A stretch of DNA of 64,000 nt from Sanghuangporus weigelae (Eukaryota > Basidiomycota > Agaricomycetes > Hymenochaetales > Hymenochaetaceae): positions 2,186,262 through 2,250,261 of the forward strand of contig CP137325.1 in NCBI GenBank assembly GCA_033182465.1. The letters run 5' to 3'. The position numbers and the translations under genes are program-made. Shown one piece after another: positions 1 through 64,000 of this stretch. How positions within the stretch are numbered: position 1 is the first letter of the stretch; every line of letters begins with the position of its first letter. The notes under the pieces are model-generated. The model did not search any database. It saw only the letters and a list, made by a program, of their open reading frames with translations, and was not told where the DNA came from.

Positions 1-138
1 CTTCCTTACGCAAATGCACCACCCGTGGGAACAAAGAACGCATTTAGGTACAGATGTAAAGCGCTCAGGGAATGGGCCAGTGCTAGTAGCATGAAATACC
101 GAACTGTTCATCCTCCAATTTGCAAAATAACAAAGTAA

Positions 139-268
139 CACACCGGGCAAAAACTCATTCCGCGCCCTTAGAAATTTTGATCGGAACGGGTGAGCTCTCA
201 TCCGATTGGCTCTTTTTCCATTCTGGGTAACATTTTCACAGTTCGAAAATGAGTTTTTGCCCGGTGTG
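139..268. mobile_element. 130-bp MITE, PIF/Harbinger (Tourist)-like
   Basis: Perfect 21-bp terminal inverted repeats beginning CACACCGGGC occupy 139-159 and 248-268. They are flanked directly by a 3-bp TAA duplication at 136-138 and 269-271. A 3-bp TAA/TTA target duplication with a short non-coding interior is the standard signature of PIF/Harbinger-derived miniature elements. The interior has no ORF. The repeats are identical, which suggests recent insertion. I saw no second copy in this window. Confidence 0.85.
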
Positions 269-1074
269 TAACAAATACTAACAATCACTGGCAGAAGCCA
301 CAGTTTCAGCCGTTCTCGGTCCTGATCGTGTTCGAGTACGTGGACGGCATTAATTCTATCCTCCCGACATGTCCGTGTGAGAACTTGACTATGAAGAAGC
401 TCGAAGGAGATGATGGTCAATTGGAAACCGCCGCTATGTGTACGTACAGCAGTAGTGTACTACGCGCGCCTATGTCTTCACTTGGAGACGACGATCATTT
501 ACGTTGGGCATACAGATGGGGGCTCGGGGATTCCCGAAATTTCGTAATGGTCAAACTTCTTCATCTCGCCTCCGAGTCGTTCATGCGGACAGGCATGTGC
601 CCGCTACAAGATTTCGCTGCAGAACAACGCGACATATCTCCGCGAATTCGCCCACGCGCGCGTGCTGCATGTTTAGGTTTCGCTGTTCCAATCTAAGCCA
701 ATGAAGAAATGTCCTGGCCTATTTTGTTCCAGCAGTATTAATCCAGATATCGATGGGGGATCAGATAAGTTCAGCCTTTCTTCTGAAGTCTCGAAAGGTC
801 TGGCTGTGCAAATACTGTCATGCGATAGAGCTGGACATCTGCAATCGCCTCCCTGTAGACTAGCTGGAGCTTAAGAAGGCCTATACGTATTATTGTCTCT
901 CCATCTCTCCATCTTCCGACGAGTTTGACCTCCTCGCGCTCTAACAGTATGTGATTTACTGCCATCCTCCGTCTCCGCAAGATCGCTGAGCCCTGACAAC
1001 CAGTACACATTCTTTTAAGCGAGTTCGTGAAAATTAGCGGTGCTTTTTGCAACTAATCTCAACATGCTCGCTAG
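269..1074. other. Region with no firm gene; possible decayed exons
   Basis: A plus-strand open stretch (about 300-696) and a minus-strand open stretch (771-1052) exist, but neither shows a recognisable domain or a convincing splice structure. The plus stretch lacks an ATG at its beginning. Because a 3' exon of a domain family follows at 1075, this DNA may hold the worn 5' part of that gene, but I could not trace it. Confidence 0.3.
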
Positions 1075-1436
1075 TGCCATCGGAATCGTACGAGCAAGTG
1101 GATCAGCCATTGGACTATAAGTCAAATGGGACTGTGACCCGGATGTCGCGCAACCGCATTTCCTGCAGCTTCGTCGTTGACGGCTATCAGATGACATTTG
1201 ATGCGACGTTGAACCCCGCAATGGCTCCATTCACATCGAAAAGCGCGTTCATATTGTACGGCGATGAAGACGACTTGACCGGAACGTACGCATACAGGGG
1301 CCATATCGGTCATACCGATTTCGAAATCATTATTGCGAGTGACGTGAAGACAATTGCTATCATCTCGGGGGAGCTCAACAATCCGCTTAACGCGAAGAAC
1401 CAAGTTCAGGGTTCCGGAACCTGGATGAGCACTTAG
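1075..1436 (+). CDS. Partial gene: lone copy of the DDLTGT beta-rich domain (copy A)
   Basis: An open frame ends at TAG 1434-1436. It encodes a roughly 105-residue domain also found at the C-terminus of the kinase gene (to 8123) and twice in the gene at 10050-11177. Shared landmarks are VDGYxMTFDA, a Tyr/Asp-rich strand leading into DDLTGT, a following YxGxxG, and the end GSGTWMST. The frame has no ATG before 1143. A branch-like CTAAT followed by CTAG at 1071-1074 suggests a splice acceptor with the exon starting at 1075. The upstream exons are not identifiable, so the gene is either 5' truncated or has highly divergent first exons. The function of the domain is unknown; alternating hydrophobic and polar stretches suggest a beta-sandwich or beta-barrel. 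Confidence 0.5.
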
Positions 1437-1939
1437 CAGTATGTTCAAAGATTCCTACTAAAGTTGCGACCTAAACTATTTTCAGTTTCTCTAGGAATAA
1501 TATCGAGTGTTCTGTCAGCTGTCGTGATCATGTATATTGCAATCGAACTGAGTTTATGAAAGAGCATACTATTGTACCTGCGATTGCGCTGCGTGACTTT
1601 TGAAATTCGAGTTACAGCACAGCAATTTACCTGAACTTGATCCCAAATCGGCATTTGTGTGTATCAAGTTTCTAATATCAAAGTGTTCAAGGTCGTGCTT
1701 CGATGGATGTACAGAGATCGAGTTGGGTTTCATATATCACTCACTTTTGGGGAGTGACAAATGGGAGTGATCTTCTCGATAGGAGTGAGACAGTGTTCGA
1801 AAAAAGCTGAACATTGAATATTCGATAGTCCGGGCCCAAATGCAATAGATTACTTCTAATTCCTAAGTAGATACATGCGTTTTGAAACATAGAATGGCGA
1901 CAAAACAAAGAGTAACTTCTGCAGTCCTAGTAACAGAGT
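1437..1939. other. Intergenic, no gene seen
   Basis: Convergent gap between the lone domain exon and the 3' end of the NLR gene. It includes three close GGGAGTGA-like direct repeats around 1755-1790. No coding or RNA feature is apparent. Confidence 0.5.
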
Positions 1940-4900
1940 TCAAGAAAGAAAGTTGATTCGTTCATGCACAGAAACCCAGCTCTTCCCACGATAGATACAT
2001 CTCCAATCGAGTCTCCTTCCATGCTCTGATACCTGATCAGTGTGTGATCTACTGAGATGCCGCAAGAAAGGACGATAATCTAAAGGAACCCATAATATCA
2101 AATCCCCACCAGGCATTCGGATCCATCCATCGTCTTCCATCACCAGAGGTCCAGGTTCAGGTCGAAACGAGGGAAGGACAGACTTTAAAGTAGGAGAAAT
2201 CATTGCAGGCCACCATGTAGGAATAGCCATGTAACAATGCAGCTCTGAGTCCCAAAACTCCTCTCCACGTCTAACCAGCTCCTTCTGATCACCATTGGAT
2301 GAATCCCAGATTATTAGCGTCCCGTCCGGAGAACCTGAACCAATTCTTTCTCCGCCCGAAGAGAACTCGACAGAGGTTACACTCGTTGAATGCCCTTTCA
2401 AAGGACCACAGATCCGATCACCGGTATCATAATTCCAAAGAATGATCTCCCCCTTTTCTGATGCAGAAACGATGCAATTTCCATCTGCAGAGAACGAAAC
2501 GGCCGTCACAGGACCGTCGTGGCCACGGAACGGCTTCCCGATCTGGCGGCAATCCGAAGTATCACAGACCCTGACGGTTCTGTCAGAGCACCCCAAAACG
2601 ATTTTACTGCCGTCCGTAGAGTATCGCAAAGAGTTAATGATGCAGCGTTTATTACCAGTGGTGACCGACCAGGGATCGCAAAGCGTCTCCCCAGTCTGAG
2701 CATCCCAAATCGTCAACGCGGAGCCCACTGAAGCAATCTTCCTTCCATCCGGAGAGAATTGAAGTGCTGAGACATAACCTGCGTTCATCTTGAAAGGTTC
2801 ACCTAATGGCTCCAGACTTTCTGCGTCCCAGACGCACAAAACTCCATCATCTGATCCAGATACCAATTTGGTTCCATCCGGAGAATACGCGACTGCACGA
2901 ACGAAGGACTTGTGACCTTGTTTAGGAGTTCCCATTGGAGCACCGGTCTGCGCGTCCCAAATCCTAATTGTACCATCTTCACGTCCGGATGCCATTCTCT
3001 CTTTATTAAGTGATTGGGTAACGGCGTTAGCAAATTTGACTGGATTCCAATCCCGCCGAGTGTCACGGACTACCCAAAATGCGTCCCGCGTCTCGATGGA
3101 CGTCTCGGTATCCTCGGAAAGTAAGGGGAAGTGGCATCGGAAATCACCTGCTACATGTTTGTGTATGAAGGAATTCTCAAAGCTCCACGACAATGCAGAT
3201 ACGTAGACATGCGGTGTGCTCGTCTTTAGGGCGTCATGAAAGTCGTCGAGAAAAGTTACCAATTCCGAGGCAGCGATAACAATGTCTGGATTATCCTAGG
3301 GAATCGGTTTGTTAGGTCAAAAGCCTACGGATTCGTTCAGTACGACTACTCACCTGGAAATATCCTCGACACTTCAGGAGCGTGTCCCGCCCTACGTCTA
3401 GGGCAGATAGTAGGCTTAGAATCTCGATATAATATAGAATTCTGGGAGAACACAGCAGGTCCGCCACGTAGTGCTGTAGTACGCGACCATCCCCTCCCTG
3501 AGTGGCGTGATCCATCCAGAACGAGCAGCTGTATTGCAAAATTTCCGAGATGTTTGATTTGATTCTGCACTCCAGGTCCGGGATGGCCTTGTTCTCAACG
3601 TATGACGATTCCAGTTCACAGATGTTGAACGTGAGATTGTCTCGCACCGTATCGAGGCAGCGTCGTGCAATCACGATATTAATCAAGCCGATGTCAACAG
3701 AGATCCATCCGGACCTGCTGCGACTTTGCATGAAACCAAGGAAGGACTTCAACGGGAAAATCAGATGAAGTGTGTGTCCCGAGTCCGCGAACAGTAAGGG
3801 TTTCAGAGAAGCAATGCCATCGTGGATCGCGGTGGCAGTAAGCTCAGGATGAAATGGTTCCAGGAAATGAACGAGAGCATTCTCGGTCAACGGTCTGTTC
3901 AGGGAAATGCAAGAAGTGACTGCCAGTACGTTCCGAGCTAGGGGCATCATATCGACGTCATGGCGCTGTTTGCCTAACACGTTGCTGATAAACCGATGGT
4001 AAAGCATGTCGCAAGCGAGGGGGTTTGACGGCTGATCGGAGGCGGAAGGCTTCTCGTCGGTTTGATGCCCAAAAGAAGATTGTGCTACAAACTCCTCTAT
4101 CTCTCCTCGTAGATCGTACGGAGGATAGTTGAGGACCAATTGATTAGCGTCGTTGAACTCGAAGCAATCTTCGAGTTCCGGTGGTCTTCTGCTGCACACG
4201 AACACTTTAAGCCAGGGGACCAGAGTCGAAATATCTCTGACAAAACCGGCAAGAGTTCTCCTCGCGGGTATAGAGTCGCATGATTCGTCCAGCCCATCAA
4301 GTACGATGATCAACTGTCGTTCACGAGGTGGCCGTGAGTCCGACGACTTGCCTTGGTATAGCTTATTTAAAGGGTTTCTGAATAGAAGTTCGAACTGAGA
4401 TTCCAATCCTGTGTGAATCGCACGTTCGTCGTGGCCTTCGAGGATGTCGAGAATCTCAGCGCGATAATCAGCATGCCATTTCGCTAGCTGATACGCTAGG
4501 GTTGGAATAAGCCTCTCCGCCTGTCGACGATCTCGATCATTCTTGTCCCAAAAGAAGCAAGCTGCAAGGCGGTCTTCTTCGTCAAGGACCCTCGCCACCG
4601 TGTGAGCTATGGTTGTTTTCCCGGTTCCTTCTTCTCCGTACAACCAGAAGAGACTGGAGGTTTGATAGCACCATTCCTTGACTTTGCAGAGTACGACCTT
4701 CCTCGTGTTCTCGAAACACGTTTTCCCCGGGTCGTAAAATGCATTAGGAACTGGGAGAAGCTGAGACAGAATGAGATGCTCAGTCCTCGAATCTACATAG
4801 ATATGTGAATGCGATTGAGTCGAAGGCGCGGGGACCCGTACCAATCTTCAGTGCCGTTTTCCATATCTCGACCCTGAGGCACCATTCGAAGGTCTCCTTC

Positions 4901-6109
4901 AGTTTCCCGAACTGCTCTTTATAAGAGTCTATCTCTCCCATTCGGTCTACAAGCAGATCACCTGAAAATTCAGCAGATTAGATTCCACGTTACCAGAACA
5001 TGGCAACTTCTTAGATGATACAACATACCTAGGACCGTCTCCGACGAATACTTAATTATCGATCGTGCGACTTTCTCAAAAAGCACGAGTATGTCATACG
5101 CCGTCCTTTCGACAATCGTGCTCCTCAGTCTGTCCGTGTGAAGATCCGTGAAGGGTAAGAAAGACGCTATATCGGAAATGAGACTCGTTGCCGCTGCATG
5201 GACTTCACGTTGCCGTTTGCACATCTAGACATAAGTAATTAGCACATAGGGTCATAGATCTTGAGGTCGACTAGCGTACTTCATACAACACAGTGACGGC
5301 CGAAACGGCAGCACTGACAGCAGGGTTAATCTGCTGAAATATGAGCCCATGAGTTGTATTCATTTCGTAAGTTACGTACCTCAGTCATGGGTTCGACAAA
5401 GCGGGAAATTCGGTTTAGAACATCGCAGGCCTTCCCGAGTCTTTCTAGAAACACTTTCATAGTGGATAAGCGTTGCTGTGATTCCTCCAGAAGGCGTCGA
5501 ATGATGTCGATAAACTAGAAAGCTGGATGGTCATCCACTAGTAGTCCAAAGGTTAGACAGTCCCTACCGGACCAGAATCCTTGCGCTCTACAATGACGCG
5601 AATTCTTGATGATCCAACGGAGTAGCAAGCATGTGTTGTATTTCCATCCAGCTCGCGTATATTAAAATCAGGAAAACCGATTTTCTTGTCCGAAAGAAAG
5701 AGGCGACGTTTCACAAGGCAGAGGCTAAGTTTCGACGTTGAGCTAAACTTTCTGCAAATTTGAAATTATTTTCACTATGTCCAAACGAAATCTATGAAAT
5801 CCGCTCACTGTTCAATTGCCCAGTCGATTTCTTCCCTTCCCCTATACTTCCTTGACTTGAAGATACGCCCGTCGTCCACCTTCAATATGACAAAGAAAGT
5901 GCCTTTCTTCTTTGCCTCTTCGAAGCTTGCCTTAATACCTGAATAATATCGACATCTATTCAAGCTCTACAACCAAGTCTAATCCACTGATCCTCGTACT
6001 TTGAACATGGATGAAACTAGGAGCAAAACAGATTAGCTGTCCAAGCAACTGCTGGAGTTGGTACTCACTCATTTTTTGATCCACACTGCGTCGATGCCGA
6101 GGGAGGCAT
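1940..6109 (-). CDS. C2-NACHT-WD40 NLR-type protein
   Basis: Ten exons: 6069-6109, 6000-6016, 5809-5938, 5568-5751, 5380-5514, 5280-5333, 5029-5224, 4842-4961, 3354-4792 and 1940-3295. All have GT-AG introns of 46-67 nt and give 1223 aa in frame. The N-terminus (first ~120 aa) reads like the C2-like domain of Agaricomycete STAND proteins. An alpha-helical linker follows, then a NACHT domain with Walker A GEEGTGKTT and Walker B LIIVLDGLDES. The last exon carries about six WD40 blades with WDAQTG-type ends, then a tail in the pattern GWI..GG.LILWVP typical of this family. It is probably a cytosolic ATP-switching sensor in non-self recognition or heterokaryon incompatibility. That role is known for NACHT-WD40 proteins such as Podospora HET-E and is inferred here. 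The gene is divergent from the kinase gene starting at 6475. The blades are diverged from each other rather than near-identical. Confidence 0.9.
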
Positions 6110-6474
6110 GAGAAATGTTTAGCTAAAACTCGGAGAAACAAGCGAAGACGAGTCTTTCGCTGCCTATGGATTCGATGCTCAGAGAGCCAGTTGCGCAATG
6201 GTGACTCCATAAGAGCTGCGAAAAACGAGGCCAACGGACAATCCGCGAGCCGGAGCAAGCAGGCACTAGAAGTCTCGTTATGGAGAACACGGTGTTCCTT
6301 GCAACTTTATAAGAGTTCATTGAGAGAAGCTTGAATTGCGAAAGCTCTGGGGATTACACGTTTACATAATGTGATTATCAGTATCTTCTGATTCTTCTCA
6401 CAGTATCGTGTTCCTGTCCTGTCGTCGGTCGCTTCAAATTTTATTTGTCTGTCTTCGAGCTATTTTTTTTTCTT
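6110..6474. promoter_or_regulatory. Shared divergent promoter region, NLR / kinase
   Basis: Only 365 bp separate the start codons of the minus-strand NLR and the plus-strand kinase. A TTATAAAG motif on the minus strand lies near 6303-6310. On the plus strand there is a pyrimidine-rich stretch just before the kinase ATG. Co-regulation is inferred from geometry only. Confidence 0.45.
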
Positions 6475-8123
6475 ATGCCGGATAGCTTACTGCAATGCCT
6501 CAGTGATGCGTCTCGGAGCGACGAAATCCATCAAGTCACGACTGGCAGCACTGTTTACCCCGACACCATTCGTAATCTCCTGGCGAAATGCAGGCATTTA
6601 GATCTTACAGGACGTGCGGTTGAAATCGGTGGGCAAGTCGGTCACGGTGGCACAAGTGATCTCTTTCTAGGCAGTTTGAGACTTGAGAATGGGAAGGAGT
6701 GCAGGGTGGCGGTTAAAAGATTGCGGATTTATGCAATGAGAAACGGGAAATCTGAAAAAGTGCGCTCTTCAATTTGACATGCCCATGCAGCGCATTGATG
6801 CTTCTTCCATACGATAAGGCTCTTGCAAAGGAGCTATACGTATGGTCAAAATTGAATCACCCCCGAATTTTACGTCTGGAGGGACTCTACGTCGATGGAA
6901 ATTATCCGCATCTGATATCTCCTTGGATGACAAACGGCACCGCTCTCAGCTATTTGGAAAGAAATCGATGTGCAGACGTTGTGCATATGGTGAGGATCTC
7001 CAGTTTTTAATCTTTCACGTGGGCTAACGTCTGATATAGGTCACTGGAATTACGGAAGGCATCGCATACTTGCACGCGCAGAAAATCGTCCATTCAGACA
7101 TCAAACCGGTACACATTCATTCTTCTTGATTTCAGGGCATATGTTGATCATAGAACATGATCAGGACAATGTCTTGATAGACGATTCCGGAGAACCACTT
7201 CTGTGCGACTTTGGGATGTCTCGGATGCTCGAAAAGCCCGATACATATCCGATCAGCAACACTACAACGACCGATGGAGTACGTGGCACCATAAGATATA
7301 TGTCGAAAGAACTCTTTAAGGAAAACGCATCTCTCACAGAGTCATCAGACATTTGGGCGTTCGGAATGACAGTCTACGTGAGCCGGGTTCATCCTTGCTA
7401 ATGAGAATGCCGCACGTAACAGCTCATTAGACTCTTCTTACAAGACATCAGCCTTACGAAAATTTGACGACAGAGGTGCAAGTCCTGCTAGCGATAGTGG
7501 ACGGAACGCTACCTTCCTGGCCGGAAGACATTGGAACGTGGTCGACTGCAAATCAATCCCTCTCCCGCATGTGCCAACGCTGCTGGGAGGAGCCGATGAT
7601 GAGACCGGATATCGGTACATTGTTAAGGGAGCTTCTACAGGTGAACAGACATGAGAGTCCCATCATCACAGATACAACTTGTGTGGAGCAACCACTAGAA
7701 TCGCAGGGAGCAGACAGAGATTCCGTGTTCGCACCGGGTAGAATCGCACTCATTGATACTTTATTTGGTCCTAATGCTATTCTTCTAGATGAAAATTTAC
7801 CTCGAAGAAGATTCGAAGCCACTGGGACTGCTCAACACATGTCATACGATAGGCTCAGGTGTGACTTTGCCGTAGACGGCTATCGAATGACATTTGATGC
7901 TTCGAATAGTCTGGGCCTGCCTCAGTTCTCTTCGAAACCCGCGCGAATTTTCTACGACGATGCTGACGAATTGACCGGAACGCAAGGCTACTCGGGCTTC
8001 GTTGGAGTCAATTCCTATACGCTCACTTTAGATAACGGGGCGGTGATCATCGGGCATCTCGACGCTTCACATCGGGAGAGTATGAACCGAATTTTAGGAT
8101 CGGGTATCTGGATCAGTACGTAG
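6475..8123 (+). CDS. Protein kinase with C-terminal DDLTGT domain (copy B)
   Basis: Five exons: 6475-6759, 6819-6989, 7040-7108, 7165-7377 and 7431-8123, giving 476 aa. The kinase domain has a Gly-rich loop (GHGGTSDLF), the VAVKRL lysine, a catalytic loop HSDIKPDN in place of the usual HRDxKPxN, DFG at DFGMSRM, and an APE-region equivalent SKEL. The ordering resembles the TKL-like kinases expanded in Agaricomycetes. After a ~60-residue linker, residues ~365-476 form the same beta-rich domain as at 1075-1436, ending GSGIWIST. Intron 1 ends in AAG rather than the more usual CAG/TAG, so that acceptor is the least certain. The His-Ser-Asp change removes the Arg of RD kinases but keeps the catalytic Asp, so activity is possible. 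The pairing with an NLR and the shared unknown domain suggest a signalling role in the same locus; this is inference. Confidence 0.82.
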
Positions 8124-10049
8124 AAAGTGTTCAGCACTATCTCCACTTGCATCATATATTTAAATTTGTCTTGCACTAATGATATGGAAGCGTTAAAAAA
8201 GGGATGACTCATCTCAATGGCAGTAAACTTACTACCTCCAGGAATGGCTCTGGTATAACTCTGTTTGAGAGAACAAAACTACTGACAGGCGTGTTACACG
8301 TGGTAGGCCGGATAGGCTAGATGTAAAATGAATCATACTAGCTGAAACGTTACAGCGTCGTGGTAAGTGCAAGGCTGCCTCAAAGTCCTCTTCAACATTA
8401 ATCTTCTCTTAAGAATGAATGAATTCCACGCACTGAACGCTCGCCAGAAGTCGTGTCCACCACGTGTAGCCGTCGTGAAGTTTTGCACCAAAACACGCGA
8501 AATACACTGCCTTCCCGGTTCATGGAACGTTGGAAGACGCCTCCTTGTGCTTGTGACCATTCCTAGCATTACGTTATCGATTAAATGCGTCTAATAATCT
8601 TGATTCTGGCCCTAATTATGAGGAAACGGAAATTTCGAGTCTGTAAGCGAATGTTCAACTAATTGACAGGATTCGTTTGCACGTTGCGAATGCGTTCGCC
8701 CGAGAAAAGATGCGATGTCGGGTTGGTATAAGTACGTGCCTGGAGTGCACTTGATACATTCTTTCTGGACTCCGTTCTCCCACCGGTACACGGTGCCTCT
8801 TCGTTAAGCCACTCGTCCCATAATGTCATGATATTTTGCACGAATTCTGCTGTTGCTCTTAATCAGTGATTTGTCGAGAGTATCTACCTTACCTGCATTT
8901 GCTCCTTTCCCAATCCACAGAAGTCAATAAATCAGAGTTTTACGGGTAATCAAATACTGTTGTCTTGATTGAACTGCCCTAGTGTTCAATACGATGCAAT
9001 TCTTCGATCAACTAAACATACACCTGGTGACAGTATCTGAATAGGAAGAATACGGACTCGAACCTAGATTCTTGGTATTTGTACCTTAAGACAAAGATAC
9101 CGCGAAGAAAATCAGCATCAAGAACTTGAAGATGTGCGTGGTCAGATTGGAGTTGCCGCCAGCCTCGAAACGATATACTCAACTTATTGATACTTGTGAC
9201 AAATGTGGGCAAAAGCCCAGGAGTGTATCTCAAAAGACACAGAATGCATTAAATATATATACTTGATCTCTCTCTTGCGCAAGATAATCTATCGGGTCTT
9301 GAGTCTGGCCCTTGGCTCAAAATAAGCCCCCCGAGGTACAGCGATCTAGAATCGGATTCGGCTGTGTAACCTAGACAATCAGATAAGGCATATCTAATCT
9401 CAAGAAGAACTCTGTACACGTTAGGCGAAAGAAGTTCATTCAGACTACTGACCCCGTTCCGAAGGAGTTGCACACACACTAATTTTCTCGATTTCAAGGT
9501 AGTCCAGTGCGAATCAGGCAGTCAGCAGATGTTAGTAAAATAGACGAAATCAATGATCCTGAAGATAAGCAGACTAATGTTGGTCAAAACCTTTATGCTC
9601 TTTCAGCCCATAAAGACCAATGGCATATATTGAAGTTGAACTAGAGATTCAACAAACAAATTCCACGTGACCAGTAAGCCGCGCAATATAACAATTTTCC
9701 CCCAACCCTGACGTCGCCATAGCCTCTTGCGCGTTAAAAACAAAGGCGAACCACTCCCTTGAGGTTTCTGAGGTCCGTCCATGTGTCAACCTGCTCGTGG
9801 CCTTCATTCGGCACCAGTGAACTTCAGCAATGGAGGTCCTGGCTAGGTTTGCGGAAGAAAACAAAAGACCTCTGGCATGTTAGGTGCGTTCGACACGCAT
9901 GTCCATAGGCATAGTACTGACCGAGTCAACAAAGAAACCTCGCGTATACGATATAAGATGCTTAGCGGCTTGCATACAGCTCGCCTCTCAGCTTCCTTCC
10001 GATTGTCCTCTTAGCGTGCTCTCCATCAAATCCACGTCGACCAACTCCC
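8124..10049. other. Intergenic, gene fragments only
   Basis: Several minus-strand open stretches occur (8659-8841, 9012-9233, 9249-9497, 9649-9864). They cannot be spliced into a recognisable product. Some read like worn coding sequence but show no motif I can name. A CT-rich tract at about 10060-10140 belongs to the next gene's first exon. Confidence 0.35.
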
Positions 10050-11177
10050 ATGTTTCTATTCGCCCTTTCCATACTCTTTTTTCAGCTACTACTACTGTTC
10101 ACTCTCATTATCCCTATTCTTTTTGCATTGTTTCCTTTTCCTTCGGATGATCCAGAGGAAACGATTTTTGTCGAGGTGCTGGTGACCACATTCCTTTAGC
10201 AAAATTGAAGCTGACCCCCACATTTCAGGTTCAAACGGTGGATGATGAAAATCCGGTATTTACCGCTAGACTTGCTTTACAATATCGCAAAGTCGTGCCG
10301 AAGTCAAGTTCTACTCCGTGAGTCTGACCTGCATTCTATATCAACTTGTATCCTGACATTTGTCCTCTTCACCAGCAGTATATGCGGCGGCCCATGGGAC
10401 GATCGATCCTTAAAAGAAGGATGCTCTGGGGCACCGCATTCATTAATACCTTCCGAAGGTAGGTATTCTCTGTATGGAGATTTCTACGTCTCTTACTATG
10501 TTGGATTAGCAGCTTGCCCGGACCCTAACTGGGAGCATTCTGCTTCTGGGCGAGTCGAGATACCTAGCAATAATGCCACACTCTGGACTTTCCGCATAGA
10601 CGAGAAGGATGTAATGTTCTGTGGGATCCTGGCTCCATCCATGCGTAGAGGTTCATCTATGGATGCAAGTATTCATTTCAACGACGTCGACGACCTTACC
10701 GGAACAAGCTATTTTCTTGGTCGATTTTCCACACCGTATTTCCTTATCAGGGTATTTTCATGCGGGACACATAAAGAGGTGGCACAAATCAAAGGCGAAT
10801 TCAAATTCCCCAAATACGAATCGCAAGGTGTATGCGATCAGCTAAGCGGCTGGGATGTCCATGCGCCGTCGCGATTTCATCACACCGATAGGATTCGATT
10901 GTCAGGACGCGTCGAGGTGCCTTCCTGTAGCAACACTCGTTGTACAATCCTCACTCACAAGGAAGAAATGATGGTCTCTGTGTCAGCATCCCCATCACCA
11001 TTTTTCCCAGCGAATGCCAACATCTCGAACGCGGACATGAGTTTTCACTCTCCTGGAGTCTCTGTCTCTTTCACATATCATTCAGTAACGCAGGTTGCAA
11101 TAGTAGAAGGGCACTCTAGACGATCCGTAACCGATGCGGTCGACGTTATCGGGGCGGGTCCTTGGGTCACGTCGTAG
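10050..11177 (+). CDS. Membrane-anchored protein with two tandem DDLTGT-type domains (copies C1, C2)
   Basis: Three exons: 10050-10175, 10229-10317 and 10376-11177, giving 338 aa. Residues 1-~30 are an uninterrupted Leu/Phe/Ile-rich segment, either a signal anchor or one membrane span. Two related ~100-residue units follow. C1 begins SGRVEIPS and has DDLTGT and an IKGEF strand. C2 begins SGRVEVPS, lacks the DDLTGT core, and ends GAGPWVTS. The unit starts match so closely that an internal duplication is clear. Compared with copies A and B, both units are more diverged and gained Cys residues (CGIL, CGTH, CDQL, CSNTRC), consistent with an extracytoplasmic location. Function unknown; a surface or secretory-pathway binding protein is the best guess. 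Confidence 0.72.
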
Positions 11178-13224
11178 GGTCGAATTAATTCGTTATGATT
11201 TATTTGAACGAGGATACCCTTTTCGTTTATTCATATGTATTATCTATCCGAACTTCTATTTTTGACATTATACGATTAATATTTATATCGCCACTAATTT
11301 AAACTTTTCTGTCATAATATTGTCATGTATTGCGTATCGATGTAAGCAGAGGTTCATTATGGAACTTCTGTGCTGACCAGAAATACAAGCTGAGCTTGTT
11401 TGGTTTTGAAAAGTGATTGTGAATAATATCGTCGTGTATTGTTGAATGTGTCTACATTACATAGGGACTCCGGAAAGAAAATGAAAAGCTATATAGATAC
11501 ATCAGTTGAAGAACATATCAGAAAGTCAAGCTGACCGGATTGGCTTTCGTCTCGGCATCCCTTAGTGCTTTTCAAATGTATGAAGAATCCGATTGATGTT
11601 TCTGCTGATCGCAGGAACTCGAGTATGACGGATCAATGGATCAGCCGATTCCCAAATAACGAAACTTTAGGCGAAGGAACCATTCGGCCAAAGTGGCGAG
11701 TTTCAGTTCATTAAACAGGTTCATAATCGTCGCGTGGCAAGAAGTATGGTTTCCAAGTAAGAGAACAGGGGCGGCTGGGTTATCGGCATTCTCAGTTCGC
11801 ATCTTTCTCGCCTTTCTTTCCATGCTAGCGTTTATCATCCTGTTCGATATGGATCTCGGGCCATGATTCAATTTCGCTGGTGTTTGATGTGGTCTTTAAG
11901 TCTCCAAAATATGATTATTGCATTTTTCTATGCATCTCATCCTAGGAACAGCCCCGAAAAGAGCGCATGCATGATGCCGATCATCAATTGCTAGAAGGTC
12001 TCCTTCTGATAACAGCGGAACTGTTTGCAAGGTGATTAAGACGATGTGGTCATTATGAATGCAAGAATGATCCGTATCACTTGGTAGCTGCGGCCTAGAG
12101 CTCCCAGAGCGATCTTCGTTGTTTACAACGGTGCTACAAAATATGCAAACCATCACTTGGACGCTCTAATCGGCGCTGCAATTTCAATCGCAGACTTTAC
12201 GGCAGAGCCTATACTGAGGTTTGGTTGATGTCAGCAAATCGCAAACATGGGAAGAAGCGCCCCAAAACCTACAGATAGATTACAAAAGCCTTACACGTTT
12301 TCCTATCAGTGATAGGGCACAGAGGAAGCACTGTACATCGCTCCAGGACATCATTTCCTTCTGTAACCAGTGTACTGACAAGTCATAATTGGATAGCCTC
12401 GTCGGAGTCACGTAGAAGATATCATGGACTGCCTTCTGGATTAGAAAGACGGGGATGTGTATACCTCCTAGAATGCTATTTCATTACTTGCGTTAGCGTA
12501 GAGACATTGGAAGCGTGCGCTCATGTAGAATTTCTCCACTGGCTTCCAAAAGTCTCTATGGTAAACGGAATACAAAGACGTGAGTGGATTCGGGTCGGAT
12601 ATGGATGCTGGCTTTCCTAATGGGAGTCGATGCGGTCGTGGTGGACTGCCTTCGTTAGAGCACTAGTCTCCCGTTTCTTGAGTCATTACAGGTTGAGCTT
12701 GGACACCTTCTTTGGACCAAACGTCCCAGGAACTCCCGTGAACACCCTAAAGGTTGCTGAGAGAGATTTTGAATGAACTTGATGTTTTGCGCTGGAGCGT
12801 TTACATGACGCGGCCAACTGAGAACTGAGTCACGAGACTTGATTAGCAAATCAAATAAATCGTCGTTAACTTTCTGTTGTGTTGTTGACGCAGAACTCCG
12901 AGAGGAGAGTATCTCTTCATTGCTGCTGTTTCATCTTGTCTACCTCATAACCTCTTAAAGCGGTAATTTTGCATGCATCATAATTGTCGTTCAAGTCCTT
13001 TGGTAACTCTTCGCGCTCGATGGTGTGTTTTCGACTAACGGGTTCTCCACTTGTGCGCGTAAAAGTCGTCTCGTCCCGTGCTCACGGTCATCATCATCAA
13101 GTAACGTGCGCAACACTTCGGATGGGACGGATCCTGAATGAAACATGGATTGATGCGTGGATCCAGTGACGGTCCGGATGACATCAGTCACTTGGCTCAT
13201 GGCGCGAGTCTAGTCTCGGCGAGG
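11178..13224. other. Intergenic, no supported gene
   Basis: AT-rich 3' flank to about 11500, then mixed sequence. Minus-strand open stretches at 11641-11871 and 11896-12156 and a plus stretch at 12309-12620 have no recognisable domains or convincing start and splice signals. Confidence 0.4.
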
Positions 13225-13232
13225 TATAAAAG
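13225..13232 (+). promoter_or_regulatory. TATA box
   Basis: TATAAAAG lies 95 bp upstream of the ATG at 13327, in a suitable position to drive the membrane-protein gene after a short leader. Confidence 0.5.
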
Positions 13233-13326
13233 CCGTATTACTTTCAACTTGGACCACTGTCAACTCTTCCTTCCCTCCGTTGCATATCCTCTTGGCTTGA
13301 AACATATCTACCCGTGAAAGAAAGAT

Positions 13327-14427
13327 ATGGCGGACGATTCTTGGAAGGATGGTATTCTCCTTAAAGTATGTATTCCTTTGGGCCTCCTGTTCGAACAACA
13401 CGTGCTCCCAACTTGACTTTCGGCAATAGATCATCAACGTCATCGTATACTTTTTCTTCCTGGGCTCCAACATTTACTCTGTCGCAGGACCTGAAGGGGG
13501 ATACTGGTCCGGCAAAGAAACATACTTTACGCCTGCGTCGTATGCCTTCTCAATATGGTACGTGTATGTCTCTCTGCGTGCTTTCACATGTTCACCATCT
13601 ACACGCAGGTCCCTCATTCATCTTCTGCTCCTCGGTGCCATCATATATCAGTTCTTCCCATCTGGGAAGCGTGTCATCATTGATGGAATTTCCTACCGAT
13701 TCCCGCTCTTGGGTGTCCTCAATGCAATTTACGTGGGTATTTCACAACTTCCGAAATGACACATCTCTGAATTGGCTTTGGCTTCATTAGATCAATGTCT
13801 GGATAAAGCAGTATTACATCGTTGGTAAGCTTCTGTTCACTTCCGGCGTGAAAACATCCTTTCAACATAGCTCCATATAGCTTTCATTTTCGCCTTGCTC
13901 GTGTCATCGACTGTCACACACATTTATTATATTGTCCGGCGTTATCATGCCTCCGAGTCTTGGGCTGACGAGCTTTTCGTACATCTACCCTTCTCCCTCT
14001 ACCATGGTTGGACGACTGTCCTCGTTGTGGTCTCTGCGTTCGAGGCTTTCGGAGTAAACGCCCGTAAGTGAACCATTCGACAACGAAATGATTTAGCTAA
14101 CTTCATGCAATTCAATAAGTCAATCACCACCCCGGAGCTTGGACAAAAGCATTCGTCTTCCTAGGTCTATTCTTCCTCGAGGCAACGGCAGCGACGTACG
14201 CGTTCTCTGCTCCGGAGGGAGACCTGGGAGGATCCGTTGCAATCGCGTGGTCCCTGTTCGCAATATTCGAGCATCAGCGTTCCAGTGCGTTCATCCATTG
14301 GAGCGCACTCGCTTTTGCGTGCTTGAGTTTCTTCTGGATTGCAAAGAGTCTGTTTGGACATTTCACGGCCCACAGAGGTCATTCGGTGTTGCATGATGAG
14401 GAGCGTGCTCCACTTATTGGTTCTTAA
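13327..14427 (+). CDS. TspO/MBR-like multi-pass membrane protein
   Basis: Six exons: 13327-13365, 13430-13557, 13609-13732, 13791-13824, 13881-14063 and 14120-14427, giving 271 aa. Hydrophobic spans occur at about residues 14-30, 55-75, 90-105, 115-135, 155-175, 190-210 and 225-245. The motif [13 protein letters not shown] followed by an LIHLLLLG span resembles the FTPAxxxFSIW-LIYLLL signature of bacterial TspO/MBR-related proteins. The N-terminal cytoplasmic stub and acidic C-terminus ([12 protein letters not shown]) look like an endomembrane sorting region. The function of fungal members of this type is not established; ligand or lipid handling is only an analogy. A TATA box lies upstream. 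No defects seen. Confidence 0.72.
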
Positions 14428-15035
14428 ATACACCGCGGTACTTCCTCGTTCCGGTAGGATACTATGAAATGCTCTCTTGCATCCGGACATTATGCTTCAC
14501 TTCACTCTACGCTGTATTCTTCGCATTATGTACAGTACAAGAAAAGACTGTTAGGAGGTGGTGTCCTTGCTACTGACGTAATATAATGACGTGTCTGGAA
14601 AGGCTACATTTGGGTCTACGCTACGGAAGGACAAACGCTTCAATCCTTTTAACCTCTAATTCTGGTGATATTAGACTTAATTCACCTTCTGATCTACGCC
14701 AGATGGGAGATCTCTTTGCTCGAGGAGAATTGGCAAAATAGACGGTTTTGCTTCGTAAAAGTGAATGATGATTATGCTTCCAGACTAATTTGAACTACTT
14801 TGCTTTGGCGCGAAAACACTCATGAATACCAAAAGGAGTATCCTGTTCTTTGTTCCTGATCGATCATCTGAAAAGATGCGCGAAACATTGCAATTCGCCA
14901 GGTAATTTCTGTACAGCTTCGATCTAAGTAGCAAAGGGAGGAAAAGGTAGTCCAAGGGCTATTCACCGTTATTTGTTCTCCAAATCAGCAGCGAATCCTT
15001 CTAGCAGCGCTTAAGAACACACGGTTCAACAAAAA
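14428..15035. other. Intergenic, nothing recognised
   Basis: No ORF longer than about 60 codons and no RNA or repeat signature was found between the membrane-protein gene and the small four-exon ORF. Confidence 0.4.
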
Positions 15036-15406
15036 ATGTCGGGTAAGGGTATATTCAAGCAAGATGATTATGGGCGTTCTGACTAGTTACAGATTCCACG
15101 AATCAGAATCAGGTCCAGGAGAGTGGGGAGAAGAAATCTAGGATACTAGTCCCGTAAGAAGGAGCCAACCTTCAGCCCAAGGAGCCTGATGTAATGATTA
15201 GGCATGCCCTATATAGCGCATCGATTCTGATTATTATTCGTTTTATAGAGTGCAGAGAACCAGGAGCAGACTGAGAGAACGAAAAGCAAGTCCAAAATTC
15301 CAGTACCTGTCAGGAACACTTCTGGCAAGCAGGTAGACTGGTATCTGTTTTCTGAGTACTTTAGATACAACTGCGCTGACAATTGTTCATTTTCTAGGAT
15401 GATTGA
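15036..15406 (+). CDS. Putative 52-aa hydrophilic protein, four exons
   Basis: Exons 15036-15042, 15093-15153, 15251-15332 and 15398-15406 join in frame with GT-AG introns and end at TGA. The product is Gln/Glu/Ser/Lys-rich: it starts MSDSTNQNQ, has a basic middle (RTKSKSKIPVPV), and ends SGKQDD. Exon 3 uses the acceptor ATAGAG, the second of two adjacent AGs. Three well-formed introns in so short a frame are unlikely by chance, yet no family is recognised and no transcript evidence is available. Confidence 0.35.
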
Positions 15407-15912
15407 TGCGTCGTCATGACAAAAAGATTGTTTGAGCTGTAGTAATCATCTACACGGCAAAATTTGATGCAAAGTTTAATTAGTTGAATCGCACAGACAC
15501 GCCCGTCCATTTAAACGATCGAGCAAATTTCGGATCATTTGGACAAATCATGAATAATAGATGACTTTCTTTGTGAAGGGCGAACACCACTCACTGAGTT
15601 TAGTTCTTGAATACGTCTGCCGCTCTGTGTGATCCTTTTATTTCTGGACGCGGTTTTGTCTTTGACAATAGAAGATATGGCTGTCATGAATTAAAATTCT
15701 CAATTAGCGTACCATAACGATCTCTTTCCTTTCGAAAGCTCAAGATACACTCTGCTAACAACAGTTCGGTGGATCTCGCATGATATAATATACACGCCAG
15801 TCCATTTATGTACTTGAAGAAAGCATGCGCTCACCTCAGAGCCAAAGGCAAAATGCCACAGAGTGATGAAAAAGGTAGAGAATTCTGGTGCAAACTCGTA
15901 ATCTGTCTAGGT
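15407..15912. other. Intergenic, AT-rich
   Basis: No gene or repeat recognised. The region separates the small four-exon ORF from the 3' end of the minus-strand F-box gene. Confidence 0.4.
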
Positions 15913-17313
15913 TTAGCAAAGATTTTCATATGCTCCGGCTTCATACCGATCCCTAAGGAGGTGCAATGTTTCGGCAACGCCTTCATGGAGATTGCAATCA
16001 GATATATATAGACCTTTCAGTGCCGAAATCCTCCAGACTAGACCAGAGACCACCAGTGACTGGAAGAGGTACTGGGCATTAAACACAGAACACCTGACCA
16101 GACCGAGTGTCTTGACATTCCCGAGTGTGAGCTGCGCGGCTTCAATAAGAGGATGCCCTCCTTCAGTGATGTCGTTCGCGAGGCATTCCTCAAGAGAACA
16201 CTCTTCTAGCCAAAGACGCTCCAGATTGTTGCATCTTGCGAGACAGCCGAGTAGATCAATGTCAGCACACCGAGTTTTGTATAGGTCAAGTGTCCGAAGG
16301 GGTGGTGTAGAACGAATGAGAAATTGACGAGGAGAGTCCCATCGCTGTCCAACTGCGAAGTTTGCAGGTATTTGTCCGTCTAGCTCGAAGTTCTGAAGAG
16401 CAGGAGCTGATAGAAGATCAAGTACCAAGGATGGATCACTCTCCTCGCACCAACTGATCGCTAGCGTTTTAAGATGAGACAGCACGCACGGCTCTCCGCC
16501 ATCTCCTACATATGCCAAACGAAATGCAAGGTGGCGGAGATTCGGAAAGACCCTGAGGATATCCAAAACTTCCTCCATCGTCAAGCACATAGATTCCTCT
16601 TCGTCTCGCAAATCCAGATGAACGAGATAAGGCCCAAAGTCTCTGTGTCCATCCATCCCTAGTAATACGCACGGCCTCGTTGCCACGCGTAGTTGCAGGC
16701 TGTTAGGAGCAAAGTGCCTCGGGTCCTCATCAGCATCGTTTGTCCAGTAATATTCCTCAGAAACATAAGGGAACACAACGGGAACAGAAGGTTGAACTGA
16801 AACAGTCAGCGGCATCTCACCGGGACCTGAAGGACCCTTCAGATCAGCAGCAAGTTCAGTCAGCTCCAGAACCGCCGGAAGAATAGCATCAGGTTTCTTG
16901 AACGCGGCGAACTTGGTGAAGTCGACGTCAACGACGAGAGGACAGGTCTTCGAGTTGGCAATCCAGAGTAGCATGAGCTCTGTCGCGGACTCACAGTCAT
17001 GGCGTGGTGCACCGAGACTAGTGTATGTCCACAAAGCAGGTGTAGAGAAAACAACTTTCCGCCAGCGCTGACAGACGTGACTGAGGGTGAGAGGAGACAT
17101 CGGCGGCGCGCAAAAGCGGTCATGGAGTGTCGGACAGCACCAAGTGAAGATCTCGCTTAAAACTTCGTTTGGTAAGAGTGAAATGAGCTCTCCAAGTCTT
17201 TGACTTGCCGAGACGTTGATTGCTGAATTATCGTGATACGGAGAACTTGCGATGGCATTATCCTCGTCGTTCCTAACGCTATTGATCTTCGTAAGATCGG
17301 GTCCAGTGCTCAT
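15913..17313 (-). CDS. F-box protein with LRR-like C-terminus (paralogue 1)
   Basis: Single exon, 466 aa from ATG 17313; the frame opens further upstream but only at a GTG. An F-box lies at about residues 40-85: LLPNEVLSEIFTWCCP, then LSHVCQRWRKVVFSTPALWTY. This is the typical Agaricomycete layout. Leu-rich repeats with LDLR, LRHLAF and LKTLAI cadence follow to the end. It is a predicted substrate receptor of an SCF ubiquitin ligase (binding Skp1 through the F-box); the target is unknown. It is divergently arranged with a clear paralogue at 18047-19495 that shares domain order, the WCCPTxxDxxxxPPxSPxxLSHVC block, and the LIHLDLRDxE block. Confidence 0.88.
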   Translation of the reverse strand: MSTGPDLTKINSVRNDEDNAIASSPYHDNSAINVSASQRLGELISLLPNEVLSEIFTWCCPTLHDRFCAPPMSPLTLSHVCQRWRKVVFSTPALWTYTSLGAPRHDCESATELMLLWIANSKTCPLVVDVDFTKFAAFKKPDAILPAVLELTELAADLKGPSGPGEMPLTVSVQPSVPVVFPYVSEEYYWTNDADEDPRHFAPNSLQLRVATRPCVLLGMDGHRDFGPYLVHLDLRDEEESMCLTMEEVLDILRVFPNLRHLAFRLAYVGDGGEPCVLSHLKTLAISWCEESDPSLVLDLLSAPALQNFELDGQIPANFAVGQRWDSPRQFLIRSTPPLRTLDLYKTRCADIDLLGCLARCNNLERLWLEECSLEECLANDITEGGHPLIEAAQLTLGNVKTLGLVRCSVFNAQYLFQSLVVSGLVWRISALKGLYISDCNLHEGVAETLHLLRDRYEAGAYENLC

Positions 17314-18046
17314 ACACCGGGAAGGATTGGATCGAAAGCCGATCACAGATCTTGTAGAGAAAGTCAGGATTAGCGAACATTTCTATTTGTGAGCGGAACT
17401 CATTACCTCTGATAAACTATCTATAGGTAAGGAACGTAGGCGAGAAAAGAGTGTGAGCAGTCCGAAGACTTCAGATGTCCGAGCAGGAACAGACTGAGTG
17501 CGACTCGATGCATTTCATTTTGTTGTTTTTCCCTGAATAATCGTGCCAGACAAGTTTGCTAGTCAAGTGTGGATGTGTGAGTCTGAGGTTCAGTCCCGTT
17601 ACGAAGGCGCAAAGGAGGTGCAGTCAAAGGCTGAGTCAGCAACCATGTGATCGCGTTAGGGTCCGGACATCAGACGTTGACGAATGACGTCTATGTAGAC
17701 TCTCCGCCCTCGTAGTATCGGTTGAGTTTCCACATTTTCATGACCGAAACCTGGGGAATGATAAGCAGCTAACTTGACGAATGAAAATGAGGATGGTTCG
17801 AGGAACTTTGCTGGTTCCTGAACCTGCAATGCTCGCATCCGTGCTGACCTAGTTCTCAATTGACGAAACTCCACGCCCAAAATGAGGAGCCATAGTTCTC
17901 ACAGCTTTACACCGACTACCCTATCACAAGATTTTCCTTTCGTTCACTCGTTCATCACGCTCGTTTGGTGAGTAACCTAGAATCATGTCTACTTGGACCT
18001 CACTAAGGAAAGTGTAGAAATAATTTGTCGCTCTTTTCAACTCTGT
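17314..18046. promoter_or_regulatory. Divergent intergenic region between F-box paralogues
   Basis: The 733 bp between the two start codons hold the promoters of both F-box genes. No inverted duplication of promoter sequence was obvious by eye. A possible 5' leader ATG at 17985 heads a short upstream ORF ending at 18017, before the plus-strand gene. Confidence 0.4.
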
Positions 18047-19495
18047 ATGAGTCTCGGTGACTCTGATGATATTCATGCACAGTATCTAGAATCAGGAACC
18101 ATCAATGTACACAGAGGTGATCCTGCATTAGATCGGGAAGGCTGCCTATCCGACGTAAGAGCCTCGCTTTCCGGACAGTCCAGATCAATCGACAAGCTGC
18201 CCTTCGAAGTTCTTGCTGCAATATTCTCGTGGTGTTGTCCAACGGTTAATGACCACTACCGTGGGCCTCCCCTCTCTCCGGTGATGCTTAGTCATGTCTG
18301 TCGTTCATGGCGTCAGGCGACCATCGATACTCCAAGTCTCTGGACCTATTTGAATTTGACGGTCGCGTATTCGAGTGTGGGCGAAATGGAGAAAGCTTGC
18401 GACCAACTTAGGCTATGGGTTGAGAGATCCAACAATTGTCCGCTTCTGGTTGAGGTGGAGTTCGTTGAAAGCTCGCAACGTTGGCCAGCTGCGAATGTCT
18501 TCTACGACATGAAGAGGCTCATCAACGTTGCTCAGACATATAAGCCATCGCTAATCTCGGAAGGTATGGAGCTAAGGGCCGCACTTGATGCTACTTCAGT
18601 CTCTCCTCCACCTCCTGGGAACTACCCGCAAGCTATGGAGCAATACACTTGGGCAAAGGCTGGAGTCCGCCCGGATCGTCCTCTTCGGGGATCTGTACAG
18701 ATTCACGCAAATAGGCTTTCGGAAATCATGTTCGGACTCGAGGGTCATTATACGATCGGAAAGCACCTGATACATCTCGATCTGCGAGATCCGGAGGATG
18801 AAATCCGCCTTTCCGTCGAGGAGTGCCAGATTGCGTTGTCAGACTTCCCGGATCTGGAATTCTGTGCTCTTCGCATAGGCGAGTCGACAGACGAAGTTGC
18901 CGAGCCACTCGTGCTTCGGCGATTACGAACGCTGTCTCTAGCTTGGAGCGACCGAGTTGAAGTCGGGGGTCTATTGGATTCAATCACTGCGCCATCGTTG
19001 AGTGAACTCGAATTAAGAGGACCTCTCTTCCCAAGGGAGTTCTATCCCGGAAACCGATGGACTCATCTTCCGGAGTTACTACGCCGGTCCTCCCCAAGCC
19101 TGAAGCTTCTTACACTGGCTAACATGGATGGCACCACCATCGAGCTCCTTCGTTGTCTAGCACTGTGTCAAGGGCTTCAACATTTGTCTCTGGAGAGCTG
19201 TCGTCTGAACAAAGAGATAATGGACTCCCTTGAATTTGGTGAAGGCCTAACGCATGAACACGCACGGCGCACGATCCTGGGTCTCGACTACCTAGGTTTG
19301 ATTTCTTGTGAGGTCTTCGGACTCAATAACTTCTTGCGTGTGAGCCTGGAGACCCCATTCTGGGAGGAAGCCAATTTGAGCAGGCTCTACATCATTAACT
19401 CTGGATTCATATCGGAGAATGTTTTGGCTGCTATGAGACACCTCCCTCTGGACGAATTCGAGACAGATCCTGCTTTACTGGAAGACTTGTTTTAG
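18047..19495 (+). CDS. F-box protein with LRR-like C-terminus (paralogue 2)
   Basis: Single exon, 482 aa from the first in-frame ATG at 18047. The frame is open upstream without ATG, so an extra 5' exon is possible. The F-box at about residues 48-95 reads KLPFEVLAAIFSWCCP, then LSHVCRSWRQATIDTPSLWTY. The remainder is LRR-like and collinear with paralogue 1, including HLIHLDLRDPED and a final LYIINSGF block. Predicted SCF adaptor with unknown target. Protein divergence is considerable, so the duplication is not recent. Confidence 0.87.
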   Translation: MSLGDSDDIHAQYLESGTINVHRGDPALDREGCLSDVRASLSGQSRSIDKLPFEVLAAIFSWCCPTVNDHYRGPPLSPVMLSHVCRSWRQATIDTPSLWTYLNLTVAYSSVGEMEKACDQLRLWVERSNNCPLLVEVEFVESSQRWPAANVFYDMKRLINVAQTYKPSLISEGMELRAALDATSVSPPPPGNYPQAMEQYTWAKAGVRPDRPLRGSVQIHANRLSEIMFGLEGHYTIGKHLIHLDLRDPEDEIRLSVEECQIALSDFPDLEFCALRIGESTDEVAEPLVLRRLRTLSLAWSDRVEVGGLLDSITAPSLSELELRGPLFPREFYPGNRWTHLPELLRRSSPSLKLLTLANMDGTTIELLRCLALCQGLQHLSLESCRLNKEIMDSLEFGEGLTHEHARRTILGLDYLGLISCEVFGLNNFLRVSLETPFWEEANLSRLYIINSGFISENVLAAMRHLPLDEFETDPALLEDLF

Positions 19496-20009
19496 TGGTT
19501 GATTGTTGATCGTATAGTATATCAGGCAGCTCTACTTGCTCCAATCGATTTGCCTGTGCTCCCGCGTTTTCGATATCATTGGACACGGCCACAGTATTGC
19601 TTTTCTTTCTGCCTGAAGTATTCTTTCGGCTCAGATTGGTTTACTGTTCAAGAATGCCTTTATGCTTCCGAGTTTTCCTTGGGCAATTCTGCATTCTTGA
19701 GAGCGCCCAGAGCTCTGAAAAGGAGACAATGATGCCATACCTGAACTTATTCAAACGACGTGGCGACCGCAAAGCGTCTAGAATCCAGTGATTAGGTAAT
19801 TGAGAAGAATAACTTTGCTCTGAAACAATGCAAAATATACCAGTTTCGAGACACCTACGAGAAAATATTGCTGAATTGGAACTTTGTCTACTTGTTATCC
19901 AACAATATCTGGGCGCAATGATCGTATTGTATTTTAGTTCCAAGTCTTCCAGCTCAAATCTCACTGGCACTTTTCTTTTGCATCCAACGGATCCAATCCG
20001 TCAGAAACA
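19496..20009. other. Intergenic, no gene seen
   Basis: 3' flank of the F-box gene. Overlapping short open frames on both strands have no coding character I can support. Confidence 0.4.
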
Positions 20010-20535
20010 ATGGATGAAACTGGGCGACATTCAGTTTCGAGGACGCCAACGCCAAAGAGGAAAATGGACTCTAGAAAGGAGCAAGTTGCGGCAGACCTTG
20101 GAGCGACTCATATAACAGATACAAGTTGGACAACAGATACAAGTCGGACAAACGCAGAGAAAGCCTTGAGAAAGAGGAGATCGTTCACTCGAAGGAGTTC
20201 AGCCTTGACTCGGAACGATAGCTCCGCAGCTGATGATGCAGACCAGGTATTGTATAATGAATGGAAACGACTCACCTGGTCATAACTAACCACCTTTTTT
20301 CCCATCAATAAATAAGACTTAAGGGACTTGCGCTGAGCAAGAGCGAAGTGTGCGGAAGTTGAAAGCCAAACGTCCGTCTCGGGATAGGTCATTAATATTA
20401 TCAGTGCGTTGTTTGCCAGACAAGAAGTGCATATCATGCCTATGTATAACTGCCTCCATAATATATGACACTTTCGACAGCTCTGTGTCGAGGTGCGCAC
20501 TTGAGATAACTTCTCGTAGTGAAGCTTTCGATTGA
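20010..20535 (+). CDS. Putative basic protein of unknown function
   Basis: Exon 1 at 20010-20246 opens with ATG and encodes a Ser/Thr/Arg-rich sequence with TPTPKRKMDSRKEQVAADL and LRKRRSFTRRSSAL. A GT donor follows. An acceptor ending GAG at 20337 would join exon 2 (20338-20535), giving about 144 aa. A short direct repeat (CAGATACAAGTTGGAC-like, twice near 20115-20150) encodes the TDTS-type duplication. Exon 1 looks like real coding sequence (basic, low complexity, possibly nuclear). The second exon is much less certain. Confidence 0.35.
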
Positions 20536-20642
20536 TCGGACTACGCCGGCTGAGTTCAAATTGACAGCTTAGTCATGCGCGTGCTTGAGTGCAATTCTTA
20601 CCCTTACTTTACGCTTTACTTCGTTGATCACAGCTTCATAGT

Positions 20643-21785
20643 ATGCAAGGTAAGGTCGCTCATGTTCGACCTACTGTAGACTCATTCAGTTCAAAAGCAG
20701 GCCTTGTAGCTTATGATGGTGACTCTGCAAGTGATTCTGAGCAAAGAAACATGTATAATGTGAGACTTTCATTCGTTCGTTTCGTGCTACATCTGTTTCC
20801 CTCTTTCCCTGCTTTTCTTTTTGGTCTATGCGATAGGAGCACAAACTGAAGGAGCGTATTGGTATTGCTTCAGAACGTGCGTCGTAACTTTCTCTTCATT
20901 TATTCATACTCACTGACTGTGGTTGATTTGTGCAGGAGGCAGGAAAAGCTCGATGCAGACATCGAGACGACCTACCGGCATACAATCGCGGAAGACACCT
21001 CGCATTTCAACGAATGATCCTGATCGTGGCCTACCTGCTCCTCCCACCTCAGATGAGGAAGGTGCCCACGCTGAGCCCATAGCAGGCCCTTCGAGAGGGA
21101 CATCTCCCTCCACAAGCCATACATCCTCCGAGAGGCAAGTCGATGAGCTGGCCCGTATAAGGACTCTTCTTCGGCCCCCACCAATCCCAGGACTAGATGA
21201 CTGGGGTATCCCACCTGTGCCTAACGGTGATGATGACGAATGTGACCCGGCGCTCATCGCAAAGTTGAGCCAATTCCAGGAGCTCAAGCGGGACCCATCG
21301 AACCCGAGGCACTTCAACGACTCACTCATGTCGAATCGCTCGTTTCGGAATCCGCATTTGTACGCTCAGTTGGTGGAGTTTGTGGATGTGGATGAGTGCA
21401 CGACGAATTTTCCGGCGGATATCTGGGATCCGAGGGACGTTAGAGAGGGGTGGTTTGCGGAGCGGATAGGTACGTCCCATGACCTTGGATATGAACCTCA
21501 ATTCATCAATCATTGTGGTGCCATGTTTGCTTCATAGCGGAGGAGCAGAAGAGACGGGAAGAAAGACAGGCTGCGAAGCAAGCTGCGGGGAAACGATCTC
21601 ATATCGATTTCACTTCTTCCTCGCGCTCTTCTTCGGCTCGGCCGACCTCTGGTACAGCAAGATACGGGACTGGTCTGCACCACTCAGGCTCAGGCGGATA
21701 TTTGAACCGAGGGAGTCGATTTGCGCCATATTCATCGCACATGAGTACATCTGGGAAGGACAGGACCGATGGTCGTTGGGGGTAG
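20643..21785 (+). CDS. HCNGP/SAP30BP-like nuclear protein
   Basis: Five exons: 20643-20649, 20701-20759, 20837-20876, 20936-21469 and 21538-21785, giving 295 aa. The N-terminus reads [14 protein letters not shown], as in SAP30-binding-protein relatives. The central conserved HCNGP block has [10 protein letters not shown], then [37 protein letters not shown] and NFPADIWDP. The C-terminus is charged, then Ser/Gly-rich. Family members act in transcription and pre-mRNA splicing in the nucleus; that role is transferred, not shown here. Splicing out the 51-nt first intron removes a poorly matching insert right after the start, which favours this start model. Confidence 0.88.
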
Positions 21786-22187
21786 TATTTTCTCACTGCT
21801 GAAATTGCTTTGTGATTTGTTCTATGTTCATCAATGCAGTAAATGCAGCACCAGAATGAGAGTTACGTGCAAAGGGACGATTGTCGAGGACAAGCGTTCT
21901 AGACATCCCGAATCTTGTGACAACTAGCGATCCGAGAACAAAGAATGATACAAAACATATTCATATCAATATTGCATTGCCTCAACTACTAAACAGGTCC
22001 GATATAGATTATCGTTGTCCTTTGATATATTTCTTCCGATGCGCGAGTTCTCCGCGTATTCTTCCCTTCGCAATGTCAATTCCATTCCTAGTCATACACT
22101 GCTCTACCTTCGTAAAGAAAGACGAATCTTCGCTATTTGTTGGTATACATGGATTAGAGTGAACTTGGTTATTCTGTTGACCGTTCA
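21786..22187. other. Intergenic between convergent genes
   Basis: Convergent 3' ends (plus HCNGP-like, minus unknown gene). No feature recognised. Confidence 0.4.
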
Positions 22188-22979
22188 TCATTCATTGAAG
22201 AAATCGAGAGGCGTGTCAAGAGATTGGATCGCATCCCATGAACGCGGGTGACCGTCCTCGTCCCGACTGCCTTCGTCGGTAAGAATAGAGTGAAAGATTA
22301 CGTCGCTTTCGCCCTAGAATATCGATCGATTGGATTGGCAGCTTGGATGAAACACGAAGGACTTACCCTGTTCGGAGGGTCGTGGACCCTGTATTTACGA
22401 ATATACAATAATGAGCGTTCAGGTGGATATGAATGTACAGATAGAAATGAGTTATACCGCACCTAACGTGTATGAACCCCTCCCCGCCTTCTTCGATCGC
22501 GGGGATCCTGACCTTCCCGAAAATGATCGTTCCGTAAGCAGTCGCACCGCTCCTCACGAGCACCAAATCCTTCTCAACATCAAAGTTCGTAAGCTCGGCG
22601 TCCGAAAGGCCCGCAGCGCGTCGGAACATCTGAGGTTCGTGCTTGTCCCAGTGGTGACGGAGTCTGACGAGCTCATGCTTGATCTTGTCTTCGACGACCT
22701 TGAAGGCTTCGATGGCCTTTGGGAGAGGCGCGTGGGCCTCGTTGAGATCGATTGTTTCACGGGTTGCTTGATGGATGAGAGTCAGTCGACCGTAATACTC
22801 TGTATTTTATCCGGAATGTACTGACCCATTGCTCGTTTCGCCGGAGGTCGTGGTTTAGTGATTATGATTAGCAGACTCGATATCGGTTTAACGGTTATGA
22901 CCTTGTTTATTATGTAAAAATGATGTAAAAAGATTACGGTAGTCATCTCCATATCTTCCTTTCTTTTTGCATTTGCCAT
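22188..22979 (-). CDS. Conserved-looking small protein, family not recognised
   Basis: Three well-supported exons, 22463-22797, 22367-22388 and 22188-22313, encode 160 aa. The first of these begins YYGRLTLIHQATRETIDL and continues through a helical KVVEDKIKHELVRLR region. A strand-rich part follows (LVLVRSGATAYGTIIFGKVRIP, GFIHVRVHDPPN, DVIFHSIL). Upstream there is no ATG in the exon. A plausible first exon is 22938-22979 (MANAKRKEDMEM) spliced over 140 nt, but this is tentative. Good splice sites and balanced composition argue for a functional gene. I cannot name its function. Confidence 0.5.
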
Positions 22980-23238
22980 CGCGCCATGGTTCAATATCAG
23001 ACGAGCAGCGGCTATGCATAATTTACCATGAATGGTATACTGTCGGACTTAGCCCATTGGATTATCCAGAGAATTGAGGACGATTAGCTGAAAGCCCAGG
23101 AAAGCCGTGCTTCGTTCCAGTTATTGTCTCAGCATCCTTGGGTCCTCGAGTCCTGGATATATCTCGAAGCTACATCTGATTTTCCAATTTATCCGAAGGA
23201 GTTCGTACTTATCTCTTCGAAAATACAACCAAATGCTT
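22980..23238. other. Intergenic, nothing recognised
   Basis: No supported features; possible promoter of the minus-strand gene. Confidence 0.35.
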
Positions 23239-23493
23239 TTATTGGCGATTTCCGCTCCTCATCACCCTCCAAAGCGAGGCTTTGCAGTCCGAAGTGTCAT
23301 GCGGGCGATACCGCGACCCAAAGGAGTTTCGAAAAACATATTCACAAGGCCAAGGCGCTTGTTGAAGATATCCATTCCTGTGACATGTAAGTTTATGTCT
23401 GGACCCCAATCGTCCTGGGGGGGGAATGACGGTCTCGGTGTAGAAGAAACCCTGCGCGATGGAATTGGCCCCACCACCAGAAGTTGATCTCAA
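23239..23493 (-). pseudogene. Gene fragment with a homopolymer frameshift
   Basis: Two overlapping minus frames read as one interrupted protein. QGFFYTETVIPPP in one frame continues as DDWGPDINLHVTGMDIF, then NKRLGLVNMFFETPLG, in the next. The switch falls on a run of eight C on the minus strand (G-run at about 23417-23424). This is either a real disabling indel or an assembly homopolymer error. No start or flanking exons were found, and I do not recognise the family. Confidence 0.35.
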
Positions 23494-23891
23494 CAGTCGC
23501 GCACATCAGCGACTGACATTTCTACAGACACCTGTACTACATATTTGTGCTTCTCGACATTTCTCCGTCTCGAGCGCTCTCTTGCGAACCTTGCTTCTAA
23601 TGCAAAGTCCGGTGGCACTCATGTCTTTGGATGTCCTGTATGGATCGCATGACTCTAAGCCCCGACGGATCGAAATGAAATGAGCACCTACAAGGTCAGC
23701 TTCCAGGTAAGAATTATATCCCAAGTACATGTACGTTCTAACTATCCATCGCACCTGACTCTCCTACGTCAAGGGTTGCTGCGCAGAGCAAATGGCTTTA
23801 CTTTCATTCATTGATATCACAGCTAAAACATTCCCTCGCAATGACAACAGCTATATTCCTGTGTATCCTCGTTCATTTGCTATATCCCATC

Positions 23892-24560
23892 ATGCTTGAC
23901 TCGTCTCCGGAACTCGTGTCTGACGCCATCAGACAGTATGGAAAGAACTTCACTAAGGACTTTCAGCGTTCCATCACGGCGGTGCTACCATGGCCATCGC
24001 AGACTAACCAAGGTGTCCTCTTCCACAGGGTAAGGTCAATATCACTGGCGCCTGTGTCGGCGGTGTCTGCGCCGCAATGCTTCTTCGAGAGCAGGGAATC
24101 CCTTTCGAGATTCTAGAGGCATCCGACCCTGTTGGTGGTCGCCTCTTTACGCACAAGTTCTCTCAGGAGCAGCATAGTTACTGTATTAGTAAAGTAACTT
24201 CTCTCTCTTTTTCACTCTCTAGTGATCAGCCTTTCGGTTTCATGCAGGATGTTGGACCAATGCGCTTTCCCTAAACGCTGTTGATGAACGCCGTCTTTCG
24301 CCTCTTCGTTATTCTTCGTACAAAGGGAGAGAAAGGAGGGAATCTGACACCGTATATCTTTGAAATATACAAGCCCTGGAAGCATCAAAGTGAGCCGTCT
24401 AGCAAATACCCCTCTCAAGTTACAATCTGCCAGATGACGAGATGGACAAGACGGACGGGAAACGGGCATGGTTTGATGGGAAAAACCTTGAGTTGAGTAG
24501 AGAGGACATCATGGGGCACTATTCCATTGTTGGACGATTTCCCGGACAGAGGGTCTGCGG
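23892..24560 (+). pseudogene. L-amino-acid oxidase-like flavoprotein, broken
   Basis: The N-terminal part reads SPELVSDAIRQ and DFQRSITAVLP. The dinucleotide-binding segment follows (NITGACVGGVCAAMLLREQGIPFEILEA, then GGRLFTHKF), as in fungal L-amino-acid oxidases of the flavin amine oxidase family. After an intron-like stretch the conserved DVGPMRFP is followed at once by TAA, although the same frame continues into the expected TLLMNAVFRLF helix. The first Gly-rich motif has GACVGG where GAGVGG is normal. Upstream, the intron between SITAVLP and the FAD motif cannot be spliced at normal length. Downstream similarity fades by 24560, so most of the substrate domain is gone. This is a decayed relic. 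Confidence 0.7.
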
Positions 24561-25033
24561 AATGAAGTCGAGCGAATTGAGCGAGAATAAAATAATGATT
24601 CATCATATTTTTCTTTATTCAAACTGCTTTGTTAGCTCGATAGAAAGTCGTAGCAGCGAATCGATCCTCCTTTTCCAGGGATTCCACTTCCAGGACTCGG
24701 CATACTGGTTACATTCTATTTTCGGGGCACAGCCTCTCCACTCCTTTCTTCTACTGTTCTGTATGTACATTTACATCTTCTCCTTCGAGTAAAATGCTTA
24801 CTAGTCATCCCGTCTGTTCTCCCTATGTTCTTCGGCTCGGATGCTCGCAGTTGAAGCTAGGTTGTACATTCTTCTTCCTTGTCGATTCGCCATTTTGTCA
24901 TCTCTCTTCATGTATAGTGGCGTATTGTAAAGTCTGAGGCACACTGAATGATTCTATGTATTGACGTTATAGAAGAAAAGACATGTAGTAACATTGCCTG
25001 CGTATAATTCTCTGTACAAAGGAGCGCCAGCTC
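24561..25033. other. Intergenic
   Basis: Decayed 3' remainder of the oxidase relic and the terminator region of the minus-strand DUF2235 gene. Nothing further recognised. Confidence 0.35.
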
Positions 25034-27843
25034 TTAGCCAACCCAGCGAACATGTTCCCAACCTTTTGCCGTCAACTGTTCCTTCCTGGTATTAACACCA
25101 ACACCATCCCAGCAAAACTTGTCATTACTCCCTCCGGGATAGCGGAACCAGGCACGTGGCTTGTACTTTTTCTGCATCTGCCTATGTGCACTTTCCTTCA
25201 TACGAGTGAAGACTGATTCATGCACGTAAATGAACTTGCCGTTTCCATTTCCGTCTTCGTTCCATGCATCACCGTAGATCTCGCGTCCTCGACCGCCATT
25301 TAATAAAGTCTTTTTCTCCTTGCGGTTTTTTCCTCCGCCAGTTTCCTGCAAACGAACGACGCGCGGTACTAAATCGATGACCAGCCAAATGATATTGCGC
25401 CAAAACTGGTCATGTATGGGAGAGAGGACGTCCGATGTGTCTTCGTCATGCTGAGTATAGTCGCCGTGAAGTCCAGGTTCTAGATCGAGAGGTGGATCAG
25501 GGTTAGGTGTGAAACGATGGAAGAGACGTCGGAGCACTTCTTTGACGACTCTCGGTGCACGTCTGACGATATCCTTGATGGATCGCCACGCATGTCCGAA
25601 TGCTTGTTTGACAGTTTTCCAGGCGTATCTGATCGCGTTTCCGATCGCGCCTTTGAAGTTGACAGGGAGCATGTGCCAGAAGAGAAGGCATACATACCAT
25701 AAAGGAGCAAGAATGACACGCAGTAGCATCCAGACACCCAGACACGTCAGCGCGATGAATCGGGCCAACAGGAATACGGCGAATCGGAGGATAGATAGAG
25801 TTATGTCCCTGACAGGACTTCCCGCCAGACCTCCATGTTTAGGCTGAGGTTTGGATTCAAGCTCGAGTCTGATTCTTCCGGCTGTGACTTTAGCTGCCGC
25901 GCCTATGCTGTTTATTGTATGTCTGGCTTCAGCAAGCTTGGCTTTCCGGCTCGTCAGCTCAGCTGTAATGTCCTCAAGCTCGGCTCTATGAATCTCGAGC
26001 TCGGCTCTACGAATGTCATCTCCGGTGATGCGGAATCTTTCCTCGACTCCACGGACTTCTTCTTTAGTCGCATTTTTGACTGCGGCTACTATCTTGTCTC
26101 TGGATTCCCTCCCGGCTGCATCTCCGGTCATGTCTCGAACCATACACACAGCTGCATCTCTGAATATGCGCGTGCATATGACTGCGTCAGTGACTTCATG
26201 ATCATTTGCGGCCGTGAATGCAAGATCGACTTCTGCGTCCACACGCTGAACCACTGCTTCTACCATCTGCAAATGGTCCACATTGTCGGCTATTGCTTGT
26301 TCCACATTAATGACTGCATGTGCGAATGCGTCATTGACTGTGGCTCTGAACATACCGGCACGCTCGGCTGCTTCTCTGGCTACATACTTCGCCGCCGCCC
26401 CGAACACACGATTGGCTGCTTTTTTGACCTCATCTCTGACCTGACCCGGTGCTGTTATGAGCACGTGCTCGGCTGCTTCTGTGATCGCAAATCTGGCTGC
26501 TTTCGCGACCTCATGCACGGCTGCGGCTCTGGCCTCATGCACGGCTGCGGTTTGGACTGCATACACGACATTGTTTCTGACCTGAAGTACGTCCGGGATT
26601 TCGGTCACGCCTTCGTAATCCGGATCGGGGATGTCTACGAATCCAATCCTTACCAGCCATGGCAAGTCAAACTGAATTCCGGTGTGTGCTTGCAAGCATT
26701 CCCTGATCATCCATCGAAGGGAGATTCGAGAGAGGGAATTACGAGTGCCGTTCCTGACCGCGCCTCCTCCAACGTCGGAATGACTCCCAGCAAACCAGAC
26801 TTCCTTCACATCGACATTCGCATTGACGTTCGTGTTGAAGTTGTCCTTGTAGTTTGGCCTGTAGTCAACACGGTGTTCGTCCAAAGCAAGTGCCTGACGG
26901 AAAAAACAGATGCCACTATCCTCGGGATCGATGAGTGGCAATTCCCTTCCAGACAATCCCACAGATGCAACAGTATCCCTAGGTCAGATATGATACAGTC
27001 ATTTATGCAATCATTTGCATTCTGTCATGATTTGGCGTACCAGAGTCCAAGGAATGTGATTTTCACTTCACGACAAATTGAAGATTTGTATGCACGACAA
27101 AGATCTCTCCCTTCTTTCCTGTCACTGCTCACAAAGTGCTTCCAAACAAATGGTATCTGTGCGACATTGCCTTGTGGCAGCAGACCGACCTTCTGCAGGA
27201 ATCCCGCTAAAACACGAGCCGTGTATGCACCCCGTGAGAATCCAAATAGGGAGACTTTGTCCCCTTCCTCATCTACATGCTTGTTTCAATTCAAAAAGTT
27301 AATGCATTTGCGAGTAATGAGAGCTTACAATACTGCATTAAAAAGCGGTATGCATCTGTCATCAAAACAGCGCGTCAGAATGCATGCCTAAAAATATCGT
27401 GGAAACATAGAACCTTGGACATGATGCTCGAGATTCCACGCAATCGCGGAGTCCAATTTTTTTGAAAAATAAATGACTGGCTTTGTGGCGAGCCAAGGAT
27501 GAGTGTATGTCCCTATTCCTGTCTGGTAATAGACTTTTTGATTCTTTCGATCTTTGCTGAGGCATCTAAAAAATTTCAAGGCGTTTGTGTCCTGTAAGCG
27601 AGAAGTATGAGTGAGTCGTCCATAGACGCAGAGGTAGCTGTGTCTTACATAATTAGAAACCTCATTCTCAGTCCCATCGAAACATAGGACAAGATGTCGA
27701 GGGCCATCTTCGCCCGCCCCGATCCTCGCCCCGGCCACGAACGTCCCTTCCGATAGAAAGTCCGTGTCATCTGTGACCAGATACCCGAGTCCGTCCTCCC
27801 ACGTCTCCGCAATGATATGGCGTAGAGGCATGTCTTTTTCCAT
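25034..27843 (-). CDS. DUF2235 (Tle1-like) alpha/beta hydrolase with helical insert and membrane segments
   Basis: Five exons: 27649-27843, 27414-27591, 27329-27355, 27041-27272 and 25034-26978, giving 858 aa. The domain opens with HLVLCFDGTENE and YYQTGIGTY. The nucleophile elbow is GFSRGAYTARVLAG, then FLGLWDTVASVG, HR and GSHSDVGGG: all hallmarks of DUF2235, the catalytic fold of T6SS Tle1 phospholipases. Residues ~380-560 form an Ala/Val/Glu-rich, probably coiled-coil helical segment with repeating AAxHEA/EAAE patterns. A hydrophobic region of two to three spans (LRFAVFLLARFIALTCLGVW onward) follows, and then a basic tail. It is probably a membrane-associated lipid or ester hydrolase. The substrate is unknown. 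A second, degenerate relative lies at 61483-62444. Confidence 0.88.
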
Positions 27844-30800
27844 TGTAGAGAGATTAATCGTTTGACTATGAGTTTTCGCTGATGAAAGGGGACAACAGAG
27901 GACATTCGAACACAAGGAACGGATTATTCCTTTATATCGTTGATACACCAACCAATCAAATGAATCAAAAGTGGTCTATCGCACCTCAGTATGCCGTGTT
28001 TCTTCATTTTGCAGGATTTCCCAATGTTGTAAGCTTCGCGCCGCCTCATGTACAGTATATCGGCATGCCTGATATGTGTCTGATGTGAAGTTTTCACCAG
28101 AGGATCCTAGTGATTGACACATGCTAAACACGTCAAAAAAAGATCTTTTACTTGGCCTATAAGAGCTCGTTCTGTTTTGAGTGTCAAAAGATGCAGGCTG
28201 ATATTCGAGCGATTCGCTCAGATGGACGATGACAGCGACAACACGAGTGTGCGCTTCGCCATAGAGCCATTCAGTGTGCGCGCTTCTTTACGGAATGTGT
28301 ATATGTTCCTCGTTATATATCAGTACTCTTCGGATCCGGAGAGATTCGCGATAAAGGTCTGTCATTATTGGCGAGTCGGCGTAGTGCTTTCCCCTTGGAT
28401 CGTAGCGAAGGGCCTCGAATTCAAAGACGATCGTTGTGCGCAATAGATAGATAATTACGTAGATTTTCCTGTGGCGAGAAGGACAGATGCTGGAATTGTC
28501 AGCAACCCCGCGCAGATGTGCAATGCCTCTGAGCTATATAGGGATCAAATTAATCAGAACAGAGTAGGTACGGACAAGAGCAATGGCATGCTGATCGATC
28601 TACAGTACCAGCGACCGGTGATTTCCGCTGCCTTCACCGTAGCCCGTGTGCCGCTCTGGCAAATATGAGAAGCCTGCGGAATGTCATATTTCGGCTGCTA
28701 GTGAAGCAAGTAGGAGACCAATCCGCAAAGTAAATAAATTGTAGTCGCCTTTCCTCACCTAGATACCTGCTCTGAGGAAACAGGAAAATAGAATCACTTA
28801 CATAGTTGTGGGGTCTCTGTTCCTGGGCCTCTCGCCAGCAATCTTGTACGCAATGGAAGCGAGCGTATTCTTCTTGGTAATTTCCGGTTTTAGGATTGCA
28901 ATTGTAGCCATAATATCAAACCCGGGTGGTCATAGCGAAGACGACGATCAGCCACTCTCGCGCGACTCGAACATACTGAGCGCAATGCGCATGTTGATTT
29001 TCGACAGGCAATGTCACTCGGTCACGGCGTTACTTCAATTTTGAGGTATGACGGTGCCTTCGGTGTGCCACGATGCTGCCTTCTTTGTCTTTCATCAAGA
29101 TGTACTTGACCAGTGTGAAACAGAAAATGGAACTGGGCTATCTTTGCAAGCGCCTGCCGAAATGTCGTCGCAGTATTCGATACTGCACCTCTTTTGCAAG
29201 ATCTTCGGAGCTAGGGCCGCTCCTTGTGGCAACGTGAAATCCTAATGATGAGATGAGTCCGTAAGATTTGCAATACTGAGTAAGTGGGTTTCAGTCTACT
29301 GTTTGTAGGCAGAAACGAACAGCATTAACTTCTCATCATGGATAGACAATTCCATTTGGGATTTGGTAAACAAGCGCGCCTACTTCTATTCCATGTTCAC
29401 AGTATTCGCAAGCCGACCGGCGCTGGCACACACCCGATGTCCTTAACTGCCGTATCCTTAGGTAGCATGTGACAGAAAAATCGACAGACGTACGCCCGGA
29501 TGTCACCGCCACCAACAATGCCACGAGCGGTGCCGAATATCTCGAAGAAGAAGAAATGCAGAGCCAACCGTAACTACTGTAGAACGCAATCTTCATCTTC
29601 ATTATCTTCTACTCCACGAGTATTAATATTTTCGGTGCAATACATGCTATCGTTACGTTCCGGGCGTCCAGGCAATCTCGTCCGAACTCATGTCCGCTGT
29701 TGATTCTAGGCCCAAAAGAGAGAAATCAAATACCAAATATTTCTGTACCACGTCGAGCCATCTCCGCTTTTCAGCTATGGAAAACTCTAGATGCTGTCGT
29801 CGCTCCTCAAGCATACCGGTAACAAAACTCCGACCTCTTTGCAAAGGCAAACAGAGTTGTTCCAACTCCGGACAAGGTCCAGGCAAATTTTGGGTGATCT
29901 CTAGCAACTGCTCGTTGAGAGCATCACGATCTAAATGAGGACCTGGAAGTCGACCAAAAGACGCGACATGGACATGGTTCTAGTTCGTAGCTGAAAAAAA
30001 AAATCATGGGATTGTTGATTTTTATAAGAACCTAGGCGTCGCCGAGTGTCTGTGGAAAATCGGACCCTATCAGGTTGTCGTAAGAGTACTTCATTCATTG
30101 AGTCGCTATACATGACCAGAAGCGTAGGGCAAGTCGAAAACGGCTGCGGTATGCTAGCCGATAGTCGCCTTGAGCAGAGGTACAATAGAGACTCAGAATT
30201 AGTTTGGCAATTTGAATGCGGGAACACATCAAGATATTCTCGAAATAAATAACGGCGACTCCGACTCGTGAGGTCGTGGGTAAAGCTTGGTAATCAGGGT
30301 GTTACAAAAAGAATTGTAAACCCTGCGTCTTTTTCGCACATCTCGACAAGCAAACAGAAATCCTCTGAGCTCACAGCTCCAGCAGAGAGCAGGCCGGCGA
30401 CACAACACCAGACATAGTAAAGAAGGAAGGTCGGATATGAAGCAGCGGTTGAATTCCTGATAGAGAATGCAGAGTACCAATGGAAAAAGACGAGGCGTTC
30501 AGAGTGCGCGATTCCCATCATGTCAGGACACCAGTGAATGGCGATATAGCGGACTTATATTCTTAGCGATACGAACTGGAGGGAAGATGGGCGAGGTGAG
30601 CATCTCCAATCAATTCCATCTCGTTTATATACGATCGGACTTACATAATTTGACGTTACACATGGGCTCATCTGCAGTATATATTTATGATTATATCGCC
30701 CTGAGCTTACTTCTGGTGATTGATGGTCACGTCAAGCGTTCCTGTTCTCTCATACCCGAGACCCTTCCACGGGACCAGAGCACAGAAATGTAAAGTCGCT

Positions 30801-30960
30801 CTTCTCCCGGTTACGGTTCGTCCTTCCTGAATTCTTTTCTTCCATATTTCTGATCATGACTGCCAACAGCGTCGATTCCAGAGCTCCGTATTGATCACGA
30901 GCAACAATTCATGCCGGCGCGGTGCGCGGTAAAATACGTGTGATATATGTCTCTTGGGCA
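27844..30960. other. Long intergenic stretch with unplaced open frames
   Basis: About 3.1 kb without a supportable gene. The best candidate is a minus-strand frame at about 29653-29960 (ALNEQLLEI, then a coiled-coil-like LEERRQHLEFSIAEKRRWLD). It has no start codon and no clean splice partners, and may be a 5' truncated relic. Other frames (28114-28446 plus, 29336-29602 minus, 30229-30480 minus) show no motif. Confidence 0.35.
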
Positions 30961-30967
30961 TATAAAA
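30961..30967 (+). promoter_or_regulatory. TATA box of the SGNH hydrolase gene
   Basis: TATAAAA is followed by an ATG at 30987 and another at 31014. A start site about 30 bp downstream of the TATA box would exclude or barely include the first ATG, which supports 31014 as the start. Confidence 0.55.
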
Positions 30968-31013
30968 CGGCTCGGGCCCGATCACTATGGACCTGCATAA
31001 AACGAATTTCACG

Positions 31014-32004
31014 ATGCGAGTGAAATCCCGGGTGCTCTGCATCGGCGTAATACTTACGCTTTTTGCACAATCGCTCTTCGCTTTCGTTGAGCTGAACTCG
31101 AGATCTCCGACGCTTTACATCGCAGGAGATTCGACTGCTGCGAAGGACGATGGCTCGCCCGAGCTCTTAGGTTGGGGAGAGAAAATCGGGGAATATATTA
31201 GAATTTCAGTCGTGAACAGCGCTGTTTCTGGAGCGACGACGCGCACGTATACGGAACAAGGCTATTGTGCGTTTCTTTCTCTTTTTTGCGAAGTGGTTCG
31301 CTCAGAATTTGTCCAGTCGCGGAAATTGTCAATGCCGTCCAAGCTCAAGATATTGTCATCATCGAATTTGGCCACAATGATAATCGATCGCTGTCCGATA
31401 ACCCTACGACTGGTGACTGTCCTGGGTCGGAACTGAACACAACGTGCAACATGTGAGTTTCCGATGAGATGAAGGAGATAAAACTGACGATACTTCCTTC
31501 AGAAATGGAACAATCGTTTATACGTACAACAAGTGCGTCGCGCTAGTCAGTTTCTCCCGCTCAAGATGCTGATAGAACTTGCGAAGATATATGCAGGATG
31601 CGATCACGTCACTCAAGGAGAAGCGTGCGAAAGTGATTGTCTCTTCGCAAACGCCTGACAATCCGTTCGCCATTACGACGAATCCTGTGTTCGTTCGGTA
31701 TGCAGAGGACCTTGCGCGATCCAACCATCTGAACTACATTGATCATTTCCATCTTCTTTTGCGAGAGTATGAAGACCTAGGAGAGAATGCGACGAATGCG
31801 CTTTTCCCGCTTGGACAGTATGTCCACACGAGTCCCGAAGGCGAGTGTTCAATTCAAAGTTTTAAATGTCTGATCAACGAACATTATACAGGTGCGGATA
31901 TAGCCGCGCAGGCCATCATACGCGGTGTGCTGTGCGATGTCAGGAACCTGCTTTTTCCATTCGTTACTAATACATCTGTTGTTCCAAGTAAGGAAAGCAA
32001 TTGA
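31014..32004 (+). CDS. Secreted SGNH hydrolase, rhamnogalacturonan acetylesterase-like
   Basis: Five exons: 31014-31266, 31317-31452, 31503-31532, 31587-31840 and 31892-32004, giving 261 aa. The start at 31014 gives a clean signal peptide (MRVKSRVLCIGVILTLFAQS). The SGNH blocks are AGDSTAA (nucleophile Ser), a Gly in the SGATTRTY region, GHNDN (oxyanion Asn), and HTSPEG (His). In rhamnogalacturonan acetylesterases (CE12) the last block is usually DxxH. Here the position three before the His is Gln (QYVH), so the catalytic Asp appears absent. Intron 4 (31841-31891, 51 nt) uses a GC donor (GCGAGT); retaining it keeps the frame. The enzyme would deacetylate pectin in the cell wall, but activity is doubtful with the Asp change. 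Confidence 0.82.
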
Positions 32005-33896
32005 AGTCCATCGGATGACCCTAATCCTTGCTGATAGCCGGTTGCGTATGAAATCAGGAATGCTTTTTGCGGCTTTAGAAGTCACGAGTCGTAGTATTCA
32101 CTCATCGCGACACAGGACAGCTGAACGATGGCGTGAGCGGCCCGAATTGTGATAGAACAGATCGTGTTGAGTCGTTGACGTCATAAATGGACAGAAACTT
32201 CTATATAATATACATTAGGTGTCTGAATTCGCGCCGACCGACGGTTCAATCCGCTTGCAGAATTCCTGTCTTTGTGAACATAGCAGATCTTATCGCCTCG
32301 TTGGTTGTAAGTCCCTCTTCTGATCCGTGTCGCCTAAAGAAGGGATGACATCATTTAGAGACCCAATTGATTAATTTTCAATATTTATAAGTAAGGATGG
32401 GATATAAATGCCCGAGACGCGTGATACATTGTTTCTGGTGGACGAGGACAAGCGACTGTCTTCTGTGAATTCCGTCCTGGTATTGAGACCGAGGATAATT
32501 CGAATTATGATGTATCCTTTAGTAATTATGCTCTTGAGCTCTTAATAAATAACAAGTTGCGTGAACACCACACGAGCTTACCAGTCTTTCTGTTTAATCT
32601 TATGTTTGCATACTCTAGGTCGGCGACAGACAAACGTCAGTGAAAGTGTTCTCCAGAGAATGTGAAATATCACTGTGCATAGTGTCTTCTTTCTATCGGG
32701 TTTTACTCGGAAAATGAAGCACACTATAGTTCATTCATGAGAAGATAAGAAACATGTCTGATTCCAATAAACAATTGGTGTTACTAAAGCACAAACAGAG
32801 AGCCGAATGAAAAGGTGCCAACGGTCAAAAAGGCGCCATCGGGAAAGGAGAGTCGTCACTGAGTAGAGCGCTGATCAGAGACCAGGTCGTACCAGGTTGG
32901 ATCTTTTTACTTACAGTCTGAATGTAAACTGAACTGGACCTCCAGATGAGGAGGCAGTCTCCGGCATTGCCTCACGACCTGACCCAGGAATTTCAAGTTG
33001 GTTTGGAGTGTAAAAGTTGCCTGCCATCTATGTAACATAAGATGAGCAATAGGAAACCAGGACAAGCGGGGATGCTGGCGACCTTTGATGGACAAAGAGA
33101 GAGTCCCCGCTCTTTGCACTTCAAACAAAGCCTTGGTTGGCCGGGGCTAGAAACGATGATACACTTTAAACAAATTATTATAACAAGGCAATTACTGCTT
33201 CAGTGAATGAAGAACTGACACCTTGGTGTTTCTTTGAGCAAGGTTGGCAAGGACACCGGTTTCGATTCGCCACGCGAAGTCCACGATTGGAGCTAGGCAG
33301 CGTAGGAATAAACGCATCAAGAAATAGAGCGAAGGGCGAACCCGCCTGTACAGCGATTGGCTCTTGCCTATTTCCAGAGCAGAGAGCAAGGATGTCTTCA
33401 ATCAGAGAATCATCATTTGCTAATGAATAGGTGAGGTTTAGGAATGGGAGAATCTTGCTCGCGAGAGCTGCATCGACTTGAGTGAGAGTCATTGTGTAGT
33501 GGGCAGTGCAACACTTGAGAGACTGCGGTGCCAAGGCTATCCTGGAGAGGTGATTTATATTGTCATCCAGGAATCGCCGACGAAGAATTTAATGACAGTG
33601 GCGTCAGAGTTGATGGTATCAATGATTGCATCAAGAAGCATCCCACCATCAAAAGTACAGTACAAGAACAGTGCAACTGTTCTAAATCGCTATCTCTGTA
33701 TCAGTCAGTCCTGATGGCACCTACTAGATTTAGAAGCCAAAACAGAGCGCATTGCTGTAAGCAGTAGGCAAATATCCGTTATAAATGCTTTCTCTTCTCG
33801 AGAGATTCCAAATGTAGGAGAGTATATAAGGATATCTGGAGTCGGCCACAGTCCTTCAGATGATTGAGAACCTGCAGCAAAAACAGCAACCCAGTG
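32005..33896. other. Intergenic, no supported gene
   Basis: A minus-strand open frame at 33178-33534 (start MAPQSLKCC; hydrophobic middle, basic end) is the only long one and has no recognisable domain. The rest shows no features. Confidence 0.35.
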
Positions 33897-34535
33897 CTTT
33901 CAAGTAGTGTTCCGACCGTATGCGTATAATGCGTATACGGCTTTCCGTATACGGGATACGGCCGTATCGTATAAGAGAAAAAGAAGAAAATATACGGCCG
34001 TATCCCGTATAGAGTTGGGAAAGAAATGCCGTATACGGCATATGCGCCATATACGGAACTCCACCTCGCATGCCCTTTGGAAGGGTATTTGTCCCTGCCT
34101 TCCATGCGGGGAGCATATTATTTTCTTTGGAAATCATAATTTGAGTGTTGCCAAGCACGGCAGGACTGGTGTCAGCAAAAATTTTGGCAATATGCAACCA
34201 GGTAAGCGATTATTCACACACATCCGGTGAGCACATATACGCTGATCTTCTCAGACAGCTATGAAAATCATCCCTAAGCACCATTATCAGTGAACAGAAC
34301 CTTCATTGTATCGAGATAGACTTTGAACACTTTGAAAAAATATTTGTTAGTACGTCCTGATGTGGTAGAGTTACGGAACCTCCGTATACGCCGTATTCCC
34401 GTATACGGGTGTTCCGTATCCGTATGAGACCTTGACCACCAAATATACGGCCGTATTTCATACGGTCGTATCCGTATAAGACTCGAGTTATACGGCCGTA
34501 TCCGTATACGATACGGTCGATACCCTACTTTCAAG
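33897..34535. mobile_element. 623-bp non-autonomous hAT-type transposon with target duplications
   Basis: The element runs from 33905 (TAGTGTTCCGACCG) to 34527. The reverse complement of its end reads TAGGGTATCGACCG, giving imperfect terminal inverted repeats. Perfect 8-bp direct repeats CTTTCAAG flank it at 33897-33904 and 34528-34535, the target-duplication length diagnostic for hAT elements. Both subterminal zones (about 33905-34060 and 34375-34527) are packed with variants of the palindrome CCGTATACGG and of ATACGGCCGTAT, probably transposase-binding sites. There is no transposase ORF, so movement would need an autonomous relative. The intact duplication implies a recent insertion. Confidence 0.88.
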
Positions 34536-35076
34536 TACAGAACTCCGTTGAAAATCATGCGCGGGTCGAGCTACGCGCGTGAAGTCAGATGAGGTGGCGC
34601 AGTCGTCAGCCGCAGGATTATCCTTTGTCTTTCCGTGCAAAGTGGTCTATTTATATGTACAGATCCGGTGCACATAGAACCTCTGAGCATTCAAATAGCA
34701 GGCCGAGAAAGAATAGGACTAAGATTATCCGATCAACCGATAAGTCTTAGGCGTTCACAGAGATCCTGTGCAAAACTGAAACTACGAAGTTAGGATAGGC
34801 CTCGCCTGGAGTTTAACCGCACCGTCTTTGTAGTAACAACTCTTGGTCAAACAGCGCCTCTTGACGAGCTTATTGTGTGCAATCTGCGAAAGAGTCAAGG
34901 GTATATGGATATGCGGTGTTGGATCTCGGTGCCTAAGGCAGCGTGGATGTCGTGCGTGAAGCAAAACGCGCGTCGCCGCCGTACTGTACATAGATGTGAT
35001 GTGAGTATTTGCTCCCGGTGAGAACCGATTATCAATTGGCTAGATGAGGTAATCATCCAAGTTACTTTCGCGACTC
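34536..35076. other. Intergenic upstream of GPI8
   Basis: Promoter region of the GPI transamidase gene. No specific element is recognised. Confidence 0.35.
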
Positions 35077-36604
35077 ATGCTCCTACCACGGTTATTCGTC
35101 AACTCGCTCGTCCTCCTGGCTTGCTTGTCATGCTGCTTGGCTAGCATCAAGGACCAAGGAAACAGCGCTGCGGTGGAAGAATTCTTCCAAGCGCAAAATG
35201 CGGATCGATTGCGGACGTCGACATCGTTGAATCACACAAATAACTGGGCAGTCCTCGTCAGTGCATCCCGTTACTGGTTCAATTACAGAGTGCGTACACT
35301 TTCTCTGTCCAGTCTGAATGGGAAACATAACTCAGTCATGACTTTAGCACATGTCAAATGCCCTTGGAATGTGAGTGTCATGATAGCGACTCGACATTCC
35401 TTGGCTGAGCTTTGATTTGTGAAGGTATCGGACGGTGAAACGCCTTGGCATTCCAGATTCAAATATCATCCTCATGCTCGCCGATGATACTGCCTGTAAC
35501 GCGCGTAACCATTTTCCCGGTGCAGTATACGCTGGGTCAGGCCGCAAGATCGACCTGTATGGTGACAACATTGAGGTGGACTATAGAGGCTATGAAGTTA
35601 CCGTGGAGAATTTGATTCGTCTCCTTACAGGTGAGTTGGTATCTTTCTGACCCCAAGTGAAATTTATGGCTTATTTCTGATCGTGGTACTTGCTTAGGCA
35701 GATTGGACGAGTCTGTTCCAAGAAGTAAGCGGCTGCTCACCGACGCTCGCTCAAATGTTTTCGTCTACCTGACTGGTCATGGTGGAAATGAGTTCCTGAA
35801 GTTCCAGGACAATGAAGAGATCAGTGCGTTTGACATCGCAGATGCGTTTGAGCAGATGTGGCAGAAGAAGAGGTAAATCAATAACGTTATACGATTACGA
35901 ATACTCCGAGGTGTTGACAGTATTTTTTCGAAAGGTACAACGAGCTATTCTTTATGATCGACACGTGTCAAGCAAATACGATGTACTCGAAAATCTATTC
36001 TCCGAACATCCTCGCGACGGGTTCATCTGAATTAGCTGAAAATTCGTATTCGGTGCGCCACACGATCTCACATTGCTAGCCGTCAACTGAACTTTGCCCT
36101 GTAGTACGAAAACGATAATGATATTGGTGTTGCGGTGATTGATAGTTTCACACATCACATCCTCCAGTTCATGGAAGGGATAAACAAGACCAGCCACGCT
36201 TCCATGCAGGACCTGGTACGTCTCCATGTCTTGATGCTTCGTCTCCGTTTTACTCATCCGTCTCAAAGTTCTCTACTTTTGACCACCGACTAATCAAGTC
36301 GCATGCCGGCGTACGCGCGGATCTTTTTCGTCGTCCGCTGAATGAAGTCCGAATTACGGATTTCCTTGGAGGCGTTGCGCACGTGGGTGTTCTGCCTGAA
36401 GACGGCGAGAGTGAAGAAACTGTAGACTCTGCCGAAGAACTGGGCGGACATAGACATACTCTGCCTCAATCCGCTTCATCACGGACCAACATTAATGAGA
36501 CGGAACCACTAGAGAGACAGAGCGTGGAATGGCGGATCACAAGATCGTGGAGCGCGGTCGCGGTCCTAGGTGGACTTGTCGGATGGGCTGTGATGAGCGG
36601 GTAA
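35077..36604 (+). CDS. GPI8: GPI transamidase catalytic subunit
   Basis: Seven exons: 35077-35289, 35348-35370, 35425-35630, 35698-35872, 35935-36052, 36105-36215 and 36269-36604, giving 393 aa. A signal peptide ([20 protein letters not shown]) is followed by the caspase-like C13 peptidase domain: [34 protein letters not shown], catalytic His in VYLTGHGG, and catalytic Cys in [10 protein letters not shown], then [12 protein letters not shown] and [10 protein letters not shown]-terminal span ([16 protein letters not shown]) anchors it in the ER. The enzyme cleaves the GPI-attachment signal and transfers preassembled GPI in the ER lumen, with partners GAA1, GPI16, GPI17 and GAB1. All catalytic residues are present. 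No defects. Confidence 0.95.
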
Positions 36605-36964
36605 CGACCGAAGGACCCCGCATAGGTCACTTAAACTTTTAATATAGTTCTGTGCATGGACACCTATTGTCTTCGCTACATCAATGGATTCATTTCCATT
36701 TCTCCGCGGGATCATTTCACGCGTGACTCCTCGGATTCTCTGCTATTGAACGGCATCCGTCTGTACTGCAGCTGACCGTGCCTTCCCGACTTGATAAATC
36801 AACTGGCAAATTCTTTCTCATACGGCGATGCCCTATTGAGATTCGAAGGACCGGCCTATTCTTGCTGTTCGGATTACTGATAGAGAATGGACGAAAGGAT
36901 GGTTGAAGGGTAATAAATATTCATTGGAGCGCATGTAAATGTGAATACAATGAATAAGACAAGT
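36605..36964. other. Convergent intergenic region
   Basis: Between the 3' ends of GPI8 (plus) and the F-box gene (minus). No feature seen. Confidence 0.4.
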
Positions 36965-38631
36965 CTAAGCCCTGGTCTCCCGCACTTCGCAGCAGGTGAA
37001 TAATGCCCGTATTTCATCACGTTGCTGTCGAGTGCATTGCTCAACAAGAAGTCTTCCAGGTCCAGGACCCCGACCAACGACAACGTCTCTGAAAATCTCC
37101 AAGAGTCCGATGGTGTACGGATTTGAATCGGTCACACGTACGCAATCGATTGGCCTTGGTGCGATGTAGCCGATTTGTTTCGTCTCCCTGTAGACGGTAA
37201 TACAACGGGAAAGTACAAGGGTCTCAAGGCTACTCGGAATATTTGACAGAATATCACGGAGGGACTCGACAGCAAGAGAAGGCAAGGATTTGCTGCCTAC
37301 TCTCCTTTGCGTCACATCGACTCCAACGCTCAACGATCGCACGCGCCCTTGCCGTTGCATAAACCTGATAGCTTTCCTTCTCCACCCCGTGAAGTCCGCG
37401 TCCTTCATGAGGTGTGCAACCTCCTGGTCCGTGTCAAAAGCTAAATGATAATCCTCGTCCATTTATGAACGCCCAATCATATTGAAAGAAAATTCTGCAA
37501 CGTTTTCGCAGGCAAGACTCGATAATATGCGGCTTAAAAGTGATGACGATGTCCTCCCAGAGATTTGGATCGACAGAGCGCGGAGATTTGGTAACTCGAT
37601 ATTTGGGTCCGGCTTGTCATCATACCACGCGGAGGTATGCGCGAACGAAATACTGAGCTTTCTTAACAAGGGCGAGGAGCAAAGGAAAACAAGCAGCTCG
37701 TTCACATAGATGGAGTCTTCGCCAAAATTTAGCTCGCATTGGACAATGCTTATCCCGGGCAGGGGACGTGGAACGAAGTTTGCCTCCAGGAAACGCAATT
37801 GAGACATCGACCAGGTTTCGTAAATATGCGCAATTCGTTGTCCGACGCGCTGGATCTGAATTGACTGTTGACTATAGATATAATTTGACCAACTCATAGT
37901 TAGACTCCTGAGTGAAGGGAGTTGGATTGCGTCGAATTGAGGGTGTAAACTTGGATCGTTGACAGGAGAAATAACGAGTTCTTGAAGTCGTGCACTGTGA
38001 TCAAGCAGGCCGCTCGCTTTCAGAGGGAAGTATGGGATCGGTTCGATGCGAGCTCTGAGAGGCATGTTCCCGCTTCGCTCTACTATAGTCATAATTTGTG
38101 CGGGCGTCGAATTCAGCATCAGAGGGTATTTCGCCCAGATTTCCGGGGAAGCAAGCATCACGATTCTGAATCGACTGCATGCTTGACATAACTGGATAGC
38201 ATCAGAGAGAGTCGAGACAGCGTGCCAGAATATGCGAGAGAGCAGTTCGGAGGGCAATCTGGCGAGTCCATGACGCGTGGCTACCGCGGCTATGTACTTC
38301 TCTGAGCGATCAATTGCTTGTTCCAGAGAATTCAATAGTGTGAGCAGTGTTCCGAACACGTCCTTGAACCTCCTCGTGAGCATTTGAATGCTCCTAAAAA
38401 GTCAGCGGAGGAAAGCGTATCAGGACAGCTACCAACAGTGATAGATATGAATTTTAATGAGGGAAAATATATATGAGACGCGACTCACCGCTCATTCATG
38501 AGTGCATCCCACATAGCACCGGTATCCAGCATCGTCTTGCTACAGGAGGTTCTTGTCAGAATATCGCCCAGGAGATCAAACAGTGTTTGGATATCGTTTC
38601 TGTGCAGTCCAGTGAGTCCGCTTGCGGGCAT
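36965..38631 (-). CDS. F-box protein, split by an in-frame UAA
   Basis: Exon 1 is 38489-38631 (ATG 38631; GLHRNDIQTLFDLLG). After a 95-nt intron, exon 2 runs from 38393. An F-box-like block (LARLPSELLSRIFWHAV, then LCQACSRFRIVMLASPEIW) precedes LRR-like sequence. The frame meets TAA at 37463-37465 (357 aa). It then continues in the same frame, starting MDEDYHLAF, for 165 more residues with the same LRR-like character to a stop at 36965. The TAA is directly followed by ATG. No intron of normal length can remove it. Either the gene carries a recent nonsense mutation, or a 357-aa protein is the true product. The role would be an SCF substrate receptor. Confidence 0.7.
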
Positions 38632-40734
38632 TGTGAATCTAGCACGAGCCAAATTCTATATTTGAGAACGTTCAGAGAGCTTCTACACGATAGCGTCGAT
38701 AAGAGACGAGCAATGAGCATAAGAGTCAATCGGGGCAAAACTGACCTAAAAAAGAGTTGAGCCGTTTCAGGCCGTTGAAAGCTAGACTTAAGTTCGGCCC
38801 TGTTCAATATGAGCGGAGCTTGAAAGTACCATCACTTGGCGAGCACAGGCACACGCATATTCAACAATAAACTATCTAATCAAAATGAAGGAAGGAACTC
38901 AAAAGATCTGTGATTGATCTATGACTTCCTTTAAGTTCGTTTAATGCAGACTCAGGCCATCCGACCAGGAATGGTACAGGATGAGATCCAGATCAATTCC
39001 GCTGAGCGTACCTAACTACGCGGACTGTTTATCAAAACGCTTGACAACTTATAGCGTCTCTGGACTCCCCCGACAAGGACCTCAGCGTCACCTACGATGA
39101 CGAGCGTTCAAGGGATTCCCTCCAAGCTCATGATACCGAGGGACAAGCATGCGGATGAAATGTAAGAGACACGAGAAGTTATTTCTGATCCCAAAGGGCT
39201 CGATGAACGCAGGTTGTGCATCAACCGCATGAGCGGCCTGAAACGGCGTGAGCGTATCGTGTTTGGCAGTTACGTTAATAGACTTCCCTTCAAATCAGTG
39301 GAAACCGCTCACATCGGTCCAAGGAGATGGTGGAACGAGGGCTGATGGCATGTCCAGCAAGTTTGGAATGGACTCCTCGTACTTGACCAAGCAGCGTACC
39401 AGTGCTTGCAGAATTACCGACAACGATTACTTGGGATGGAGAGAATCATGATTCATGATCCCGGCCTATTGATAAGTAGTTGTTTCCTCGATCAATGCAC
39501 ATGGGAACTGTCCCCTAGTCGGTGAGACAGGGACAGAGACAGATGTCAGACTGTACTATTCAAGATTGAACGACCAGTTAACAGACGACAAGAATCGAGG
39601 AATCCGCGCCCGGCACATTCGAGCACCGACGAGTTTAATGCGCTGACGCCATCGTGTATCCTTGTCGGGTTCTTGTTCGACCGGGATAAGTGTACGTTCT
39701 CTGTGATCCACAACCAGGAATCCGAGCTGCATCGATCCCTGCTTTATCCGCCCATTCTGTGGCTTTTCCTGCGATGATCTCTAGGGCACCGTCTACGTTG
39801 CCTCGAAGTTTTGATCTGAAATACGGAGGAAATACAACCGATCGATTCGATCCACCCTGGCATCGATCTGTACTCGAGTGAGCATATTATGTGACACAGA
39901 AAATCCAGATATTTTCACGTTCTTTCCGTGTCGGTCAGACATGCACGAATGAATCGCACCGTCATGCTTTCATTAACGATCACGACTTGAGCAGACGTTG
40001 CGCAGAGAAGGCTTTTGACCACCTAACGTGGAAAGTATATTATAATGGTCCCAAGCTGGAACCACAAGTAAGACCTCTGGATGGACGAAGATAAGTTAGT
40101 GCGCGCAACAGGACATAGTTAATTTTGTCAATGAAGCTGGTACTGGTACCAGGCGGAGTCAAGTACCTTTCTCGCTTAAAGTGATACTTACTTTCTCACT
40201 CGTTTGATATCCCCCTTTTCACGACGCCCTCTGTGGGTAACTGTCTGGTTAAGTAGCCACCAGCTCCATAGACTTTGTATCCTTACGAGATGGCCGAGAA
40301 ATATCGTCCTGGCTGTTTTTTCCTTTTAGCGTTGCAAGTCCATGCGACCTGTCTTGCGGCTCAATAACAATCGCGTGTAGTATACTCGAGTCAATCGCTA
40401 ATTGCCTTTCCAAGTGCATGAACGAGGCTGATATATGTATTCGGATCGAATGCCCTTTCCACGATCGTAGAACTGCGCAACAATGTGGAAAACCATGTTC
40501 TCAGAGTTCATGCCTCGATAAGACCGTAGCGTTGAGGGCAGAACCGCGGGTATATATTTATGGTGAGTACGCGTTACACAGGAGGTCTGGAAACAAGCCG
40601 AACCAGTTCAATGATTACAACATCGCAGGGACCAAACAGAACATCAACGAAATCTCAAAAGCAAGAACCTTTGTGAACTCATCAGCACATTCTTTGATAC
40701 GTTAAGAACAGGGAATATAAATATCCGACATCGA
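38632..40734. other. Intergenic, no gene recognised
   Basis: About 2.1 kb with only short, motif-free open frames on both strands. Confidence 0.4.
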
Positions 40735-43479
40735 CTAAATCGTCGTATAACTCCCTGGAAATAAAGATGAGCATCCGCAGCTTTGGAAACCACAACAAAC
40801 AGAACGTACATAGCCTTGCCTGCATATCACCGCTTCCAGTAGCGAGTATACCTCCTGTTGGACTGAGGTCAATCGAAATGACTGAGTTCTTGTGCCCTTG
40901 CAGCATAGCCTGCACTTGTGCTGTACGCGCTTCCCAGAACTGGACACCTCGATCTTTCGACCCGGAGACAATCCACTGTCCGTCATGGCTTACCGCCACG
41001 CTGAGAACGTAGTCTTTGTGACCCGTGAAATTGAGTGTGTTGACACTACCCCGTTCCCCGCCTCCCCCGTTCTCTTTAGGACGTGTCGCTGCGCCGCTGT
41101 TATTTCCCGCTCCGGAACCAGAGGCAGAAGCAGAAGAAGAGCCTGTTGGAGTGGTTGGAGGAGGAAGAGGGTCTTTTCGAGAGCCATTGACAATCGCACT
41201 GATGTCCCAGTGCTTAAGCGTCTTGTCGAGACTGCCGCTGACAATTCCCTTTCCATCGGGAGTAAATGCAACGGAGTACACAGAATCTCGATGTCCTTTT
41301 AACCTTTCCACCAAAATTCCGGATTGCACTTCCCAGATACGAACGACTGTGTCGAGAGAACCGGCTGCGACAAACCGACCATCCGGCGATATCGCGACGC
41401 TCGTCACACCCGCATCGACGCCATCTGGCTCGTTGATCTCCAGCACCTTCTGCATACCTGTTTCCATATCCCAAATCCGTGTCGTCCTGTCCCCAGAGCC
41501 AGAAACAATAAGCCTCCCATTCTTCGAAAAATCGAGGGAATATATTTCTTGCGTATGCCCTTCGAACACGCGCTTGACACGTTTCTTCGCGATCTCCCAA
41601 ATCTAGAAGGTGATCATGCGGGTAACAAGCGAGTTGCCGCACAAAGCCGAGAGTGATGACGACGCGCCAGTAATAATAACCGGATGTTTGATTGCCGAAG
41701 ATCAGTGTCAGAAAATGATCCCCGACTGTACTGTAACGGAAACTGATACCCACCCTGATCGTCTTATCTTCAGCTCCTGTAGCCAGTAGTTTGCCATCTG
41801 GACTGAAGCAGACGCTTCGGATGTATAAATCACCGACTGGATTCGCGCTCTCGTCGTTCAAGACACTGAGACTGAAGCAGTTAGGTACTACGGTCTGAAC
41901 GCACTCATTGACGCAACGCACCAGATCTTCTGTCCAGTCTTTGTATCGTAGATCTGAGCGGTCCTGTTGCACCCGGTTGCCAGATATTTCCCGTCCGCGG
42001 AGAAGCGCACGCAACATACGACACTGCACAAATGATCAGCATACCTATATGTCATTAAGAGCGACAAGGCATACCTCTCGTGGTTCAGCGTATTGGTCAG
42101 GTTGACATCAAGTACCCGCTTGACTTTAGGATTGAAGATCGCAAACCAGTCAGGGCCTTCCTTTTTCAAATCAGGAGGGAGCGTCTCTGGGTTGATGTCG
42201 TCAAGGAAAGCTCCACCCGATGCGGGAGGGGCAGACGGAGGATAAGGCGTAGGCCCTGCAACAGGGGGAGGCGGCAAGGAGGATGAGGATGAGACGACAA
42301 CCGCCGAAGAACTGGACTCTGGGTAAGATTTGTGGGCGGCAGATGGTGCATAGTCTTAGTGTAAAAGATGAGTTAAAGATGTTCACTGCTGCTGCCGAAG
42401 GAGAACTCACCCTTCGGTCTCTCGGTCTTTATGCGTTTCACCTCCCGCGAGTCCCTATCACGCGGCTCCCTTTCTCGTTCCCTTGCCTCCCGATCGCGCA
42501 AATCGCGATCTCGAACATCACGATCACGCAGCTCCCGGGTATCGCGGAGGTCTCTGTCACGCACATCTCGCTCGCGCACATCACGGACATCCCTGGAATC
42601 GCGCACGTCCCGCACGTCACGTTCTCGGACGTCATCGCGACTACGATAACCATATGGCGGTTCCCCATAGCCAGGTCCAGGATGTCCCATACCTGCATGT
42701 GCAGTATGAGGACTTGCGCTTGACGGAGGGAGGGTCCCTGGAGGAGGAGGTCCCGTAGCAGGAGTGCCCGCTGTTGCAGGATGGGGAGGAAGAATTGGTG
42801 GCTGAGCTTGAGCCTGTGCCTGGGCAGCTTGAGCCTGCTGGATCGTTTGACGGGCTTGAGCCAATTCCGCACGCAGACGATTCACGTCATCCTCATACTG
42901 TTGCCGCGCCTTCGTATGCTGATTCTCGAGCTCGTAAACCATTTGCTTGATATGGTTGAGCTCGTTGATCTGGGCGTGAACTTCAAATTAGGTTAGATTG
43001 GATCCGACACACGAAAATACACCATTCAATCGAAGTCCGAATTTCAGAAACAGGTCGGAGTATACCATCCGCACTGCCGCCTCATGTTCGAAAGAAGTGG
43101 ATGTATATTAAAAGCAGCAGACTCACTTCTGTTCTCGAATTCATCCTTTTGACCGCGAAGCAGGACGACATCTTGAGCGGAGAGTTCAAACTCCTGGCGG
43201 AGTATATCTAGCGCTTCAGTCACTCGTGCTGGAGAATGAGCTTGAGGAGGCACTGGAGGCGGGCCCTGAGGCTGCAAAGACCGGTGCTAAAAGAGGAAAA
43301 CGGGGATGATTAGTGTTAGCGCCGTACGAACGGACGAGACGACAGAATGAAATGATAGCCAGAACACTGCATCCTCGGCTGCGACAATGAGCAGGCATTC
43401 GGGATCAACGGGAGTGGCAGCGACGAAAATGCAAGGAAAAAAGGGAATAAATACGTACGTTGTAGATTGAGGAGCTCAT
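40735..43479 (-). CDS. TUP1: Tup1-type WD40 transcriptional corepressor
   Basis: Eight exons: 43459-43479, 43127-43286, 42411-42980, 42075-42318, 41922-42023, 41754-41871, 40810-41602 and 40735-40754, giving 675 aa. The N-terminus (residues ~20-100) is the helical Tup1 tetramerisation region ([32 protein letters not shown]). A Gln/Ala and Pro-rich linker and a long Arg-Asp repeat block ([11 protein letters not shown]-type, about residues 175-240) follow, then the [18 protein letters not shown] conserved box and seven WD40 blades with RIWDMETG-type ends. It acts in the nucleus with Ssn6/Cyc8-type partners to repress regulons such as glucose-repressed and mating genes. A low-complexity Ser/Gly insertion lies between blades 5 and 6. 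The intron between exons 2 and 3 is longer than usual (146 nt) and could hide a small exon. Confidence 0.93.
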
Positions 43480-43759
43480 GGTGGTTGTTGGTGAGAAAGA
43501 GACAACACAGAGCTTCTCAGTATCAGCCGTCCACTTCAAGCATCTTGTTCCCACGTACAGCCACATTCAGGGTCTGATCTGGTTCGGCCCGATTCATGGC
43601 GCTTCTGCGGAAGAAACCGAATCTTATCACACGAACAATTTGAAATCTAATTCCATTTCGCGTAGATACAAAAATGAAACCGCGCTCCTTTCTATTCGAT
43701 TCGGAACCAATCAGGCGAGTTCAGCTGAACACTCAACATTGTTCCAGAGAGCATATAAA

Positions 43760-45421
43760 TCAAGACTCGCAATCATCATCATCGCTACCTTCTGGACACA
43801 AGGGAATTTTGGTCGGTCTCCCACCTTAAATACGACGCCCAAGTGTCAGCGGTGGAATGAGGGGATATCTGGAAAAGAGTATACTCACTATCAGCACCAA
43901 CACGAGGGAATGGAGACGTGCATGCTTGCTCGATGTCAGCGTAGTTCTTCCCAGCGGGCAGACTAGTAGAAACGACAAATCAGCTAGGAAATATGGATGC
44001 CGAGGAAGTAGCACAACTCACGTCGCATGCTTCTTTTTCAAAGGGACATTGGCCTCTGGGACAACGTCCGAGCAATCAACAAGAGTGCTTGGATTATGGC
44101 CAATTGCCGCAAGTTTCGCCATGGCAGTTTTAAACTTGACCACCATCTTATCTTGGTTATCGATCAGACTTTGCCATTCACATGCCGTACGCTGTTGTTT
44201 CCGCAATGATCAGAAGGAAACTTCGAAGCCACACAAGGGTAGAATCAACGCACTTTATCCCGTGATAGCACAAAATCGGATTGAAGACGCATCTCTCCTG
44301 CCTCTGGAAGTGGCGAGTCGACCTCAGCACCGGGAGTACTGCTGTTTACGCCAAAGGGCAGGCCAACCCCCTTGAGCATGACCTCAAGGAAGAACCTAAG
44401 CGTGGGTACAGTGAAGAGGTTAGTTTATCTCATTGGGCACGAACGATTTAGAAAGTTATAAAAAATCATTAAAAAAAGAAAGAAAACGAAAAACGCAAAA
44501 AATGCCACAAAAAAAGGACAAAATGCCTCACTGAGTGTCGAACGTAAATTGAGTAGAATCGAATGGGGGACTGTGTCCGGGTACCAAAGTGTCGCTACCA
44601 TCATTGTTATTAAAACTTGAGTTCACGCTACGTTCTAAAGCGAGTAAAAACTCACCTGTCTGCGATAGAATGAGAGGCTTTCACAAGATTAAATATTCGC
44701 CATTCCACGATCCCAGATAATGCTGGTCTCATACCTAGTAGATGTACTACTTCTGCTGGTGAGAAGCCGCCTCCATCAGCCATACGTTCAAGGATGGTCG
44801 ACGCATCGTTTTGTGGAAGAGGAACGGTACCGTCTTCTGCAGGGAATGTCGCATTCGGACGGCCTGCAAGGAACTGAAGACGGGTGGCACCAGGGCAGTT
44901 CGAGCTGCGGATATATCAGTATCAGTTTCATTGTGAATGGAGTGAAACACTTACAAGCCAACGGCACTTGCGAACTGAATGAGGTCTCCGCCAGTCACGT
45001 TGTGACGTGTGAGGAACGGAGCCAGCTCCTCGACAAACTCATCAATACCGGCATTTGCGGCATACTTAGTCTCAATATCGCGGAAGATGACCATGGAACC
45101 ATCCGCTCCAGTCCCTTTGAACTTGCCAGACCTAGAGAACCCGATCGCGTCGTGAAACGCGAGACGAACGGAGTCCTGTGCATCCATTCCGCACTCGTTA
45201 TCAAAGAGATTGCTCTGTAGATCATCTCGCAGCGAAAAGAAAGGACAGCACTACAAAATAGTGACCGTTGCATCAGTCAAATCATTGACCAGCATAAATT
45301 GCAAGGGACGAACTGCTTCATCGCTGGCAAAGTTGCCATCTGGGCAGCGAACGCTCTTGATATTTGCAGCGCCAGCGATAGCAGCAAAGGCGATGAAGGA
45401 GACTGAGAGCTTGAAGAACAT
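43760..45421 (-). CDS. Secreted class II heme peroxidase (generic or atypical Mn type)
   Basis: Nine exons: 45314-45421, 44955-45250, 44735-44904, 44656-44677, 44532-44594, 44254-44395, 44022-44191, 43889-43962 and 43760-43824, giving 369 aa. A signal peptide ([18 protein letters not shown]) and short propeptide precede CPDG. The distal site is [11 protein letters not shown] (Arg, Phe, His) and the proximal His lies in ASHSIADSD. Ca-ligand and E/N residues lie in [11 protein letters not shown], and conserved Cys include CCPFF and TACEW. At the Mn site, the two positions equivalent to Glu35 and Glu39 of Phanerochaete MnP are Met and Asp ([10 protein letters not shown]), while the Asp after the proximal His is kept. 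The surface Trp of lignin/versatile peroxidases, five before the proximal His, is His. It would oxidise phenolics, or Mn2+ weakly. The C-terminal tail is acidic (GSDDDDCES). Intron 5 is A-rich and about 136 nt. Confidence 0.92.
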
Positions 45422-45489
45422 CTCAACTCTGCGAGAGACTAAAACGAACGGACTCGAGGAGTGCAGTGAAGATGATGAGTCTCTGGCCC

Positions 45490-45497
45490 TTTAAATA
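45490..45497 (-). promoter_or_regulatory. TATA-like element of the peroxidase gene
   Basis: On the minus strand TATTTAAA lies about 70 bp upstream of the peroxidase ATG, a normal spacing for fungal secreted-enzyme promoters. Confidence 0.4.
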
Positions 45498-46905
45498 ACC
45501 TGATTATGTCTCCTTTTTTAGCCTTGAGTAATTCGGTATTCCATGCTGATGGATCTGCGGTTCACAGACTTCACAGAACTGCATCTCGTGGACCCAGTCA
45601 AATTGCAGCGAGATGGTAATTATCTGGAGCGTGAACAAAAACCTAGCGTTATGCGGGAGCGAAAGACCGCCAAGTCGAGTGGCCGGTACTATCCCGAGGA
45701 CGATTGGCGGTATTGGCACTTGAAGGATCCCGGTACTCAGAAAAATCGAAACCGATGGTATTCTTCTAGAGAATTGAAGAGGTGGAATAAGCACCTTGTG
45801 TGAGAAATTGCACACAACTTACTCTTCGTGCTGTACGTTCCGAGAAGGCCATGCCGCCGAAAATGCCGAGTACTGGTGTTATTGGGTGCGTGAGGGCGCG
45901 AACTCGTGTTCTGGAGCCAAGGCTATTCGGTTACCATCGAATGGACAAGGACCGTTGACGGTACATGAGGAACCGGCTCACCTAACTCTGCGTCTTCCAT
46001 TCTCGGAATATTCCGAATGGATTGCATCTCAGTTCGACAATGTGAAAGTTGGTCGGCCACGCAGACTGCGATACCCATCAGAGGCGAGTATACGTATACT
46101 AGTACAGGATCTAATGGTTTGAGAACATCTTGATGGAGTATTTGGGTGGTGCTCAATGTCTATACCGGATTTCTCGATAGGCGTCCCAGATTTTCCATCT
46201 GTTGTAGTAGCCTTCGCCGTGCAGCAGACGTGGATAGAGTCCGTAAACAGCACGTATTTCCGACGCAGGCACTCGAGGGCAAAAGGAACACCAATATACA
46301 TGTAGAATCATTTCTGGAATTGAGGACTTCAAGAGACGATGAATTGATGGGTTTCTTTCCCAAACACGTAAGTACTTGCAGCGAGTCTTGTTCCGACTCC
46401 CAAGGAGGACATGATTGGCAAGCAAACAGTTTCAAGTTCAGCTGGTCGTAACCAGACGTTCCTCACATGACTTCTTGTACACGTGCCGTGGCGAAATCGT
46501 GTCCAGATTCGGTACTGTTGACAGGTATTCTCGTAATTATTCGACTTGAAAGCAATACTAGTCAGTTCTTGTTGAAATTTCAATCCTTCCCTTGGTAAGT
46601 CCCGTGCGATTGAACCTTCAAGCCCCTCATACTGACTTTCTTTGCGAGATCCTGCTATTTGCTGTAGCATTTAGGCTCTGTACGCTGCATGTCCGGCATG
46701 TCGGGTCAAAATGGCGGCCACTATGAGTCCATAGAACGTCGAGCTCACTCTTCATGGAACCATTCGAACAATCTGGAAACGTAGGAGACCTTGACTTAAC
46801 TATTAATTTAGAGCAGCATATATTGGATAACTGTCCTCATGGCCATCTAAACCGCTGGAGCTCACTGTGCGACCTTTAAATCTCGCTTTGTTCACGCTAT
46901 GATGG
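45498..46905. other. Intergenic, unplaced open frames
   Basis: Overlapping open frames on both strands (for example 45796-46122 plus, 46329-46670 minus) have no recognised domains. The stretch between 46000 and 46670 is open in several minus frames at once, which may indicate decayed coding DNA. Confidence 0.35.
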
Positions 46906-49075
46906 ATGACGGGAAAATATGGATCTGGATTAAATGATCTCGCTTCAGTGAGATGCCTTAGTCCTTCACCCCGAGGACCCCAAATCATTGAGCAGCCTCG
47001 CGAATTCTCTTTTGATTCAATGCAACTGCATCATGATCTCTTAGATAAACGGGCCGATGATGACCCTTCGCGTACCAGTTCGATGAACGACCTCTCAAAC
47101 TCGCTTCTAACGCAGTTCGAGAAATACGGAAATAGCGGTGATCTCAATGAGTCGATTGAGTGCTGCATTGGATCTTCGCCTTGAAGATCACCCCTTCCGT
47201 GCTTCGTCATTGAGAAATCTTTCAAATTACTTGAGAACTCGTCCCAAAGAAAAGGAGGTATGAAAGATTTGGACGACGAATCCGTCACAATGAACCGTAA
47301 AGCCCTCGCTCTTCGCTCTGAGGGCCATCCAGATCGTTCAATATCACTGAACAGCACTGCGAATTGTGTGCGCCTTCGATTTGACTACTTCGGAAAAGCC
47401 GACGATCTTGACGACTCGGGGGAGGCGATTGCGTTTGTATCGGCCCTCTCTAGCCTTCGTCCTGAAGGACATCCACTGCGCCCTTTTTTCCCAGCAATTT
47501 TGAAGATTCCCTGGGAATTCGTTTTGAAGAAAGTGGAAGAGCTACAGACTTAGACGAATTGATAGCGCTGCCCTAGCACTTCGCCTAGACTGACACCACG
47601 ATAGATTTGCTTCTCTAGTAAATTTGTCAGGCACTCTCCTCACCCGCTTTAGACGAGGAGGGAGGAGAGAGGACCTAGACGAATCGATTGCAGTAAACCG
47701 TGCCGCCATGGTTCTCTGGCTAGACAACCATCCTGGGCGTTCCAGGATCTCCTACGTAGCAGCCACCGCTATCAGCCACTGACTTGGACGCGGCATCTTT
47801 CGCCATAAACAAAGGCATGTTTCACTGAAGCTATCGAGCTTCTTGAACAGGGGAGAGCACTGCTTTGGTATCAGTTGCATGGAGTCAGGATACCCCTTGA
47901 TCAACTTTCGAAAAGATATAAAGCGCTCGCTGATACTTTTCTTAACTGTAGCCGTCGCCTTGAAGCATTCATGACTTCAATGAAGCCGCACATACCTCAT
48001 ACCAACATCAATGAAAGCTTTACGATACCAGAAAAACCTTCAGTCGACGAAGTACTATTACGCATCCGACGGCTTTCGGAGGAACAAGAAGCAATAGTTG
48101 CTAGAATTCGACGCTTGCCGGGATTCGAAAACTTTCTAGGAGTTGTGCCTTTCGAGGCATTGCAGAAAGCAACCTCAGAGGGACCAATCATCGTGATAAG
48201 CCATTGCGAGTTTCGTTCCGATGCACTCATTGTTCTCTCTCGGAAAGAGTCACCATGCGTTTGCGTTCCGCTAGATAAAGGCTGGTATTTGGAAGCCTTC
48301 GATCTGTGTAATGAGCTTCTACATGCACGCCGAGACTAGGGTGTCTACTTGGCCAAGTATGACGAGTCGCTCCGACGACTCATGAGAGTGGTGTGGGACA
48401 GAGTTGTCTCCAATGTTGTTGATAAACTTAAAGAACTCGGTATCAATGAGGGGCGTATTTTGTGATGCCTAACTTCAGTATTACCCGCGCTTCCTTTCCA
48501 TGTAGCGGGATCTTACGAGAGTCCAGGTGGCCGCATGAAATACCTGATGGACGACTATCTCTCATCATACATCTCCTCGACGATCGTGCATCTCCGGATT
48601 GCGAGCTAAAATGGCGTCAGAGGGTTCCGTGAGTGCATTTCGCCTTCCATGAGATTCTTAAGCGGGACTGCGGGAGCCTTTCACTTCTTCGTTGAAACTT
48701 AGTGGAGGAAGACTGACTCTTATTGATATTGCTCGGCTTGATCTTCCAAATGCGGAATTTGCTTTTCTTTCGGTTTATCATACTACGTAACAATGTCTCA
48801 TCTTTGCACTCGATGAATCACTTCATTTGGCAGCAGCAATCCAATTTTGCGGGTTCCGAAGTGTCGTCGGTACGATGTGGCAACTACTTGATTGAGACAG
48901 TCCTTTCCTTGCTGGATAATGATGGCTCAACTGTGAGATGACGGATTGAAATAAGAAGGCTTCTGCAGCTATTCGAGAAGCTGCACTGAGGCTGAGAGAT
49001 CGAAAAAACGAAGGTCCAGGTGGATACAAAATGGACACGATGGTAGAGGGGTGGGTTAACCTGGTACACATAAGC
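46906..49075 (+). pseudogene. TPR-CHAT protein, disabled
   Basis: The 5' half has TPR-like units in the Agaricomycete style (SMNDLSNSLLTQFEKYGN, GDLNESIE, ALRSEGHPDRSISLN, DDLDDSGEAI). Next come EAIELLEQGRALLWYQLHGVR and a helical linker. The CHAT peptidase domain follows: LPFHVAGSYE, YLMDDYLSSYISST, DESLHLAAAIQFCGFRSVVGTMW, and the end EGWVNLVHIST. Breaks include stops at 47182 and 47551, frameshifts through 47560-47830, in-frame TAG 48337-48339 and TGA 48463-48465, and a stop just before the DESLHLAAA block. The segment FLSVYHTT corresponds to FLSACHTA of intact proteins, so the catalytic Cys position is Tyr. CHAT-TPR proteins are caspase-like; fungal roles are not settled. Confidence 0.8.
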
Positions 49076-49080
49076 ACTTG

Positions 49081-49759
49081 AGAGATTCGAACTATTATAT
49101 TATGCCATCACATATCGTCCTTCAAAGAGCGCTATGTTGTCTTCGAACCTAGTAGTGGGTAGCCTATGCCTAGGAAACATCAGATCTGTCCTTTGATCAG
49201 AATACTTTATCAACAGCATTTTTTTGCGCGAGCTCCGATGTGAATGAGAATGTGTTGCACTCTTATATTACAATGATTTTGCTATGCAGCCCTTGTCACG
49301 GGCTTGTCATTGAAGAAACTCTGTCGGTCATTCAGCTGCCACTAGGAGTACCTCTCGAAGGAAAAGATTAATCTTGGATCACTTTTACTATATCCCTTCT
49401 CAACTACCCTCTCTCCAGTAGGTTCGAACACTGCATGCCTGTCTACTCTCACAACAGGATCATTTATCTTCAGCCCGGAAGTATGACTGTGAGAATTTAG
49501 ATTGTCTAATATGACTTCATTTTCGATTGAGTTCAAAGAACTCATCAGAACATGAGGCAATCTCAAAATGTTAAAATATAGCAGAAGATTGCTTCAGTCA
49601 ACCAAGAATAAGCGGCATTGGGTAATGATGAGAGACGAAAAAAACGAGTATGTAATTGTCATGGTCTCTAATAATGAACATACCAAAAAGAAGGACCGAT
49701 GGTAGTGCATGCAAATATGTGCTTCGGTACAGAGCCTAACCCATCACACGAAATTAAAT
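49081..49759. other. Intergenic
   Basis: No gene recognised. A minus open frame at 49342-49566 has no motif. Confidence 0.4.
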
Positions 49760-50830
49760 CTACAGAAGAGGATCGACTTGTTGGCAGTTGATACCAATAT
49801 CTTGACTCTACGTTTATGGTCGTGCCAAATTCTTATCATTCAAGGACTTGATATGACGAAGTGAACTACATACCGGAACAACAAGGGTGCAACAGAGCGT
49901 GGATTCTGTGCAACCGAGACCCAAGATCTAAATTACCCAAACATCGAGATCCATGTCATGTGCATAGTGAAAGCCGAAAGACAAACGGTTTCGTGGCAGT
50001 CAAAAGCTATCAGGGTACCCAGACCGGGAAGAGGAATGCCCAGATCATCGAGTATGGGCGTAAGGATACCAGAGACCGCGGAGAACTAGAGCAAATAATA
50101 AAGTATGTCAGAAAACGGATAAAAATGCAGGGAGAAAACAAATTAAACTAACAGGCTCGAATTCCTGACAGCACTGAACCGGCTGTAGCATCAACGTGCA
50201 TTCGAGGGGAGAAATTCCGGACTGCCTCGGAGCCAACTCCACTGTGGCATCAGGTACTGAGGAGGAAATGGCCGAGGCGTAAGCAGCACTGCTTGCAATA
50301 GCGAGTAACGCAACAGAAGCGACGAGGGAAGGAGGGCGCATATTTCGGAACTAGGAGAGGTCAAGTCCGCTCATCGGGAAAAGGAGTTCATGGGACTTTA
50401 ATATACTCGTAGCTCGAGCTTCGGAGCACATGGACTGTCGAAGTACCTCGACGGAACGACGATCCTTTCCAAAGAGGTGAATCACGGTGAATCTTCCGGT
50501 TGATCAATTGTAGCCAATAACCAAAGTAGAGCAAATGAAGAAGCTATGAATCGACTAAAGTGCTTTGCTGTGAGCTTCCTTATCTGTTTTGTGATCTCGG
50601 CTTCCCAGGGTCGAATAGCCGGATTCACCGGACGTCACTTCGAGCACTACTTCTTCCGTCAACTTTGAACTACAGTTATCAGGCACGCGTGCAGGTGACT
50701 GCAGGGCTGAAGGTTTTTTGTTGTATTCCAATGAAAGCTTGGACGACCGATGAGTAATTGAAGGTCGGGCTTGAAGAAATGAAGATCAACCAGGTTTCAA
50801 GCATGAAAAAATCAGTTGAACCGTACCTCT
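49740..50830. repeat. Segmental tandem duplication, left copy
   Basis: This unit, about 1.1 kb, aligns by eye with 51310-52440. Besides the hydrophobin gene it shares promoter blocks such as CCTCGACGGAACGACGATCC (near 50448 and 52044), the AATAGCCGG region, and a TATCAGGCACGC segment further out. The copies are clearly diverged, with indels. Confidence 0.75.
49760..50341 (-). CDS. Class I hydrophobin (copy 1)
   Basis: Four exons: 50153-50341, 49987-50085, 49874-49927 and 49760-49807, giving 129 aa. The signal peptide starts MRPPSLVASVALLAIASSA. Eight Cys follow the hydrophobin order C-X8-CC-X34-C-X8-C-X5-CC-X12-C-X7. Key segments are LECTLMLQ, VQCCQ, PILDDLGIPLPGLGTL, GLGCTESTLCC and GINCQQVD. 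Class I fits the spacing, although C1-C2 is slightly long. It is a secreted amphipathic protein that self-assembles on hyphal surfaces. All introns sit in phase 0 and match those of copy 2 exactly. A TATATTAAAG-type element lies ~60 bp upstream on the minus strand. Confidence 0.9.
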
Positions 50831-51309
50831 CACATATTCCCGGCCCGGTCGGAGAGTCGGACGCTATGTAGACACTAAATGGAATGGTACCTTGGTCTTG
50901 TGCTTTGCACAGAAGTTGTGGTTTGCGGCTTGCTACCATAAATTTCTGTTCTCGCAAAGCCTCGACTTGCTGCGCCCAGTAACTTCAAATTCGCAACGCG
51001 GTCACATGTCGGTGTTCACCAACGAGGACAGTGTTGATTCAATGATTGGACCACTGCCTATTCTGAACTATACTCGAACGGTATCTTCTCGGTCATGCAA
51101 TCACAAAGTTTAGGACCCCGTGTACTGTTTTCAAGGTTTTGAAGTGAGATAAATCCTCCATATACGATATCTTACGGAGCCTTAGGTTTGAAGCGTAGTC
51201 GGGACCGATGGATACCAGTCGTGCTTAATGTTTTGCGTCCAGGATGGAATCGTGATCAGAAAAGGCGTTCGGAAGTACTTGCAAATACGTGGTTCTGCGC
51301 AGAAGGTGC
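50831..51309. other. Spacer between duplicated units
   Basis: No gene. It contains only short motif-free open frames and separates the two hydrophobin-bearing units. Confidence 0.4.
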
Positions 51310-52440
51310 ACCTATCATACAGAAAACGTTCCTACAGAAGAGAATCAACCGGTTCGCAGCCGACACCGATGTTCGCACTCTAGTTTAACGCCATACCAGT
51401 TGAGCATTATCAAGGATTTGATGTGACATTAAAAGATCACATACTGGGATAACAGTCGGGCAACATAGCGTGGATTCTGTGCAGCCAAGACCCAAGACCT
51501 AAAATCATCAAAATGTCGAGATAAATGTCATGTACCATATATATTGGAGGCCGAATGACAAACGGTAGAGCTACAATCAAAAGCTACCAGAGTGCCCAGA
51601 CCGGGAAGAGGAATGCCCAGGGCATCAAGTATGGGCTCAATGATACTTGCGAGCGCGGAGAGCTATGGAGAATGGAGAAAAGTACGTCAACAGACGGATG
51701 AAATAAATAGAACAAAAATAACTAACAAGTCCGAGTGTCTGACAGCACTCAACCTGTGATCCTTGCAATATGCATTCTAGGGCAGAGATTCCGGATTGCC
51801 TCGGGGCCAACTTCATCGTGGCGTTAGGAACAGGGGAGGAAATGACTGAGGCGCGAGTAGCACTGTTTGCAGTAGAGAGTAACGCAACAGAAACAATGAG
51901 TGACGAATGGCGCATACTCGGGGTACTTAGAGAGATCAAGTCTGCTCGCCGAAAAAAGGAAGAGCTCACGAAGCTCTTATACGCGATACAGGTTGTGGAA
52001 GGAATGCCAAGGGGAACTTCGGGGCTCATAAATAGACTAATTGCCTCGACGGAACGACGATCCTTTCGAAAGAGGCAATTTGCAGTGAATTGTCTAGATG
52101 ATCACGAGTAGCCAAACATCCAAAGCGAGGTTAGCTTGCATGATAATGCAGATATAGGAGCTATGAACCCGGCTAAACTGCTTTGCTGTGAAGGTTCCTT
52201 GTCTGTTTGTGGTGTGGATCTCCCAGGATTGAATAGCCGGTCCAGCCGGGTGCCACCTTGAACGATGGAGGCACTAATTCTTCCGTCGTCAATCATGATG
52301 TGTCAAGCTATATCAGGCACGCATACGAGTGACATTACGGCTGAAAGTCCCTTGCCGCATCCCGATGATAGCTAGGATGCTTGATGGGTAGCTACGAATC
52401 GGAGATGAGAGACGAAGATTAACCTAATTTGAGGGCAGGA
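51310..52440. repeat. Segmental tandem duplication, right copy
   Basis: Partner of 49740-50830 in the same orientation, containing hydrophobin copy 2 and its promoter. See the left copy for shared blocks. Confidence 0.75.
51332..51915 (-). CDS. Class I hydrophobin (copy 2)
   Basis: Four exons: 51727-51915, 51564-51662, 51445-51498 and 51332-51379, giving 129 aa. Exon lengths (189, 99, 54, 48 nt) are identical to copy 1. The signal peptide starts MRHSSLIVSVALL. Cys spacing is C-X8-CC-X34-C-X8-C-X5-CC-X12-C-X7, the same as copy 1. Segments include LECILQGSQVECC, PILDALGIPLPGLGTL, DCSSTVLGLGCTESTLCC and GVGCEPVD. It retains CSST-VLGLG, closest to the canonical CSPI-TVIGVG segment of hydrophobins, whereas copy 1 reads CHET. 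Secreted, forms hydrophobic surface films. Both genes appear functional. Confidence 0.9.
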
Positions 52441-53362
52441 ACAAGTAAACTGTACTTCTCAGATTTTCCAGTCCGGTTGAGGGTCTGGAAGCATTTAATT
52501 GTTGGGATTTGGCATAGCAACTATGGCTTGCGTCGATTATCACGTCCTGTTTACCGAGAGATAAAGTTTGAGACCGAGTCCCGGCAGGCCGATCTCACGC
52601 GGGATTCCGATGGATGTTATAAATATGTACATGTATATTCGGAGGAAGTATAGGCTGTGCCCGAGATATGGAGGATGCAAGTCTCGGGGAATGCGGGCAG
52701 GCGATGGTGTTCATACGCGGCGGTCGATGATGATGATGGTAGGAGGACAGGTGATGGCCCGAGAGAGACGCGACTCAGAGTTGTCACATGACCGTGTTCA
52801 TCACACGAGGCCGGTGTTGATCAAAAATACAAGAGCATCAGAGTGCAGTCCACCGCGTCTTGTTCTCTTTTCATCCTTTTTGTTGGCCTTTTTCCGCTCT
52901 TTTTCTTGAATATTCTGTACGTTCTTGTTTTCTTCTGCGATACATATTACGCCTTTCCACCTTTCTCTCAATTGTTTGGTGCAAATTGGGCCCGGGGCCG
53001 TCGCAGGTTGGCCTCAAGCTGGCCTCGGTGCGTCCTATTTCAGCGTGCGCATCAACGGTGGGCGGTGGTCGTGGCACGCCCTGTCTTTTTCCTCGGTGCG
53101 TCTTTCCTTCTCAGTTCTCACTCTACACTCTGTTTGATTGACGACAGACGACCCGTAGGCGCCTCAGGTTGAACGCATCCCAAGGCTTCGTCCTACCCCA
53201 TACGGTCACTTGTCCGGTTAGAACGGTGGAAACTGACTTTTGGGTGGTCCGTAGAGTTGCTCGCATCCGGCGAAATAAAATCCATACCGAGCGACGCAGC
53301 GAAGCGTCTTGCATTCTCTTACGGGTCCGCACGAAACATCCGAGCTGCACACCTCTTTCGCT
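52441..53362. other. Intergenic / 5' flank
   Basis: Promoter and possible leader of the next gene. A pyrimidine-rich stretch at 52850-53130 gives overlapping open frames on both strands but no recognisable protein. Confidence 0.35.
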
Positions 53363-55665
53363 ATGCCTTCCTTGCTTGGTCGCTTTCGTTTCAGGAGTAA
53401 TTCGACCTCCGGAGCTCTGAAAACTGTGCAGAGATCAAATGATGCTGATGGGAAAGGCAACAGCAATGCCGTGCGCGTGGTTAACAAAGTAGAACACTAT
53501 ATGCAGCGTCGTTGAGCCTACTCTAACAATGTGAACCTTTTTTATATTCAGGGATCAAAACTGTCAGCGAAACTTGCCTCCTCTAACTCACGCTTACGTT
53601 CTTGGCTCTCGCTTAATCGTTCCCGCAAGCAGAACGGACCAAATCAACGATCGGATCGCCCGCCAACGCCGACACCTCACCTAGCTCTGACATCGAAAGA
53701 TGCAGGGCCAAGAACACTGAAGCGTGTCCGCCCTCCGTCTGTCGATACAGAAACCGTACTCGATGAGATTGTGGAGGGTAAGAAGAAAGGGGACAATAAA
53801 TCAAGCAGTGCTGATTCCGACGAGGGAGGAGGCAGTCTGACCAGGGATGAACGCATCCAGCTTGAGAGTTACGCTAACGGAGTGCGTGGACTGATAGCGG
53901 AGCTCAAAAATGCGGACAAGGAGATGCGCTCAACGGTTAGTTCCGGAAGATATGGAGTAATGTAAAGATAGTTCGACTGATACCTTCCCTAGCCGCCCAT
54001 GACTACCGAAGATGGTACACCGCTTTCACCAATATCAGAAGCTGATGAGCTCGAAGACGTACCCGATTTACATCAAGAATTTGTACAGCGGTCCGTCTAC
54101 CGCATTCCTTCAGACGACTCAGTTACGGAACTCGACTATGGAGAGCTGCTCGACCCTTCTCAGTTTGATGATGACGAGAAACATAGTGACGAGGATATCT
54201 CGCCGGTATGGAATCCTGATGTGACAGACTTGGTTGAAACAATGGTGTCTGACCATCGTGAGAAGAGTCTTCCTGCTACCCCTTCTGCGCCAGAACCAAA
54301 TACTCTGAAAGAGGAAGGAAGAGTTGACGATGATAGCATTGAACATGAGCTGGCACGGGACGAGGAGAGTGGCCTTGAAGCTAAGATACAGGATGAGTCC
54401 GAGGCCGAAGATGAACTTGAATACTTCTCTGCTCAGTCTATTCCTACGTCTTTAGGAGAGGTAACGGCTGCGGATGGGATAACGCCTGGGCCCAGTGAGT
54501 ATTCACTGCTCCTATGTATCCTTCTGTTCGCTGATCCACCTTTTGGTTTACGTAGGTCTTCACCTCCAGGGGCTTTCCCTTTCCACTGCTTCATCCTCAG
54601 ACTCGTTCGACTTCTTCGACTCTTCTGATGACAATGAAGAGACAATTGAGGATGTAACAACGTCGTCCAGAACTCCTCGTCCGTCACCACGCCGACGTCT
54701 TCCAACGCAAACGCACCCTATGTTTCGTCCGGATACGATTGACGGTCTTGCAAGCCCTGGATTGCAGCGACAACGCGCTACCACTCTTCCTGTAGGAAGA
54801 GAACGTTCTTTGCCAGCACTACCTCGACTCTCGATCCCGAAGCTCGTTGGAGACGAGCCGTTGACTGAGGAGACCAAAAGCCCTGGCGAGCTTATGGTAC
54901 GGCATCTTCGATTTCAACTTTTGAATGTTTTTGACAGAGCAGAAACAGCGTACTGTCGCACGGCTGCAGCGCGAAAAGACAAGGCTCGAGAAAGCATTGG
55001 CAACCGCAAACAACAAGATCGAGCAACAAGATGTAAGCCTTCATAAAATCATCAATCGATTGAGTCTAACGAGCGAGGGGAAAATAATTCAGGGTTATAT
55101 TATCGCCTTGGAAGCTCAAATCTCCAAATTGCACGTCGCTTTGGTACGATTTGCTCGGGGTGACGCACAAGCCCTGACTTCAGCGGTGAACCAGGAACAT
55201 ATACCAGTTGTTGTTCGCGCTCCTGAAGAGCCTGCTAAGGCGGAAGGTAGCGATGAACACAAGTCAAGTGCTGGGACAGCCTCAACGACAGGCTTGATAA
55301 CTCCCGATTCCTCCGTTGCATCGAGAGGAGGATTGGACACGCTTTCAACTCCACCCACTACTCCTGATAGGCGAGCTGCAGCTGCACTATCGGAAGGTGC
55401 TAGTGCTGGTAACGACGGGCAGGATAGGCGAGGCAAGGACCTATCGTGTGCGCTAAAGCCTGCTCAGGGACTCATTAGGAGGAATAGTGCCGCTGCTGCA
55501 AGTGCTTCGAGCGATTTGGTAGTTGGACGACCTCAGGTTAGCCTTTTTCAATAAGGCGGAATACCCAGAAAGTATTTCTCAATATATCTCGCTTGATTCT
55601 AGGTTAAGCGCCAGGGAGGATCTGAGGATCTCAAGTCACTGACTGAATCACCGCCGTTGCCATGA
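53363..55665 (+). CDS. Acidic Ser-rich protein with a coiled coil, unknown function
   Basis: Seven exons: 53363-53476, 53552-53935, 53993-54494, 54556-54896, 54940-55032, 55093-55536 and 55603-55665, giving 646 aa. The protein begins MPSLLGRFRFRSNS and is largely disordered: basic Ser/Pro-rich early, acidic from about residue 130 to 400 (DESEAEDELEYFSAQ, SSDDNEETIEDV). A coiled coil follows at ~455-490 (TVARLQREKTRLEKALATANNKIEQQ), then a Ser/Ala/Pro-rich tail with TPDSS and STPPTTPDR phospho-site-like motifs. Exon 5 uses an acceptor ending GAG (ACAGAG) to hold the frame. No family is recognised; a scaffold or cytoskeletal adaptor is possible but unproven. Confidence 0.7.
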
Positions 55666-56549
55666 TTAACTTATTTATTGTCGCCATATCTCATGTTGAC
55701 TCATGGAGTGGCGCGGACGAGCAACTAACACGCTTTCGAGGTCTGTCATTCCCTCTACTCCTGGAACACAAGTGCTAACGCAACCTGGTGCTATAGGCAG
55801 GGTCGGTAGAAAAGGTGCTCCTTGACTTACACGTACTCTCGCTCTTCGCAGTAGACGACGTGGTCGTTTCAATGCTGAATTGAGTGATTGATGCCGAGGT
55901 TGACATCAAGCTGATGCAGACTTTGTCCCTTCCTCTCCTCTTCTCGGAGGTGCCGCCGAGCGGTGCCCGACACATGAGTTATTATGGTGTCCGCTACTTT
56001 CTCGTCACGAACATGGCATTCCTGCAGTTGACCGGGCAGTGAAATTACATTGTTCCTCCTTCCTTTCCTGCTCTCCAATGCCACTTCGAACGATCTCAAT
56101 CAAACTCTTGCATTTGTACTCTATTTTCTGCATTGCATTTTCAACTCGGTCACTCAGACACGCACGACTTATTCTCATTTAATGTTATTCCCATTTGCCT
56201 GTGATGTTGTCCATTTCTACCCAAACACTTGGAACTAAAACATCTTGACATGTCTTCACGACTTACTTGAACATCATCCCATGTACGATGCATTATGGAG
56301 TATGAATAGTGTATCACTAATGACCGTGATGTTGCGACGAAATGCGATCGTACTGCTTGAGCAGCTTTATGCTTCATCAAACAGTGCGCATCTCTTCAAA
56401 TTTACTGTTACAATCTCTATCGACGTTATTGATTCTTTCTCTACATGAATGCTGTACGTTATACTTGAGATATAATATACAGTGATTATAGGGAAAGCAC
56501 AACAAGGGAAAGACGGTCGGCGAAAATGAATCTCAGAAAGGATATCTGA
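55666..56549. other. Intergenic
   Basis: No gene recognised. Small minus open frames at 55675-56099 lack motifs. Confidence 0.4.
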
Positions 56550-57735
56550 GGCTAATCATTCGCCCGCACATCTCCAAGAAATTTGGATAGGAAATGGATA
56601 TCGCGCTCCTTCATCAATAAGGACGTACGGTTTTGCTCCAGGAGCCCAGGGAAAGCCATCAAAGATATTCAGCGCATCAGGATAATGCGCCTCACCATGT
56701 TTTCCACTCCCGTCGAAGTCAGCAACATATTCCCTTCTAAATTTGAGAGTCGAAATCTCCATGCGCAGCATCCCGCTGGCGGAACAACCTCTTCAAGTCG
56801 TCATACGCCGTGGATGGGAGTGGCAAATTGTATCACGCAGCGATTGCGCAGTCTCGCCATCAGTATAGTCCATGGCAATCATCTTGAGGCCCCTAGCCAT
56901 GTTGCCGCAGAAATGCAGGGCTGGCACAAGGCTTTCGGCGGCTAGGATCACATGAGCAGTTTCAATATATTGGTGCGCAAGTTTCACAAAAACATCCCGT
57001 CATTGGATTTCGCGAAACATTTTGGAGGGACGTTCTTCTTCTTCGAAAAGACATCCTTCAAAGCGCAGCGCAGATCAGGTGCATCTCCAACGAAACGGGG
57101 CTGCGGCATCGGTGCATTCCCAGTGTTGAGATAGTCTCTTTCAGAATGAATCTTCAACTGATTCAGGGTATTGGCGATTGCTTTAAAGATATGCGCGATA
57201 CTGTCGATCTGTTCTTTTCTATGCTCATATGACGTCCACCTCCAAGAATGATGCATTCTGTGAATCAATCCACGATGAACTCACGGGCGAAGACGGCGCC
57301 AAAGATGCAGAGTAACGAACCCACAAGCGAAATAAGCACGCACTGGGAGCAAGTTATCCTAAGGATCTGTTTATTCTAAAGCAAGTTAGAAGAGTGTATC
57401 TGAACAAACAAAAGGCGTACCTTCGGCATCAGCTTTCTCCAACAACATGCACCAGTATGGCGCCATCCAGTTCGGGACCTTCTATTGCAGAACTCTCGTG
57501 ACTTTATGTGTCTCAGAAGGTTCTCGTATTCCTGGTCCGTAGAGTTCCGAAGACTCATGAATGGAGGTATGAGTCCTATATGCTTGTTGCTCGGATTTCT
57601 GATTGCAATCCACCCAACATGCCACTATATATTGAGACGACGTGTCCAGTTCGTTCATAAGCAATTCCCGTGTATATCGGAAACGTTTTTTGCTGCCCCG
57701 GGATTTTTTCAGCCGATGACGGGACAGCAGCCTAT
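56550..57735 (-). pseudogene. Crinkler/kinase-like gene, disabled
   Basis: Reading leftwards from 57735: FRYTRELLMNELDTSSQYIVACW, YGPGIREPSETHKVTRVLQ, then in-frame TAG (57482-57484), then KVPNWMAPYWCMLLEKADAEG and a donor. The next exon reads AYFACGFVTLHLWRRLRP with a TGA at 57281-57283. A 1-nt frame change near 56990-57000 precedes VFVKLAHQYIETAHVILAAE, LHFCGNMARGLKMIAMDY, a HGD-like remnant, and ADFDGSGKHGEAHYPDALN. The last segments match the kinase-like domain (FDWAGK.GE..YP pattern) common in Agaricomycete Crinkler-type proteins. At least two stops and two frameshifts show it is not functional. The family assignment is by pattern memory and is moderate. Confidence 0.62.
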
Positions 57736-58559
57736 CGTATCAGTTTCTCGATGCACGTATGTACTAAAAGCAATGGGTGGATTGTAGAGAAAATGCTAGG
57801 CTGCGACACGACATACTTTATTCTTCCTTATAGTCAGCTCTGGAACGTTTGGATGGGACAGTCGCAGTTAATTAGATCCATTAGATAAATCTTGTCTCTC
57901 AGAAATTACGATCAGAGAACAGAACAAGCTGACCAGATTCCCGAAGGATGTTAAACACGAAATATGTACCAAGCCAATGTCAATTCGCTTTCTCTGAAGA
58001 TGCTCCGAATTGTAGCCGCCTTGTCGAGCCTTCCCCATGCTTGGTCCTTAGTATTATGCTCGACGTGTATATTTCATTCAACCCTTTTCCTAAAATTTCT
58101 GGCTTTTCTGGAGTCAACTTGGGGTCGAAACACTACTAGAAGATAGCTCACCGCATAAGGGATGAGGTTTTGCGATTCCGTCGCGCTGGAATACGGCCTT
58201 CCACTCATCATAGATGCTCTTCCAAACTTCGCCAACATTGTTGTTGCGGTCCACTTCGACTTCATTCAGTCCGCGATCGGGATGACGGACGAATGTGAGT
58301 TTCAACCTCGTCGACGTCACAGTGGTTTCATCGTCACAGCGGTACCTGAGAACATGTCAGTCACGTTTGCATCCAGTGGCTATGCATTTTTTCTTCGGTC
58401 CCGAAATGACGCCAACTTGATATTCTCGATGTCAACACCATACGGCCCTGGCTTTTCGGAAAATGTCGTTTTCATAAGAAGATAAAATGAGCAATTTTTG
58501 GTTTTGGACTCTGCAGAGTCTGCACGGGTCCAAAGCGTTACGACGGTCGACAGGCCAAA
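57736..58559. other. Intergenic with an unplaced minus frame
   Basis: A minus frame at 58114-58320 (RLKLTFVRHP, EVEVDRNNNVGEVWKSIYDEW) resembles a ubiquitin-like N-terminal module such as those starting Crinkler-type proteins. It could be the detached 5' end of the broken gene to its left. No joining exons were found. Confidence 0.3.
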
Positions 58560-60727
58560 ATGGACGAGAAACTACAAGAGGCCTCGGGACTCGGTGATCA
58601 AATTCCTCGAGTATGCGCTGCAAACGAGCCTAAAACTGGCCTTCGGCGAGATCTGTCGACAAGACAGGTGTCAATGATTGCAATAGCGGGGACAATTGGA
58701 ACAGGTTTGTTTTTGGGTACGGGCCGTTCACTTGCTCAAGGAGGTCCTGCGAGGTAAGTACGACATCCTCTTGCTCTGTTTCTGCGAACGAATAATGGAG
58801 ATAATCCATGTCGATCTAGTATTCTAATCTGCTATGGGGTCATCGGTTTTATCGTTTATATCGCTCTCATCCTACTCGGAGAACTCGCTACTCAATACCC
58901 TGTGGCTGGATCTTTCACTGTCTATGCTGCACGGTTCTTCTCGCCCTCCTATGCTTTTGCGCTGAGCTGGAACTACTGGTTCAACGATGCGGTATCAGTC
59001 GCATCGGATCTTACCGCAGCACAGCTCGTCCTTCAGTATTGGACAGACTGGTATCCCTGGGTCATCTCCATCTTTTTCCTCGTCTTTCTACTGTCAGTCA
59101 ATGCTCTGAGTGTTCGATCTTATGGTGAAGTGGGTACGTTCCTGCCTCTCTTACTAAAGCATGCTCATCTCTTAGCTTTTTCCGCCTGCAGAATACCTTC
59201 TTTCCCTCCTGAAAGTAGTTACGATTGTTGTTTTCATCATAATGGGCGCTTTGGTCAATGCAGGCGTAAACCAGGAGCATAGATACATCGGTGGTGAGAA
59301 TTGGCGCATTCCAGGTGCTCCATTTGTTGGTGGCGTCGCTGGCTTTGCGCGAGTTCTTGTAACTGCGAGCTTTGCGTATGGCGGAACAGAAAGTCTCGCA
59401 GTTACTGCAGGAGAGACGAGAAACCCGACAAGGAGCATGCCACGCGTTGTTCGCACCGTCTTTTGGCGGATTCTACTGTTTTGTATCCTGGCGATCCTTA
59501 TGATTGGGCTAAATGGTGAATCTCATTCCTACCTCTCGGTGGATCTGTCTGACGGTGTTTCACATGTAGTACCGTACACATACCCAAACCTTTCAAATCG
59601 GTCTACAACGACTTCACCGTTCACAATTGTATTTCGCGAAGCTGGGACTAGTGAGTGCCTCTTCTCTTTTGGAATGTAAAGTTGAAGAAGTTGACCAAAA
59701 AATGGAACAAACAGACGTTGCCGCTTCTTTCATGAATGCCGTTGTCCTATCGTCCGTGCTCTCTGCTGGGAACCATGCTCTTTACGCCGGAACCCGTAAG
59801 TAGCAGCATGCATTGTTCAAGCGCATCGGAACTGACTAGTGCCTATCAGGGATTCTCTACTCTCTTTCAACTTCTTCGCCTCGACTTGCACCTCAAGTCT
59901 TTTCCTATACGACTTCGAGAGGAGTTCCTCTATGGGCGCTCCTCGGTACGGCAAGCATCAGTGCATTGTGCTTCGCGAGTTCTTTTGTAGGTTCCGGTGA
60001 GCTCTGGGGATGGCTGCAGAACATTGTCGGTGTGTCCAATCAGGTTGGCACAACTTCGCGTTTTCGATACGCCATGTATGTCTTGTTGAACGTCACATTT
60101 CCAAAATCGTAGCTCGCTTGGTTGTCCATCGGCATAGCGTCGTGGCGCTTCCGTAAGGCCTGGCTGGCACAAGGTAGGCCACTTTCAGAAATGAAGTTCA
60201 GAGCCAGTTGGACATGGCCTTGGGGTGCCCCTTTCGTTGTCATTTCAGTGTCCCTCATCATCCTCTGTACGTTCTTCTCTATTCACAAATATGTGCAGTC
60301 GAAATGTTGATGCCCATGTGATTTTTCACTTTATGTGGCAGTCCAAGGATGGACTTCATTCTATCACACATTCTCGCCGGTCGATTTTGTCTCACTGTAC
60401 CTCGAGCTCCCAGTTATAGCCTTCATGACTTTGTTCTGGTTCCTTGTGAGACACCGCCACTTCCTGATTCACCAGCGTTGGTTTGGTGTATCCGAGTCTT
60501 CCGATAATAATATCTACGCCTCAGAAGCTGCGGAACCTTCTGGTGTTTCGTCTTCCCATCCAACCAGGAAGCACGATTATGGGGAACTAGTTGACATTAA
60601 AACAGTTGACTTGCTTGCCGATGAGCATACGGAAGACGAGCATGATGCAGAGGACGACACTGTTCGAGCCGCGAGGAGAAGAGGCCGTTGGGGATGGGTA
60701 TGGCGCATTTACGAAGCCATTGCTTAG
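58560..60727 (+). CDS. Amino-acid permease, YAT type
   Basis: Eight exons: 58560-58753, 58820-59133, 59192-59515, 59570-59650, 59715-59795, 59850-60043, 60113-60266 and 60342-60727, giving 575 aa. The conserved start of the first span is GLRRDLSTRQVSMIAIAGTIGTGLFLGTG. Other family blocks are ELATQYPVAGSFTVYAARF, ALSWNYWFNDAVSVASDL, YGGTESLAVTAGETRNPTRSMPR, SSVLSAGNHALYAGTR, and VPLWALLGTASIS. About 12 membrane spans are predicted. The N-terminus is Lys-bearing and acidic, and the C-terminus ends with a charged RRRGRWGWVWR. It imports amino acids by proton symport at the plasma membrane. Intact. Confidence 0.93.
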
Positions 60728-61482
60728 GAGCAACGATCCACCACAAAATCAGTCAAGGGAGTGGCAAATGCATATGAACCCATCACTAGAGTCAAGAATG
60801 TTCAAGTATGTGGATTCGAACTCAGCCTTGCGTGTTTTCACGCATCTTCCCCAAACTGTTGGTTATGCAGGTCTAGTTTGTTAATGGTTTAATAACATTC
60901 TCCTCTTACTGTCTTGGATCAAGTATTGTAAATTTACCGTGGTACTTCGCTCCAGTAAACGTCCTTCCAAAATGTAGAGGTAGCACGTCCTTTATCACCT
61001 CTCGTGCTTCAGCTTCGAACCATCTTTTATTACCGAACACGTGAAATTCGATTTTATCCCACAATAACTAAAAACGAACGTGCACTCGTTCAGTGTGTCG
61101 AGGGTTGAACTGCCGCCCAGTCGAAGAAACGTTTTCAAACCGGGGGTTCGCTTCTTCTCCTGTTCAGAGAACGCTTCGCAAGTAGCCTTCCCTACTCTGC
61201 CGACATCAGAATTGGGCAAAATCAAACTCACACCGGGATTGCTTCACGTAGCATTTTCTTTGATGAGGGAAGGCGAGACACATTATTTTCCGATGTTGCC
61301 TTTTGTCGTCGAAATAGCTCCGTCATCTGCGATGCTGAACAACTCCCGAAGCTTGCGATCCATCGTCTGCGAGGTACACTTTCCATGGCATGTTCTGTCA
61401 CTTACGTCACTAAAATACTGACCACAACGCTCACCTATTGAAAATTAGTTTCCGTCAGCTAATCACCACGCGAACAGAAGTA
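60728..61482 (-). other. Possible 3' exons of the DUF2235-like gene
   Basis: A minus segment near 61300-61380 reads HAMESVPRR, reminiscent of the HALALDERR block that follows DTV in DUF2235 proteins. Further left, at 60995-61231, is an unassigned frame. I could not splice these onto exon 5 in frame, so the 3' half is probably degraded. Confidence 0.3.
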
Positions 61483-62444
61483 TCAATGAAACGCACACGC
61501 AAATCTAGAGTACCGATAGACGTTTGCTATACCGGAAGGGCCCCTAACAGGTTCCAAAGAAGGTAGTGCTTTATCATTATTCCAGAGTCCAAGTAATTCG
61601 ACCCGGGTATCGAAACACCGAAGAATTGACTGCGAAGGACGATGAGAAGTAACTGGAGAATAAGCATGGGCCAACTCACAAAATCCTCCCAATCTTCACG
61701 TAGACTACGCTGGCCAAGATTGATCGCTTCGTCAGCTTCATCTTCCCAGTATACGGATTGGAGAATTCCCACCTGGGACGGTAAGACATGAATGCGTTCC
61801 TCCAGAGACAGTATTGCTTTACTTACGTTGGCTACGATGCGAGAGACGGCAATGGCAGCAAGAGCACCTTCTGCATCTCCGAACAGATATATTCCATCCC
61901 TTGTTCCTTTCGGACCAACTTGCGAATCAACCTTGTCTGGTGATTGAATGCGTCGATCAGATAACTATAGAAAAAGAAGGTATGACTCACAGTTCTTGAC
62001 GAGATGCTCGTATCCACGACGGATCTGGCTTTCAACACATCGCCGTTTCTCGGACTTTAGTAGTTGAAAGAGACCACATACACGGGAGGCTTTCTTAGAT
62101 TCCTCTGCATCTGGGTCTACCCAGGGCTGAAGAGGCAAAATCAGCCCCTGACGTCATTTTCGTACCAGGTAAGTTGATTTTACCACTACGTGGATGTGCA
62201 CATTATGGCTTGAGGGAAGGCTCTCCAGAAATCCAGCGAGAGCAGGGCTGACCACTATTGGTTCAGTGACTTTGCCTTGAAATTCTTTCCGACCCTCTGC
62301 TACATCGCGTCTTTCACTGGCTTCAGAACAATCAAATAACACGACGTGCTGACTACCACATGCAGGAAAGCTCCTTCCCTGGTTGATATCGTTAAGACCA
62401 TACAGTTGGTACAGGTTCCTGAAGGGCTCGGCGTAGAATTTCAT
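61483..62444 (-). CDS. DUF2235-like protein lacking the catalytic nucleophile motif
   Basis: Five exons: 62184-62444, 61991-62126, 61827-61936, 61680-61772 and 61483-61629, giving 248 aa as far as readable. The middle aligns with DUF2235: GYEHLVKNY, then GIYLFGDAEGALAAIAVSRIV where canonical proteins have IYLFGFSRGAYTARALAG, and VGIL. A later block RVELLGLWNND replaces VEFVGVWDTV. The nucleophile Ser and the WDT motif are therefore both changed. The N-terminus (HVVLFDCSE instead of LVLCFDGT) is also altered. Splice sites are good and the frame is open, so it may encode a pseudoenzyme or be an early pseudogene. The C-terminal half, including a GSHSDVGGG block, was not found. The canonical relative is at 25034-27843. 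Confidence 0.6.
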
Positions 62445-63117
62445 GGCTGGTGTGATGGGGGAAGGGAATGAACGTATGTGTGAAATTTGTCACACAAGGT
62501 CACGCGATGATTGACGAATGGTAAAGATTCGGTCACACGGAAGATTCTCCTTGCACTCAGATCACACCGCTACTGACTGAAATAACCGTAGCATTACTGT
62601 GGCAGTCAAGAGGGAAGAATCCCTCTTACATTCACTATCTATCAGCTATATATACTGTTGGAATACAATCCGGCGAAGTATCCTGGAGGATACCCAAGCG
62701 TGATTAACCTCAGATCAGCAGGAACCATTGAGGTTACGGACTCACCGCCCTCGTCTCGAGGGCACGAGGCATTCTCTTTATTCATTGGACACTACTCTCT
62801 GAGCAGGGGAGCAAGTGAATGATTCAAGCACACAGCTAGTTAATTCGGTAACTATAGAAGTATATAAGAAATAGACTACATATTTATAGATTTTCTGTGT
62901 TTTGGATAATCAAGATGTGAGACAAAAGAATCAGAATAATATACATCATAGAGGAGTAACAGGAACATAGTGGAAGTATGGAATAATTAAGTCAAATAGT
63001 GACTGTAAAACAAATCAAGACAGAAAACCAGAAAACCAGTCCAAGACACATGGTCTGAATATTCCTTGATCAGGACTTTGTCAATTTGAATTCTAATGCT
63101 CCTCCTCAGATCATGTG
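62445..63117. other. Subtelomeric intergenic DNA
   Basis: AT-rich from about 62850, with short direct repeats (CAGAAAACCAGAAAACCAG near 63020). No gene recognised. Confidence 0.4.
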
Positions 63118-63210
63118 GAGTCCTAGTTCAAATGCAAAGTGTTTGACTTTGAAGCCAGGAAGAGGTTTTTGTTAGGGAGTAGGCCCGGGGTTACACCGGT
63201 TCGATTCTTT
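63118..63210 (+). repeat. tRNA-Gln-like relic, possible tRNA-derived SINE head
   Basis: An anticodon-arm-like segment with loop CTTTGAA (anticodon TTG, Gln) lies near 63145-63155. A B-box-like GGTTCGATTC lies at 63198-63207, the usual pol III internal promoter element. The spacing between the two is too large for a functional tRNA and the acceptor stem does not close. A decayed tRNA or the head of a SINE fits best; I could not identify a SINE body or tail. Confidence 0.3.
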
Positions 63211-63843
63211 TGCCTAAGCAGTGGTGTGTTGTGCAGAGGTGATCTTATCTACCCACATCTGGCTGTACCACGCGGTCCCTTACTAGCCTTCCTAGTCACA
63301 GTCCGAGTTATGGATGCTTTCAGATACAAGGTGATAATAAAGCAGATTGGGATTTTCAAGAGGTGTGATAGTACAAAGCACACAGGAATAGTCTGGTTGG
63401 GACTTTACACCATGTGTTAAGATAACACAGTGATTAGTCATATTCCAGGCTTACACCAGTGTGTTAAGAGGATCAAAAGATAGGAGAATGAGGGTCTAAT
63501 CCTTCAGCTATTTATGCTCCCAGATATTCCATTTTCTATCCTATTTTTTACTCATCCTGTCTCCACTTTACTCCACTTTTCTCCATCATTACATCTGTTC
63601 CTTTGTCATCCTGCTGCGCTTTGCTCCACTTTGCTCCAATCTTTGTAAGGTCGTCTCTACTATGACAGAATTCTGTGGAGTTACTGACTGAGACAATAGA
63701 GGTGGTGTTCAGATATGGAATGCTCCACTGTCAGTACTCCATAATAATGTCATTGCCATTATTGAGTGGCATCCTTGCTCTTGGAGCAATGTAAGCTGCT
63801 CAGTATGTGATTCTTCGGGATTCATCTCGAGGTCCAGTGAGTG
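63211..63843. other. Subtelomeric DNA
   Basis: Contains pyrimidine-rich repeated words (CTCCACTTTACTCCAC, CTTTGCTCCACTTTGCTCC) at 63550-63640 and paired ACACCA(T/G)TGTGTTAAG-like words near 63405 and 63455. No gene supported. Confidence 0.4.
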
Positions 63844-64000
63844 TTAGGCTTTAGGGTTCGGCTTAGGGTTAGGCTTAGGCTTAGGGTTAGGCTTAGGGTT
63901 AGGCTTAGGGTTAGGCTTAGGGTTAGGCTTAGGGTTAGGCTTAGGGTTAGGGTTAGGCTTAGGGTTAGGCTTAGGGTTAGGCTTAGGGTTAGGCTTAGGG
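63844..64000 (+). repeat. Telomeric array with mixed TTAGGG/TTAGGC units
   Basis: The last ~157 bp are hexamers, dominated by the 12-bp unit TTAGGGTTAGGC. There is one consecutive TTAGGGTTAGGG pair near 63941 and a variant TTCGGC near 63857. G-rich repeats reading outward on the plus strand are as expected for the right end of a chromosome. Regular alternation with TTAGGC is unusual for a basidiomycete, whose canonical repeat is TTAGGG. The array runs to the window edge, so its length is unknown. Confidence 0.9.

What the first reader, a model, noticed from the sequence alone, without database searches (positions are those of the whole stretch)
1075..11177. Candidate undescribed locus: NLR flanked by copies of one unknown domain, one fused to a divergent kinase
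Within 10 kb, a C2-NACHT-WD40 sensor is head-to-head with a kinase, and an unrecognised beta-rich domain occurs four times: alone at 1075-1436, on the kinase C-terminus, and twice in a membrane-anchored protein. Repetition of one domain around an NLR suggests a shared ligand, a decoy, or a sensor-transducer module. Sequence shows the architecture; the functional link is inference.
Basis: partly seen in the sequence, partly recalled or inferred. Interest (0 to 1): 0.85.

Follow-up and report, generated by a model that had tools for sequence, protein, structure and literature searches.

The report
Vap-like barrels beside a fungal NLR
In a mushroom-type fungus, a small barrel-shaped protein domain that is predicted to fold like virulence proteins of the horse pathogen Rhodococcus equi sits next to an immune-type receptor gene and is fused to a protein kinase; the trio occurs a second time in the genome, and both copies show signs of being kept functional.

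Summary
The window carries a NACHT-WD40 NLR (1229 aa; weak Goodbye hit), a head-to-head kinase with a C-terminal ~105-aa beta domain, a stand-alone copy, and a protein with a hydrophobic N-terminus holding one clear and one badly decayed copy. By predicted fold the domain is Vap-like: an AlphaFold2 model from window copies (pLDDT 88.7) has Rhodococcus equi Vap chains as its only confident PDB matches (best TM 0.70). It has eight strands, a helix between strands 4 and 5 and a C-terminal GxGxW, but no Pfam Vap match. A 2019 review already says that Vap homologues occur in fungi; the kinase fusion and NLR-linked trio were not met in my paper searches. The trio [single barrel - NLR - kinase-barrel] recurs on another contig; five stretches compared have dN/dS 0.16-0.23. 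The domain is not generally tied to NLRs: 2 of 6 genomic clusters lie at an NLR, and these are the two copies of one block. Most likely: a fungal Vap-like family of binding modules, recruited once into an NLR-kinase module. Ligand and functional link are inferred.

The parts
1076..1436 (+). Stand-alone Vap-like barrel (last exon; domain 1113-1433); upstream exon and start codon not located
   Evidence: Open frame 1038-1436; homologue on C11 at 74% aa identity, dN/dS 0.18; acceptor context similar in both copies
1940..6109 (-). NLR gene, 10 exons, 1229 aa: N-terminal region with weak Goodbye hit, NACHT (NPHP3_N), WD40 repeats
   Evidence: Pfam; gene model without internal stop; C11 copy NACHT 74%, WD40 77% aa
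6110..6474 (.). Intergenic stretch between the divergent NLR and kinase start codons; possible shared promoter
   Evidence: Gene models; promoter function not tested
6475..8123 (+). Tyrosine-kinase-like protein kinase, 6 exons, 459 aa, with C-terminal Vap-like barrel
   Evidence: PF00069 7.8e-41 and PF07714 4.1e-39; top PDB rows EGFR (a two-domain chain), RIPK1 and Eph kinases
7789..8123 (+). Exon that carries the kinase's Vap-like barrel (domain 7809-8120)
   Evidence: Gene model with linker intron 7738-7788; 39% identity to the stand-alone copy; C11 copy 83% aa, dN/dS 0.16
10050..11177 (+). Protein of 338 aa, 3 exons, N-terminal hydrophobic segment (about 30 residues, judged by eye), then two barrel repeats
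   Evidence: Gene model without internal stop; no Pfam match at E<=1
10533..10841 (+). Third barrel copy, diverged
   Evidence: 32.8 bits to a profile built without it
10887..11174 (+). Fourth copy, badly diverged
   Evidence: 4.2 bits, 8 of 2000 shuffles as high; pairwise score with copy 3 reached by 1 of 2000 shuffles
63850..64000 (+). TTAGGC/TTAGGG repeat array at the contig end: telomere-like, so the locus looks subtelomeric
   Evidence: Sequence; window ends at the last base of contig C8

Best explanation
The repeated domain is a fungal family of Vap-like beta-barrels, found in small proteins and as add-on domains. In one ancestor it was recruited into a three-gene module: a stand-alone barrel, an NLR with NACHT and WD40 repeats, and, divergently transcribed from the NLR, a tyrosine-kinase-like kinase with the barrel at its C-terminus. 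Proposed mechanism (inferred): the barrel is the binding part, for an acidic lipid, membrane surface or protein ligand. It places or gates the kinase, and the stand-alone barrel competes for or bridges the same ligand. The NLR watches this kinase-barrel partner and triggers the response, probably cell death, when it is disturbed. Shown here: domain family, predicted fold, gene anatomy, block duplication, selective constraint. Inferred: ligand, NLR-kinase contact, output.
For: Model from three window copies: pLDDT 88.7, pTM 0.82, eight strands and a helix between strands 4 and 5 (the best of five models, whose mean pLDDT ran 88.7 to 41.0). Foldseek on PDB: ranks 1-4 and 10 are R. equi Vap chains (7b1z TM 0.70; probability 1.00 for these five); in the 50 rows shown the best other probability is 0.44 at TM 0.24. 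VapB is described as an eight-stranded barrel of two Greek keys with a helix joining strands 4 and 5 (PMC4089522, passages), Vap relatives as ending in a glycine-rich stretch plus Trp (PMC4118825, section 3.9); GxGxW is in 15 of 16 aligned copies. A review says obvious Vap homologues occur in fungi (PMC6852188, section 11). The trio recurs on C11 in the same order; dN/dS: single 0.18, WD40 0.19, NACHT 0.22, kinase last exon 0.23, kinase barrel 0.16, Fisher p for dN<dS 4.2e-6 or lower in each. Membrane activity of some Vaps: PMC10100859 (abstract and discussion).
Against: No sequence-level match to the Vap family: 0 of 16 copies hit PF05526 in Pfam at E<=1 (one copy hit Ntox25 at 0.015 and one Big_9 at 0.48); no genome match (whose own controls also did not ring); no Vap chain among the 9 PDB sequences up to E 10. 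Foldseek E-values of the Vap rows are only 1e-3 to 5e-2. Linkage to an NLR is a single ancestral event; 4 of 6 barrel clusters have no NLR nearby. The NLR has no detected barrel. The glycine of Vap strand 3 that helps make the 'bald spot' is not conserved (14 of 16 copies lack Gly in strand 3). No expression or interaction data.
Confidence: 0.5

Rival explanations
1. Neighbours by accident: a dispersed barrel family happens to lie next to an NLR and a kinase in a fast-rearranging subtelomere, and the block was then copied whole. Each gene works alone.
For: 4 of 6 barrel clusters are far from any listed NLR; NLR-kinase adjacency is not enriched (4 of 53 NLR loci within 5 kb, the two block copies included, 1.8 expected, p 0.11); nearest relatives of this NLR on C2 (42-47% identity) lie more than 200 kb from a barrel cluster; large segmental copies on C8 and C11.
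Against: Order and orientation of the three genes, and constraint on the stretches compared, kept in both copies to dS about 0.65; one barrel is physically fused to the kinase.
Confidence: 0.3
2. Integrated or stand-alone decoy: the barrels imitate a host target of an incoming effector, and the NLR guards them.
For: Repeated copies around an NLR; a recently copied pair of barrel fusions on C11 has dN/dS 1.53 in the barrel against 0.72 in its N-terminal part.
Against: That excess is not significant (bootstrap 0.74-4.12; Fisher p 0.17); the barrels of the block that could be compared, single and kinase barrel, are under purifying selection; the NLR carries no detected decoy domain.
Confidence: 0.1
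3. The barrels are the executioners: membrane-active proteins released or phosphorylated by the kinase when the NLR fires.
For: Vap proteins differ in membrane binding and permeabilisation, VapA strongest (PMC10100859); one local barrel protein has a hydrophobic N-terminus.
Against: VapB, the best structural match, was the least membrane-active of the three in that paper; no toxic phenotype known; the C2 cluster at 3205-3211 kb has no listed NLR or PF07714 kinase within 138 kb.
Confidence: 0.07
4. The Vap resemblance is analogy: a small eight-stranded barrel that resembles Vap without common descent.
For: No sequence match to Vaps; aligned identity 14-17% in the five Vap rows.
Against: Two models from different alignments point to the same family; the strand order of Vap is described as unusual or unique (PMC4089522); helix position and C-terminal GxGxW agree; a review reports fungal Vap homologues.
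Confidence: 0.1

Closest known systems
Vap proteins of Rhodococcus equi (VapB 7b1z/4cv7, VapG 5aeo, VapD 4csb; Pfam PF05526)
   Same: Predicted eight-stranded barrel of about 105 residues, helix between strands 4 and 5, C-terminal GxGxW
   Different: No sequence-family match; strand-3 glycine lacking in 14 of 16 copies; eukaryotic, some fused to a kinase or other domain
Vap homologues of fungi and other bacteria mentioned in print (PMC6852188, section 11; it cites Valero-Rello et al. 2015, not held, not read)
   Same: Vap-type proteins in fungi
   Different: The passage names no species, sequence or architecture, so identity with this family is untested; it mentions no NLR or kinase
C2-Goodbye-like NLRs of Agaricomycetes (PMC9815663, passages)
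   Same: NACHT and WD40; weak Goodbye hit in the expected place
   Different: C2 not confirmed here; linked to barrel proteins and a barrel-tailed kinase
FslK kinases, expanded in Agaricomycetes (PMC3937382, abstract and passages)
   Same: Kinase domain with EGFR, RIPK1 and Eph kinases as top PDB rows
   Different: C-terminal Vap-like barrel on its own exon; FslK placement not tested by a tree
Two-gene fungal sensor-executioner clusters (PMC10197012, passages)
   Same: Tightly linked receptor and partner gene
   Different: The NLR does not carry the domain repeated on its partners; the partner is a kinase
Two uncharacterised proteins of lymphocystis disease virus-China (BFVD Q677V4, Q677Z1)
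   Same: Predicted fold match, probability 1.00 and 0.99
   Different: Viral; function unknown; only the listing was seen

Membership tests
R. equi Vap family (R_equi_Vir, PF05526) | Eight-stranded barrel with a helix between strands 4 and 5 | tested here: met
   AF2 model, (prediction, not a solved structure)
R. equi Vap family (R_equi_Vir, PF05526) | Two Greek keys, strand order 41238567 | tested here: inconclusive
   Alignment to 7b1z at TM 0.70 over 108 columns suggests it; strand order not read off coordinates
R. equi Vap family (R_equi_Vir, PF05526) | Match to the family profile | tested here: not met
   0 of 16 copies at E<=1; none, but its controls also did not ring
R. equi Vap family (R_equi_Vir, PF05526) | Glycine-rich C-terminus followed by Trp | tested here: met
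   GxGxW in 15 of 16 copies; description from PMC4118825
R. equi Vap family (R_equi_Vir, PF05526) | Bald-spot glycine on strand 3 | tested here: not met
   14 of 16 copies have no Gly in strand 3 (counted from the printed rows); equivalence by strand number (PMC4118825), not by overlay
R. equi Vap family (R_equi_Vir, PF05526) | Secretion signal | not tested
   No signal-peptide predictor was run
Fungal NLR (C2-Goodbye-NACHT-WD40) | NACHT-type STAND domain and WD40 repeats | tested here: met
   PF24883 91.3 bits; WD40 139.3 bits, 6 stretches
Fungal NLR (C2-Goodbye-NACHT-WD40) | Goodbye-like N-terminal domain | tested here: inconclusive
   PF17109 15.1 bits against cut-off 24.8
Fungal NLR (C2-Goodbye-NACHT-WD40) | C2 domain | tested here: inconclusive
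   No Pfam C2 at E<=1, no PDB match; the segment looks C2-like to the eye only
Tyrosine-kinase-like kinase (FslK) | Complete protein kinase domain with catalytic residues | tested here: met
   VAVK, HSD, DN, DFG present (motif meaning recalled)
Tyrosine-kinase-like kinase (FslK) | Placement in the FslK clade | not tested
   No reference sequences were at hand for a tree
NLR-effector pair with shared motif (recalled concept) | Same motif on NLR N-terminus and partner | tested here: not met
   tblastn of the window with the barrel queries at E<=10 lists no match in the NLR exons

The most novel reading that the evidence does not exclude
Vap-fold barrels are an old, general immune-interface module: in mushroom fungi they act as ligand- or lipid-binding domains on kinases and small proteins watched by an NLR, and the bacterial (and fish-virus) Vap-like proteins act by entering this kind of interface in their own hosts.
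Probability: 0.12. Interest if true: 0.88.

Novelty: new variant of a known kind. Interest (0 to 1): 0.58.

Why it matters
The Vap fold is known from bacterial virulence proteins whose exact mechanism was called unknown in a 2019 review (PMC6852188, passages). A fungal family with the same predicted fold, fused to a kinase and kept for a long time beside an NLR, gives a eukaryotic setting in which the barrel's binding function can be tested. It also offers a candidate partner module for the little-studied NLRs and tyrosine-kinase-like kinases of mushroom fungi.

Tried and rejected
Sequence-only routes to the domain failed: Pfam, PDB profile search (best E 0.72), single-protein scans of viral contigs (9 pattern matches, none confirmed) and genome contigs (67, none confirmed). 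These scans use exact short patterns and reach close relatives only. The own-genome search for PF05526 was empty, but so were its 14 controls, so it says little. General NLR-kinase adjacency was tested and not found enriched (4 of 53 within 5 kb, 1.8 expected, p 0.11; 4 against 3.4 at 10 kb). Barrel clusters near an NLR, 2 of 6, give p 0.0035 at 5 kb and 0.014 at 10 kb under uniform placement, but the two are one duplicated block, so this is not independent evidence. Positive selection on the barrel of the C11 fusion pair: dN/dS 1.53, not significant. Other recent pairs with ratio above 1 (C2 pair 1.20, C11 150855/169830 pair 1.25) are far from significant, and one member of the latter has an in-frame stop; the C8 pair 2077016/2185015 has 0.33. 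The barrel tree has 3 of 12 well-supported inner branches and a very long branch for the third window copy; it was used only to see that the NLR-linked copies and the C2 copies tend to group (89/96 each). Rows dropped before counts: C1:2718816 (E 0.32), C11:1704002 (E 0.28) and the partial C2:3209726 (E 0.07) were left out of the 18 copies; the fourth window repeat was left out of the tree and counted with the third as one copy; C11:150855, C2:189615 and C11:180475 (each with a stop in at least one listing) were counted among the 18 but not put in alignment A1. Genome counts are lower bounds by the tool's own statement. A first reading of the third gene as F-box-like came from a wrong frame and was dropped after the splice model. 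Rfam and ARAGORN listed nothing in the window. The original report it cites is not held (a search for it, listed only papers around it).
Full report
What is in the window. The window is the last 64,000 bases of contig C8 (2,250,261 bp) of an unnamed 33.9-Mb genome of 13 contigs. Its right end is an array of TTAGGC/TTAGGG repeats, so the locus lies about 53 kb from what looks like a telomere. The Agaricomycete placement is my inference from gene content (NLR type, kinase type); no call named the organism.

Gene models. Hand-made splice models with GT-AG introns give three genes without internal stops. The NLR runs 6109 to 1940 on the minus strand, 10 exons, 1229 aa, with NPHP3_N/NACHT and WD40. 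Its N-terminal 319 residues give only a sub-threshold Goodbye match and no C2 match. The kinase runs 6475 to 8123, 6 exons, 459 aa. It matches PF00069 at 7.8e-41; the top rows among solved chains are EGFR (a chain with two kinase domains), RIPK1 and Eph kinases. It keeps the catalytic Lys, Asp, Asn and DFG; the arginine before the catalytic Asp is Ser (HSD). Its C-terminal barrel sits on its own last exon (7789-8123) after a linker intron. In the C11 copy an apparent stop in the linker falls in the stretch that aligns with this intron; splice sites there were not checked. The third gene runs 10050 to 11177, 3 exons, 338 aa, with a hydrophobic N-terminus. The stand-alone copy at 1076-1436 looks like a last exon after an acceptor ending at 1075, in a sequence context similar to that on C11; I did not find its start codon.

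The domain is a family. Protein searches of the whole genome give 18 copies, after the three weak rows named under Tried and rejected were dropped, in 6 clusters: C8 2185015-2196791 (this locus), C8 2077016, C11 150855-184546, C11 1580082, C2 3205081-3210835 and C2 189615-191839. At least two (C11 150855 and 180475) have an in-frame stop. A search with the third window copy found no further place. On C2 the copies lie in open frames of about 100-200 aa; gene models were not made there. On C11, two copies (184264 and 1580079) are fused to a shared N-terminal domain with no Pfam match above cut-off. Three of the four window copies are solid; the fourth is doubtful by profile and modestly supported by pairwise shuffles.

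The fold. Pfam and PDB sequence searches found no family. An AlphaFold2 model from an alignment of three window copies reached pLDDT 88.7 and pTM 0.82, with eight strands and a short helix between strands 4 and 5. Against the PDB, ranks 1-4 and 10 are R. equi VapB, VapG and VapD, TM 0.58-0.70, Foldseek probability 1.00, E 1.1e-3 to 5.2e-2; among the 50 rows shown the best other probability is 0.44 at TM 0.24. An earlier and poorer model from a four-copy alignment also listed Vap chains at probability 0.95-1.00 (ranks 8, 11 and 15), behind ModE and transporter chains at TM 0.24-0.28. The Vap barrel is described as two Greek keys with strand order 41238567 and a helix between strands 4 and 5, unusual or unique among barrels (PMC4089522, passages). 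Vap-like proteins of other bacteria share a glycine-rich stretch followed by Trp at the C-terminus (PMC4118825, section 3.9). Our copies have GxGxW in 15 of 16 cases. The strand-3 glycine of the 'bald spot' is not conserved (14 of 16 lack Gly there), and there is no PF05526 match. I therefore call the domain Vap-like by predicted fold, not a shown member of the Vap family. In the viral structure library two uncharacterised proteins of lymphocystis disease virus-China also match (probability 1.00 and 0.99).

What is in print. [quoted passage not shown] The former is PMC4118825, in which the word stem 'fung' does not occur; the latter is not held. So a fungal Vap-type protein as such is not new. 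Of the papers that my searches listed (open-access library only) I opened ten, mostly as passages or abstracts; none of the parts seen describes a Vap barrel fused to a kinase or placed beside an NLR. The other listed papers were seen as listings only.

The duplicated trio. On C11 the same three genes lie in the same order in an inverted block: kinase-barrel 171387-173046, NLR with NACHT 174801-176237 and WD40 176287-177633, single barrel 177987-178376. Codon comparison of the two blocks gives dN/dS 0.18 for the single (105 codons), 0.19 WD40 (449), 0.22 NACHT (476), 0.23 kinase last exon (89) and 0.16 kinase barrel (111), with dS 0.54-0.79. Each differs from dN = dS towards constraint (Fisher p from 8e-33 to 4e-6). 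The other kinase exons and the NLR N-terminus were not compared. So the trio was probably copied as a unit a good while ago and the parts compared stayed under selection. The barrel copies beyond the trio differ between the two places in position, orientation and fusion.

How far the linkage goes. The genome has at least 53 NLR loci (54 stretches). Two of them have a barrel within 20 kb, and these are the two copies of the block. Of 6 barrel clusters, 2 lie at an NLR; the others are 113 kb to 2.8 Mb away. The closest relatives of this NLR outside the pair are on C2 at 42-47% identity, with no listed barrel within 200 kb. Relatives of the kinase outside the pair reach 43% in the last exon, and none lies in a barrel cluster. 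Kinases in general are not enriched near NLRs (4 of 53 within 5 kb against 1.8 expected, p 0.11). The association is therefore one evolutionary event that has been kept, which suggests a functional unit but does not prove it.

Mechanism. I hold it most likely that the barrel is a binding module. For the bacterial proteins the published work supports membrane activity that differs between members, with phosphatidic acid strengthening VapA action (PMC10100859, abstract and discussion), and a loop cavity in VapB has been proposed as a ligand site (PMC8329714, abstract). On the kinase, such a module would place or gate the enzyme; as a small protein it would compete for or bridge the same ligand; the divergently transcribed NLR would then guard the kinase-barrel partner. 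Only the anatomy, the predicted fold, the duplication and the constraint are shown.

A possible sign of rapid change. The two C11 fusions lie in a segmental copy of about 87% DNA identity. Their barrel parts differ more at non-synonymous than at synonymous sites (0.188 against 0.123, ratio 1.53), their N-terminal parts less (0.72), but the excess is not significant. It would be worth testing with population data.

Noticed in passing
C8 right arm, about 2004-2077 kb and 2103-2185 kb (outside the window, left of it): Kinase matches and the two barrel singles 2077016/2185015 recur at offsets of about 99-108 kb; 88% DNA identity over 5.5 kb where compared: probably a large tandem segmental duplication near the chromosome end.
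   Followed up: partly
C11:150855 and C11:180475: Barrel copies with an in-frame TGA: decayed members of the family.
   Followed up: no
C11:147000-166999 (L033, L034): Long open frames that look like retrotransposon gag and polymerase stand between barrel copies; identification by eye only.
   Followed up: no
C2:3207366 and C2:3210835: Almost identical single-barrel genes in inverted orientation 3 kb apart (96% aa).
   Followed up: no
window 25037-26983 (-): Open frame that matches the C-terminal third of a T6SS Tle1-like phospholipase catalytic domain (PF09994, 1.6e-21).
   Followed up: no
window 15916-17382 (-) and 17981-19492 (+): Two divergent F-box-like open frames.
   Followed up: no
window 40685-42035 (-): A second WD40-repeat gene; the NLR's WD40 exon also matches it weakly.
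   Followed up: no
BFVD Q677V4 and Q677Z1: Two small proteins of a fish iridovirus share the predicted Vap-like fold; listing only.
   Followed up: no
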